From: Ectocarpus siliculosus
Taxonomy: Eukaryota; Sar; Phaeophyceae; Ectocarpales; Ectocarpaceae
Reading direction: 5' to 3'
NCBI GenBank assembly: GCA_000310025.1
Contig: FN649728.1
Span: 6,911,197 to 6,975,196, forward strand
DNA: 64,000 nt
This document shows positions 1-64,000 of this stretch, one piece after another. Position numbers and translations under genes: made by a program. Below the pieces are notes generated by a model. It searched no databases. It was given only the letters and a program-made list of their open reading frames with translations, and was not told the DNA's origin. Position 1 is the first letter of the stretch; every line of letters begins with the position of its first letter.

Positions 1-3000
1 GTAGCGACGAGCACCCCTATGGCACCTACATGTAATAGGAACACATGATACTCAATAATATTTATCACACACGAAGCGACGTGTTCGCAGCGCGTGGTGC
101 GCCTGTGGTCTACGGGCGCGCAAACATCGAAGTATTCTCGTACTTTCCGAAGGTGAAACGTTTGGTTGGCCGGGATGCCCAACCAACCCATGGCATCTCT
201 GGTTTGGTACAGCAAACGTAAGGACGATGGCCATAATTTTGGTTCATCCTTGGAAAACGTAGCCTGGCCCGGCGAAAGCCCGGCATATCGCTCCGTCCCG
301 GCATTGTAGGGAATGCGAGGTCTATGGTCTCACGACTACGTCATGACATGCGTTTACATGATTTGATCCCCCCCTCCACGACGTACGCCCCATCTATTCT
401 CACCGTATCCCCCCTCTCCCTTCCACAAACCGCCTCTTCGGTCCACGCTTGCTGCGGCTGACGCTGCCATCACTACCCCGATGTCATCGCTACCACTGCT
501 GCCGCCATCACCAGCCTTAAGCGGGCAAACAGCAGCCCGACCCCCTCGCCAGGAGTTGAAGGCATCGCCGCCGCAGGGGCCCTCGGAATCGCGGCCCCCC
601 GCCGACAAACCGGCCGCAACCCGAGACACCGCTCTCTACCCCCGCGGGGGGTTTCGAAAAACGCGTCAGCCGGGGGGGGGGGACGGCGCCAGCCCGTCCC
701 CGGTCCAAGAAGGCGGCGACTCCGCTTCATCGGAGGAGATTTCTCTCCGGGAGTTGCACGTGTTTTGCAGGGCTGTTCGCGTCTCGGTAGTGGACGGGGA
801 TAGGGGGGAGGTTGTGCTCGGGTCTCTGGAGGGGATGTCGATGAACGTTGCCGCGACGGAGGCAGAGGTGGAGGTGAAGTTCAAGCTGGGCAGCCTCCAG
901 ATCGACAACCACTTGCCAGGGTGAGATGAGAGTGGCAACCGGGCGCATACTACAAATAGGAGTAAGAGTAGAGGCGGCTCACGCACTCCGCCGGGCGACC
1001 AAATCACGATACCGTTCTGTTCGGTATGCACGTCCGTGTCTGAATGGTGCTTATATTTTCGGAAAAGAGTGGTATGTCATATCGTGCGCCATATCAGGTG
1101 CCCGCCGGGGGGGGGTTGCAGTTTGTTGGAGAATGAACATTCCATCGCCCTTAACGTTTACGTTTGTTTTTTCGTTCCGTAGCGGCCCCAGTACAAGGAA
1201 GACCGCATTTTGCCAAGGGATTTGGCTGGCCTTTGTCTGGCACCCGGCACTGTTCAGAGTATGGCGTCACCTTGAAGATATCCACCTGTCTCAGGCCATT
1301 TCACCGCCCAAGTGCAGGGCGACCGGCCTTATTTGTGTGACCTTTCCACTACCACCGTAGTTGAAGCAACAGACCCTCTCGTGAGAGGGCCGTCGATATG
1401 TCACGGGCTTGCTATTGCCGTCGCACTTCGGTACATATCCCCTCACGCTCGCTGTCCCTTTTTCGACTCAATAATTACAAACCCGGACGGCGGTTGGTTG
1501 ATTCTTCTCCGTGTCTGTATTTCTATTTTGGACAGGACGTCCTTCCCGGTTCTGTTGCAACCTGTCAGGCCTGGGTACCAGGGGGGAGACAACAAGTGTG
1601 TTCGCTTCACGCTGGTGGCTGCCCCGCGCGTAAAGAACGTCGCCTACATCAAGGTAAGTCTTCGGGCTGGTTTGATACGCCCGCTCCCCAGAATCAAACC
1701 AAAAAGGCACAATTAAAGGTTAAATTATATGTGCCCCCTTTTATTCAGTACTCCTGTTGATGTCATTTCCAAAGGAGACAAAGAAAATGAGAAAATGAGA
1801 AAATGCCTAGGATTAAAAAAACACGCACGACCTTTGTACGGTAGCTTCGCGGCGTACAAAACGAAAAACGCTTTCCGGCACCCTCCGGCGGTTTTGTATT
1901 GCGGCCCAAACTCGTAGACATGTCTCTGATCGTGCCCTTTTTGACTTTGTGGTGTGCCCGACTGGTGCAGAGGGACGCTGTTTTACTTGGCTCATTCTCG
2001 ATTTTTATTTTGTCTTCTCCAGTGTATATTTTTTGTTGCTGTTGGCCTTGACGGTCTTGTCGAGCTCCAGTCGCTTGATTATGGTGTTTGTTTGCTGGGC
2101 ACATTTGTTTCGTGTTTTCTTGTTGCGACGACAAGAAAAGGTGGCCTTGGTGTTGGCTTCGGAACAATAAAACGGTTCTGAGAACCATAAAGACGGTTCT
2201 GAAAGGGCAAAAAGTGGTTCTTCGCGTGCATCCCCTCCGTAGTCTACATAGCCGACTGGCGAGCCTGCTTGCTCGACTCGAGTATTTTCGACTTGTACTT
2301 CTGTTGCTTTTGCGTTTTTTTCTTGTCGGCGACCAACCCTTCATGAGCATGAATCTCCGCTCACCGCTGCCGTGTTTCCGTGTGCCTCGTAATTCAGCTG
2401 GCGAGCCTGAACGTTGAAGAGTTCGACCTTCGGCTAGACGAGGGCATGGTGAGGTGGGCGCAGGGGCTAGCGGACCGGGTGATGTGGACCCTCGTGGCTG
2501 ACCGGAGAGCCGACGAGATGGACAAGTGGCCGCTGCCGCAAGAGGCCTTTTGCTCGTCTCAGGTGCAACCAGACTTTGAGGTTTTTGTTGCTGTCAAGCA
2601 CCGCAGGGGGAAAGGTGGAGCACCAGAAAACCCTTGTGTTGTCTTTCTTCCTCTGTTGTTACCCCGGCCGATAAGAGCAACATGTACCGACAGTTGTAGA
2701 CTGGCGCCAGAACTGACGAGGGCGAAGACTCACACAATGCGCGCACTTTTAATCCGGAGTTTAGGATAGCCTCCTTCATTACAACCCCCGTCGCGGGGTC
2801 CCGGATCATGACCTTTAGAAGCTTCTTGTGTCTTCAATCGCACTGAGACCGACGCCTTTTCTGTGGTCAGCCAGTTAGCGTGGTCGATGCTACTAAATAG
2901 TGAAAAAACACCCACACGCGTGAATGCCGCAGGGGGCACCGCCGAGAATGGAAGGGGGAAGGGAAAGGGGGTGGATTAATGCCGTTCGTCTCCAAATAGC

Positions 3001-6000
3001 GTCACTGATCTAGACTATTCCGTAGGTATTAAATTGCGGTTTAGATAGGTTCCCATGGTCTCTGACGTACCACTAGACGTTGCGTAGATATATGTTGCAG
3101 CATAGACAGACTTCCCCTGATCGTGCACTCGGTGCCTCGTATGTTTTGTTCTTGCTCCATTGGGCCAGGACATTCCATAGGAGCTTTCGCACATGTACTT
3201 CCCCATGAGTGTTTCGTGGAATTGGTAAATGCCAAATTACCCGCAGGAGTTTGTCACGCAATACAACGGGAGGTCATCGCAGCACCCTCCGATGCCAAAC
3301 ACAGCTTATTTATCCCGTGTACCGAGACATTGATTCCCTCGTGCGTTTTTACCCTCTTTTATGCATCGACTCCAACAACAAAACAACGACAAGGCCGGGC
3401 ATCCAGGGGGAGGCAAGGCCAGCGGAGAGAACATTGACGGGAGTTCAGTGGGCGGAGGCCAAGGGTCAACGGGGATGGTTGTTTCCCGTGGGGGCGGCGA
3501 GGGGGCGTTCGCGAGCCGATACGTGTATCTCGAAGTATTCCAGGTGATAGAATACAATATTTGTTTTTTCTCGTGTCTCCGTGTTTTGATTAGTTCAGGG
3601 TCGTCTTTTTCCCTTCTCCTGAAAGGTCGATTTTTCCGGGCTCGTCTTCCGTTTTTTTTCCCCCTTATTTATATACAGTATGTATTTTCCTGTTTGGTTT
3701 CCGTATATATGTGTCGTTTTGTTTTCCTGTTTGCGTTCCGTTTGTTGTCGTGCTGCTTCGGGCGTACATGAAACGTAGGGATATTGTTGCCCATTCAACA
3801 ACTCTTCGTCGTCGACAGATGACGACTTTTTGAAGTAGGCCATGCCACGACAAGACTTCACTCGGTTTCCCCTTGACAACGATATTTTCGCCTCAGACAA
3901 CCTCTTTGCTGTCTGTTCCCCCCTTCCTTTCTTGTTGCTGAAGGTGTCGAGCGTGAAGGTTCGGCTGTCTCTCCAACGGGCCAAAGACAGCTTCGACAAC
4001 GTGTACGTCGGAGTCAAGCCCGGGCAGATGCTCCTCGACCTCATGATGCGCATGGACAGTGCGCATATCAAGGTTTGCGCCACAGCAGCAGCAGTTGGTT
4101 TGCTTTTTGTGTGGGTGGCGGAGTGCATGCAACCATTGCTATCGTCCCAGCAGCCCGTACTCAGCAATACTTGTACTCCCACTCTCTCGGTTGCTGCTGC
4201 CCGTCCCTACAGTCATCTTCTCGTGGTAGGTTAGGTACTACACCGCCCCAGACTAAGGCAACGCTTTTTCTACAAACATCCTCATCCATAAATCGACCGT
4301 AACTGAATTAGATGCCCTTTTCACCGCGTGATGTCGCGACAACTTTCCCCCCGAAACCGACAGCTCAAGTCTCTGATCGTGCACAACACTACGACCACCC
4401 GATCGCGGCTGACCCTCACGGCCCGAGAGCACTACGAGAGGGAGTTGAAGCAGCAGGCGTTCTTGATGCTCGGTAGCTTGGAGGCGTTCGGCAACCCCGT
4501 CGGCCTCGTCCGTGGCATGGGCCAGGTAGGTACCATTGCGCCATCTTGCTGCTCCCTACGTATTGCGATGTATTGTCTTCGTACCTCGGGTGTGTCACTA
4601 GCCTCGGAAATAATTTACAGGTGACAATCGTCAGGCACATTCTCTTCAAGCACTAGAAATCATCGCGTTTTGTTTCAGTCTTGGGTTGTGCGAAGCTGTG
4701 GAGGTAACAGTTTAGCGACGAAGCGGCGGCCCTCAGTGGTGCCCGGGAGCCTGCCGGCTTTCGGCGATGCATGCCGTAGCGCTGATGATGCTGGTGCCAA
4801 AGCCAAGCAATTGCAACCGACTGTTTCAGGCGTGGTCTACTCTTTCCTCCGCACAACGAGTAGCCAAGCTGTCGATCCCTGTACCTTGTTCGGTCCGATT
4901 CTCTATCCATGCAACTCCCGCGAGGAATGCACGACTCTGCCACAACCAAGCAGTCTTCGGTGGCTCTGCTGCAGGGGCATTTTTTTTTATCGATATCGTC
5001 CGCCAAAGTACTCACTTTTGCCCCCCTCTTTCGTTGCCTCAAATTACCCGCCGTTGCTTTTCCACGGCACCCTCCGGTTCTTCCGTGGTGCGGAAATGCC
5101 CGTGGTACGGAAACATCTGTGGTACGGAAATGTCTGCGGTACGGAAACATCTGTGGTACGGAACGATCTGCGAAACACAAACGACCATGCAGGGAATGCA
5201 AGACTTCGTCAAGGAACCCGTGCTGGGGCTGCTGAAGAGCGTCGAGGACCTGGCCCCAGAAGAGCTCATGCACGGCATGGCCAGGGGGGCCGGCAGCTTG
5301 CTCAACCACTCCGTAGGGGGAGTCGCCAACTCCGTCTCTCTCATCACAGGTACAAGCAGTCTTCCCCTCTTTCAAGAAGCTCGGGCTAAATCAACTCCCC
5401 GCGTTCAAAACGAGATTATACTGTATCGGAAAAATAGTATGGTGCCGTGTGATCTCAATTATATATAATTGGGGGGGTGGGCATTTCATCTCGCGCCCCC
5501 CCCCCCCCCGCCCCCAAACACCAGGCAGGGTAACCCCCTGTCCACAGGCAATAGATAAATGTCTGCTGCTGTACCTGCTGGCTGCGGGTACGACAATATT
5601 TCCCCAATTGCTGTAGAGGAGGACCTCGCCAGACGCCATTAAAGCAGATGGTGTCGAGCTAAGAGGAAAGGGGCGGCGATAGGCCAGAATCGTCCGCAAC
5701 ATCGTCGATCAACCACAGAGGCTGACGTCCATTTTGAGGAAACTCGCTCTTATTTGTATGCACACAAGAGGGATCGCGAGTACAGCAGTACAGCGAGGCA
5801 CAGCAATACCTTATTTCGAAAACTGTCCATTCGTTCGCTCATTTAGCCGCTGTTGCGTATACCCCACCTCATACCAGGCAATAAGAAACCGGCCTCGAGC
5901 GCAACGCGAAGTTATTTAGTGATGGCGCGTACGGCTGGACTTGTGGTCAAGATTACGGGGGCAGCAGCAAAAACGCCTACGTACTCTTGGAAGATTTGAA

Positions 6001-9000
6001 ACGTTCACATCGTCGCCACCACGCACTCTCAACACTCGGGTCCCCAAACCGTTTAAACAGGCACTGTGTCCCAGAACCTGACGACCCTGGCCATGGACAA
6101 GGAGTACAAGCTGAAGAGGGCGCGCAGAAAGGACGCAAGAGGTACATACGTGTATATGTAGGGAACGGATACAGGCAGACGACGGAGTTCATCGTAAGTC
6201 GCCAAAGTCACTGGTTGCGAAAGGCAAAACGGCTATCGTTCTACCCGCGTGCGGCCATTGTGTGTGCATGTGTATATGTCTTGCACCAAAAAAAAACATA
6301 CCAGTATTCACACACAATACAGTCATTTGTTTTTTTTTGTTGTATCACCATGTATAAATTACAAGAGGCTGAGGACCACCATGTTTTAAAACCCTAACCC
6401 TGACACACATTAATTGCCAAGGTTGAGAGCTCGTGATCCTTCCTTGGGACTTGCTACTTCTGTCGTGCGAGCGCTGTGTATGTGTATGTATGTGTACGTG
6501 TGCCGCTGCCTCTCCTGTCGGTTAAACGCTTCGTGAACCTCGTACAGTGGAAATCCCCGAGGGTCCGAAGACGGCGGTCACCCTGTATGAGGCGGGTGAA
6601 ATTGGCTGGCACATGCGGCATAATCAATTTTTACGAACGTTGCGTTAGGCGGCTGCCTCATGTTAGGCGGTCGTTGTCAGCGGCGCCACCACCGCCTTGT
6701 TCAAGAACCCCCCGCTGTATACATACACACGTTTTTTTTTCGTGCCACTGCCCTGCCGCAATCGCTGGGCAAAAACTACCAGGTGGGCGTTTTGTTTAGT
6801 TGTCGGAGAACGACCGTCCGCGTGCAGCTTGCACGGGGACACAACCCCTCGTCCGTTTTTTAGTCGCCGTTCACATCGCTTGCGAGGTTTGGTTGGCACA
6901 TTCAAGACAATCCTACGAAATCTATTTTTTCCCCTTTGTCTGGGTTGGACTAGTCATCTTGGGGTGGCGGGGACCACCGAGCGAAATAACATCAAGCACA
7001 CCGACCCGATCCCTTTTTCAATTTCATTTAATGCGAACCCTTGGTTTTGCTTGTTTTTCCCACTCCCGCCCTCGCCGAGCACGTTCATATGCTACACCAT
7101 TTCAGGCTTATTATTTGGTAGCCGATGGTTTCCTTTTGCCCCCCCCCGCCTTTGGCAAAGTAGGAAGGAACGATTGGCCATCTGTGATCGGTCCTGTGGG
7201 AACAATGCTCCGTCCTCTCGAGGACGCGTGGTCAATGGTCTAACCGCTGAGGCATGCAACACATAAAGAGTACGCCCCCCGGGGGGGGCACGCGCGCTCC
7301 GTACCGCGTTTCTTTCAACCGTTTGGACGATTTCAACCGGTTTGCTCTGGAAAACAGGGGAGAACAAAGACGTGCTAGATGGGATCGGGTCCGCCGGTGG
7401 CTCGCTGGCCAGGGGCCTCACGGACGGCGTTTCCGGCTTGATCAAGAACCCCCTGAAGGGTGCTGAGAGCGGGGGTTTGGCGGGCTTCGCCAAGGGGGTC
7501 GGGACGGGTATGCTGGGGCTCGTGGTAAAGCCCGTGGTTGGGGTCACGGACGCTGCCACGGACTTGCTGCAAGGTGAAAACGAGAAGCAAGACGTGTTTT
7601 GTCCCCAACATGCTTCTTTGTTAACACCGACACGGCCGAAAGCAGCGACATGTCTTGAACCACACGAAATAATTGAAACATACGAAATATATTAATATTG
7701 TACCACTATTGACTACAGTGGTTTGTATATCAAACCTTGTTTTTTGTTTTGTTTTTTGTCGTGGTGGTTTTGGGTTTCTGTGTGCTCCACCCTTTACGTG
7801 TTCTCTCAATTTAGTCGAGCAGCTCGAGGACACGTAGCACACCTATTTTGTCCCGCTTCGTGCAGGACGTTGCCAAAGAGGGCCTTCTGCTAAGAGTCGG
7901 GTCTCGGTAAGATTTGGACCCCGCAGCACATCACCCAGCACGCAAACAGTTAATTGGGTTCTATCGTACTTGTACCCATCATGATTGTTTACTTACCTCA
8001 TTTTCTTGTAAAACCGTATGCATAGGTTGCGCGACATGCCCCTCGCCCTTCCTTGCGTGACGAATATTATTGTTTTTCTTTGCTGTTCGTGTTGCTTGCT
8101 GCAGGCGTGAGAGGCACCACGGCGAGCATCGCCCAGATCGGAAAACCTTCTCCCTCGGCGTCCCCCTACCACCAAACCGCGGGGCCCCCATCTGCCGGCC
8201 ACGGCCGAGGAGGCTCTCTGGGAGCTGCGGGGGACGGCGGCGGCGCGATCGGCGGAGGGGGGGCCGGCGGCTGGGACGAGGGGGTCGGCCAAGTGCGTCC
8301 CCGGCGGGTGCTGTACGGCTCGATGAGGACGCTGCGGCCGTACGCGATCGAAGACGCTAGGGCGGCGGCACTCCTGAGGGTGAGTGTGGTATCTAGGCCT
8401 CCTCGATCATCTCGTGCCTCAACAGCCAGCCCTTTCTTTTGAGCCTCCGCCGTGCTTGTGGGTGAAATCCCCGGAGAGAGCACGGAAATTACCACCCCTT
8501 TGCTGGCTGGACTTGGCGTGGGAGGAGCTCGGTATTGCTACGACATGGTAGGCGGCGAAACTGGTGTCGGTTCGGTTCGCCTCTCCGGCAGCTGTAGGTG
8601 GAGGCCAGACGCAGGACAATGAAAACACGAGGAAAACGCGCAAGTACACCTAGCTCTCCTACATGTACCGGCCAGAGCCCGCCCCGCCGACACGATGTAC
8701 CCCCCCCCAGCCTCTCTCACGCGCTGAATATGTATTTGACGTCTTTGTCTTGTTGGAGCTGATGGCGAAGAATCTGTCAGCAAAACTGACACCCGGGGCG
8801 GTGCGGGCGGACCCCGATGCGGCGCAATTTGTTACGACGGGAGTGTTCCCTGTGTAGATGTAGAACACGCGCTCCCTTTTAGGACATCTCACCAATTTGT
8901 GGGCGCGATTGTAGGTATCGTTTGGTCTAGCGGTGAAATGGAACGAACCGTCACAGCCATATATATTTTTTTTTCTTGTGTCAACTTTCTTCTGCAACGT

Positions 9001-10541
9001 CTTCGACCGCGTTGCTGACGGTGCTTGTTTCGGTATCCTGGGAACGGAGCATGTCACACGTATCAGGAATTACTCCTTCTACCTACAGGCGCTCCAGTAC
9101 AAGCTGCACTACTCACGCCCACAAGCGATTTGCCCCCCACCCCAATGTTCCCCGTTTAGACGACTCGCTACAAGGAAGAGGAGTACGCGGCGCACCTAGA
9201 GATCAGCCAGGCAGCCGGTGCGGGAGCGACTTCCAAGCCGACGTCCGCGGTTGTGATCCTCACCCAGTCGCTAGTACTCTTGCTTCGCGTGCCCGGCGGA
9301 GAGGTGGTGCTGGAGCAGCGGCTTGCCGGCATCCAGGTGTGCCTGGAGTTCGGACGCGAGGCGTTCTAAACCTCACGACGTCAAACATTCGTTAGCGTTG
9401 TCAAGGGGACATGTTTTCTGGAGCTACTTCTTCAGCTACCTTTGGGTTTATTGAGCTCTGCGTTTTCCCGCATCGGTAGAGGTGCCTCTAGCCAGGGCAG
9501 CGACCGGTAGGTTTCAGACAGGATGTTTTGGGAAGAAAAAATAACTGTGGAACTCCCCTCATTGGCCGGCTTTTCGATTCTGACGGCGGCCACCCGGCCT
9601 TCTCTGCTCCCTTTGGCAATCGAGTGCGGTATGCCCCGCCTGCATGTCGAGCTCACCAGTCCCTTCAGTCTACTTCTTTGTACCACGACTCACTCTGGTG
9701 ATGGTTGCGCCTTGTGTTGGCTTCATTGGGCGCCTCTCTTGACTGGCGCGCGGGTACAGGCTGTGGAGATAAAAGCAGAAGGGGTGCTGCTGCACCTTCA
9801 CCCGCCGTCAACGCCCAAGGCACCGCGACAGGGAGCCAGTGGGTGAGTTTCGGAGTCTCGACTTATCTCTCACTTTCGCTGCCGTCCTGCAGGCTTTGTA
9901 TGTCGCCGTGACACCTGCTGTGTGGATCCCACGGCTTGTGCGCTCGCGTGTTGTGTGTTCTCTTGTACAACAAGGAGTTGACATCTGAATATTGTCTGCT
10001 TGGAGGTCCCGTGCGCGTGTCGGCATTGCCTCCACCGCTGCTGCCTTTTGTCACCCGAGTGTCAAGCCCAGCTTCGTGCTCCTCCTCCCCTCCGCGATAC
10101 CTGTTCTTCCAGCCCCTCATCTCAAGCAGGTCGTGCTCCACTGTACCCTTTTCCCGAGAGTCCTGACCCCGGCGCTGGCACCCTGACACTGACCCATGTG
10201 TTACGTTTCTCCCGGCTGCCCCTTCGCACTGTAGGGAAGGTGACCGTGCTCGCCAGCTCAACCCCGACTCCCTTGTCTCCCGAAGCTCAAACCCTTTCTA
10301 GCCTTTGTCTATCCGCCGTCGACGCCGGTCGCCCGTTTTCGTGCTCTTTACTCGACCGCACGCTTCTTCCAGATATCTAGGTCTGCCCCCGCCGCCTTCG
10401 GAGGAAGACGACGGGCCGGGTGGCGGGAGAAACCGCGGCCGCGTGCAGGCACGCGGAATTCCGTGCCGGGAAGAGGCGTCGAAGCGGCGGCTCTACGATC
10501 TGTTGGATGCCGCGGTAAAGAATGCAGCAAGAGCGCTGTAG
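1..10541 (+). CDS. VPS13: VPS13-like bridge-type lipid transfer protein, C-terminal part (5' end outside window)
   Basis: Thirteen exons with matching phases: about 481-920, 1536-1653, 2398-2562, about 3394-3543, 3944-4072, 4364-4525, 5193-5349, 6061-6141, 7358-7573, 8105-8379, 9160-9336, 9760-9842, 10373-10541 (stop TAG). In order the product shows LQIDNHLPGTSFPVLLQP (end of the VAB/SHR-BD region), a YLEVFQ / SVKVRLSLQ segment, then the DH-like block: HYERELKQQAFLMLGSLEAF, GNPVGLVRGMGQ, NHSVGGVANSVSLITG, MDKEYKLKR, and the Gly-rich GAESGGLAGFAKGVGTGMLG plus KPVVGVTDA. RPRRVLYG...L.PYAIEDARAAAL and a hydrophobic strand region resembling the C-terminal PH-like domain follow. These are the most conserved C-terminal VPS13 signatures. 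By family knowledge VPS13 moves phospholipids in bulk between organelles at contact sites, and the C-terminal domains direct targeting. The starts of exons 1 and 4 are uncertain. The N-terminal channel-forming part is outside the window. A Gly/Ser-rich insert lies in the exon at 8105. Confidence 0.9.
5084..5167. repeat. 17-bp tandem repeat, about five copies, inside a VPS13 intron
   Basis: The unit is close to CTGTGGTACGGAAACAT and is repeated about five times with few changes. It ends about 25 bases before the acceptor of the VPS13 exon at 5193, so it sits where a branch point and pyrimidine tract would normally be. Confidence 0.75.
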
Positions 10542-13410
10542 CGGCGACAACGACGGAAAACTGCTGGCTGGAGTGGTACTAGGTTGTAGCTGGATGCTTT
10601 CTTTCCCTGGAGTCTTTTGAGTTTTTTGCGCGGTACGGTTTGCAAGTTGGATGCTGAGTGTTCCGGGAAGTAGCCATTTTTGGGGTGGAGAGAAGTTTGT
10701 ATCGATGGAGGCCTTGCGGATCCAATCTCATGTGGACGATGTATTTAGAAGCTTTCTGTGGTGCTTGTCGACGCTGCAGCCAAGCGGCGATTTTCTTGCG
10801 AGGTGTGTATTTGTGTTCATTGTCTTTTGGCATGTTTTTCTTTCTTTGTGCAGAGCCTTACGTGAGTCGGCGACCCGCGATACACTTTCAACATACCTAG
10901 AGAACGAGGAGACGTTACAGCATTCTGTATGATATCGCGACTTTTCGCCGCCGAAACTCTTTCTCGTCACAGACGCTGTGAATCAAACTGTAGACGTATC
11001 GGGTTTCTATGTGAGATCGCGGCTTTTCGCCGCCAAAGTATTTCTCGTCACAATAGCTGCCAATCAGAATGTAGAGTCTGCACCGATTGGGTTGTATTTG
11101 GTCTCGAGGCACCCTCGCCTGCGGCCGTTGCACCAATCGGTGGTAGTCCCTTTTCGGGAAACAGGGGGCAATGTAGCGTCCAGCTCGAAGCAGTATGCTG
11201 GCTACACCAAACATTTTTTTATGTTGAGATGCGTGAGATATTTTAACCCGCCGGGGGGGGGTATCGAGTGATAGTTGGGCTAGCCCAGGACTTTTAGGGC
11301 CGAGTATGGGGGGCTGCGAAGTGGTGGCCGTTGAACGACTGACTCAGTTGAAGATGATCGTCGGGGGTATCTTGAAAACGTAAGGAATCTGCAGCTCTGC
11401 TGGGTGTCTTGTGTAAGGAAGGTCGTGATGAATCGGTGCTTGTTTTCGCGTGTGCTGGGTAGACGTCCTAGTATTTGTTTTCTTTCGTAAACAATATTGG
11501 TGATTTGGAAGTGCACATTGTATGTTGACGGAAAACCCCCATGAGTCGTTGTTGAAAACCTAGCAACAGAATTCCGAATCTCATCGTAGCGTTTTTCAAC
11601 CTGAAAATCGTATCGTTGGATTTGAAGAGCGGCGTTGCATCAGCGTAGGTTACGGGCCGAGGAGACCGATCGGTCCTCAGATAATAGCTTCTTGACCAAA
11701 GCTACCACCCGCAGTATTGTACTCATGGCTCATGAAGAATAGTTTGGGTCATTTCGTCCCTCACCTCCCTGGTGTGTGTTCTTCTCAGGGTAAGCGATAT
11801 TGTTCCGAAGTTGAAACCCACCGCTAAGAAACCTGTCTCCACGCCCGACTGTCAACGGTGGTGTTTATCCCCAACTTCCATGAAACGAGGTAATTAACTC
11901 CCAGTTTCGGTTCTGGAGTGTTTACTTTCCGAGGCGTCGACCGCAGCATTCGGCTGACCAATGAAAATACGCCAATGACACAAAAGTACAGCGAGATGAA
12001 CACGCGAACACACTGTTTACGTAGTAAGTAGGCTCCCGGCACAGCGGCAATGAGGGGTTGGACGACACGGTCCAGCCTCCGGATTTGAAGCAATTGCACA
12101 ATACTGTTGAAGTGAGTGCGTGTGCCTTACTTCTTGAAAACAATTGGAATTAATAATATATGAATGGACCTCTCGGAGATTGCGAGTCTCGGAGATTGCG
12201 AGTCGGACATCGCTCCCATTCGAATACGAAGTACACCGGGTAACGAATCACTTTTGTACAAATCAACCCAACATATCAACCCCAATACCTGTGCTGGCCG
12301 TCGCCAGCCGTCACCAACCACAGACTTCGCAAAATACGACACTGTCCACCTCGAGTTTATCTCAACACGATTTGTCCATACATCGACTTGTTCTCTACCC
12401 CACCCGAATCTCTGAGCCCGTGGACTGAAAATACCAGGCGATCGATCTATGGGCCATTATTCTCCATGTGCTGCGGGAGTTTCTTCATGCGTTCAAAACG
12501 CTTCGGCACAGAACTTGCAGCACAAATCAGTACCTGAGCCCACTCTAGACATCATATTTTTACCATTATTTCAACGATATTTCGGCAAGCACTCCTATCA
12601 TGGTATCTCGGGGATTGTCTCACCACATCAGACAAGTCTCCGGCGCACAACTTTGTCTACTGCAACAGCAGTGCAACCTTGCTGTTACCAATCTATTGCC
12701 ATGCTTATTGTTGAGTAGCAATGTCGGCACGCAACTAAGAGGGAATAGAGCCAGGAGGCCACCGTGCTATGGGCAGCCAACATGAGCCAAACGCGTGCTC
12801 TCTACTCCGCAAGAGAACCTGCGCGCGGGATCACGTGCGCGATCAGCAGCGAAACAGCTTCGCACCGTTCGCTTTGTCGTCAACCCAGACACCACATGAA
12901 ACTACAGTATTGTACGGAAGGTAGACACCACCTACACTATGTTCGGACGCTTTGATCCTTGTTTGGCTACTCACGTGTAAAAATACATAAGACATTCCCT
13001 GTACAACAAACATCCTGCGCTGATGTTCATATCAAAGTAACAACGATGAGATATTGAACACACACTCTGTACTAATCCAAAGCCCGGAATTCTACACCTG
13101 ACTGCGGACCATCGATCGAGAAGAAACATCAGTCTCCGGAGATGTTGTGTATCGTCATCTACTTTCACGAGTCCACTCGATCCCTTGGCTGGTGTGACCA
13201 AACCATTTCGAGGGTTCTGCTCCAAAGACTTCACACAAATGAGGCTCACAGCAGCCCAAGAATAACTTCAAGTGATCTTTGTGGCACGGCCCCTCGCCAT
13301 CACACCAATTCGATCTGTGTCGTACAAAGAAACCTCAACTTCAAGACAGACAGCACCTTACCTAAGCTGTGCCACCCCAACCGAGAAAGATTCCACAACG
13401 ACGCTTCCAA
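10542..13410. other. Intergenic space between convergent VPS13 and the NTF2-like gene
   Basis: No gene could be supported. An 82-bp direct duplication lies at 10931-11095. A minus-strand open stretch at about 11930-12110 reads like a helical segment (LLQIRRLDRVVQPLIAAVPG) but has no partner exons with matching phase, so it is left uncalled. A 16-base direct duplication lies near 12171-12204. The rest shows nothing recognisable. Confidence 0.5.
10931..11095. repeat. 82-bp direct tandem duplication
   Basis: Two copies starting near 10931 and 11013 share ATCGCG(A/G)CTTTTCGCCGCC, then (C/T)TTTCTCGTCACA and AATCA(A/G)A(C/A)TGTAGA. They have diverged by scattered substitutions, which suggests an old local duplication. 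Confidence 0.7.
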
Positions 13411-15434
13411 TCAATCTGACTTCGAGTTAAGAGAAGAAGCCTCGACAACCGGAGGAGCCGTAGGGACACGCTCCGCGAGCACGAGCGGAGTCGAGTCTTT
13501 GGTCAGCCAGCCGAACAACACCGAGGTCACCGCTCCGAACAGCCGGCGCCCGGCTCTGTACATCCAGCCGATCTTGGTCTCCAGGAGGGATGCCACGGAC
13601 CAGTGGTCTGTGTGCGAGCGGACCAGCCCGTCGGAACCGACCACCACCACCGTGAAGCACCTGCGCGAAAGCGATGGCCAGAGAAATACGTACTCTGTTA
13701 TGTGAAGAACGGAGGAGCCTCTCTCTCGCGAAAATTGCGGCGAAACACTCGCCCGAGGAAACAAATCCACGTTCGTTCGGCCCCGCCGCTGCTGCCACCA
13801 TGGCAGAAAAAACCGGGGGGGATCGTTCTGATAGAAAATGGACCGTGGTTGAGAACATAAATACCACAAACAATGCTGCAGCGGTACCATACCCGCGTCT
13901 TACCGAGCGTAATGACTGATGTCGGCCCCATGGCGGATGGAGGCACGACAGGCTACAACGCGAGGTGCTCGTAGCCCCTGTCGAAACTCGAACCCCGTGT
14001 ACCTGCCGATCACATGTTCAATCGTACCTGTAGCCTGAGAAAAGAGCACCTCGCACTTCTAAGTGCTTCTACCCGGAGTCAACGCACTAGGAGTTAGAGT
14101 CTTCCCCGGCCAAAGCCTTAGGAGGGAGGGCCTGATGCTTGACTCCACTCACTTGAGGCGAAAGGAGCTGAACGGCCACAGCTTGGGCTTGAACACCATC
14201 GTTGTGTCCATCGTTAAGGTGCTGCAACAGTCGAAAACAGGAACAACCGCGATAACAAGGCACGGGGAACGAACACGACAGAGGGAAAAGAGACAGGGAG
14301 AGAGGGAGCTGACGGAAACGTGATTTTGAAAATGGATGTCTTGAAATCGCTTTTTCCGCCATTCAGAGAAGGGACATCTGTACACACAATTCCCTCGACC
14401 GTCCAGCCAACTAAATGCTTACCGATCTAGTCAGCGTCCGCGGAATCACGACATCCCAAGGCATCCCGTGAAGTCCGAACAACAAGCAATCGAACAAGAG
14501 ACCATGGAATACAACACAGCTTGGGCCAAGCTTCCGACGGCACAACTACTGCCGCATCACGATACGGGATGCCTGGCGGCTTGGGCTCCCTACGTGGTTG
14601 CACATCACGCGGTTGAAATAGCCATCGTGGGAAACGAAAGAGATGTTTAACACTGAGTAAGTACCTGCTCAAGACGTCATAGTGGCTGGAGACAAGTTCT
14701 GCCTTGGAAAATCTCAAAAACGCGCGTAGGCTCCGGAACTGTGCCTGGAGAGACGAGCAAGACAAAGAGATTCGCGAGGAGAGGACGGTTTCCTTGTAAC
14801 CCTGAGGGAGGCCACGCTCCGTCGTCGTCCCTGCAGCACGGATATTCTTACTTTAATTTACGACACGGGGGTTTTCGGGCCTCAATCTCTTTCCATTTCT
14901 TCGTCAGGATACAGGAGCCGGTAACACACAAGCGCAGCACTTTTGGGGTCAGAGGGTTAGAGGGATAGTCTCTGACACGGCTCAACTGCCCATCTCCCGC
15001 AACCATGATTTCTCGGCTTGTGTCTTTCACGTTTTTCAGGAAATGTCGCAAAGCTTAGGTTTCCCAAGAAAAACATCCTTCTGTCGTGTCCTCATGTCAG
15101 ATCTAGGCGCCGTCAGTCTAAAGCAGCAGTTCGTTGCAGCGCAAAGCTCTGGGGCTGCAGAACATTCCAGGCCATATTCGGATACGGATGTGGGGGGCCG
15201 TGGAAAAACTTTCCGTTGTTAGATGTACAGCATATCCACCACGCTACAAGTCGGCGCTGACTTGCTGAGTTGTAGCATAGTGGATATGCTGCACATCTAA
15301 GAGGCGTCATCCTATATTTTACGCAAACACAACCCACCACGAACTTGGTACCTTACCTTCACCTCTCGATGCCCCCTCGTGGAGACAATCGGGTCCACGA
15401 ACTTGCAACGGCGGTGATACGCCTCCGAGATAAC
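13411..15434 (-). CDS. NTF2/SnoaL-like domain protein, 3' four exons (5' end not found)
   Basis: Minus-strand exons 15357-15434, 14665-14744, 14153-14221 and 13411-13660 (TGA stop) join in perfect phase to give 158 residues. The first has a canonical acceptor (TTCCAG) and donor (GTAAGG). It encodes EAYHRRCKFVDPIVSTRGH, which matches the early strand of NTF2/SnoaL-like folds (pattern Y...C.F.DP....G). After KLWPF comes the paired strand VVVVGSDGLVRSHTDHWSV, matching the G-x-I/V-x-x-H-x-D-x-W motif of SnoaL-like and DUF2358-type proteins. A basic segment (MYRAGRRLFG) and a short polar tail end the protein. The fold is a small ligand-binding or scaffolding cone, and no catalytic role can be assigned. 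The first exon or exons upstream of 15434 were not recognised. An open stretch at 17986-18210 is a weak candidate. Confidence 0.62.
15219..15300. repeat. Short inverted repeat able to form a 31-bp hairpin
   Basis: The left arm 15219-15249 (starting TTAGATGTACAGCATATCCA) and right arm 15270-15300 are reverse complements over 31 bases with three mismatches, separated by a 20-base loop. It lies just outside an exon of the NTF2-like gene, in the intron between 14744 and 15357. It may be a tiny fold-back element or a small-RNA precursor-like hairpin. Confidence 0.75.
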
Positions 15435-17029
15435 CTGGAACGAAGCAGAAAGAAGCAACAAAAATAAAAATCTCTACGTGGAGTGCGTCGTGGTTTCGCG
15501 ACTTATATATCGGGTTTCTTGGGCGGATCGGTTCTGTTTTAACTCGTATCATTGATGTAGGTAACTCCCAGACTTCTCGCAGATGCGTGTGGGTGTCTAC
15601 AGTACCAACCTAACAGCAACGGGCCTGCCTGCCACGTCTACGAGTGCGACTCATCCTCCCCCGTTGATACAGCATTGGCCAGGCGGCTGTGTCTGCATAC
15701 GCTGGAAATATCAACACCCACGCCTTACGCCACCGGGCTAAAGGTGGGCTGCAAGATCACCGGCAGTACTTGCTCGGGCGGTATTCACCGTGTGGTCGAC
15801 ATCATTTTTTACGTGCGAAAGTTACATTTGAGTCTCGTACTCAAGGGAAGTTTGTACTGTTAGAAAGTATCAGGGAGATGAGTAACAAACACACGTGCTG
15901 CGTATGGAACCTTTATGGTATGCATATGGTATCGATGCGAAGAAGCCAAACTTCAACGGTGAGCACCAATGGCCAGACTCGCTGTGCAAAGGAGGGGGCG
16001 TCCGGGACGCCGCCTGAGGATACTGTATCACGTATAACGTGCTGTTCGAGTCATTTCGCACAACTTCGTAGCTCAGGAAAATGCCGCGCTTGAAACTGCT
16101 TGTCTCGAACGTGCTTTTCGTTTGAAGTGTGTTGTAAAAATCGAAAAATTGACAGGAATTGTTCAGTAGGACACTTCATTCCTCCTATAATACAGTATTC
16201 CTCGTTCCTACACAGCACGAGATGAGCAGGGAACATACTGCTACTGCACGTATTCGGCTCACCTCCCATACATACCCGCCACTAAAAATAATATTTCGCG
16301 CGAAGCGCGGACAAGAACGGGTGGAAAGAGAGGCGCAAGCAGGCGTAGATAGATATGCATGTAGCCTCATACAGAGGCCACCACTACCACTACACACGCT
16401 CACACCTCACCCGAAACCACCAGTCAGCCGTGTACGCAGGGCTGCTGCTGTGTTGCAGCGCGGGCACGAGTGAACGTGAGGTAGTGTGGACGGGGCTCTC
16501 ATGAATCAGCTGCTTGCTGTTGCTGCTGCTGCTTCAGCTGTGTTGAGTGCACCACTTTCGTCCCTAGCTTACGCTCGTAGCAGCAGGCAATGGGCTTCAA
16601 AAATTGCTCTCGATGTCTCGTACGATGTGTTCCTTTGTCGGGGTTCAGCTCAAGGTAGCTACAGCAGTAGCAGTGATCCTTGAAACGTCGGTACATACAC
16701 GTAGACTGTCGCCTACGAAGTAACGTTTACGTTTTCGTAAGGACTTACGTTTTCGTAAGGACCGCACTTTCGTGAAGCAGCTGGCGGACGTCGACAAGAC
16801 GATCAGGCTACCTAGCTCACACCGCGTGCACTATTGGATTCGTCGCCCTCGCAGACATCAACAGAATGCGCCCCCCTTCGCAGAGAGCAGGATGTCAACC
16901 TATGGACATGGACAGCTTCAACCACTACCGCTGCGTTTGAGACTCACCGCGTCGGTGTTGGTGTCCAATGAGTAGAGCGACAACACTTTGCCTCGCAGCG
17001 CTAACGACGTGTCGAACTGCACGCCTTGG
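15435..17029. other. Non-coding or unresolved stretch
   Basis: This should contain the missing 5' exons of the NTF2-like gene, but no minus-strand exon with a matching phase could be recognised. An 18-base duplication containing ACGTTTTCGTAAGGAC lies at about 16720-16762, and a short CTG/CAG-rich patch near 16505-16545. The plus-strand open stretch at 16772-16975 has no family signature. Confidence 0.4.
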
Positions 17030-17722
17030 ATCAAAGTTGATTGGTCCATTATGTGAGTCTTTGCATGCACGCGTGCAAGTCGATAATGCCGTGTGTGCCC
17101 TCAGATGCTCAAAGGAGCCAAGAGTGTGGGCATCAGGTGCAACACACGGGAACCACGCGGAGTCAAGCGGAGTTTGAACGTGGTTCCGCAGATGATAATA
17201 TTTATCTTCACCCCGTATCCAAGGTAAATACAACGGAGCCTAAGGAATGAGTCACGGAACCCCTTGTACACCAACACTTGACCAACACAGCAGTGTGTGC
17301 TGGACTGACCGCGGTTTCGTGCCTGCTCTCCTGTCTCTCCCTATATACGCATTTCACAGCTGGCGTTTCACAACATCCTTTGGTCTCGAACCACATACGG
17401 GGAATAGGCCCTCTGTTTGGTTCTGCCGGGTGGCGGCGGAACCTGTGCCGTTTCGGTCCCACGCCGGGTGACTTTGTAGGTCCGCAGGTCCGCGTGGTGG
17501 ATTCCCCCGCATTCCCGTTCCCATATGTGTACTTTCCCGCGGCGGTGGCAGCCACGAGCCAGTGGGGGCGTGCTGACTTCCATCGATTCACACACCTTCT
17601 CTCGGTGGTAATCCGAAACAAGCGTACTACAGCCGTTGGAAGTCCGCTATCGTACACTGCGCTACAGTTTCTTGTGTGCTGCTTCTGTTGGTCGTGTCCG
17701 CTGACGTACACTCACGACAGAT
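17030..17722. repeat. Dispersed repeat modules R1-R2, copy 1
   Basis: This is similar in order and sequence to 25022-26460. Shared landmarks are ATCAAAGTTGATTGGTCC, GTGCAAGTCGATAATGCCGT, GGACTGACC(G/A)CGGTTTCGTG and GGCGGCGGAACCT(G/A)TGCC. The module ends with TACACTGCGCTACAGTTTC and ACTCACGACAGATGAG. No intact protein is encoded, and both strands carry short spurious open frames. It is probably a decayed non-autonomous transposable element. Confidence 0.75.
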
Positions 17723-17985
17723 GAGCTACCATACCAGCATACCAGCAGTATCCTACAAAGTATGCAGATCTTGCTTGGTTAGCTTGTCGAGCTGCTCCTA
17801 CAGTACGGGCCCGCCACTCACGTGGGCCCGCAGATAAGAAACGTCAATATCGGGTCGAGAGGACCAGCTTCTTGATTCCCTCCTCCTCTCCGCCCACCTC
17901 TAGCAGCACCCAAGCCCCAACGGCCGCGGTTTCGTCCGTGCTCCAAACACTCCAACCGTTACTTCACGCTGCGTGTGTGCTTCCA

Positions 17986-18210
17986 TCAGAAGCGTGCAGC
18001 GTGACGCGGTAGTCGTACGGTTGTGACGCGAACGTTGAGTTGCTCTACGAGAGATGACTCCCCCGAACCAAACCGAGTTTTTACGAGCTCCCCTCGCTTC
18101 ACTGCAAACTGATCAAGGGCAGGCTGTCGAGACGTCGACAATGCATTTTGATCTCTGAGGACAAACCACTTCTTCAAGGCCTCCAGAGAGGCGGTGGAGA
18201 GTGCCATCAA
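17986..18210 (-). other. Unassigned open reading segment
   Basis: A minus-strand open stretch with a methionine near 18207 encodes MALSTASLEALKKWFVLRDQ followed by a polar helical segment (ALDQFAVKRGELV). A possible phase-0 donor (GTAAAA) follows the GEL codons. Its phase would suit a first exon of the NTF2-like gene, but the distance of more than 2.5 kb and the repeat-rich setting make this speculative. Confidence 0.2.
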
Positions 18211-18644
18211 ACCCTACAGCGCACAGCATGTGGTGGTCCGCGATATATATGTGGCAGAACTACAGTGGGTAGCGCAGCCCGCGGCGGCACCGGGGCGCGG
18301 GGGGCGGCGCGAAAATAACCACTCTCCCCCTACACTAAAAATATGCACTGTTCAGCTAGGGAGGGGGGTGAGAGCACGGACAGAGCAGCAGTGGGGCGTT
18401 TCTTATTGGACAGGCTCCCCCAGCTACCCGTTGTTCCTTACGTTTGGCGGTATCGCACCATCATGTTTCTTATTGGGACGTTTCATATGTTGTGGCCGAG
18501 ATTGGGCTGGGTTTCTTACCCCTTTTTTCATATTTTTCGTGAAATTTTGAGCCTTTTTCTGAACAGATATTTTCTTAACTGCGGATTTCTTAAGATAATT
18601 TTTCTGAACTGCGGGCCCGTACTGTACAAATACTGGGTTGTTCG

Positions 18645-19567
18645 GCATAGGAGAGAATCAGCGAGTTTTGTGCGCCGAGTGCGGAGCTCGCGGTGTTGGG
18701 ATTGGGTAGAAGGTGAGACGGTCCAACAGACTTTGTCTTCTTTCCTACTTGGTACACCTCAAGGAACAAAACGGGCACATCTGAAAGCAAGTCGAACAGT
18801 GAGCGGACTTTTCAACGTTGTATGGTAGATGCCAATGAACAATATGGCCCGCATGCCGGTGTACACAATAGCTTCATGAAATGCATTTAGATCAACACAG
18901 TGATAATCCGAAACTCGGCGAGCAACGCGGAACAACGGACCTTCTCACAGACCTTGTTTCTTCCCTCTTCGTGACGACAACAGACGCCTCCACGTCCAGC
19001 GAGTCCAATACATCGGGCACGATAGATAGCCGCGATGCGTTCAATGGGAGTTCACAAGCTTACACTACCCTTCAAGAAATGTACCACGCGCAATGTAGCG
19101 GCCGGGGGATCAGCACCAACGATCGAGGACCATCAAAGTCTACACGCAACAGCATCACGGGAACGATCAAGGGATCCTAGTGACAATTCGAGGACGGAGG
19201 TGTTTGCCCTGACGGAATCTTTCAGCTCCACCGTCTTATCTCAGAGAAGTTTGCCGGAGAATCCTTAGGTAGGGTTCTCCCAAGTAGGGTTCTCGAGCGA
19301 ATAAAGCAGCGCGCGATCTACAAGCCAGGGGGGCTATGCGCGATACGGTGATTTCGTATGCGGTATTCAATAGCAACGATGCCCAGGGGGAAACGCCGGG
19401 GCTCCATTCAAGCCAGTGTTGACGATAGGTCCCATCCAATGAAGTGACGCTTTTCAGTACATACCAGTACATGTGGCTTTCGCCGGACCCATCCTCGAGT
19501 CTCCCCCTTTCTTATATTCTAGTCGACCCAGCTCGTCTGGGACCTAGATTTGCAATCATTTGTTTGG
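18645..19567. repeat. Dispersed repeat module R3, copy 1
   Basis: This matches 34627-35485 closely along its length. Shared landmarks are CTTTCCTACTTGGTACACCT, CCCGCATGCCGGTGTACACA, CACTACCCTTCAAGAAAT and GCGGCCGGGGGATCAGCACC. The first 50 bases (GCCGAGTGCGGAGCTCGCGG) also occur at about 26518, directly after the R2 module there. R1-R2-R3 therefore appears to be one element, split here by about 900 bases of unrelated sequence (17723-18644). Two separate copies give similar short translated fragments (AYTTLQE, SGRGISTNDR), but no intact protein. Confidence 0.75.
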
Positions 19568-19663
19568 GCTTGGATACAAGATCCGATCTGGAGAGAATAT
19601 GAGTGGGGGGGGTATGCTATTGGGGGTCCAAGTGCTGGTCCCCTCGAGAGATAGCACGCATAT

Positions 19664-20058
19664 GTGTTTACAGTACCAGCATCAGTAGCAGCTGGTATCC
19701 AACGAACGCCCGTAGCTTGTTCACCACCAGCAGCAGCAGCAGCAGCTACAGTGCGTGTAGCAGAGGTTCATGCCACAGCAACCGGCGCAGAAGCAACCCA
19801 CGCCCCAGCAGTGTCGCCAGCAGCAACTCAACCTCTACCGCAACAGTCTCGTCAACAGTAGCAACCTCTACAACCCTGTAACGGCGCTCCTGGTACAGCT
19901 CCAGCTTTCGCCCGCGGACCGTTTCCGCAGCAGGGGAAGAACGGTGGGTTTGGCAGCGAGTCTGTGTGTTAGCAGCAGCAGCAGCAGCAGCAGCGGCAGC
20001 CAGGCGTGATGTGCGGCGGTGGTGGTGGATTTCAGCAACAACCGCGGCAACAATAGCT
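19664..20058 (+). other. CAG-rich, glutamine-coding-like tract with repeated TAG interruptions
   Basis: Pure CAG runs occur near 19726-19745 and 19973-19993 in a wider tract where one frame reads as Gln/Pro/Gly-rich (segments such as PLPQQSRQQ, GAPGTAPAFARGPFPQQGKN and QQPRQQ). That frame is broken by TAG at about 19859, 19970 and 20054. Each TAG lies within or beside a glutamine run, one C-to-T change from CAG. A GTGAGT donor follows at 20093. It could be a decayed polyQ exon, an untranslated CAG repeat, or an exon in another frame (19664-19861 is Ala/Thr-rich). Confidence 0.35.
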
Positions 20059-20343
20059 AGCGGCCGGGTTCACCGGGGATGTGGTTGGACAGGTGAGTGG
20101 TCGGGTGTCTGTTGACGAGAACGGGGGGGGGGCTGCTGCCTGTTCGTTTGCGGTATTTACCGGTAAAAACCCCCGCAACGTAGCTTATCTCAACGAATAC
20201 ACACACCCCACCACTCGCTCTCCCCAGGGGCCGACGACATCACGTGTGGCACATGCAGTAGCGCGGCAACACCGTGAGCTGGATATCATGGAGGTCAGCT
20301 ACAGTAGCGTACTTCGGAGAAACACGTGCTTGGATCGATCGTA

Positions 20344-21235
20344 TCACGTTGTTGAAGTTTCGCCGTCGGCAGAATCGCAACAACCCAAGCAGTCGGTGCT
20401 GCAGCAGCAGCCAGCAGCCTCACCTGTGCCATCATCATCGGTACACATCGATGAGATCCGTCCTGCTGCCCCATCTACAACGGTTGGGATATGTGAAATG
20501 GCGTCGGCACCGGCGGCTGCGGTGGTGTGAGAAGAACAGTCGGAGGAAGCGGCAAGGGCGACGGAAGCAGCAGTGTTGGTCCTGGAGAAGCCTTTCTGAG
20601 CAGCAGGAGAGTCGACAGCAGCGGCGTGAAGCGGTGGAGCCTCTTCCGATGCTTGGGCGGGCGGGGTAGTCAAGGTGCATGCACCGGCAGCGGCGGAGGC
20701 AGCGGTGGCCAGATCTGCAGCAGCGGTGGAGACGACGGCATCTGCGGTTTTTTACCCAGGAGGTGCGTGAGAAAGGAGACCACAACAGCGGTGGTGAGAA
20801 GGAGAACCGGAGCAGCGGTGGCCGCAGCAGCAGCGGCGGAGGCGGTGGAGATGGTGCGGCCTGGGTTGGAGCGTCAACGCATCCCTTTGACAGAGGGAAG
20901 CGGTCCCATTGGAGGAGAGCGACGAGGGGGGCCGTGTTGGGAGTGGACCTCCCGTTCGATCGAGGTAGAGATGCAATGGCACATGTCGGGGGGCGATGCT
21001 TCGCACCGAGCGGCCCCATCGGCGGCAACGGCGGCAGCAGGGGCGGCGACGGGAGTGGCGAAATCGGCCAGAGCTGCGACGGTGGCAGCGGAGCGCAGCG
21101 GGAGCAGCAGCGACGATATCGGTGGCATCGCCCCGAGTGACGGCGGCGACAGAAGCACCACCGGCGTCAACATGCTCAACGGTAGCAACGATAGCACGGG
21201 CGGGGAGGGGGCGCGTGAGTGGGGGAGAGACTACC
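20344..21235 (-). other. Ala/Ser/Gly-rich low-complexity tract, possibly coding
   Basis: The tract has strong GCN/AGC trinucleotide periodicity and long open frames on both strands. The cleanest minus-strand stretch (about 20344-20755) reads AAADLATAASAAAG, then PPAQASEEAPPLHAAAVDSP and STDCLGCCDSADG before a stop. A second minus stretch (20874-21197) is Ala/Pro/Ser-rich. On the plus strand, SGSSSDDIGGIAPSDGGD ends at a good GTGAGT donor near 21223. Neither strand gives a recognisable domain, so the strand and coding status are undecided. Confidence 0.3.
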
Positions 21236-22344
21236 CTTGTCTGTTTTCCCCGCAGAAGACGACAAATACATGGAAGAATCGCCTCCGAGAAACCATGCGT
21301 TGATTCGTTTTTGTCTTGATTTTGACATGTTTTCTTTCGGACCCGAACTTTGCGTGACATGCAAAAATCCAATGGTTGTGTGTGTGATCGTAGGATGAGG
21401 TGCCGTGCAGGGATAACTGTCGTACAGAATCTGCTGTTTGTACTGCTGTCAAGAACCATGGGGGGGGATGTGTGTACCATGTTTCTAGCCGCAGAACCAG
21501 CAGAGTAGGGTGCTTTCCTGGAGTTCTGTTCAAGTTGGATATGTTTCGTTCTTATGTTCTTTGCGTTTTCTTCGTTTTGCTGTGTTTTGCGTCAAGAATC
21601 AGGGGGAGGGCTGTGTTGTCACGATTCCAGACGCAACACCAGCGAATGCGGACCTGTTTTTCTTGTATATGCAGGGCATGTTTCAGCTGGGGGGCCGTTT
21701 GGTACACTTTGATGTTTCGATATCCTCTGTTGATTGAAAAGGAGAAAATGAGAGGAAGAAAGCGCAGGCAGATCTATATGTAGTTTCGGGGAAATGTTTC
21801 AGTTGGGCTGTTGCGTATTGATAGTGGTGTTGATATTGTTGTCTTATGCCAAAAGTAGTGAGAGGAGGGAGGCCAACATTTGTATGTTTCGGGAGATGTT
21901 GCAGCAGGGGGTTGTTAGCATGACTGTTTATGTTCTCTATCGTTGCTTGGACAACAGCGGCGTCACCTATTCGCTCGTGCGCGCTGTTTAGGATTTGGTC
22001 CTGAGACGCTATATTGGAAGTAGGGTTTGACACGTTTTGACGTGCAATGGTTGGGGTCCTCGTACCTTCGGAAAGCCCATTTTGATTGATCTAGAAGTTG
22101 AAACTACGTTTAAGTGGAGGATGTTGTGTCAACTCTTTTGAAGCTGTTACTCCAGATTTGTTCGTCACCGTTCCGACGCTTTTTGTTCTGATGTAGTGCA
22201 GATACTTGTTCGGTACTCTTCTGAGGATGATTCTTTTGTCTTGACGGTTTGAGAATATACTGAGCCGCGGAGCCCGAAGCGCGATCGTTCTTCTCCCTCC
22301 GTCCCAGGAAGAAAAAAACAGGCTCTAAATACCGGCCTGTTGCT

Positions 22345-22551
22345 TCACCGCGTGGTACATGGGCTCCAAAGTTTCATTTCCGGGAAGCCTAAATAACTCT
22401 CCTTTTCGACCAGAACCACGTCAATAGAGCACCGATTGACGATGTGCTGGCTTGTGAACAAGACGAAAAATCGGGCCCTCTTCACCACACCGGTTTGGTC
22501 GGGCTCCGACAGCAGACGGTCGGGCTTCACCGGCATTTGATTTGTACCCAA
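22345..22551 (-). other. Small unrecognised open reading frame
   Basis: A minus-strand ATG at about 22537 opens a frame with balanced composition (MPVKPDRLLSEPDQTG, ARFFVLFTSQHIVNRC, DVVLVEKESYLGFPEMKL) ending at a TGA near 22345. A GTGAAG donor possibility precedes the stop. No family is recognised and no partner exon with matching phase was found. It may be one exon of an unidentified gene or a transposon remnant. Confidence 0.25.
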
Positions 22552-22624
22552 AATCCATCATAGGCGATACTCACCCCCATCTCAGGGAGTTGCCCAGGAA
22601 AAATGGAGGAACTTAACATCGGAG

Positions 22625-22985
22625 ATCTCACACACAATCACACAAGACGGAGCATGCACACAGCTCGTGGCGGATACCATTGTTATTTATTGCTGTTGCT
22701 TCGGTGTGTGGGGCGGGGTCACCTTGAAACAAAGCTGTGCCACGGGAATAAAATACACAAGAAGAGTTCTTTTTTTTGGCAGGGAGTTTTTTTCGCATGC
22801 ATACACTGCCGACTCTCGCCACCTCAGCTTCCGTGGGTCCTATGGCCCCGCGGCCTCTGTCAGCCGCCACACAAGACGTCGAATACACACAGCTCGCGGG
22901 AACTAGCTCTACAATTGTTGCGTCACTCAGTGCAGAGAAACCACCCAAAGACCAAATCGGTATGGAACGTACGTAGCAACCGCAG
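22625..22985. repeat. Dispersed copy of the repeat family found at 60.6-61.1 kb
   Basis: Landmarks shared with the 60.6-61.1 kb array are ACACAAGACGGA, ACACACAGCTC(A/G)(T/C)GGCGGAT and CTCGCCACCTCAG(C/T)TTCCGTG. Two partial units occur here, with the phrase ending ACACAGCTCGCGG near 22905. Confidence 0.6.
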
Positions 22986-24770
22986 TCGTTTTGCTTCTCG
23001 CTGAGTAAGAAGCTCCCCGTTCATCCGGCTGCTGCATGTGAAGCGATGGGCGCTGCCTCTTTATTATGTCAAGCAATGGACTTGGGCCCTACCTAATGTT
23101 TACTGCGTATGTATGCAGTGCTATGTGAGAGCTTCCAGCGGTTCAGAGCGAGCAGCGAAGGTGGTTTTCCTGTGCTCTATTTTGCCTCCTCCCTGAAGTC
23201 TGTCGCGTCTGGCTGTCTTGTTCTCTCTTCTTTCTTTTAATATTATTCTTCATGCATTGTTTTTTGCTTTTTGGGGTCCCCCGGGTCCTGTGTGCTCATC
23301 GGGCGTCTTCTTGGTGTCTACCTTGATTGCTACCCGCTGAAAGAATCGAAAGCTTCAGACAGGCAACGAGACGATACTCGTCGAGTTGCCATACACAATT
23401 TCCATATGGTACTCATACATGTATGCAGGAATTCCCACGGCTGAACTTTTTTCATGTGGGAAAAATACTGAACACACAGAAAGACTACCCGTTCGAGATA
23501 TAACCACACCACCAGTCGAAGGGGATGTGTGTGAAGTCTTTACAGCAGTGAGGTTTTGTTGGCGGATAGCAAGCAGCACGCAACTACAGCAGACAGCTTT
23601 TGAACAAAACACTCCTCCCTTCACACCAGCCAATACACACGCCACGAGGATGAGCAACTCCGCGAACGACACGGCAAACTCTGTGCAACGCGGCGATGTG
23701 CAAAAAGACCCCAAGGCGCGTGTGCTTGGTCCGCACCTAAGCGCCACGAACGTGCCCGCGTGATCTATGTGTGCCGCTGCGCTACGCACCATCATCTCGT
23801 GTCGCCTCTCCTCACTGATGATGCGGCGTTTCGGGTTGTTCCGTGCGGGAGAGGGTAGTTGCAATCTGTTTTCTCGACACTCACGACACCCCAAGGCATC
23901 AAGCCTTGAATGAGACAGATGTACAGTAGTAGAGCTACCTCCTGCGGGGTGGCATTCCTATATTGCTGCTGCTTCCTTCTTCGAAAAGTTATCGCTGGAA
24001 AACCAAGTCCGTTGCAGTCTACAAACACCGCACTTGAGACAACGGCTCCGCCGTTGATTTTTTGCGTCGTCAACACATTGTTTTTTAAGGGTGTATTCGG
24101 CACCTCACAGCGCCAAACGTTGGCATTATCCAACAGCCCCATGTCACCACCTCCTCCTGCCGGACGCCATTCTTGAGGCACCCCTCGTTCCTTGTTCGGC
24201 GAGATATCGGCCAACACGTTAACACAAATAGTACGCAAACACTACTCTTCTTCTGCATAGCAGAAGGAACACCCGCTTCCGGCTGGCTCTTCTTGTTTTA
24301 TTCCTCTCTCCCATCTCCTCAGTTTTCCAGCGGGAATCAGAGTTTGAAACCACCATGGGGGAATTCCCGCATCATTTCGCCAACCGGAACGGGACCATAA
24401 AGCGCCAAATATTCGTTCAAAGCGGATGCGGTAGATGGGAATTGAGTTTGAAAGATGTCTAACAAGCCTGCATCGTGCACCATGCACCATGCATACTAGA
24501 GTAAATTCTATCTGCGATGCTTTTTTCGGAGTGGCGAAGTGGCAGCCGACCATTTTAAATTTTGAATACGAGTTATATCAACAACAACATCAACTACAGA
24601 AATAGAGATGGGTTCGTTGTGTCATCATGTTCGGCAAAACAAAAAAAGGTTCCTTCTTCTGCAACGAACGGCCGTAGGGATTCGTGTGCATACAACAGTA
24701 CCATGAACCAATTTTCAAAGCTTGGTTGCTCCCCAAGACAAAGAGTGTGGCAGTGCCGAAAATGGTGATG
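22986..24770. other. Gene-poor stretch
   Basis: Open frames on both strands at 23355-23894 and 23792-24238 lack family signatures, phase-matched neighbours or strong splice sites. Nothing is supported here as a gene, RNA or mobile element. Confidence 0.4.
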
Positions 24771-24774
24771 TGGG

Positions 24775-24900
24775 AACCGTCTCCCCGAGAGCTTTCCGAC
24801 AACGTCTCGCTGGGTTTACTCATCCTCTTTGTCTTGGAATACTCGAGCTTTAATTATCTGGACAGGGGGTGTAGTATCTCATTTCACCTACGGTAGACCT
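24775..24900. repeat. Diverged partial copy of the MITE-like element seen at 51.3 kb
   Basis: It aligns with the right half of the 51262-51516 element. Shared blocks are ACCGTCT..(C/T)CGAGAGCT(T/C)TCCG, (A/C)A(A/C)CGT.TCG, TCGAGCTTT and (T/C)GG(A/T)C(A/C)(A/G)GGG.(T/G)TGT. Only the right-hand terminal region is recognisable; no left terminus was found. Confidence 0.5.
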
Positions 24901-24944
24901 GTATGCATCGTCATACGGTTGACGTTCGATGTTGTTGGGACCCC

Positions 24945-24952
<8 letters not shown>

Positions 24953-24979
<27 letters not shown>
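24953..24979. repeat. (GA)n microsatellite
   Basis: About 13 uninterrupted GA units in non-coding sequence just upstream of an R1 repeat copy. Confidence 0.9.
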
Positions 24980-24982
<3 letters not shown>

Positions 24983-25021
24983 GACTAGAAGAGGAGAGCG
25001 GAGAGAAGACTATATTGATTG

Positions 25022-26570
25022 AATCAAAGTTGATTGGTCCGTCGCATGAGCCTTTGCATGCAAGCGTGCAAGTCGATAATGCCGTGTGTGCGCCCCGCTG
25101 CTCACAGCAGGAGGGACCGCACAGGGGTCAAGAGTGGAGTGGCACAACACGAGAGGACAAGAGGGAACGGCATGACAACGCGGAGCCTAGGGAATGAGTC
25201 ACGGGACCCCTTCCATTGATGATTCAATTGATTGCTTGTCAGTAAAAAACAATGTGTGCGCTGGACTGACCACGGTTTCGTGCCTGCTCTTTATGTCCTC
25301 CTGTCTCTCCTCTAAACACGTTTCACAACAACATCCTTTGGTCTCGAAGCACATAAGAGGAATACGCTCTGTTTTGGTGAGCCTTGGTTACACTTTGATA
25401 GTAACTCTTTACGACTATAACCGATGTTGAACGTAGCAAGGCTAGGTTCTTCACGCGAGCAAGGCTAGGTTGCTCACCCCACATCTACCCCAACCCTAAG
25501 CCTAAGCCTAAGCCTCACCCACGGCCAAAGCACGGCCTAGCGGCCGCGAACTGGGCGGCACGCGGCTGTGCTCGGAATGCGGAACGGGGAGAGGGCGCTG
25601 GAGAGGAATCGGCCACCAGAACCAACGCCGAACAACGCCCGACCAATCAGAACGCGTTAGTCCTAAAGATCTACTTATTATCAACTTATCAATGTGTAAA
25701 CACGTAAACACTACTACCAGAGCTGCAGAGCTGGTTTTGGTTTTGCCGGATGGCGGCGGAACCTATGCCGTTTCGAACGCCGGGTACTGCTGGTCCGTCT
25801 CTTGTCCTCAGTAGCTCAAACCGTAGCCTGTGATTCGTGTGGTGGAGTCCCCGCCTGTGCCATCCATATAGACTATCCAGATCTCGTGCTCTCCCTCGCG
25901 GCGGTCGCAGCAACGAACGAGTGGGGGCGTGCTGGCCTCTAGCGATTCACACACCGTCAACCACGACTACAGGTCAGCAGAGGTTTCCTTCTCTCGGTGG
26001 TATGCCGGTCGCCCCGGTGGTCTAGTTGGTGTCTAAAGGTCAGGTCAGCGGTTCGAATCCCGGCGTAAGCGAGCTTTTCTTGAAAACAAAGTGAGTTTTT
26101 TCTCTCTCGCTTCCGCTTCTGGCCTACTGGATAGCGCTAGTTCGTGTGTACACAGAGGGAAGAGAGTGCTGAACTCTTCTCGCGTCAAAAATCGAAGGCA
26201 AAGTACCGCAGGAGGGAAGGGTAGAGGGGGGCTCTTCTGTTTGACCACGGGTTGGAGTAAACGGCACTAACTAGTGCTGTGAGCGCTGACGAAGTGAAGA
26301 AGACAAAAAAAAAAAGAAAAAAAAGAAGAAAAAAAAAATGGAGTGAGTATTGACTATAGTATGCAGCCGTGTGGGCAGTCCACTGGCGTACACTGCGCTA
26401 CAGTTTCGCGTGTGTTGCTTCTGTTGGTCGTCTGCTGACGTATACTCACGACAGATGAGTTGCTCCTACAAACACTGCTGCTGCATTGTGTTCGGAAGGA
26501 GAGAATTGGTGCATGTTGTGAGCCGAGTGCGGAGCTCGCGGTGTTGGGATTTGGTACAAGTGAAGGGAAG
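25022..26570. repeat. Dispersed repeat R1-R2 plus the head of R3, copy 2, interrupted by a SINE
   Basis: R1 (25022-25215), R2 (25255-25400, 25733-26006 and 26355-26460) and the first part of R3 (26518-26556) follow one another as in copy 1. R2 is interrupted twice: by about 330 bases of unrelated sequence at 25400-25732, which includes short CCTAAG repeats near 25495-25518, and by a tRNA-derived SINE at 26007-26337. The nesting order shows the SINE arrived after this element. Confidence 0.7.
26007..26337 (+). mobile_element. tRNA-derived SINE, copy 1
   Basis: The 5' head is tRNA-like. It has a Pol III A box TGGTCTAGTTGG (near 26019) and an exact B box GGTTCGAATCC (near 26049). A body of about 240 bases with no open frame follows, then an A-rich tail (about 26303-26337). 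A second copy with the same head, body and A tail lies at 41901-42213. It is inserted in an R2 repeat. No clear target-site duplication could be made out. Confidence 0.85.
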
Positions 26571-27319
26571 GCGGTTTAGACACACATACATGTCTAGCTT
26601 CTGCATGATTACAAACGTTCGGCCGGTTCATGGGGCCACCTAACGTGCATGATAATGTTATGCTGTACCCATTTGTCCGTACGTATGGGGCAAAGGAAAA
26701 CCATACAACGCGAAGTGGCAACGCTGGCGAGAAAGAAGAGCCATCCTACATACTGTCGGGGATTGGTTCGGGACACGCCTAGGATCAGTATTTTACAAGG
26801 AACCAACGCTTTATGTACGTGAAGTACAGATCTTCAGTGATATGTTTTGTCTTGTTTGTTCGTCGTCAAGACACACACACAATGTAAACGGAAACTAGCC
26901 CAATGCTTGGCGGTTGTGTTCTGTGGAAGACAAGCCTTGTTGGGCGAAGTCGTGTTCACTGTAGGTCGTCTCGGCGAACAAGCGTGCCGTACGCGTTCTA
27001 CCGTATCGACTTGCCAACGCAAAACCCACCAGAACAACTACAGAGCGAATCATCACTACTACTACAAGTACGTTTCGAACATGGCTGCGTGCACAACGAG
27101 AAGGCGTGCGGGAGGAAGCTACCGTCAACAGTTGGAGCGGTATTCACACCAACACCAGCTACAAGCAAGAACGAACGCCATCTCCGAGCATCATTACAAC
27201 AACAGCAACAACCTTACCTGCTGCAAGAAGCGGTGCAACACGAAGGGCACGGCATTATCATCACCCCTTTTTCCACCTTTCGCTGTTTCTCTTTCGCAGG
27301 CAAATTCGAGGTTCAACAG

Positions 27320-30300
27320 ATGGGAGGGCTTACAGGCGTATCATGGGCTCTGCTGGTGGTTCATTCGATATGGTCATTTGCGCTTGGTCTTGATATGCAC
27401 AAGTTCTGGAGAATGTGAGTGTAACAGGCAAACGGACGGCTTGAAATGTTGTGTTTGCGAAAAATGAAGATGCACAGGGGGGGGTTGCACGTCTGGCAAG
27501 CGAATAACTGACACCGGCTTGCCACTGCTGAGCTAGCGACAATTTTGCACGAGGGTTTTTACCCGCAAACGTTTGCGGTTGTCTTTGCGGTTGCAGGCGG
27601 AAAAAAATGAGGATATTTGCACGTTGGCCAGCGCTAGCTCTCCTCAGCGGCTGCGCGGGTGGCGTAGTTCAAGCCTGCATCGTGCTGCAGGAGGTCTTGG
27701 CTCAGGTGACAACATCCTGCAATGTGCCCCTGGCTTTTTTTTTATCTGTGTGTCGTGGGTTGCGTCAGGGTTCTGCTATCGGTAACTTGACGTCGATGGC
27801 GGATCTGGGTACATTCAGAACGGAGAAGCAGGAACACCCCAGGCTTCAGATAGGATTCTTGCGCCAAAGAGGGTTCGAACCTTGGACGTACCCCGAGTCG
27901 ACTATTGAAAAGAGGAAATGAGATGAAGCCATATACCCGAATCCATGCCAACGTGGTTGGTCGTGAATGGTTGATGTCATAGACAGGTGACAAAGAAATC
28001 GTTTGGGCGAGACCGCGCAAGACGAACGGATTCGCATGAACTTAATGTGTGCCAGAAGCGCACCATACACGACAACACGTGCGAGTCTCTGCGGTCCAAC
28101 AGTAGGAATTTCGGTCATGGTGCCGTCTTGAAATCTCCGGCTGGTAGTACGAGAGCGAAGAACAAAAAAAATAGTGGTGCTCTGTGTTTGTACGTTTCGC
28201 CCGGTCCTAAACAAACCGCTGCGTGGGAAACACCAACACAGAATCTGAATATTTCAACGGAATTCTGTAATTTTTGCTAATGTAATTTTTGAAGAATCCA
28301 CGGAGAACCACCACGCCTAATGACGGGAAACGATTTAATCTTTTGGGAGCCTCCCATCATCTTTCTTATGGGATCTTCCTGCGGCGTGGCGGTGGTAGGA
28401 AAGGTAGATGTTTCAGTTCTCGAGTCCTTGGCTAGTTGGGAAAAGGTTTCAGGTCTCAATATGGCGTATCTTCGACAGCTGCTGCGAAATCGACCGAGAA
28501 ACAAGTCCGATTCCATTACAACAAGACGAAACCACACGACCATCCAGAGATCGACGTGCTCCTCAGATTCAAGCCGGCTTCTTCGCCTTCTGTTGACGAT
28601 CGCACCATGCACGCTCTGGGGAAGACTGCACTCGTCTATTGAAAACCTCACACATTGAACGAGGATATCCTGCTCATCCCTGGAGGCATGTGACACTCTA
28701 TCTCAGCGCCCTAGCTTGCTCAAAAAATCATTCGTGCTTCCCAATGACATACTTCAGTATATTTCAGCACTCCGTAGTCGCGGGCATTCATCTTGTCACT
28801 GGGGCCATTGCACGGACGTGCCCTTTTAGAAGTGACCGGGCTAGACGAAGAGGTTGGGTAGACGGCTACAATGTGCAATGCTAACTCTCGAAATCCAAGT
28901 CTCGGACTTGAACAAAGAGCGCTTTGGTCGTGTACGGAGAGCACATTTCTCTGATAAGGGGTTGGGTAATCTTGCTGACATTGCCGCGTGTGCCTCTCTC
29001 TCCCTGTACGCCCCATCGCGCGCTTGGCCCTTTGCTTGCGTGTGGTCCATCTACAGGAGGGCCACGTCTTGCCCTGCGTCGTGGTCCTCTATCTGAACCC
29101 TGTGGTGATCGGACCTTACGCCTTCTCGTATCTGTTGAGAGGTCTCAGGGCGGTCATCATATCTGACAAAGGTTGGGATATCCGACATTGATGTGTCCAA
29201 AACCTCGAGACAATGTTTCGAACGCTAGAGAAAGAAAGGTTCAAACAACTGTCCAAATAACGATGGCAAAATACAACAAAACAAATCACCCTTCGGTGGT
29301 ATTGAATATGTAGTTCGTGACATAGTAGGCTGTTGTAGAAGGAGGAATTTAAAGCTCCGTTTCCGGGCGAACGAGCTTGTTTATCGTTCGGCACTACAGT
29401 CCTTCCAAACCAAGAGAAGAGCAGCACACGAAACCAAAAGGAGTACATGGTGAGGCCCTGAAGTTGATGGCATGTTTCTTCCCAAAAAAATCATCGAAAT
29501 ACGATGGATCCCCATGATTGATCTGTTCTTGTCAGGTTTGTGATAAAAACTGTTCGAAACGTCTGATGCATCAAATTGCCATGAGGAGCGTCTGAAAGGT
29601 TGTCAAGCCATGAACATTATCTCGTGCTTGTTGCCAGTTCCGGAAGCCACATCTCCTCGCACGTTGTTATTTACCCTTCCTACCTCCCGCCCCTACATTA
29701 CGCCTCCTGTGACGATGTTTGCGAATCATAGCGTGGAGAATGAAGTTCATGGCCTTGTTTTCGCGGAACAGCATCGCCATCTTTTATACGTCAATGGTCA
29801 TAATCCTGCTAGGAATCTGCGCCATGCTTCAGAAAATCGCATCCGACGTTTATGGGTGAGATGGATGGGTGCATGGATGAATGGGTGAATGAGCTCGATT
29901 CTACCCGTAGTTACTGCAATAAATGTCCTCCGATACGATATCCGTTGGCGGGATCCAACACCATCCAGAAGCACATTGTTTATCGTGATTTCAAAAGATA
30001 GGCCATCGTCGTGCCGAGAGACCACCAGCTTTCAGTGCTGACGTGCGGCTGCGAAGGGTTTCCCGAGGTGGGAGTGCCGGACTGCGCACAGTAGTACGCA
30101 AGGTGTAAGTCGTAGACGCCTGTGTCCCCCTAACACCCACCGCCGGTCGACAGGGTAAACCCCACCGAGGTGTGTGTTTTTCTTGGAGACTGGTGGTTCT
30201 GGTGCCCTTCATGCTTCCTGATGATACTGGCGGGCTCGAAGCTCTTCATAGAGCTTTCACGTCTGAACGACAGCATCAACATGGCCAAGGAAATTTCCAC

Positions 30301-33300
30301 GACAGCTGGGGCGTGGCTTATTTTAGCTGGTGAGTGCCTGTACCCCGCCACATGCCACGTGAACGATAGAGCAGCGTATCTTGGCACCAAATCCCACGAT
30401 GGGTGTCATATCTGAGGTGTAAGTGCTGTATGTGGAGAAGATTCGCGGCGAGGTGATTTCAAAGCGCTACTACAGGAAGGCGGCGGTTTATTGAGTATCT
30501 TGTGGGATAATCTCTCCATGTACTCCTATTTTAAGTCGCTTCTCGCCTCCTTGCATTGATTGAACCTGTCCCGTTCAGCCTAGCTCTTCTCTCCCGCCGT
30601 TTCCCACCACTCTACAACCCCCCCCGCCGCCCGGTTTCCGAGCACTATCGCCCTCCGTACTGCGAAGGTACATCGGTTCGCCCGAAAACGCATACAGATT
30701 GGCGTGGGAAAATATGGTGAAGCCACCTAGAGGGGTGTACGTCCCCAGTTGCAGTCCGGTATAGCACGTTCAAGCTATTCATGACCACCTCTTTCTCTCC
30801 ACGCACAGGAAGTCTTGCACCCTTCAGTACCATCGAAATGTCTGCCTTGCCTACGATCGAAGGCTTGTACGCTAAACTCTCCCTGTCCCCTTCCGCTTGA
30901 AACACACCCGTTGAACGTCTACCGCAGTGCCGTACTTTTCCGTGATCGTGCTCAACGCGTTCAACATCCTGGAAATGCCAAGACAGCATTCTTTTCTCCT
31001 GTGGCTATGTATCGCGCTGACACTCGCCTGCACGTAAGTTGCACCTTGCGTTTCCTCCATGTGCTGACGAGTTCTGGTTCCTCGTAGTTCTCGCGGAACT
31101 CTTAACACTTGTTTCGGCCTTACTTACCCCCGCACTTCTGTGACAAACGTTCTTTAGTGGCCCTCATCCTTTTCACAAAGCCCGTTTTCCGATCCATCTA
31201 CCGGGAAAAATTGGTCGACATTGTCTTTTTTGGGTTTGCCTTGTCAATACGACTTGTGCTTGTGGCAGTTGGCGGCACCAAAGCAGATCCGAGTTGCGAT
31301 AGTTCAAGAGACACCCAATGTCGGAAATAAAACACATGCGCTTGTTCTTCCACAGCCGTTGCCCTGTTCATGACACCCCCACGCGGCGTGCATCGCTATT
31401 TCGAAAAGAAAGGCGGATACCTCGTCGTGTGTCTCTCGACGCCAGTTGAATTCCTACCGCGTACAACGAGCTGCTGCTCATGACTTGAAGGCAAGGTTTT
31501 GCACTTCCGGCCTTGTCCCAAGCGACGGGAACAAGCGTTAAACGACATTTCGGGGGAGAGAAATACGTGTACTCCGCACCACGACCCTCTCAGAGCTGTC
31601 TCTCTAGGTGCTGGCATTTGAAGCGTTAAAGAGTGAGAGTCCTCACTAACATGTAACCCATCATCGAATGACTGGGACTTCAAAGAATCACAGTTTTTCC
31701 ACAACATTAAAACGTTTCGATAAAAATATCTCAGAATCGCCGAACACCTCGCGGGCACACCCGCAGGTTCATGATCGAGCCGCGGCGACATCACGGCGAG
31801 GTATCGTGTTGGAAGAGGAAGAAGAAGCAAAAGGTCTTCATTGACGATGCCAAGGTCGCCGCTTGGATGGAGAGCTGGCACAACTCAGCGGTAACGGGAT
31901 GTGGCTCTTGCCCTTAGACTAGGCCTGGAACATGGCCGCCCAGCTGCACCCAATTCCTCGAACATCGAGGGGTGTTGGCTTATTCGTAGTATACCCACAC
32001 GAACGTTCGCAACACCACTATTCGGACACTCTTCCGTCGCCGCCACCCTGACACTAAGAGACCTTGGGTGAACAGACGGAGCAGCATCCCGTGTACGTGA
32101 CACTGCTTGCATTCGCTGCATCTAAGTACAGGGAAACCCTCTCAAGACTCGCCGAAGATGTGCAATTAGAAAGAGTATTCATACATTCGCATACACAGAT
32201 CGAGACAAAGATCATAGTATTGTGAGCAATCCCAACAACCGGATTCAGTGGACTGGCCCAAAATCACCTGTGAGACTGCCGAAAAGCACGTTCCTGCCGA
32301 ACGTCCAAAACCTACCCTTTCAATGCGCAAGTTGAGGTATCTCGGCAGTTCGCCCCACGAGTTGTAGCCTGACCCCTTTGGCTTGCGTTCATTGGCTGGC
32401 AGGCAATCATGAGCCATCCGATTCTGGACCGAGCTTTCGAGAAGCACGTCCAGGACTACCTGTGCTTAGAGTCCTATGACTTCGTCAAGGAGGTCAGTGC
32501 ATGCAGACCTGAGCGTGATAATGAGCCTGTTTAGGAACGTTGTTCGAGAGTAAGCCCATCTAGACTAACCGATGGATGGCTAGTATTCCTTATAGCACAT
32601 ATTTTCGGAAAACTCACGCGGAGTCGTTTCTGCAACGGCACACGTACGTCTGTGATACCCAGATGATTTTGTTCCTCCTATGATTATGCTCCCAGCGTGC
32701 GACGTTGAAAACGTACTACAGACGCTCTTGCAAACATGTGCCACTAGTCCTGTTAACATGAAATTTTGGTATGGAAGACGGAATAAACTGTGCCAAGGTA
32801 TATTGTGTACGGAAGAATTCGGAACATCTCCCAGATCTACCTGTGTATTTGGGTTCTTATTGTACAGCCCTGGAAGGGGATTGGTGCGGGTGTCTCGTTT
32901 CGGTTTTCTGGGGTCCCACAAAAAGAAAGGTCTCACTGAGTTCTTATTCTGCTCTCTCGCTGCTCCTGCAGCAAGAGCTTGATGGACGCATGTCCACTAG
33001 GCCCAAGGGCCACGTGATGAGGATGCACAGTGTGTAACACGCAGCCGCTTCGGCGGGCAGCAGCTAAATAACTACGTACATCGAACTTCGGTCCATAGCT
33101 AGCAAACATGTCGTAGCTTTGCCACGTAAAAGTATAGCATAGCATGGGGTGTTTTCTGAATGGTAGTGCGTACCATTGGGAGACTCAATCGTCCGAGACT
33201 GCTGCTGTACAACAGTTTCGTCCCGTCTGGTAGTATCCGGAGGGAGATTTGTGTTTTAGTAGGAGAGACACGTTCGGAAACCACGGGGGTTTTGCGCCGT

Positions 33301-34483
33301 GCGGAACGTGTGGTACGGGGGAAGTCTCCCTCTGCAGGCTCAACAGAATATATTAATCAAGGCAGTTCGAACGAAAGACAATAAAGTGCTGCTCCACAAG
33401 TATTGTGTGCTGATACATCAACTATAGTTGATACGGTTTACCATTATATAGACCAACCTGCCAACGGCCATTTTTGTCACAGGTGACACAGTACGTCACC
33501 GACGCAGACAAACAATCCGTTGAACAACTTTTCGTTCAATTCCGAAGGATCGTGGATGTGTACATCTTGGCGGGGTCGGAGCTGGAAATCAACATCGAAA
33601 CCGCGATGCGAAAAAAAGTGCTCGAGGTGTGTAACATGCGGTCACACGTTCAGTCCTTGGCCCCAGCAAATGTTGCCGCGGTTCGGGTGGGAAAGTAAAA
33701 CCTACGCACAACATACATCGTCAAGGAGATTCGTTGAGAATGGACGCCTGAATGTAGGGGATAAATCACTTTGAAACGTTGACCAGGTGCACTTGGTAAC
33801 GACATCTACCTACTTGGAGCCATGACGGAAAAGGTTGGGAAGGCGTTGTTTCATATGGTTGCAACCCCAACAACAAGAGAAATCATCTATTGAGCACAAG
33901 AAAAGGCTTTGGTTTTGAGAGCAGGATACGAAACGGCGACGATACGTCTGCTGACCCTCGGCGATATCGTCATGATGCTCAACGGCTCGTTGGAATACTG
34001 ACCAATCCATACCCGTACCCCCGTGCGCTCCGAAGTAGACGGGGAGTAATCAGCATTTACCGTGCGGGATAGAATATTGGCACGGCTTTGAACGCCCCAG
34101 CTCCCTTTCCTCGACACGTCAACATTTGTTTCTGAAAGATTGGGGACAGGGAAGCCTTTTTGAAGGCTGCGACGGAAAGACGACGAGACGTCTTCAACCC
34201 TCCGAAGGCAGAAGTTCTTAAGATTCTTGACGACAACCTCCTTCAGTCCTTCTTGGCAAGCCAGCAATTTCTCGACGCCTCCAAGAATTGGCAAGAAGCG
34301 CTAGCCGAAGGTAACGATGACCCCGTCTGTACATGCTGCATGGCATTTCCGTCGATTTCGCGTATGCCACTTCAACCGATAGTCAGTGTGAGGTTCTTTG
34401 CTTTCCGTTCCGCTGGCTGCTTCAGTAACTTAATCAATTGTGAACTGTGTCCAGGGACGTCCGTGGACGTTTGCAACGGGTGA
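27320..34483 (+). CDS. Seven-transmembrane RGS-domain protein, copy A
   Basis: Exons: 27320-27414, 27597-27705, 29057-29171, 29732-29855, 30154-30329, 30928-31033, 31767-31890, 32403-32492, 33483-33626 and 34139 onward. Phases agree throughout, and all but the first have the same length as in copy B. Hydrophobic segments: GVSWALLVVHSIWSFALGL, ALALLSGCAGGVVQACIVL, VLPCVVVLYLNPVVIG, a fourth with VIILLGICAML, the CPSCFLMILAGSKLF region, one spanning the exon 5/6 join, and SFLLWLCIALTLAC. These give seven membrane spans. The last three exons encode an RGS fold: HPILDRAFEKHVQDYLCLES, LFVQFRRIVDVYILAGSELE with INIETAMRKKVLE, and DVFNPPKAEV..ILDDNLLQSFLASQQF. RGS domains speed GTP hydrolysis by G-alpha; a 7TM-RGS fusion is known from plant RGS1. 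The end is uncertain: reading on gives a TGA at 34481 (475 residues), but GTAACG at 34311 could be a donor to an unseen last exon (418 residues so far). The acceptor-like CGCAG before 27297 leaves room for an upstream untranslated exon. Confidence 0.88.
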
Positions 34484-34626
34484 CCTCATGACATGTAGAT
34501 GTCCGTGGACGTCCGTCGACACGCCCATGGGTTTCCCATGTTTGGTGTTGTTATGTCTTTCTGCTGCTTCTGCTGCTACCGCCTGTGTCTTCGCATAAGT
34601 GGTATTTCTGAGCTCGATCCACTAGT

Positions 34627-35485
34627 AGACTGCTTCTTTCCTACTTGGTACACCTCAAGGTAAAGAACGGGCATGTTCTAAAGCAAGTCGAACAGTGCGC
34701 GGACTTTTCAAGGTCGTATAGATGCCAACGAACAATGACCCGCATGCCGGTGTACACAAAAGCTTCGTGGAAAGCTTTTTAAATCAACACAGTGACAATC
34801 CAGAACTCGGCGAACAACGCCAAACACCGGACGCCTTCTCACAGACGTTGTTTCTTCCCTCTTCGTTACGACAACAGACGCATCCACGTCCAGCGAATCA
34901 CATACATTGGGCACGATAGACAACCGCGATGCGTTCAACGAGATTCCACAAGCTTACACTACCCTTCAAGAAATCTACCACACGGGACATAGCGGCCGGG
35001 GGATCAGCACCAACGATCGAAGACCATCAAAGCCTACAAGCACCAGCATCACGGGAACGACCAAGCGATGGACGTTACTTTCTGGAGACCGTTCGAGGAC
35101 GGGGGTGTTTTCCCCGACGGAGTCTTTCCCCTCCACCGTCGTGCCTGAGAGAAGTGTGCCGTGAAATCCTTAGGAGGATTCTCCTCAGTAGGGTTCTCGA
35201 GCGAAGCACGCAGCAGCACGCGATCTACAAGCCAGTGGGGCTATGCGCGCTACGGTGGTTTCGTTAACGGTATTCAATAGCAACGATGCCCAGGGGGAAA
35301 CGACGGGCTCAATTAAGCCTAGTTGAATGCCAGGGTTGGCGATAGGTTCCATCCAATGAGTGACGTGTTTCATTACATCGTAGAGTACATGTGGCTTCCG
35401 CTGAACCCCTCCCCGATTCTCCCGCTCTCTTAGATTGTAGTCGACCCAGCTCGTCTTGAAGTAGACATGCAATCATTTGGTACGC
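34627..35485. repeat. Dispersed repeat module R3, copy 2
   Basis: It is homologous to 18645-19567 along nearly the whole length (for example GATCAGCACCAACGATCGA and ACTGAGGAG/ATCCTTAGG landmarks, with small indels). It begins immediately downstream of the first 7TM-RGS gene. Only the R3 part is present. Frame-preserving and frame-breaking changes are mixed, as expected for a decaying non-coding or pseudogenised element. Confidence 0.75.
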
Positions 35486-36123
35486 ATATAGACTGCTGGG
35501 TCGCAAAATTCCTCAGGACGTGCAGGTAGTTCGAGATTTGTGGATGGTGGGCTGAGCAGTGGAGAGGTTTGGCTTGCAATTGCACGTGCGTATGCTGGCC
35601 CTGAAAACCTTAGTCCGTCGATGAAAGTGCACCAAGTGGGTTACGGCAAGCGTCTTCATCAGGAGTCATGAGGGCGACTTGATCTGTCCTTGAACAAATA
35701 ATTTCGGAACGCCAATGTGGAGGATGCGATTTGTTCATGCTTACACCGTAGTTCATTCCTCCAGCTGGTGTCAAATAGTCATTGTACAGGCTTGTTCCAA
35801 CGGTGTGTGTCCATTTAGCTGGCCATTAAGGGTCTGAAGACAAGGAATTTCGGTGTTGACTAATTTGAAAACAAACGCAGGAGCACCAGAAAATGCACAA
35901 GAGACACACAAGACCAGTCGGAAGGCATCGCGTAAAACAGAACTCGTTTATTCTCGCATTCTCGCACAGGGCGGCAGTAGAGGCTGCTCAAAACATAAGT
36001 TTCACGCGTCTACCTCCACACGCCTCCTTAGAAATCAAGATAAAATCCACATCATTATAAATTTAAGTCAATAGAGCGAAAACGGAAGGCGCTCAAAAAA
36101 GGTCGGTTTTGAGGGTTAGGTGA

Positions 36124-36592
36124 TAATTCTATTGTCATCAGTACATACAGTAGAGGACATCATGAAGACGCGTTGTGCGTGCTGGCACATTCAGGTTTGC
36201 TACAATTGGAGCTGAAATATCAAGGTCGCCGCAGCCAGCCTTTGAAAATAGTCCGAAATCTGCGCCGGAACCAAGCGGTATCCAACATGTGTCATAGCCG
36301 TGCTCGCCGCCACGAACCCCAATCTCCTGAGCTGCGGGTTAATAGCAGTAGCTGATGCCACTACATAGCTACTGCTGTAAACCCGCAGCTCAGGGGTTTA
36401 CGGTCCGTGGCGGTGTGAGCACGGCGGCTGTGACAAATGTTGGATGCCGCTTGGTTCCGGCGCAGATTTCGGGCTGTTTTCAGCGGCTGCTGCGACCTTC
36501 GATCTTCCACCTCCAGTACATAGCAAACCTGAACGTAACAGCACGCGCGACCCCTCTTGATAGTGTCCTCTACTGATGACAGTAGAATGCAC
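36124..36592. mobile_element. Long inverted-repeat (fold-back) element
   Basis: The left arm (36124 to about 36355) and right arm (about 36360-36592) are imperfect reverse complements over about 230 bases each. Matched blocks are ATTCTA(T/C)TGTCATCAGTA, TCAGGTTTGCTA, CCGAAATCTGCGCCGGAACC and CCTGAGCTGCGGGTT. Only a few unpaired bases lie in the centre. No coding frame of note. It fits a fold-back transposon or MITE with very long terminal repeats, between the two 7TM-RGS genes. Confidence 0.8.
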
Positions 36593-38895
36593 CACCTACA
36601 TAAAACCCTTGCGGGAAGGTTGTTTTCTTTCTTTGCATAGGATAAAGTATTGGAAAAGAGTCAGCGCCAAAACCCCTTGTCCTCAGACACACTCCATACG
36701 TAGACAGGGATACTGTTATTGTGCAGGTTTTCTTTGGTATTGAAGAACAAACAAGCTGTACACTACTGTATTCGTGGCAGCCTGCTGTTCATACAGTTGA
36801 TTTTCGGCCAAAGAATGGCGGCGTAACCTATTCTGGCGTGATCATTTGCCGAACCGTAAAACATTCGACAAGAACCCAAAAATTCAAAAACCGTTCCTAC
36901 ATCCTAGACTATTGTACATCCCCAGGATATCCGAAGGCAGCTGCCTGACGGTATCTACAATGTACATGAGCAGAGATCGAACGTTTTTTACATTGTACAC
37001 GATACAACAGGTCGATTGCTGATTGGTCGAGCGCCGTTCACTAGTTTTTCTATGTTTCCTGAAACCCACCAATCAACGACTTGATCCATCCTTGATGGCT
37101 GGCCTGGGTCCTGTTCGTCGTTCATAGTAAGCCCCTCGGCCGGCCCTCGGTAGTGTGCGGCATAAACACTGGGCGGTACTCAAAGCTTTCACCGTCTTAC
37201 TACAGTACCGCCTTGGAGGGGTTTCTTCGCAAACACCACCCACCACCTTCTGAGCCTGTGGTGTTTGTGCGGTGGCTGCCCTAGGCCTGGCCTTCTTTAT
37301 TTTGGGAGAAGCTGCTGCGTTCTGGAGGAGCCTCGAAAGGTAGTCGGTAGGTTCGTTTTGATGGACACATGCACGCTTGAGTGCTTTGCGGTGTTGGGAT
37401 TGTTGCCGACTTTCGAGCCATGACTGATTGTAGTAATCAACATCCTGAAATGTCCAGTCAGTGCCATCATTATGAATAAATACATGTATTGTGCTGTGAC
37501 GTGCGCAGATATCCATGGACACGTCCGTCCATGGGCGTTTCTAACAGACAGCCCGTCTTTGGATTTACCATTGTACGACGGGCCGCGTACTTTGAGCAGC
37601 AACTTGCAATTCTCGGCCGGGTGAAAAGTCACATTATTCGTATGATGTGCGTACGTATGCACGTGGTGTAGTCTAATGTTTTTTTTGTGTGTGTTTTCGT
37701 TCCAGCTATTTATTATGGCGACAGTTCCCCCATTTTTCGTGGTGAGACATGTACTACACTCTTCAGTGTATGTATAGTATGTAGAGTACTACAGCAGTGT
37801 TCAGTGATTTTTTCGTACAACTACAACCATCCAGGGTCACACAGGAGGGGGTAAACACTGGGGCTTTTTTCTTGTTCCTGTTTTATATTTCTTCCGTGCC
37901 CCACCTTCCGCCCGCGGTGCGTGCTGGATTTTATTTTGTATTGCGAGAAGGGTCCAGCCGTCCCTTTTCCTCGTCGACGCTGCTAACGTCGGAGTTTGAT
38001 ACCCACGAGAGCTTTTTCAGCTTTTTCCCGCAGTACACAAATCGTCCACATGTAGCAATTGTATGCAAGAACTTGAGAACAGGGGGAAGGGCTCAACCCG
38101 CCTTCAAGGGGAAAGAACACAGTCGAAGGGAGGAACCCAATGAACGTGGAAGGTGGGAACAGTAATAATAATCGCTGTGCTAAATTTTCAAGTTTCGACC
38201 AACAACATAGTCTACAGCGCAAAGAGAGTCAATCGTGCGGGGCGAGCGCTGTGTGTGGTTTGTCAGGGCAGCAGAACGCGTGGTGGACAAATACTAGGAT
38301 GATTCGGTCACACTGCGAAGTGTACTGATAAGGCTGGGGTATGTCTCAAAATATACCTGAATCAATTGCGGGACCCCCATTCCGCTGTTCCACATGACTA
38401 ATGTGCGATCAGCTAAAGCTGTAAGTCTATTTACCTAGTAGTTAGATCAGCGTCGGACGTGCACTAGCTAGGCTCGGACGCTGTACCGTTGTCTAGCTAT
38501 AATTCTAGATGTCGATACCGTTGTCCTAGGGCATATTAGCGATATTTATCACTCACGCATGAATTAACCCCGAGCTCACCCAATAATGAATGAGCTCTAG
38601 CAAGCCGATATCAAGCTAAGTAAAGGTATTCTACCTTGCTCCATAGCTGTAATGCTGCTGTCTCAGGTTGCTCCCCCGGTGGATCAGGAGGTAGACCGTG
38701 CGCTCACGAGTTAGTTTCGCGGAATCGAGTTCTCAATACCGACGAAAAAAAGGACACAATATGCCCTGGTTTCGCGGTACCCACGAGGCTTTTTGCAATC
38801 ATCCGCGAAGTCGGAAGGCGTTAGCGGCTCTCGAGATAATCCAGAAGCTCTCTCTCACCCGAATCTCGTTTTTTACAGGTGGATCTTTTTGCAGG
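36593..38895. other. Spacer between the two 7TM-RGS genes
   Basis: No gene could be supported. A minus-strand frame at 37073-37522 has no domain signature. Short inverted or direct GTCCGTGGAC/GTCCATGG-type words occur near 37508-37540 and also at 34455-34530. The stretch just before 38896 probably holds the promoter and 5' untranslated part of copy B, but no defined motif is visible. Confidence 0.4.
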
Positions 38896-41800
38896 ATGGC
38901 GGGAGGGCTGGCAGGCATGTCCTGGACTCTCCTGGTAGTCCAGTCCATCTGGTCTTGGGCGCTTGGCCTTGACATGTACAAGTTCTTGGGAATGTGAGTA
39001 TATTTGGTAATCGGGAGAGAGGCTCGCCATAGGCTTGTAAGCTCCCAAGGTTCTGATGCAGACAGGGTGTAGAACTTGGTGATCACCGAAACGATGTGAG
39101 AAGTATTGAGCAACACTGAAATTTGTCCCGTACATAAAACGTTTGCGGTTACAGGCGGAAAAAGCTGAAGATTTTTGCGCGTTGGCCAGCGTTAGCCCTC
39201 CTCAGCGGCTGTGCAGGGCTCATCGTTCAAGTTGTCATCGTCGTGCAGGAAATCATGGCACAGGTACTGTGCATCTTGGCTGATATCAGGTTGTTGCCAT
39301 CAACTTCTTAACTGAAATATTGGATCTCGAGCAAACAAGAATCGGTATTAACGAAGTAGTGCAACGAACGGTAAAATCCAAATGACACTACATATCGTGG
39401 TGTGTTCCCGTCACGAGTGTTTTAACGTTGGCACTGCCGTATGAGGCAACTCTTCGCTAGACTGATCCTTCAAATAAATGAAGAAGCGCCAGCACTTGAC
39501 ACAAATGAATGCATTAGAAGACGCGGGTTAGAAAACAATAGTGGTCGGACAGAATGCAACGGGCAGCATCATCAGTGTTGTATGTACTACAGAAACAGCA
39601 TGAAATTCTAGCCTGCTTGGTTGGTTGGTCTTTGTGGAGCGCATTGTTCAATCCCAATAGAAGCTAAATTCTTGCAGGCATTGCCCATTTGTGTTTGCTT
39701 TCTTTGTACCTTGTCGCGTGCTCGATTGTTTGTGGGCGTGCAATTCCTGCAGGAAGGCCACGTCTTGCCCTGTGTCGTTGTCCTTTACCTGAACCCTGTG
39801 GTGATCGGATTTTACGCGTTGCCGTACCTCTTGAGAGGTTTCAGGGCCGTCGTCCTCTCCGAAAAAGGTTTGAACCTCTGACAACGATGAGTAAGGCTGA
39901 TAGTGCTCACGAAAACAAGGAGGTCGAGACCACATCGATTGACATACGAATGGACCTTCAGCTACACAACGAGTCCCCGCCAATAGTAGAAGGGAAAAAG
40001 TATGCTTCCGTTTCTCGCGGATCGGGCATCCTCCACTAGGTGCGGGCCTACTGCAACGTCCTTGCACCCCTGTTGTCCAACTGACTGTGAGCGTTCGCAG
40101 TCCCACTTGAAGTGTCATATGATCAACGACTGCTCAACTCGACCTCTCAATCGGTTTGAAAAACAGAGTGTACACGATGTCTTGCTTATAACGTAGGACG
40201 GGCGATGGCTGAAGCACTTCGACATATTTTTCAGCTGTACTGATATAACAGATGCCTTGCGGCATGCTCGAAGTGTTTACGCCGTACTACATGAAGACTA
40301 ATCCATGCAGTGGGACGTGAGTTTCCGCCGTCACAGGCTTGGACTACGCCCAACAGTCCGCACTCGAACGCCTCTACTCCTCGCAACACAACTTCCCGAC
40401 ATCCCAGAACCGTTCGAACAAGAGAACAATCAATCAAGCGGCCGTTCTTTCATCGAAACGAAAGTCTGCACCAGAACCAACCCATCAGAGGAGTACCGCA
40501 AACGTCGGGAGGCTTGAGGCGCGAAGAGTAGATTTGAGTAAGCGTCTCCTATCTTCGAGAATGATCCAATAGTCGAGGCCGGTCTGAAAACAAGACCGAT
40601 TCCGATGCTTGTGCTGTCCTTGTCGGGTTCGCGTTCGAAAACGGTTCCACCCAGCCGTGCCGAGGAGAAGCGTTTAAACCATTGGCACGTTATTATACCT
40701 TCACGGCGCAAGCAAACCGTGCTGAAGCCCAGGAATGTCTTTCTCCCTCGTCATGCTCCCTTCCGTCTTGCATCCTTGCAAAGAGTATGTTGCACGCAAT
40801 GGCGTGTCTGCCAGCCTCGAAATTTCTGGAGAATGTCAATCGAAGGAGTTGTTGAGATTCGGGAGACCAGTCTTAGTTGGAGGAAGAATACGTTATCCCC
40901 TGAGAGCCACTTCATCTTGTCTGTGACTCTCCCCAACCCCCTTTGTGTATCGCTTCCCATGTTGACGGTGCTGGGGGACTCACAGCGTGGAGAAAGAAGT
41001 ACATGTTCTTCCTTTCTCGGAACAGCATCACAATTTTGATGGGGACGGTTTTCATAATGTTGCTAGGCATCTGTGCCATGCTTCAGCGCGTCGCACCCCA
41101 GGTTTATGGGTGAGACGGATGGATGAATGGATGGGTTCGATGCTTGACAAATGAGTGATCACAAGATGTGCTCTGATTTGAAGTCCTCGGCCTCGTTGGT
41201 GGTTGCAGCATGCATCGTGTCCACAAAGGTTGTCCACATTACTGTAGTTTCAAAGTACTCGAGTAGAAAATGCTGCGTTTAGCGCCAAGTGATACCAGTA
41301 GCTTGAGTGCCTGCGTGCCACCGCAACACATTTTCCGAGGAGGGGGTGCGGAAATGCACCACCTTTTCGCGTCATATCCAAGCCCTCGGTTTTGCCGGCA
41401 AACGTTCACCGCCGCTCGACAGGGAAAACCCTACCGAGGACTGCATGTATCTTGGAGACTGGTGGTTCTGGTGCCCTTCGTGCTTCCTCATGATACTGTC
41501 GGGGTCGAGGCTATTCGCAGAGATTTTGCGTCTGCACGACAGGATCAGTATGGCCAAGGAAATTTCCACGACTGCTCGCGTGTGGTTTGTTTTTGCTGGT
41601 GAGTGCCTAGACCGTGGTATGCATTATGTATGCAAAGTAGATTTGCCGAGAGAGGTCTATCGAACGAAATAACCGGTTACCTTGGTATCAATGGCTTTCC
41701 CACGACCAGACAAGTTATCCTGGCGACACCATGGATGTAACGGCTTTCAGTTGGTTACTGACAACGCAATCATACTTCAAGGTGATATTCGCAGATTGTG

Positions 41801-44800
41801 TCGTGGGAATCCCTCTCTTCATCATCCTTGGCTTGTGATTTGTATTTTTCTGAAAAAGGGTATCACCATCCGAACGAAGCAACATCTCCGCCATATATAT
41901 CCGGTCGCCCCGGTGGTCTAGTTGGTATCCTCGAAACCTTCTATAATAGAGGTCAGGTCAGGGGTTCGAATCCCGGCATAAGCCAGCTTTTCTTGCAAAG
42001 TGAGTTTTTCTGTCGCTTCCGCTCCTGGTCTAGTGGATAGCGCTAGTTCGTGTGTACACAGAGGGAAGAGAGTGCTGAACTCTTGTCGCATTAAAAATCG
42101 AAGGCAACGCACCACAGGAGGGGAGGGTAGAGAGGGGCTCTTCTGTATGACCACGCGTTGGAGTAAAAGGCACTAGTGCTGTGAGCGCTGATTTGCAGTG
42201 AAAAAAAAAAAAAGTACCCTTGATCATACCTGTTTTATTCAACCTGTGGGTGTACCAATGACCCCTGTCGACGTATACCGGTCGTTGGGCAGAAGACAGA
42301 ACGTGTACAAGGTGAACACAACACCTACAGCGCACCAATGGAAATGAGAAGAACAAGACAGCATACTCGATGAAATTGATGGCCTGACTCCGTGCAATAC
42401 CCACTACAGCTGGAGCTTCGAAGCACCGATAGATGTTGCGTGCTCGAATGAACCTGCCAGCTCCCAAGGATTTGTTCCTCTTTCCACGCACAAGAAAAGT
42501 TAAGTCGTGTGTACAACTCCCTAGGAGGCATCCTCTCCGCCAAATGGTCGTTACTCTTCAAAGTTCATGAAAGATATTTACTTTCTCACTGTTCGCTAGC
42601 CCCCGAGGTGCTAACCGCATACGAGTACGATTGGCGAGAGACCAGGTATCGGAGCCGTCAACCACCGATAAAAATTCTTGCCCTGCTTGAAGTCGCCGCA
42701 AGCTTCATTTAGCCTTTGTTCATGCAGGAATTGTCCGACAGCCTTGAGTGTGTCCCAAAACCCAGCCTTTTCTGAAAAAATCAAAGGCTTCCAACTAACC
42801 TCTCCCCCCCCCCCCCCTCCCGCGTGCCTCCCTCCATCGGTTTGAATCACAAACACTTGTCGCAGTGCCCTACCATTCCATCATCGTTCTCAACGCGTTC
42901 GACGTGGTGGACATGCCGAGGCAACTTTCTTTTGTTCTGTGGCTGTGTATAGCCCTGACACAAATATCCACGTGAGTTACAATAAAGTGGGTTCCTGGGA
43001 GTGGAGCTCGAGGCAGATCTTTCTGTGGTCGTTACTTACCCCGGCTTCCAAACTTGGAGATGGCGCGCGACAAGGCGTCTTTATTGGCCGCCATCTCTTT
43101 TACAACATCCACACCTACGATCTATTTATTGAAACTGCGACAGGGAGAGGGTTCGACAGTGTCTACCTGTGTTGGGGCATGAAGTGTTATATCGACCGTG
43201 TCTCGTCTGGCATCTAGAGAATGGATGTTTTCCAGAAAAACCTCAAGGGTAGTTAATTGACGTGTATCTCGTGTCCAGACGAATGAACACGTCCTATGCG
43301 CTCATGCACATAGGATTCGCGAGTATACGTGAACTTGCGTTTTGCGCGGTCCCCCTCAACAGCGCGAAGGCCCCGAAGGAGATCGAACGACAGGATCCAG
43401 TCCCTGGATTCATGGTGATTGTGGATGGATGACAACACCAACTTTTCTCCAGCGTCCTCTAGTTTGGTCCTCCATAACCGCAGCTGATAACCGTATCTGA
43501 CTTCTATTTCTTCATTAGGGTGGGCACCACAGACCCTCAGCAATGCTCTCCCTACGATTGTTTCTGGACCTTTCTCCACTCCCATTGCTCTAAATGTCTG
43601 TCCCTACGGCTTGTAGTCGTTCGGTTGTTTGGACGGTAGACGGATCGAAGGATATTTCTCTTTATCATCGGGCCCACCTTTTCTAGACCTTTTTGGAATA
43701 ATCACTTCATCATCCTTGAGGGCCAACCGAAAGAATTTTTGCCGTTCACAACAGACACTTGTTTGGTCAGGTTGGATGAAGTCCACGTGTGACTTGAGTT
43801 GTCTGACAAATGAACTACCCGGTGTTTTTGGGTCGGTGTGGATTTGAGCGCCGGGACCTGAGTCGGCGGTCTACGAAGTCCACCACTAATCTCGAAACCG
43901 GAAGTCAATTATTAGTTTGCTGAACGCTGTGGTTTGCGATTCGCTGCTCTTGGGAGCAAAACTGCTGTTCCCCAGAAATGACTCCACACACTATAAAAGG
44001 AAATCCCAATCACGAATGACCGAGACACCAACATAAGCGACGACTTGCCGAGCGTGTCTCGTAAACATCCACAGATTCATGATAGAGCCGCGGCGAAAGC
44101 ACGGCGAGTTGTCCTGTTGCAAACGTCTGAAGAAGACTAGGATCTGTGTTGATGATGCCAGTACCAACGCTTGGAGAGAGACCTGGCACGACTCGAAGGT
44201 AACGGGATAAACGTGACAAAGAAGGATTGCCGAGCTACATTCAGGAAGAGATGGGTCATGGTTTAGGAGACATGTTCCGCGAGAGAGTCCGAAACGCGCT
44301 ATGGTTGCATTACTCCCCTCGTCGCTAGGAAAGAAGTTGGATGCATGGAATCAACAATACCTCTTGTGCGGCACCTCTCCCATACGCGGTTTCGTCAGTT
44401 TTGGTGAAGATATCCAAGATTCACAACTATCGTAGGGAAGGCAGATCAAGATATGAATAATGCAGTGAAGAGCCCAATCACCCTATCCGGATTCAGCATG
44501 GACCGAGCACAAAACTACTCGAAAAAGCATGTGCTAGCTGATAGCCAAAATCTAACATCGTAAGTACGCTTGCCGTTCTATTTGGGAACGACTTGGAACC
44601 TGACACTTTCGGTATGCATCCATCGCCTGGTAGGTCATAATGAGCAACCCGATTCTGGACCAAGCGTTCGAGAAGCACGTCCAGGACTACCTGTGCTCAG
44701 AGTCCTATGACTTCGTCAAGGAGGTCGGTGCAACCAAGCCACGATTGTACGAACTACAGTAGCGTGTTTAGAGACGGACGTTGTTCGGAGATCAAGTCAT

Positions 44801-46597
44801 TCCGGCGCGGTGGATATTTTTCATGCTTTGTTGCAAACATTTTGCGGAAGCCACCTTTCGAGTCATTGCTGTAAGAAATACACCGATGAACCCATTCCTG
44901 TCACACTCTTGGACATGACAACAGTTTTCCAAAACAAAATGATTCGTCCTGTCCGCTTCATTGAGGTTACGTTTTACCAACGCGAGTGAGTGTCCATTGC
45001 TGTCATGTTATGGTCTTTGCTGCAACACAATAATATTACGTTTTTGTCTCGAATTGAGTCGTTATTTTCTGTTTCTAGATCACACGTTGGGGAGAGAGAA
45101 ACACACACACCGTTTCATTGGCTGCAAGGCACTGCGCATAAATCTTACGAAACCCAAATATTTCCAGCCGGAGGCTGCTACAATACTGCAAACAAACGCA
45201 GAGTCCCGAAACTAACCAAGTCCCCAAGGTACACCGTTCGACTACTGTACACCCACCAACTAGAAACCGAATAGTCCCAAACTTGTGTTTCCCCACCGTC
45301 AACAAAAAAGGGATTGGAGGGCTGAAATTGCTAGGCTGTCGCTACAGTAGTCTGCTGCCACGTACTCTACGTAGGGCGGCCACGCTGCTGCTGTCCTTCC
45401 GCCTCTTCACTTGCTCCTCAGCTTCCGTTCTTCCTCTAACACGACTTGCTACAGATGCAACGAGTCCTCCACGGAATGACAGCAATGATACGGAGGATAT
45501 TTTCCTTTGGTGATCCCAGGTTTCCAAAAGTTATGGAGGCATACTTACTTCCGGGTCGCAAAAAATGTCAGGTTCTTCAACTCCTTCTCTCCTTCTGTTC
45601 GACGAAGAAAATAATCTTTCATTGCCACAGAAGTGCTGATTCATGCTTTTATATTTTGTACGTAAGACACAATACCACCGCGACTGATGCCACAGGTGGA
45701 GCGATACGTTACACACGCAGAGAATGAATCAGCTGCAGAACTGTTCGTCCACTTCCGAAGAATCGTCGACAAGTACATTGTCTCGGGGTCGGAGCTGGAA
45801 CTGAACATCGAGAACGCCATGCGAAATAAAGTGCTCGAGGTTTGTGATGACGTTCGCACTTTGAGCCTCCCTCTCTCCGAAGTTTAGCGACTTCCACTGG
45901 TCTGTAGAACGAAACTCCATGTGCCTAGGAGTACGTAAGAATATGGGGGTCGAGCGGGAGTTGACGCTGATGTGCCTCAGGAATCGTCAACTCGAAGACG
46001 CCATAAGTCAAGTTGGATCGTTGTGTAGAGGCTGGTATGGCCTACGCCAATCTTGTTCCCGCTTCCCCGACGAGAAAGGCGCATAGTGTAGAAGGAAAGC
46101 TTCGGTTCCGGGTGTGGGGTATGAGATGGCAAAGGGGCATCTGCAAGCTCCCGCAGAGATTACCATGATGCTCAAAGAAAGGCGAACTCGTCTGATTTTG
46201 TTCTGATTCATATCCGTTGCCCCGCTGGTTTCCGTTCCGGCACACACGGCTGTGCGTCAACAATCTTACGTGTGGGTCTTGTCGTATGGGACGTACATGC
46301 AGACCCTCCTCGAACGCCCCGAAGTTGCCACGGATTTGACCGTCTCACTTCCTGTCCCCCGATGCCAACCCTTGCTTCTGAAAGATCGGGGAAAGGATGA
46401 TATTTGTGGAGGCTGGGATGGAACGGCAGAGAGGTATCTTCAACCCTCCGAAGGAAGAAGCGCACAAGATTCTCGATGACAATCTCCTCCAGTCGTTTTT
46501 GACCAGCCGGAATTTTCTCGACGCCTGCCTACGTTGGCAGGAAGTGCAAGCCGCAGGTAACGATGACTATATTATGATATCTCTTTGCTGCACCTAA
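38896..46597 (+). CDS. Seven-transmembrane RGS-domain protein, copy B
   Basis: Exons: 38896-38993, 39155-39263, 39753-39867, 40986-41109, 41423-41598, 42866-42971, 44075-44198, 44634-44723, 45696-45839 and 46385 onward. Splice sites and phases match copy A in every case. Membrane segments parallel copy A (MSWTLLVVQSIWSWALGL, VLPCVVVLYLNPVVIGFYAL, CPSCFLMILSGSRLF, SFVLWLCIALTQIST). The RGS part reads NPILDQAFEKHVQDYLCSES, LFVHFRRIVDKYIVSGSELE with LNIENAMRNKVLE, and GIFNPPKEEA..ILDDNLLQSFLTSRNF. The RGS exon at 45696 differs from copy A at 16 of 48 residues, while the exon at 44634 differs at 4 of 30. Start chosen at the ATG aligned with copy A (MAGGLAGMSW against MGGLTGVSW). Reading past 46556 gives a TAA at 46595 (432 residues); a GTAACG donor at 46557 could instead lead to an unseen exon. 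It is probably a plasma-membrane or endomembrane sensor acting on G-alpha, inferred from domain order only. Confidence 0.88.
39887..40039 (+). other. Coding-like open stretch inside intron 3 of 7TM-RGS copy B
   Basis: An ATG at 39887 opens a frame (MSKADSAHENKEVETTSIDI, then LHNESPPIVEGKKYASVSRG) ending at TAG 40037-40039. It starts 20 bases after the third exon and is in a different frame from it. A second coding-like stretch, preceded by a good acceptor (GTCACAG), lies at about 40337-40575 (LDYAQQSALERLYSSQHNF). Copy A has no equivalent. They may be alternative exons or remnants of another gene; no family is recognised. Confidence 0.25.
41901..42213 (+). mobile_element. tRNA-derived SINE, copy 2, in intron 5 of 7TM-RGS copy B
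   Basis: It has the same head as copy 1 (A box TGGTCTAGTTGG, B box GGTTCGAATCC near 41963), the same body (for example GATAGCGCTAGTTCGTGTGT and GAGTGCTGAACTCTT) and a pure A tail. The head here is about 17 bases longer than in copy 1 between the boxes and looks more like a complete tRNA, with a CCTTCTATAATAGAGG stem-loop. It is in the sense orientation relative to the host gene. Confidence 0.88.
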
Positions 46598-48823
46598 TAG
46601 TCTGGAGGATATCTGTCCCTTGATTGCAGAGTGTGGATGCATGCAACGGTTTACTTTGGCGATCTGCATCGTAGCGCGCTTAGGATTTTCTGGGTCCGTG
46701 TTTCATTTCCGGTGTACCCTTTTCGAGGTAGTTGGCCTGTCACCACTGAAAGGGTCTGCGTCAATTGGACCGTATGGATGTTTTGACGGTACGGAGCAAT
46801 ACGGAACCTGTCGACCGAAGTCGTGTTGTCGAACATGTTCATTTGCCATGAACGTGGCAGCCGGCGTTAGCGGACGTGCCCTCCGCCGACAGCCATACCG
46901 TTGCCACCGTTTTGAGCCCAACCCGCAGAGTTCCGTGATCCGGTGTCCACGATCAACTAGTTTCATATATGCTGCAGACCGAGACAACTCATTCCAGAAC
47001 AACCTAAGCGAACACGGTTTTCTAATTTTGTTACTTCATTCAAATGTCTTCTCGCCCCTCTTCGTGACGAGGATAGCGGCATCCGCGCCCGACACGATAA
47101 GCCTACTTGGCCGGAATAGCCACCAGGGTTCGTTTGGCGGGCTTTCACGTTCGTTCGCTCGTGTACACGGCGTAATGAGTAGGGAGGTTGGCCGCTCGAG
47201 GAAAAGCAGCATCGGGCGAAGACCAACAGAAAAGGGGGGGTCTACCATTCGGGAAGAGATTACGAGAGTTGGGCCGCGTATGGATGAGCACGCGACGCAC
47301 TCTTTGTGTCCTGTCCATGGGGAGGAGAAGAGAAGTGCCGCCGAGAACAAATAGAGCTCTAGAGAAAAGCTGCAGTATGTTCAACGAGCAGGAGCGCCAA
47401 CCAGACAGCGTTGCAACGAGATCGTCAGGATTCGCCTGTAGCAAATCGATATCTGTCAACGTTGGGATAGGCTGCAATACATTGCTGAGGTACGCTTGGC
47501 GATGGTTCGCGTAACCTTGTACAGCGCATTCTACTGTGGTGGCATGATCATTTATTGGTGTCGTTGCGACCGGACAACGATATCGTCTGGCGCTGTTGCG
47601 CGACTCTCTGTAGTCGGTGCGGAGGTGGTTGTTGTGTTTGAATGTTTTATGTTTGTGTACTAGTTCGAACTGGCAGCGAAGCTTGCCTCAGCCAAGCGTG
47701 CTATTTTAGCGTGTTTATGGAGACGACAGAAAGGAGCTGACAGATGACACCGAGAAACATCTTCAGCCAAAGGGCTAAAACCGCGCGCACATGGAGGCAG
47801 GCTGGGCGAAGTTGTGGGTCCTGAGATATCGCCGCGCCGTGCGTAAACAACGTGTACTCCCTAAATCTAGCACACGCCGTGTCTACTTGCGCTTGCCTTC
47901 AAGTGCACTGGTCGCTCGTAAGGCTAGTCAAAAGACAATCCGTTGTGAAGTTGCACCAATTAATTGTCGATTGGCCTTTTGGTCAAAAGCTACCACAAGT
48001 TTGTCGATGGATACCGCATCAAACACACTTGCTAGCCGGAATCATGTTTTCGGCGGGGGCAGACAGCCGGCTGCATAGTTCTTCCGTTCAGACGCAGCAA
48101 GCAGCCCACGCCGCCGTTCGATCATGTCGGTACAGATCATTGTGGGAACTCGGCGTTGACAAAATCAAGCTGATGGCCGTTTTCGTCGCACACCGTTGTG
48201 ATGCCCGGATGAAACCCACACTGCAAAAACCTCGTTCATAAGTGGCAGTGGCTCTCGGCAGCAGACAGGAACCAAGAACTCGAGCCTCGCGAAAAGTAAC
48301 AATTTCTTCTGATGCACGTGACGCATATTTTCTCTGTGTATCATTGGGTTCATTAAGTACATTCTTCTCTCGGTGGACAGCCACACGAGCGGACACCTTT
48401 TCTTCTTCGCGTGGAACTGGGCCTATCCCCCCTTAAGTTGAGTTCAACTGAAAAGTTGCGTTTGCAACGCCCAGTGGAAACGAGAGACCACCTAAAAACA
48501 CAACGAAAACCTCTCACTGGACCAGCACGGTTGCCCGAGGCAAGCTGCGATATCAATACATTGTTCTGATGCACGTGACGCATTCTGCTTGTGTCCTCCG
48601 TGCAGCAAACAAGCACTCGGTCCCATTGTTGTTTTGACAGGGACACTACTGCTCGGGAGTTGATATCTCTTCGCCCAGCCGCTTAAACCCACACCATCGT
48701 ATCACCGCCTCGCAGTCGTCCGTGCGGCATCGGTGCCTTGGCACTGCGGTAAAGTACCAAGTAGGCGTTAAGCGATCGTGTGTCAACCGCGTCGTGCGAG
48801 ACAGCCCCAGCGGTCCCCTCACG
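46598..48823. other. Intergenic space between convergent 7TM-RGS copy B and the SET gene
   Basis: Several open frames exist on both strands (plus 46620-47354 and 47852-48241, minus 47145-47477 and 48646-48834). None shows a recognisable domain or phase-matched splice partners. The minus-strand stretch 48646-48834 lies just beyond the SET-gene stop and could be 3' untranslated sequence. Confidence 0.4.
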
Positions 48824-51800
48824 TCATCCATCATTCATGTCTGTTTTCGCGCGTGGTGCGTCAAACAGGCGTCCAATTCTCTTGGCCGCCTTGTCACACT
48901 CTCTCTCGAACAAGGACGCGCCGCTTATCCCGTCGTCACACCACCATAACCCCTCCCCCACCACTCCCTCCTGCCCGACTTCCCCCTTGGCCTCGCGGGG
49001 ACTCTTTACCTTGGCGTCGTTCGTCCCGTCGCTGTCGTGGCCCGGGAGGCGTCCGATCCACGTCTCCCCCTCAGACCCTTGCCCCAGAAGCATTGCTGTC
49101 GGGGGGGTGGCGGTTGTTGGGCGAGGGGAGGTGGGGTGTCGATTTCCAGGGGAAGGTACTGCGGAAGTGGTGTACGGCGGGGAGGAAAGTTCTACATTCC
49201 CATCTAAACCCCAAATGTTGTACCAAGTACTTAAGTGTGACGTTCGGTCTTTGCCTCACAGATGACGTTCGTCATTCGGAGGGGTCGGGCTGGTCAAGCC
49301 GACACCCGATCAGTCCTCTTTTCCACACGAACACTGTACCGCCACAGTTCAGTGAGTACATCGCTAGCTCGAGGCAGGTCTACGCTCCTCTCAACCCCGA
49401 GTGGAGGAGGAGCAACTACCTCAGCCCCTGCATGCATGTCACACTAAATAGCTCGAGACGAACCTGCACGAAAACAAACGTCCTTCAATGTGGTCGCACG
49501 CGCGAGCTCAAACTCGTCGGAGCCTACTCTACTTTTCAACAACTGTTGCTCAACACAAACGGTTGACAACTCCGACGAAACCATGTCTCGTTCGCGACAA
49601 CAAACAACGAGCTAAAACACTCACTCATGGCTTGAGACAAGTCCGCAAGGCAGGCTCCAGCTTCCGGGTGCGGACCATCCCCTAGGTACAACAGCTGCGT
49701 CTGATCCACACGAAAACACGTTATGCGGAAGGCAAAGGACAGCAACAACATCAGCGTTTGTCCCCCTTTCATCCTGTCGTGATGTGATGGCGCAGCTGTC
49801 CACTTTGCTGCATTGTCTGAGCAGCTGCGAAAGCTGCATGACCGCGTCCTTCACCTCCGAACCCTGCCTGCGCTAGAAGCGAAAGTTGTAAAGTCTCCAA
49901 GGTCCTAACCCCTGGGTGACGATGTGCGCGCAAAAGAAACAAGTCCACGCACGACTTTGTAGCCCTAAGAATTCGCGAGCTCGCGTTCTAGCTGGTCTGT
50001 AAGCTAGACGTGGCTTGTAATCGGTTGGTGTCATTGGTGACAGCGGGAGATAATCTAAAGCGTTCTCCCTGCTATACATACGGACATGGATAACGAGAGA
50101 TTTGAACCCGACCGGAGCCAACTGAACCTTGCTCACAATTCTCCCAGCTACGAACATGGATAAGAGACTTGAACCCGACCGGCGCCAATTGAAGCTTAAC
50201 CTTGCTCACATCATGCCGGATGGATTCAGCGTAACACACACAATCATGTCAAATGACCAGCTCACAGCTCCCACACAGACGTCAACACACCACAAGACAT
50301 TAGTTATCATAGGCCCATATGTTGTTCGCCGACTCTTATTCAGGTCAAAGTTGCCAAGTCGGTTGAATGCTGTCGAGCTACACAAGCAACCAAGGACAAG
50401 GTACGTTGACGAGCTCTTACCTTTCTTCTGGAAATCAGAGACGCGACAAAAACGGCCAGCAGCCGGGTCTTGAATCCCCCTTTCGTGGGGGGCAAGGTGC
50501 TTTCCAATCCGCGTCTCCCCCCGAAAGACATCGGGAGATCGTTGGAAGTCTGAAGCACTGCTTCCGCACATTCCACATCTGATTGCGCTGCCTCGGTCGA
50601 ACCTACAGGAAGAGACAGTTCACGCGGCGAACGAACGTCGTTTTGGGAGAGAGATGCCGGAGTTTCATTACCGTACAGTTGGGGCCCGCGAATAAGAAAC
50701 GTCAATTTCGGGTCGAGGCTCAAGGTCTTGTTTCTGGAGCAAACACCAGCATCAAGGAGTATTTTCTTATGTTGAGTTTCTTACATTGCTGGCTGTCGGA
50801 TCCTCATGGTTTTCTTCGTTGCTGGCCGTTTCGTATTCTTAGGCTCTATCGTTTAGCTTCGTCTATCTGTATAACTCAGTTTGTTACCATTTGTTATGTT
50901 CTGTCCATTCTTTCACAACCAACCATATCCTCCCTGCACGCACGAACGTCTCAAAACCGACAACACGTAAGTGCGAAACATGGAAGAAATGGAAACACCT
51001 CCGGAGGTAGGTCTCGTCCAACTGGCGCTGCCAAGGTGCTTAGGTGTGCTGCCCCCCTATGCAACAACCGAAACAACACATTGTTGGGAAGAAACACGAA
51101 AAGACACGAAGCTATTTGTCATGAGCGTGTGTTTTCTTATCCGGATGTCTCTTATCTTTGCTTCCGTTTTGAGGTGTGTTGCTTAGTCACTTTTTCTTCA
51201 TTTTCATGAAAACTTTAACCTATTTTTCTTCATTCGATTTTTCTTAATGGCGGGCCTCAACTGTATACGACACAAGATAACACACCCCCTGGACCGATTT
51301 TCAAAGTCCGATTCTCAACAGCTGAAAGAGTTACCGCGCCGAAAACGTGAGCCTGCTATGCTTCTCCCCTGTTCGTGCCTGCCGACGGCGGCGTTGAAAC
51401 CGTCTGGTCGAGAGCTCTCCGAAAACGTATCGTTTCGTTTATGCATCTTCTTCGTCGAAGAGTAATCGAGCTTTGAAAACCGGTCCAGGGGTTGTGTTAT
51501 CTTGTGTCGTATACGGTACCATAGTAACAGGTGGTCAGCAAAGAACCCTACACTAAAACCGATATTGGGTATCCCACATAGAGCAAACAAGAAACAAGTC
51601 TCCGGCACATCAAGACTTATCCGAAGTGTGGGCGCGTTCTGCTCGTGCAAACAATTTTTCATGAGGCATGCGTCCGGCCGTCCGTCAAGCGGACCCGGAA
51701 CTCGCGAAGAGGCGACTTTTTCCAATACTGAGCACGAAATTTCGGAACAAACGCACCTCGGCGGGATTCGGAGTCCCATCCCAGCCACAACGTGGTAAGT

Positions 51801-54800
51801 TATCGTGTCCCTAGATTTTCGCAGCATGCATCCTACTAGCCCAGCAAGAGAAGAAAACAAAGAAACCTTGGCAAGAATATTGTGCTCGGGAAACGAATCA
51901 CCTTGGAGGATGGCGATGCAAGCCTTGGCGATGAGCTTGTCGGCACGCGCTAGGGAGATATGCCGACCCGAAAGCCACCGGCTCGCCTGTCTTCGGTAGC
52001 CCAATACCTCTGACAGCACTCCGGGCCATTTCACCTGCGCGGGGTGGGTTTGGGATTTGATTATGACACCCGATACGAGAGAAGACATAGGTGGCTTTGA
52101 TGATGACACCAACTTGTTGACAGGGTCAGGCTGACTACGGGATTCATGATCAAGTGCTAGGCATGGGGTAGATGACGCCACCAGCTAGTTGACAGGGAAA
52201 TATTGGGCCAGACCTATGTAGTGGTATGAGGTCGGTGGTGAATTTTTAGGCATGGGAAAGTCGATGACACCAATTAGTTTACGGGGAGATGGGGTCAGAC
52301 TGACTACGAGGTTGATTATCAACGCGCCAGGCATGTGGTATGGCAATGACGAAAGGATGTGTGTGGGGTTCATCATGGCACCGGGCGTGTGACAGGAAAC
52401 TAGGGTTTGGTGATGGCAACAGATGATGCGGATGGCACCAATAACATGAGCGGGAAGGGACTGAGAAGAAAAACGAGGATCTGGCAAAAGGCGTCCGACG
52501 ATCCCTGTCGTCTCCCACACTAGTCTAGAGCCAAAGACAGACGGTGCTTGGCGACTGCATTGTTAAAATCTAACGTCTACGACAAGTGCCCTCGACGAAA
52601 GGTAGCCTAACCGTCCTTGTTTCTCTGAGAACCAACGTTCATGCACAGGGGGCGTAGGCGGTCTCCCGATGATGGCTTGGTGTTGGAAGTATGCACCTCT
52701 TTCGCCCTCGATAGGTCAACGACGCTCTCCGCCGCCTCAAGCCTCCTCTCCAGAACGTTCCTAGCGACCAGACCTGCACCAAAATGCATATTCAAATGGA
52801 ATAGGTCATGACCAGGTAGGTTGGTGAAGCCGTCAGCAAAAACAGAAGCGTAACACGTGGAGTGACCAACTCTCAATGAGGTCGGAACGCGCGGTCCTCT
52901 GGCGGTGTGCATGCGGCCCACCAAATCGATGCGCTAGGGCACGCCATGTAGTTGACGGATAGAAACGATCTGCGAAAACAATTCCACCAACGGCCTATGT
53001 TGGCCGAACGAGCGGTGGAGTTGTTCCTTCCTCGCCCGTTTTCGCGAATTGGGGGCAAGCGGAGTTAGGTTCAGCGCTCGAAAACGCCGACCTCGCGTAC
53101 ATGGATGGTACGCGTCCACCCACACACCGGTGTTCCGCAATGGCACTATACCGGGCGTGTCGGGGGGTCCGTTGTCCGGCAACGAACTATGGCTCCGAGA
53201 GTCATGGTCGATAGAGTGCAACCCTCAAGCATCACCTCCGCGATCCTCTTCTTCTTCCTCTTCCCCGCTTCCTCCTCCGCTGTGACCTCCGTCCTCCAGT
53301 CCCAACCACTTCCTCCCCTCTCCTTCTTCCGCCCCCCCACGGCCGGGGTTAAAGGCGTCCCCTCCAATGCCTTCTCCTCCCTCCCCCCCATCCGCAGTCT
53401 TGCTCCGGCCTGGCTCGCCGGATACGTTTCGTCGGCAAACTTCAACGCCCTTCTGGCACGTCGGCGGCGCAACCTCGTCTTGGTGCTCCGGCCGCCCCTG
53501 CCGAAGCCCCTGCCGAAGGAAGGCCTCCAAAGGTGCGAAACTCTCATCTACAGCAGCAGCAGCAGCAGCTTCGCTGTTGCTTTGTCTGCTTTCGGCATGG
53601 CCCTCGCACAAGACGCAGCTGCAGTCGAAGCCGAACTGATCCTTCAGCCGAGCCTGTCTTGACGCCAAGGCGATCTCCCTTGGTTCCAAGTACGATATCC
53701 TATACACAGCGGATGCAGGGATACACGCATTGTGTGTACGCATGTTAGTCGTGCCACGCAGTGCGTTTGGGCTGAGAAGGCCCCTCGCCTTGAAGGTAGA
53801 GTTGCGCTGCTGCAGAACAAAATCAACTATCCATGGAGGCGATGGCTTGATGCCACAAGGAGCCAGCCACACTACCATTGCGCAAAACTTGAGGCTCGCA
53901 AAAACCGAGTGAGAAATCCGTTGAGGAGTGCAAAGTAGGGAGTCCACCCTGAACCAGTGCTATTTTGCGTTATCTTCGCGACAGCAGTGGCAACAAGTCA
54001 CGCATAGTACATTCCAACCTCTAATGGCTCGTACGTAGCTAGCTGTTTCAGGCGCCATCTGGACGATATTGGACTAACTACGCCAGCAGTGTTCCAGTCC
54101 GGACGGTATGCTGTAAACATGGCGCAACACTATTAGTCCGCTGCTCCTCCGGTCTTTGAACAGCTAGCTCCTCACGTGATTTCTTGCCCCATTCGGATCA
54201 GCTCCGTGGCGCGGATCTCGCTGAGAAGCGACCCTTTCTCACCGGCGGGGTTCGGATTGACCCCCTTCTTTTTACTATGGGGCATTTGTGTGTCCGAGAT
54301 AGACTGTCCCGCTCGCCACTTGATGGCGTTCGCCCTGCAAGAAAGTAAAAGCGCGGGAAAACGTAAAAAAATGGTTGCGGAATCGCAAAAATGACTGTTC
54401 GAGTAAGGAAAGCAGATGCGCTGGGAAACATATACTCAGGTGCGGAATGCACAAATGATATGTCGAGAAACGATAGTAAAAGAGCAAAAGAGCAACCCCC
54501 CTTGACTGTCAAGCAAGTCATGCCACCTAATACATCGCCGGAAATCGCTAGAGTTGGGGCGGAATCACAACAATGGCCATGTTGAAAAGCGGTGGTAGAG
54601 GCGCCGTTCCCTGCCTGGTAGGTAGCCATAGCCACGATAATCATGGTTGCCAGACAAGAAAATAAGGGGCAAAGATTTCCGGACATCATGATCGCGGGGA
54701 AGAGAACAAGAGCACGTGGTGTTGACAACCAATTTGGTCATGTTACGTTTCGTGCCACAATGCGTGTGGACGATCAGTTGAGAAGAGAACAACGGTCGAC

Positions 54801-55783
54801 GAGATTTCTCCAGAGAAGGAGAGTTCCGGGAGGCAAGATGAAATACAACAAAGTTCATGAAAACCTAGGCAGAAACGAGAGGATGGTGCACAGCAAGCAA
54901 CGCCGAACGATGTCTCTTAGACGAAGCCGCTGCTCCGCGCGGAACGCGACACGAAAATCTTGCTGTTGCACCTGAAACGTCCACGGGGGTGCGGAAACAC
55001 CTAAACCCAGGGTAAAATACACCGAGTGAGCGTAGCACTAGGTCGGAGAGAAAAATTGGCGCTGAAACGCAAACGAAGATGGCGAATAATGGGAAGGCAA
55101 GCAAAAGGCAAGCAAGAGAAAAAACCCGCAGGGATAAAACCATGAGCAAAAGCGGGGGAAATCGACGTGCTTGCAGCTGTTGTTGGTTATGGTCGCAGTG
55201 CAGACCGACAGTTGCTTGGCGACGCAGTGGCTGCGGCGCGCAGAAGAGACAGGCAGCACACTCCTATGTAACGGAGGTGCAGAGAAGTGAAAGCCTCCGC
55301 AGGTTATCCAAACCCCCAAAATTCGTCTCGGAAGCCGATGCTCTCTACGACAACGCGCCTGCAGCTGTGGTTAGTCATGGCCGGGTGCAGGTATATCCCG
55401 CTCGCGAAGCCGTTGCTCTGTAGCGCCCCGAAGAGCCGCACGATGCCAGGCACGTCTAGCCCCAGGGCCTCCGCTTCTGCTTCTGTTGCCGAGCTCTCCC
55501 GCCCGAGCTTGGCCACCATAACCTTAGCGGTTTCTTCGTGCCTTGTATCGGACAGGAAAACGACGTAACATGAGAAATTGAGTCAGCGCCCGTTTTCCAA
55601 GCTACAGTTCAAGTTTTTTTTTCGTGAAGCCTCGCGACAGGCGCTCCATCCGCCGTTCCAGGCTGAACAGAGCAGTTGTTAGCGTTACACCGGTTTGCCT
55701 ACCGAGCTCTGGAGCAGCACCAGGTTGCGCGAAAGCATCCAACCACCACCCAATCAATGAACCAAAACACGTCATACGACGAT

Positions 55784-55814
<31 letters not shown>

Positions 55815-58806
55815 GCAGCAGAAGCAGCAGCAGCGGCCAAGCCGAAGGAAAGCACGTCACACAGGCAACACCCACCGAAGTTGCTCCGCCAGAAAGACAA
55901 CGCCCAATAGATTAGCGACGTAAGTCCTTAGGGCTACCTTGACATAAGCGCAGCTGCTTCGCTCTCTGGTAGGTCCTGTAGCGACTGAGGGTGTAGCCAT
56001 CGCAGCTCTCCTAGCACACGTTTCAGCCTCGCTGGAGGGAGTTCCAGTATCCACCGGAGGCATAACTCTTCCTGCACCAACGCAATACATGCACCACGAA
56101 AACAAAAAACTGGAGTAACTATCGTACAGTGCTCCCGATGATAAAACAGATCTGTACCACGAAATTTCTGTCCGACTTGTCATTTCCAATGCTGGCAGGA
56201 TAATGCCAACTGAACGTAATAGGTGTGCAATACGTCTTTTCCCGGATATAGCTGACGGAGCTCTATGGTGTCATGTACGAGATGTGTGATCACATCGTTG
56301 GAAGCATTTGTGTAACGCAGCTCCCTGAACCAATAACCCAATTGCACTTGGAAAGGCAGCCGCGATACAAGGCGTGCATCCAACCCATCCGCTCCTCCTC
56401 GTGAAACAGATTTCCATCGTGCACAGAACTCCGCATTCTGCTGCGAACTACGTTTGTGGCCATAAGGCCGCATATTACCCAGTGATTTGGTCGGCCTCAC
56501 TCCGAGCACGCAGAGCATTAGACGTAGGGCATCCCATCTGTGTCACGCTCGTTCACCGGCCTTATACATGGCGATCAGCCCTACTCATGCGGCCTTACTC
56601 AGGGAGCTCTACTGCTGCATGACACTTGCACGAGGCACAAACCTGTCCCACTCCCCCCGCCTGGCCGCACTCAATCGCTGTGGGCATCGGCAAGAAGCGC
56701 TTCTCCACCAGCAGTAGCGTACCCGGGGCAATGTCAGTGGCGGCCGTGAAGCCTCTCCCCCCTCCTCGGTGCGGCATGCTCCCCTCGTAGCGTACGGACG
56801 GATGCTATTGTAGCGGCGGGAGACGTAGCGCACGGTGTGTGGGGAGGGTGTACTCTTATGTTTTGCATGCCTTAAATTGTTTTACCATTGACCACGCGTC
56901 CGCTCGAGAGGACGGAGCATTGTTCCTACAGGACCGATGACCGATGGCCAATCGCTCCTTCCTACTTTTGCTAAAGGTGGCTCAAGAATGTCTCCCTGTC
57001 CTACCTATCCTGTCGATATCACTTCCCTCCTTTTCAGCCTACTCCTGTGACCCCAGTATAGCTACGCGGTGGACGGGGGGGGGGGGGGGATAGGATCTTC
57101 AAATAACTCCGCTAGTGATAAAACGCTCATCGCGATGTTCAACGTTGGAACACTTCAGGTGTTGCTGCAACGCTCACACAACTGCCAAGTTTTGGCTTTC
57201 TTGCGGAGGGGGCGAATGGCAGCCCCCAGCAACTTGTGATAAAAGTTGTTACGGGGAGCGGGAACTCGAACCACGAAAAACTGAAGCTCGAGGATAAGGG
57301 AAGATGTGGTCAAGAGCTTTCCGAGGATTTCGCTATTCCAGAGGCTGGCACATCCACATACCCCCCTCGATGTGGGCCTGCTGTTTCTCAAGGCCAAGAT
57401 GGCTTACTTTGGCCCAAGCTGAGACCCGTCGGGCCTGCTCGTTGTCGTTCGCGTCAGGGATCGAGCGCACAGACGTTGAACGATAGGTGCCTGAAAAGGT
57501 TCGGAAATACCACCTGGCTGCGAGACCCCGGTTGAAGTCTCCAGCATGCTATCACAGAGAGGCTGTAAAGGAGGATAGACTTAAGAATACGGGTTGCGTG
57601 TGAGAAAAAGGCAGATACACCAAAAGACGCACAAATAGAGTCACCTGGAACACTGGAGGGGTAGAAAACGGCGCCCTAGCCGCAGGTCCCCCCGCATCTC
57701 CCGCAACGGCACCGCTGTTCGAAACTTCTCTCTTCTCGATGATGCCCCCCTCGTCGAAACCGGGTGGAAACTGAAACCTCGGCAGCAGGGATTCCCAAGC
57801 GTACAATCTTTGCTTTCTTCTGGCAGTTGGCAGGCTTACCGCTGCCGGCGGGCGTGGTGGTGGCGGTTCTGGAGTGGCCTGGCAAGCGGGAAAGACGCGG
57901 GGCGTTATTATTGTAGCGGTTACAAATCTTGCCGTAGGAATTTCGAAGTGTGTGTGAAAATTCATGTTCGACATGTGGGGAAAATAACAGGAAAACAAAC
58001 CTTTCTCTTAAGCATCTGCCAACACGGGTTGAACCGGCAAACCCATAATAATGCAGATCGAGCCCCCTGTTGTTGATATATGGAACCGCTGGTTTTGTGT
58101 TTTTAGGGCCTGCGGGTCATTCCTCTTACCATGAAAGAAAAGGATGCATGAAAAGGCGGTACGGCGAAACACAACGTCAGGTCCCCTCTCAGAGCAAGGG
58201 TACCAAGCAGAACCTGGGAGCTGGCACCAAGTACTCCCAAACCCCAAACCCCGCGTGAACCGTCCACTTGAAAGGAGTGGGGTGACTGGTGTAGAGAGAT
58301 TCGGACACAGAAAACATTTCCCCCGTGAATTGCATGCTTCTGCATTGTGGAAGCTGTGTCACAATAGTACTACATCGTAACAGAGCTGGGTTCTAGTCTA
58401 GATTGCGAATGTGCGTACACTCTTTAGCAGCGCTACAGCAGTAGTTCGAGTTGGGATCATCCACGGGACTGTCAGCTTTTCCATGCTGATTTCGTGGATC
58501 GACCATGCCACGACGCCACGACGCTCGTATCTGCGCGTTGACCACAACCACCACTTGGCATGCTACGGGCGGGAGAGACATGTCAGCCCAAAGATAGAAC
58601 CAGGCAAGAACCACAACAGGATGAGTTCTTGCTGTAGCAAGCTCGCTGCTCGCCCGGTTATGATGTACCCAGCAAACACGGCGTATTTTTGTATTTTTCG
58701 CTGGATGGTGCGGGAAAACGCTGGCTCTGTGATGACTACTCACCGTGACTGCTGCTGGCTGGTCCTCATCGCTATCCGAGCCGAACACATTCCAAGGGTC
58801 CGCCAT
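48824..58806 (-). CDS. SET-domain (SMYD-like) lysine methyltransferase with TPR-like C-terminus
   Basis: Sixteen phase-compatible minus-strand exons: 58744-58806 (ATG), 57645-57878, 56613-56804, 56501-56537 and 56338-56447 (both tentative), 55938-56071, 55355-55541, 54176-54264, 53236-53699, 52697-52773, 51902-52034, 50421-50602, 49804-49863, 49625-49700, 49335-49427, 48824-49095 (TGA). Total 800 residues. In order: acidic start MADPWNVFGSDSDEDQ; Pro-rich linker; SET-N GRGFTAATDIAPGTLLLVEK; a VCASCKC cysteine patch where MYND belongs; helical SET-I; SET-C with SGIYLHPAMTNHSC, NPNP and IRATELIRMGQEITISYLEP; post-SET FDCSCVLC; a Gly/Glu-rich acidic insert; then helical TPR-like repeats (VLERRLEAAESVVDL, YLGDGPHPEAGACLADL). 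NHSC, the GQEI..SY motif and C-x-C-x2-C are the AdoMet- and zinc-binding hallmarks of SMYD enzymes, which methylate histone or other protein lysines. A complete MYND finger was not seen. Splice joins are inferred. Confidence 0.85.
51262..51516. mobile_element. MITE-like element with about 56-bp terminal inverted repeats, in an intron of the SET gene
   Basis: Left end TATACGACACAAGATAACAC with the following CC(C)CTGGACCG and TTTTCAAAG blocks recurs as a reverse complement at 51459-51516, with a few mismatches. Total length is about 255 bases, with no coding capacity. It lies in the intron between the SET-gene exons 51902-52034 and 50421-50602. A diverged half copy lies at 24775-24900. The family superclass cannot be named from this. 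Confidence 0.8.
52050..52475. repeat. Degenerate tandem repeats within a SET-gene intron
   Basis: Four or five imperfect units of about 70-100 bases recur. Each contains GATGACACCAA(C/T)TAGTT(G/T)AC(A/G)GGG-like and TAGGCATG(G/T)GG-like words (starts near 52101, 52168, 52263 and 52371). They are heavily diverged. Confidence 0.55.
55784..55834. repeat. (GGC)n(AGC)n trinucleotide tract
   Basis: About nine GGC units run directly into about eight AGC units (one GAAGC interruption). It lies in the intron between the SET-gene exons at 55938 and 55541, so it is not translated in the proposed model. Confidence 0.85.
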
Positions 58807-59959
58807 GCCTTCAGAGCGAGGGAACACAACCGCACAAATACCCAGGCACGGCAGGGCTGATTCTCTGTCTTGATCAGCCCCCATTTGGTCCCTAGTCCCA
58901 GTCCCGACCCCTTTGACCGCAACGAGGTGTACGATTTTGCGGGGCCCCCGCCTGATTTCGTGATTTCGTGAACCTCTCGCTCGGCCTACCTCTCAGTGCC
59001 CTGTACAGCAGTACACCTTGTGCTGTGAGCCGGTGAGTGTGATGATCTCCTAGCATAGTCGTGGATATAGGATGTAGTGGGAAGCATTTCGCGTGTGCAT
59101 GTATTAAAGTTTCGTTTCCGACGCTGTTCTTCCCCCACAGGTCGTGTGAGAGAGCACTTCTGTATCGACGTCCCACCTCCAAGTAGAACCAGCATACACC
59201 GTCAGCATTCAAATTTGTGTGTATGAAGTGTGTAGGTGTACGGTTGCTGTGCAGCTGTACACGCAGGGCGTGAAGTTTATCTTGTTCGAGTTATGCCCTG
59301 AATATGCAGCTGCTATACTCCGCTCAACGTTTCCTACACAGCTTCTTTTGTCCAACATAATGAAGTAAACGTACGGTAACACGCCGCAGCAACGTCTAGT
59401 CTACGCGTAACTCTCTCGATGTTGCACATATCTAGTCTATGCGTGGATGCGACGGCATGTCGGTCGTTCGTTGCGATGTGCTGTTTAGCGTAAGACTACT
59501 TGAAACAATATGAGGGCCAGCGCAGCATGAAATTTTTGTTGCAACACGTAACGTGCATCTCCCAGGGATTTTCAACACAAGGGCTTCTCCGCTAGCCCGC
59601 TAACCCGTGCGGTTACCGACGCTCCCCGTGCGAACGAGGGTCATCGTTAGACTATACGGTACTTGTAGACAGGGCGGCAGATGAGGGTACTCTGTAGGAG
59701 AGGGGACAAAGTTAGCGCCCGCACTTGAGAGCCTCTAGGTATGGTCGAGACTGGGATCTTATCATTGTATGTATATTTACTAGATCGGGAGGTAGGTGCA
59801 ATAGTTCTTTGTTGAAAAACGTACCTGAGTAGGCTCGTGCGTTGCTATCATTGGCCCGTTTGCTACGCAGCAGCAGAATATTGATTGAGGTGTGGGGGGC
59901 GCCAATCAATCAATAACAATGTAGACGACAAAAATATATTTATGTCTAGGAAAAAAAAA
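58807..59959. other. 5' flank of the SET gene
   Basis: This should contain the promoter and untranslated start of the minus-strand SET gene. No TATA-like or other defined site could be assigned with confidence, and no further gene is recognised. Confidence 0.35.
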
Positions 59960-60034
59960 GACACCTCCACACGGACTCGAACCTGTGACTTCGAGAGTCA
60001 GGGTGGTATTCATCATCAGCTAGAGAGGGGGTGT
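59960..60034 (-). tRNA. tRNA-like Pol III gene or tRNA pseudogene
   Basis: On the minus strand, 75 bases end in a run of nine T residues, a typical Pol III terminator. The B box GGTTCGAGTCC matches consensus exactly, and an A-box-like TAGCTGATGATG lies upstream. The first bases ACACCCC pair with GGAGGTGT near the 3' end at six of seven positions. A stem TGACT/AGTCA forms an anticodon-like arm, but its loop does not have the normal T before the anticodon. The T stem needs a bulged A, and the D loop lacks GG. The identity of a cognate amino acid cannot be assigned. A degenerate tRNA or SINE head is more likely than a working tRNA. Confidence 0.4.
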
Positions 60035-60090
60035 GGTATTCATCATCAGCTAGAGAGAGGGGGTGGTATTCACCATCATCAGCTAGGGGT
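60004..60090. repeat. 30-bp tandem repeat derived from the 5' half of the tRNA-like element
   Basis: The unit GGTATTCATCATCAGCTAGA(GA)GGGGGTGT occurs three times in a row (starts 60004, 60034 and 60064, the third with a small CACCATC insertion). It corresponds to the A-box half of the adjacent tRNA-like sequence, so only that half has been amplified. Confidence 0.75.
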
Positions 60091-60579
60091 TTAGGCCATT
60101 TCTTACGGTTCTTTTTTGGAGCTGTATTTTTCTTTTTTCCTTCTCAAAAAAAGACAACTGACCACAGAACCCCTTCTTACGCTGTCTTTTTTCAGGAATA
60201 AAGGCCAACAAAAAAGACAATCCATTTTGGACAGCCCATCCTGTCTTTTTCTGGGGCAGTTTTGGGTAAGTCAGGGCTGTCTTTTTCTGTGGTCTTTTTT
60301 TGGTCACAACCACATGACGCTACCTAAAAACTTGAATCTCTCGGCGGTTGATCCCCGCAAACTCTAACGGTGTTCACACGAGCTGTGTCATGTGACTGGT
60401 GCAGAGTCAGTAGCATCAGCGGTAGCGTTGTTTTTTCATTCGCCTGGACCAAGTGGACAACCCGATGTGTGCGGCGCAAACAAGCAGCAAACGAGCCGAG
60501 AGAGCCTGGACGCAGCAGCGGGGGGTCTTTGTTGGTGTACTGTCAACTTTTGCGAACCCAACGTTTGGGCGCCCTACAG

Positions 60580-61085
60580 CCTCCTGATCTGTGTCAACCA
60601 CCACACAAGACGGATCATCGCTGTTACTGGAGTGGGTGGCGAGGGAGCATCGATGAACCAAAGTTGTGACACGGGCGAAAGAGAAAAAAAAATGCTTGAA
60701 GACGAGGCGGGTCATTTTTCCCGCTTGCTCACGACTCTTGCGCTCACAATTTTTGAGCGCCCTTCAGCCTCCTGGTCTGTATCAACCACCACACAAGGCG
60801 GACCATACACACAGCTCATGGCGGATACCTTTGTCATCGCTGGTGCTGGAGTGGGTGGCGAGGGAGCATCGATAAACCAAAGTTGCGACACAGGCCAAAG
60901 AGCAAAAAAAAACTGGTTGCTGGCGCGGTGGGTATTTTTCCGGCGTGCTGTTGACCCTCGCCACCTCAGTTTCCGTGCCTCCAATCGCCCTGTGGTCTCT
61001 AACAGCCACCACCCAAGACGGACCATACACACAGCTCATGGCGGATGCCTTTGTCATCGCTGTTGCTTCACTGTATGCGGAGATA
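60580..61085. repeat. Tandem repeats of about 200 bp
   Basis: Three units share CAACCACCACACAAG(A/G)CGGA, GACCATACACACAGCTCATG, GAGTGGGTGGCGAGGGAGCA and an oligo-A block. The unit is also dispersed at 22625-22985. One plus-strand frame stays open across all three units (60392-61102), but it repeats the same short phrase and has no domain. Confidence 0.75.
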
Positions 61086-61456
61086 TCACCGAAACACCAT
61101 AGCGGTGGAAGGTGTATGTATGTGTGACGAACGGCCGTTGCAGGGTCTCTTTTTTTCGGTCGATGACTCGGAATAGAAAAAAGGATGGACCAGCACCGCA
61201 AGAAGGGGGTCATCTTTTTTTGTAGATATTTATTTGGGTCGTCTCTTTTGGGGGAAAAGATATCTAATAAAAAGACACCGTAACAAATGGCCTTAGCAGC
61301 TCAAACAAATAAAAATACTCTGTGTCTGCTCAAAAGCGTGTGATGGGTAATGACCAGACTAGCACGGAAGGCTGGTCGCACACTAGGCTAAAGTGTAGAA
61401 AGGCGTACAGCAGTTACCTAACACCACCAATGGTGGTGCGTAGCAAGTGTCATGAA

Positions 61457-61566
<110 letters not shown>

Positions 61567-61574
61567 AACCAACA

Positions 61575-62955
61575 AAATGTTGATCTCTCCTCTCGCTTTG
61601 TCCGCCGATAGCTATTGTAACAGCAGTAGTATAGGGCACACCCTGCTTCTCCTCCGTCGTCTCGCCCTCGCTGTGGTCTGTGTCTCCCTCTCCCCCTTTG
61701 TCCATGTCTGGCTCCGTGTGCGTGGCGTGTCTTGCGTGTGCAGGCTATCTATGCGTAGCACACAGGCAGCCGCAGTGTTGAGTCGCGGAGCCGTCATTTT
61801 CATTATGGATGCGGCCCGCACACTCCGCACGGAAACGCGGCCCACATATGTATAGATAGAAAGATCCAAAATGCGGGCCGCAGAAGGAAGAAGTGTGGTC
61901 TGAAACATCGTGTAGCGAGACACGCATGCACATGGCAGCATCGAGACATGTTGTGCACAAACACACGCCGTCTCGCCCTCGCTGTGGTCTGTGTCTCCCT
62001 CTCCCTCTTTGTCCATGTCTGGCTCTGTGTGCGTGGTGTGTCGTGTGCGAGGCTATCTATCTATGAATACGTCCCACAAGCCGCTGCCGCTGCACAGACA
62101 ATCAATGCGGCCCGCACACTCCGCACGGAAACGCGGCCCACAAATGTATAGATATGGATAGAAAGATCAAAAATGCGGGCCGCAGGAAGGAAGAAGTGAA
62201 CATCGCGTGGAGCGAGGCACGCACGCATACATGCACATGGCAGCATCGAGACTTGTCGTGCACAACAAACGTGGTGTTATGCTGGACAGTAGTACCGTGA
62301 CCTGACGAAGGGCGCTAGTATGGGACACTCTCCAAGTTGATGGGCGTGGCGACCTTTCTGTGCAGAGGCGCATAGTACGAAAAAAGCTCAACGCTCAAAT
62401 ATGCAACACCAACAAAAATTTCGCCTGGCGCTGCCTGCCGCCAAGTGCCGCCGCTCGCAGCAAAACACAAGAAGCGGTGACCGACCGAGAGAGACCCAAC
62501 CAAACGCGCATCTCTCCTCTCGCTTCCTCCGCCGATAGATAGCTAACAGCAGTAGTGTAGTATAGGTCACACCCTGCTCCTCCTGTCGTCTCGCCCTCGC
62601 TGTGTTGTGTGTTTCCTTCCCCCTTTTTCCATATGGCTCCGTGGTGTCTTGCGTGTGAGCCTACCTACGTCCCACAGCCCGCTGGCTGCAACAAAACAAC
62701 CGCGAGACCAACGACAACAACCAAACGTGTATGCATCTCTCCTCTCGCTCCTCCTCTGCCGATAGCTAACAGCAGTATAGGGCACACCCTGCTCCCGCCT
62801 CGCTCTCGCCCAAACTCTCGCTGTGGTGTGCGTCTGTCTTCCTCCTCCCCGGTCCTTGACCATGTATGTCTGGCTCCGGGTGATGATGCTGTCTTTTGCG
62901 TGAACCAATCTATGCCTACGTACGTCTGGTCCCAAACAAGCCTCCTCCTCCAAGT
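61575..62955. repeat. Degenerate 311-bp tandem repeat array with partial copies
   Basis: CGTCTCGCCCTCGCTGTGGT recurs at about 61658 and 61969 (period 311), then in diverged form at about 62587 and 62817. A companion block (ATCTCTCCTCTCGCTT...CCGATAG...AACAGCAGTA) recurs near 61582, 62509 and 62731. GCGGCCCGCACACTCCGCAC occurs twice (about 61811 and 62107). No protein is predicted. Confidence 0.75.
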
Positions 62956-63150
62956 CGGGGACGCCTGAATGCGACATGTATATTCTGCGCAGATGTCTTC
63001 GTAACTCGACGCACCGAGCACGGATTGAAAAGGTAGCAGTTGGGACGGCTCGGGCAGAATATTATTACCTGTTGTGAACATGTCTTAGATTGCAATTTGG
63101 TGCCTAGATGGTGAAATGGGCTCGAGTCTGCTGGCTTATTTATGGCTGGT

Positions 63151-63175
63151 CAGACAGACAGACAGACAGACAGAC
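63151..63175. repeat. (CAGA)n microsatellite
   Basis: About six uninterrupted CAGA units. Confidence 0.9.
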
Positions 63176-63439
63176 GTCCATTATTGTCTGATAACCCCAC
63201 CCCCGACTGGAAATTGTTCTTCCTTTGTGCGCACATACACACATGCAATCCCTCTAAACAGCTTTTTGCAACACAAAAAAGCGCCCCTAACCGGGCCGCT
63301 CTTCTTGCATAAAAAAGCTATTTTTAATAGTACAAGGCGTCCCTCCGGAGTGGGGTAAAGAGAGCACCGCGGCAGGGGGTGATGCAAGAACATGCAAAAA
63401 GGAAACGCAGATATAGATGATAGAGTACGCACTGTTCGT

Positions 63440-63575
63440 TCCTTCCACACTCCGCATTTGCCGTTTTTCTGATGCTGCGCCTCCCACCGCCGCGGATTCC
63501 AGGCCGCCAAACGACTTGAAATTCATCAGAACCGTATTGTCGCCCAGGAAACGCACACACACACCCTCGCTACAG
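63440..63575 (-). CDS. Possible single exon of an unidentified gene
   Basis: A minus-strand open stretch reads EGVCVRFLGDNTVLMNFKSF followed by GGLESAAVGGAASEKRQMRS. It has an acceptor-like CTGTAG upstream (near 63576) and a GTGCGT donor downstream near 63438. Composition resembles the real exons in this window more than the surrounding sequence does. No family is recognised and no partner exon was found, so it may be an exon of a gene extending past the right edge or chance. Confidence 0.25.
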
Positions 63576-64000
63576 GCCGGCGGAGAAGCGTTGTATTCGC
63601 GCGTTTATATGCAAACAGTATGTTGTAGGGCAGTGACGGTAGCATCATGGTGTGTGTCGCACATTCCGGAGAAAAGAAGAGGCCACATGTATGTGGATGT
63701 ATTTTTTGTGAAGGTGGGACGGGTCGAATGAATCCAGACAGGAGCAGCGCGCGCGCGTGTGTGTTTTTCAAACATTCAACGAAAGATGGATACACGTAAG
63801 CGGACACAGCCAAATTATCACGTACTACAACACGCATGTACGTACTGTGCACCCACCACGACGGGGGGGAAATAACTTCAAATAGACGGAAAAAAATATT
63901 TCGAAACGAACTTGCGTCCGCAGCGACCTGGGTGCAGAACTATTTTGTCGTCACTACAATATATGTTCTACCTCCATACAACGTTGTTCTATGTTCCGTC
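63576..64000. other. Right flank, nothing recognised
   Basis: Short open frames only. A GC-alternating run (GCGCGCGCGTGTGTGTG) lies near 63748. No supported feature. Confidence 0.4.

What the first reader, a model, noticed from the sequence alone, without database searches (positions are those of the whole stretch)
27320..46597. Tandem pair of seven-transmembrane RGS proteins in a brown-alga-like genome
Two neighbouring plus-strand genes each join about seven hydrophobic spans to a C-terminal RGS domain. Receptor-like 7TM-RGS fusions are best known from land plants (RGS1), where they restrain a self-activating G-alpha. Finding a tandem pair in a probable stramenopile suggests either an old shared architecture or an independent fusion, and local expansion of a G-protein sensing system.
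Basis: partly seen in the sequence, partly recalled or inferred. Interest (0 to 1): 0.8.

Follow-up and report, generated by a model that had tools for sequence, protein, structure and literature searches.

The report
Twin seven-span membrane RGS receptor genes
Two neighbouring genes of an alga-like genome each join a seven-span membrane body to a domain that in other organisms switches G proteins off, and they appear to belong to a large family of such genes scattered through the same genome.

Summary
Two plus-strand genes (27320-34483 and 38896-46597) each have ten exons with GT-AG introns and matching phases. Each codes for exactly seven hydrophobic spans followed by an RGS box above Pfam's cut-off (32.1 and 35.7 bits against 23.9). 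The proteins are 70% identical with dN/dS near 0.34, so both are probably functional genes.

The pair is not isolated. In the same genome 23 of 36 match clusters (the pair included) have related 7TM exons followed, same strand, by RGS exons. In paralogues the residues ending TM7, the linker and the RGS start share one open exon, which argues for a true fusion.

Best reading: membrane-tethered G-alpha GAPs. Possible partners exist: five G-alpha loci keep the switch-I glycine and catalytic glutamine motif.

Kinship with plant RGS1 stays open. The 7TM part shows no similarity to AtRGS1 above shuffled controls, and three of 11 loci tested weakly match class C receptors instead. The pair's RGS boxes score AtRGS1 above any solved RGS, but the family profile does not. 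7TM-RGS proteins are already reported from plants, Naegleria and Trichomonas, so this is a new member of a known kind.

The parts
27320..27414 (+). copy A exon 1 (start Met, TM1)
   Evidence: hydropathy
27597..27705 (+). copy A exon 2 (basic loop 1, TM2)
   Evidence: 74% identical to B over 42 residues
29057..29171 (+). copy A exon 3 (TM3 with conserved LPC cysteine; R-x-x-R at its end)
29732..29855 (+). copy A exon 4 (TM4)
30154..30329 (+). copy A exon 5 (loop cysteine, TM5, loop with invariant D and E)
30928..31033 (+). copy A exon 6 (TM6, TM7)
31767..31890 (+). copy A exon 7 (basic linker after TM7)
32403..32492 (+). copy A exon 8 (start of RGS box, invariant Glu)
33483..33626 (+). copy A exon 9 (RGS box with invariant Asn in ELEINIE)
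34139..34483 (+). copy A exon 10 (end of RGS box; frame open to 34483, but a conserved donor-like site follows about 34310)
38896..38993 (+). copy B exon 1
39155..39263 (+). copy B exon 2
39753..39867 (+). copy B exon 3
40986..41109 (+). copy B exon 4
41423..41598 (+). copy B exon 5
42866..42971 (+). copy B exon 6
44075..44198 (+). copy B exon 7
44634..44723 (+). copy B exon 8 (start of RGS box)
45696..45839 (+). copy B exon 9 (RGS box)
46385..46597 (+). copy B exon 10 (end of RGS box; frame open to 46597, conserved donor-like site after about 46556)

Best explanation
Each gene makes a seven-span membrane protein with its N-terminus outside and a cytosolic RGS box. The RGS box binds activated G-alpha at the membrane and speeds GTP hydrolysis, so the protein holds one or more of the genome's G-alpha subunits off. 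A signal acting on the 7TM part (ligand, or phosphorylation and internalisation as in plants) would change GAP activity or location and so release G-alpha. The pair arose by tandem duplication of one branch of a large 7TM-RGS family. Shown: architecture, orientation by charge, conserved RGS residues, purifying selection, many related loci, presence of G-alpha genes with the needed residues. Inferred: one mRNA, GAP activity, choice of partner, signal sensing.
For: Models and seven spans. RGS above cut-off in A and B and in 10 of 10 further loci tested (8 of 8, 2 of 2; these segments come from models fitted to the family profile). An Asn in an E-[IVL]-N-[IV] motif and a Glu are invariant in 10 of 10 RGS boxes aligned. 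The Asn aligns with the Asn of human RGS2 and RGS16. 23 of 36 clusters in the genome hold 7TM exons followed by RGS exons. The residues ending TM7, the linker and the RGS start share one open exon in paralogues on C7, C18, C20 and C97 (which residues end TM7 is by alignment to A). Five G-alpha loci: switch-I Gly 5 of 5 (four by motif scan, C19 read by eye), DVGGQR 5 of 5. dN/dS about 0.34. Precedent: Naegleria 7TM-RGS boxes act as GAPs on some of that amoeba's own G-alphas (PMC9283941, passages).
Against: No transcript or protein data. In A and B exons 7 and 8 meet in phase 0, so splicing across the 7TM/RGS border is not forced by phase. The place of the Asn in human RGS2's E-E-N is Ser in 10 of 10 boxes. 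PDB phmmer with full-length A gave one match, EhRGS-RhoGEF at E 0.41; the A+B profile and the single RGS boxes of A and B gave no RGS chain at E up to 10. No G-gamma was found, but that search rang in no control either.
Confidence: 0.7

Rival explanations
1. The RGS box is a scaffold or effector-type RGS that binds G-alpha without GAP activity; the 7TM part only anchors it and senses nothing.
For: Short N-terminus of about five residues, no ectodomain in A or B. The Asn of RGS2's E-E-N (a contact residue by recall) is Ser in 10 of 10 boxes.
Against: The Asn of the E-x-N motif and the Glu matching AtRGS1 E320 are invariant in 10 of 10. 7TM and RGS evolve at like rates (dN 0.174 and 0.177; linker 0.353), so the 7TM part is constrained too.
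Confidence: 0.15
2. The 7TM and RGS exons belong to two separate mRNAs that happen to be neighbours.
For: Introns of about 0.4-1 kb lie between exons 7, 8 and 9, and the exon 7/8 border is phase 0.
Against: Same order and strand in 23 clusters. In paralogues on C7 and C18 (L034, L057) and on C20 and C97 (L042, L058) the residues ending TM7, the linker and the RGS start sit in one open exon.
Confidence: 0.05
3. The proteins are true GPCRs (exchange factors) that also carry a GAP domain, giving self-limiting receptors.
For: GPCR-like cysteine pair (TM3 start and loop before TM5) in A, B and several paralogues; charged residues at the TM3 end and in loop 3 invariant in 7 of 7. Three of 11 loci tested match Pfam 7tm_3 weakly.
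Against: No exchange activity can be read from sequence. A and B match no 7TM family.
Confidence: 0.1

Closest known systems
AtRGS1 and other land-plant 7TM-RGS proteins
   Same: Seven spans, cytosolic C-terminal RGS box, invariant Glu matching E320, Asn in the E-x-N motif (AtRGS1 recalled, 18 of 18 residue numbers from two papers agree). The RGS boxes of A and B score AtRGS1 at 19.6 and 21.8 bits, above any solved RGS chain.
   Different: 7TM part not similar above shuffled controls. The family profile prefers AtRGS1 no more than human RGS2 (28.7 and 31.4 bits). No long tail after the RGS box in B; A's is doubtful.
Naegleria fowleri 7TM-RGS family (28 members; PMC9283941, passages read)
   Same: Large protist family of 7TM proteins with C-terminal RGS, alongside several G-alphas.
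   Different: Several Naegleria members have big ectodomains with EGF and lectin-like parts; A and B have almost none. Sequences were not compared (none held here).
GPR158 with RGS7 (class C receptor without Venus flytrap that recruits an RGS; PMC8611064, passages read)
   Same: A 7TM used to place an RGS at the membrane; TM3-to-loop cysteine pair; basic residue at the TM3 end and acid in loop 3.
   Different: In GPR158 the RGS is a separate protein; here it is fused. Class C kinship of this 7TM is only a weak signal, and absent in A and B.

Membership tests
7TM-RGS proteins (architecture class) | Seven membrane spans, C-terminus inside | tested here: met
   Seven hydropathy peaks before the RGS box in each; positive-inside pattern. 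No dedicated TM predictor or structure model was run.
7TM-RGS proteins (architecture class) | RGS domain C-terminal to TM7 | tested here: met
   PF00615 above cut-off in A and B.
7TM-RGS proteins (architecture class) | Both parts in one mRNA | tested here: inconclusive
   In-frame splicing in both copies and single-exon junctions in paralogues, but no transcript data.
7TM-RGS proteins (architecture class) | GAP activity on the organism's own G-alpha | not testable with these tools
   Conserved residues on both sides are present.
AtRGS1-type (plant) 7TM-RGS | 7TM domain homologous to AtRGS1 | tested here: inconclusive
   hhalign probability 0.4 and 1.0%, within shuffled or reversed controls; pairwise z from -0.9 to 1.3. 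Lack of signal does not prove difference.
AtRGS1-type (plant) 7TM-RGS | RGS box closer to AtRGS1 than to other RGS | tested here: inconclusive
   For: A and B RGS boxes score AtRGS1 19.6 and 21.8 bits (filters off) and no solved RGS chain at E up to 10 (default filters). Against: the ten-member profile scores AtRGS1 28.7 and human RGS2 31.4 bits. One recalled plant sequence only.
AtRGS1-type (plant) 7TM-RGS | Self-activating G-alpha partner | not testable with these tools
   Needs nucleotide exchange rates.
Class C GPCR | Pfam 7tm_3 above cut-off (33.5 bits) | tested here: not met
   A and B: no match. Three of 11 loci tested match below it: C7 22.1 bits, 26.0 with a refined model; C15 22.0; C18 L059 21.8.
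Class C GPCR | Large extracellular ligand-binding domain | tested here: not met
   About five residues before TM1 in A and B; upstream exons cannot be excluded.

The most novel reading that the evidence does not exclude
This lineage fused a class-C-like 7TM to an RGS box on its own, without shared ancestry with plant RGS1, and radiated the fusion into some twenty or more genes. It would then have a receptor repertoire that acts through GAP control of five or more G-alphas rather than only through exchange factors, with the window pair as one divergent, later doubled branch.
Probability: 0.3. Interest if true: 0.75.

Novelty: new member of a known kind. Interest (0 to 1): 0.55.

Why it matters
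If the family works as receptor-like GAPs, a photosynthetic lineage that is probably not a land plant may run much of its G-protein sensing through brakes instead of accelerators. That would make the question of whether 7TM-RGS control arose once or several times testable, because the genome offers both a large family and several G-alphas to pair in a GAP assay. A brown alga (Ectocarpus) is reported to have six G-alphas, all expressed in gametes (PMC3879662, passages), so such genes are also candidates for gamete or environmental sensing. That last step is speculation.

Tried and rejected
Rejected: pseudogene pair (dN/dS about 0.34; intact frames and splice sites). Rejected: chance RGS-like exons (scores above Pfam's cut-off). 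Rejected: pair as the only such genes. Considered: plant-type ancestry; no 7TM signal, mixed RGS signal. Considered: class C ancestry; weak signal in 3 of 11 loci, none in A or B; the 7TM profile A3 found nothing in the PDB, nor did the C7 7TM alone. The genome search with Pfam 7tm_3 listed other loci (C17, C27, C138), none of them in this family. G-gamma search: nothing, and no control rang. Literature: the listings of searches and the passages I opened showed no 7TM-RGS report for brown algae; one search is weak, as its listing was swamped by the term brown alga. A GRK (kinase inside an RGS) is reported for Ectocarpus (PMC3307776, passages). Two papers I wanted (by recall, Bradford 2013 and de Mendoza 2014 on G-protein evolution) are not held, so prior mention there cannot be excluded.

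Limits of the tally: 144 rows typed (23 of 30 rows; 51 of 51; 36 of 36; 34 of 34); the seven rows left out have E 0.0195 to 0.465. Clusters were made with an 11-kb gap rule, so the count is approximate: C20:1172-1182 kb probably merges two genes, some long clusters on C102 and C18 may too, and C15:5.10 Mb and C7:1.78 Mb rest on weak matches. Paralogue models other than L057, L059 and L034 are rough; short exons in them are uncertain. Besides the five G-alpha loci, one search shows two weak single matches (C11, C2) that I did not count.

They showed that A and B singly score AtRGS1 above solved RGS chains, which speaks against my first wording; I changed that membership row to inconclusive and lowered the novel case from 0.35 to 0.3.
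Full report
Gene models. I listed open frames on both strands around the region, compared the plus-strand frames of the two halves, and spliced the matching exons at GT-AG sites. Copy A has exons 27320-27414, 27597-27705, 29057-29171, 29732-29855, 30154-30329, 30928-31033, 31767-31890, 32403-32492, 33483-33626 and 34139-34483. Copy B has 38896-38993, 39155-39263, 39753-39867, 40986-41109, 41423-41598, 42866-42971, 44075-44198, 44634-44723, 45696-45839 and 46385-46597. Exons 2-9 have equal lengths and phases in both. A script for protein-to-genome alignment with introns gave the same inner borders for copy A (its profile contained A, so this is a check of consistency, not a blind test).

Proteins. 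Both have seven hydropathy peaks before the RGS box, about five residues before TM1, and basic loops on the inner side. The RGS box passes Pfam's cut-off in both. The copies are 70% identical. NG86 gives dN 0.19 and dS 0.56; by part, dN is 0.174 in the 7TM, 0.353 in the linker and 0.177 in the RGS. In blastn only exon stretches align between copies. No third close copy was found in the window or the genome.

A genome-wide family. Searches of the own genome (189 Mb, 492 contigs) with copy A, with a paralogue model from C20, with the 7TM of a C7 paralogue and with its RGS gave many exon matches. Grouped by position and strand (144 rows), they form 36 clusters: 23 have 7TM matches followed by RGS matches on the same strand, 7 have 7TM only, 6 have RGS only. 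The 23 include the two window genes and lie on ten contigs. The count is approximate in both directions (see limits). If the two kinds of match were placed at random, I estimate well under one such cluster (about 30 7TM loci x 11 kb over both strands of 189 Mb, per RGS locus; my arithmetic, not a call). Ten further RGS boxes were tested against Pfam and all 10 passed (8 of 8, 2 of 2). Models L034 (C7) and L057 (C18) show seven exons, with the residues ending TM7, the linker and the RGS start in one open exon. The C20 and C97 paralogues show the same in their own exon layout. Only the very end of TM7, placed by alignment to A, lies in that exon; still, this is the strongest evidence here that the fusion is real. 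The window's 7TM is homologous to the C7 7TM: z 19.1 against 300 local shuffles, none reaching the score, although identity is only 24%.

Partners. Five G-alpha loci were counted: C3:5.59 Mb, C1:1.91 Mb, C19:2.83 Mb, C479 and C7:1.40 Mb (two more weak single matches not counted). Switch I reads RVRTSGI, RIRTTGI, RIRSSG, RVMTSGV and RTRTTGI in that order (C19 read by eye, where an intron seems to follow). The glycine whose change to serine makes G-alpha RGS-insensitive (stated in PMC9283941, passages) is kept in 5 of 5, and the DVGGQR motif in 5 of 5. Ectocarpus is reported to have six G-alphas (PMC3879662, passages).

RGS residues. In the ten-sequence alignment 13 columns are invariant, among them a Glu that aligns with AtRGS1 E320 and an Asn that aligns with the EIN/EVN Asn of human RGS2 and RGS16. 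An invariant Cys in L-C-x-E-S aligns with the RGS2 Cys and a nearly invariant Asn with the Asn of RGS2's ENNSY stretch. By recall these two RGS2 residues bear on its choice of G-alpha, so these boxes may have their own preferences. Against a fully canonical box, the Asn of RGS2's E-E-N is Ser in 10 of 10.

Plant link. Its RGS box aligns with copy A (blastp E 2.9e-9 in a one-sequence comparison, 22% identity). Results on closeness are mixed. The RGS boxes of A and B score AtRGS1 19.6 and 21.8 bits (phmmer with filters off), while the same boxes match no RGS chain of the PDB at E up to 10. The other eight boxes score AtRGS1 12.1 bits or less (one gave no match), and the ten-member profile scores it 28.7 bits against 31.4 for human RGS2. 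Its 7TM shows no similarity to this 7TM: pairwise z from -0.9 to 1.3, hhalign score 19.5 against a maximum of 19.6 in 50 local shuffles. So it is built like AtRGS1, but kinship of the whole protein is not shown, and not excluded.

Class C hint. Pfam 7tm_3 matches the C7, C15 and C18 (L059) 7TM models at E 1.3e-4 (9.1e-6, 26.0 bits, with a refined model), 1.5e-4 and 1.7e-4, over nearly the full profile or its first three quarters, below the curated cut-off of 33.5. That is 3 of 11 loci tested; A, B, the C18 model L057 and the models from C2 (two), C10, C20 and C97 did not match. In the seven-member alignment the invariant columns include two Arg at the end of TM3 and an Asp and a Glu in loop 3, the region where GPR158 has its K3.50 to loop-3 acid lock (PMC8611064, passages; the correspondence is my inference). 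A, B, C7 and both C18 members also keep a cysteine pair at the TM3 start and in the loop before TM5. This supports, without proving, a class-C-like origin and an independent fusion.

What is known. 7TM-RGS proteins are described in land plants (PMC3718340, passages), traced to streptophyte algae (PMC12017998, passages), and reported in Naegleria with 28 members and measured GAP activity for some, with Trichomonas named too (PMC9283941, passages). I found no report for brown algae in the open-access library (listings); papers outside it could hold one. A diatom study found a complete RGS domain in only one of four diatoms (PMC3727952, passages).

Verdict. It is a new member of a known kind, with a possibly independent origin that deserves a proper tree and a GAP assay.

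Noticed in passing
window 26005-26289 and 41901-42191: Two copies (84% identical) of a dispersed repeat carrying a tRNA-like B box GGTTCGAATCC; one sits in intron 5 of copy B. Looks like a tRNA-derived SINE.
   Followed up: partly
window 36148-36575: A near-palindromic stretch of about 430 bp (80% identical to its own reverse complement) between the two genes, perhaps a small inverted-repeat element.
   Followed up: no
window about 34310-34321 and 46556-46567: GGTAACGATGAC conserved in both copies just after the RGS box; reads like a donor site, so a short last exon may be missing from the models.
   Followed up: partly
L060 (C2:1044200-1048100): A close C18-type relative whose model has an in-frame stop in TM6 and a gap in TM2; perhaps a decaying family member.
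   Followed up: no
L036 (C10:1281000-1290900): 7TM-RGS relative with an in-frame stop in TM3 of the model; decay or a model error.
   Followed up: no
G000 C17:1171934-1175802, C27:2818226, C138:590291: Pfam 7tm_3 matches outside the 7TM-RGS loci, so ordinary class C-like receptors may exist beside the family.
   Followed up: no
G000 C92, C232, C488: 18 of the 87 light-harvesting matches lie on these three contigs with one and the same score (127.6 bits), suggesting recent tandem copies or assembly repeats.
   Followed up: no
window 51318-52184 (-) and 46578-47351 (+): Long open frames (289 and 258 aa) near the pair, not identified.
   Followed up: no
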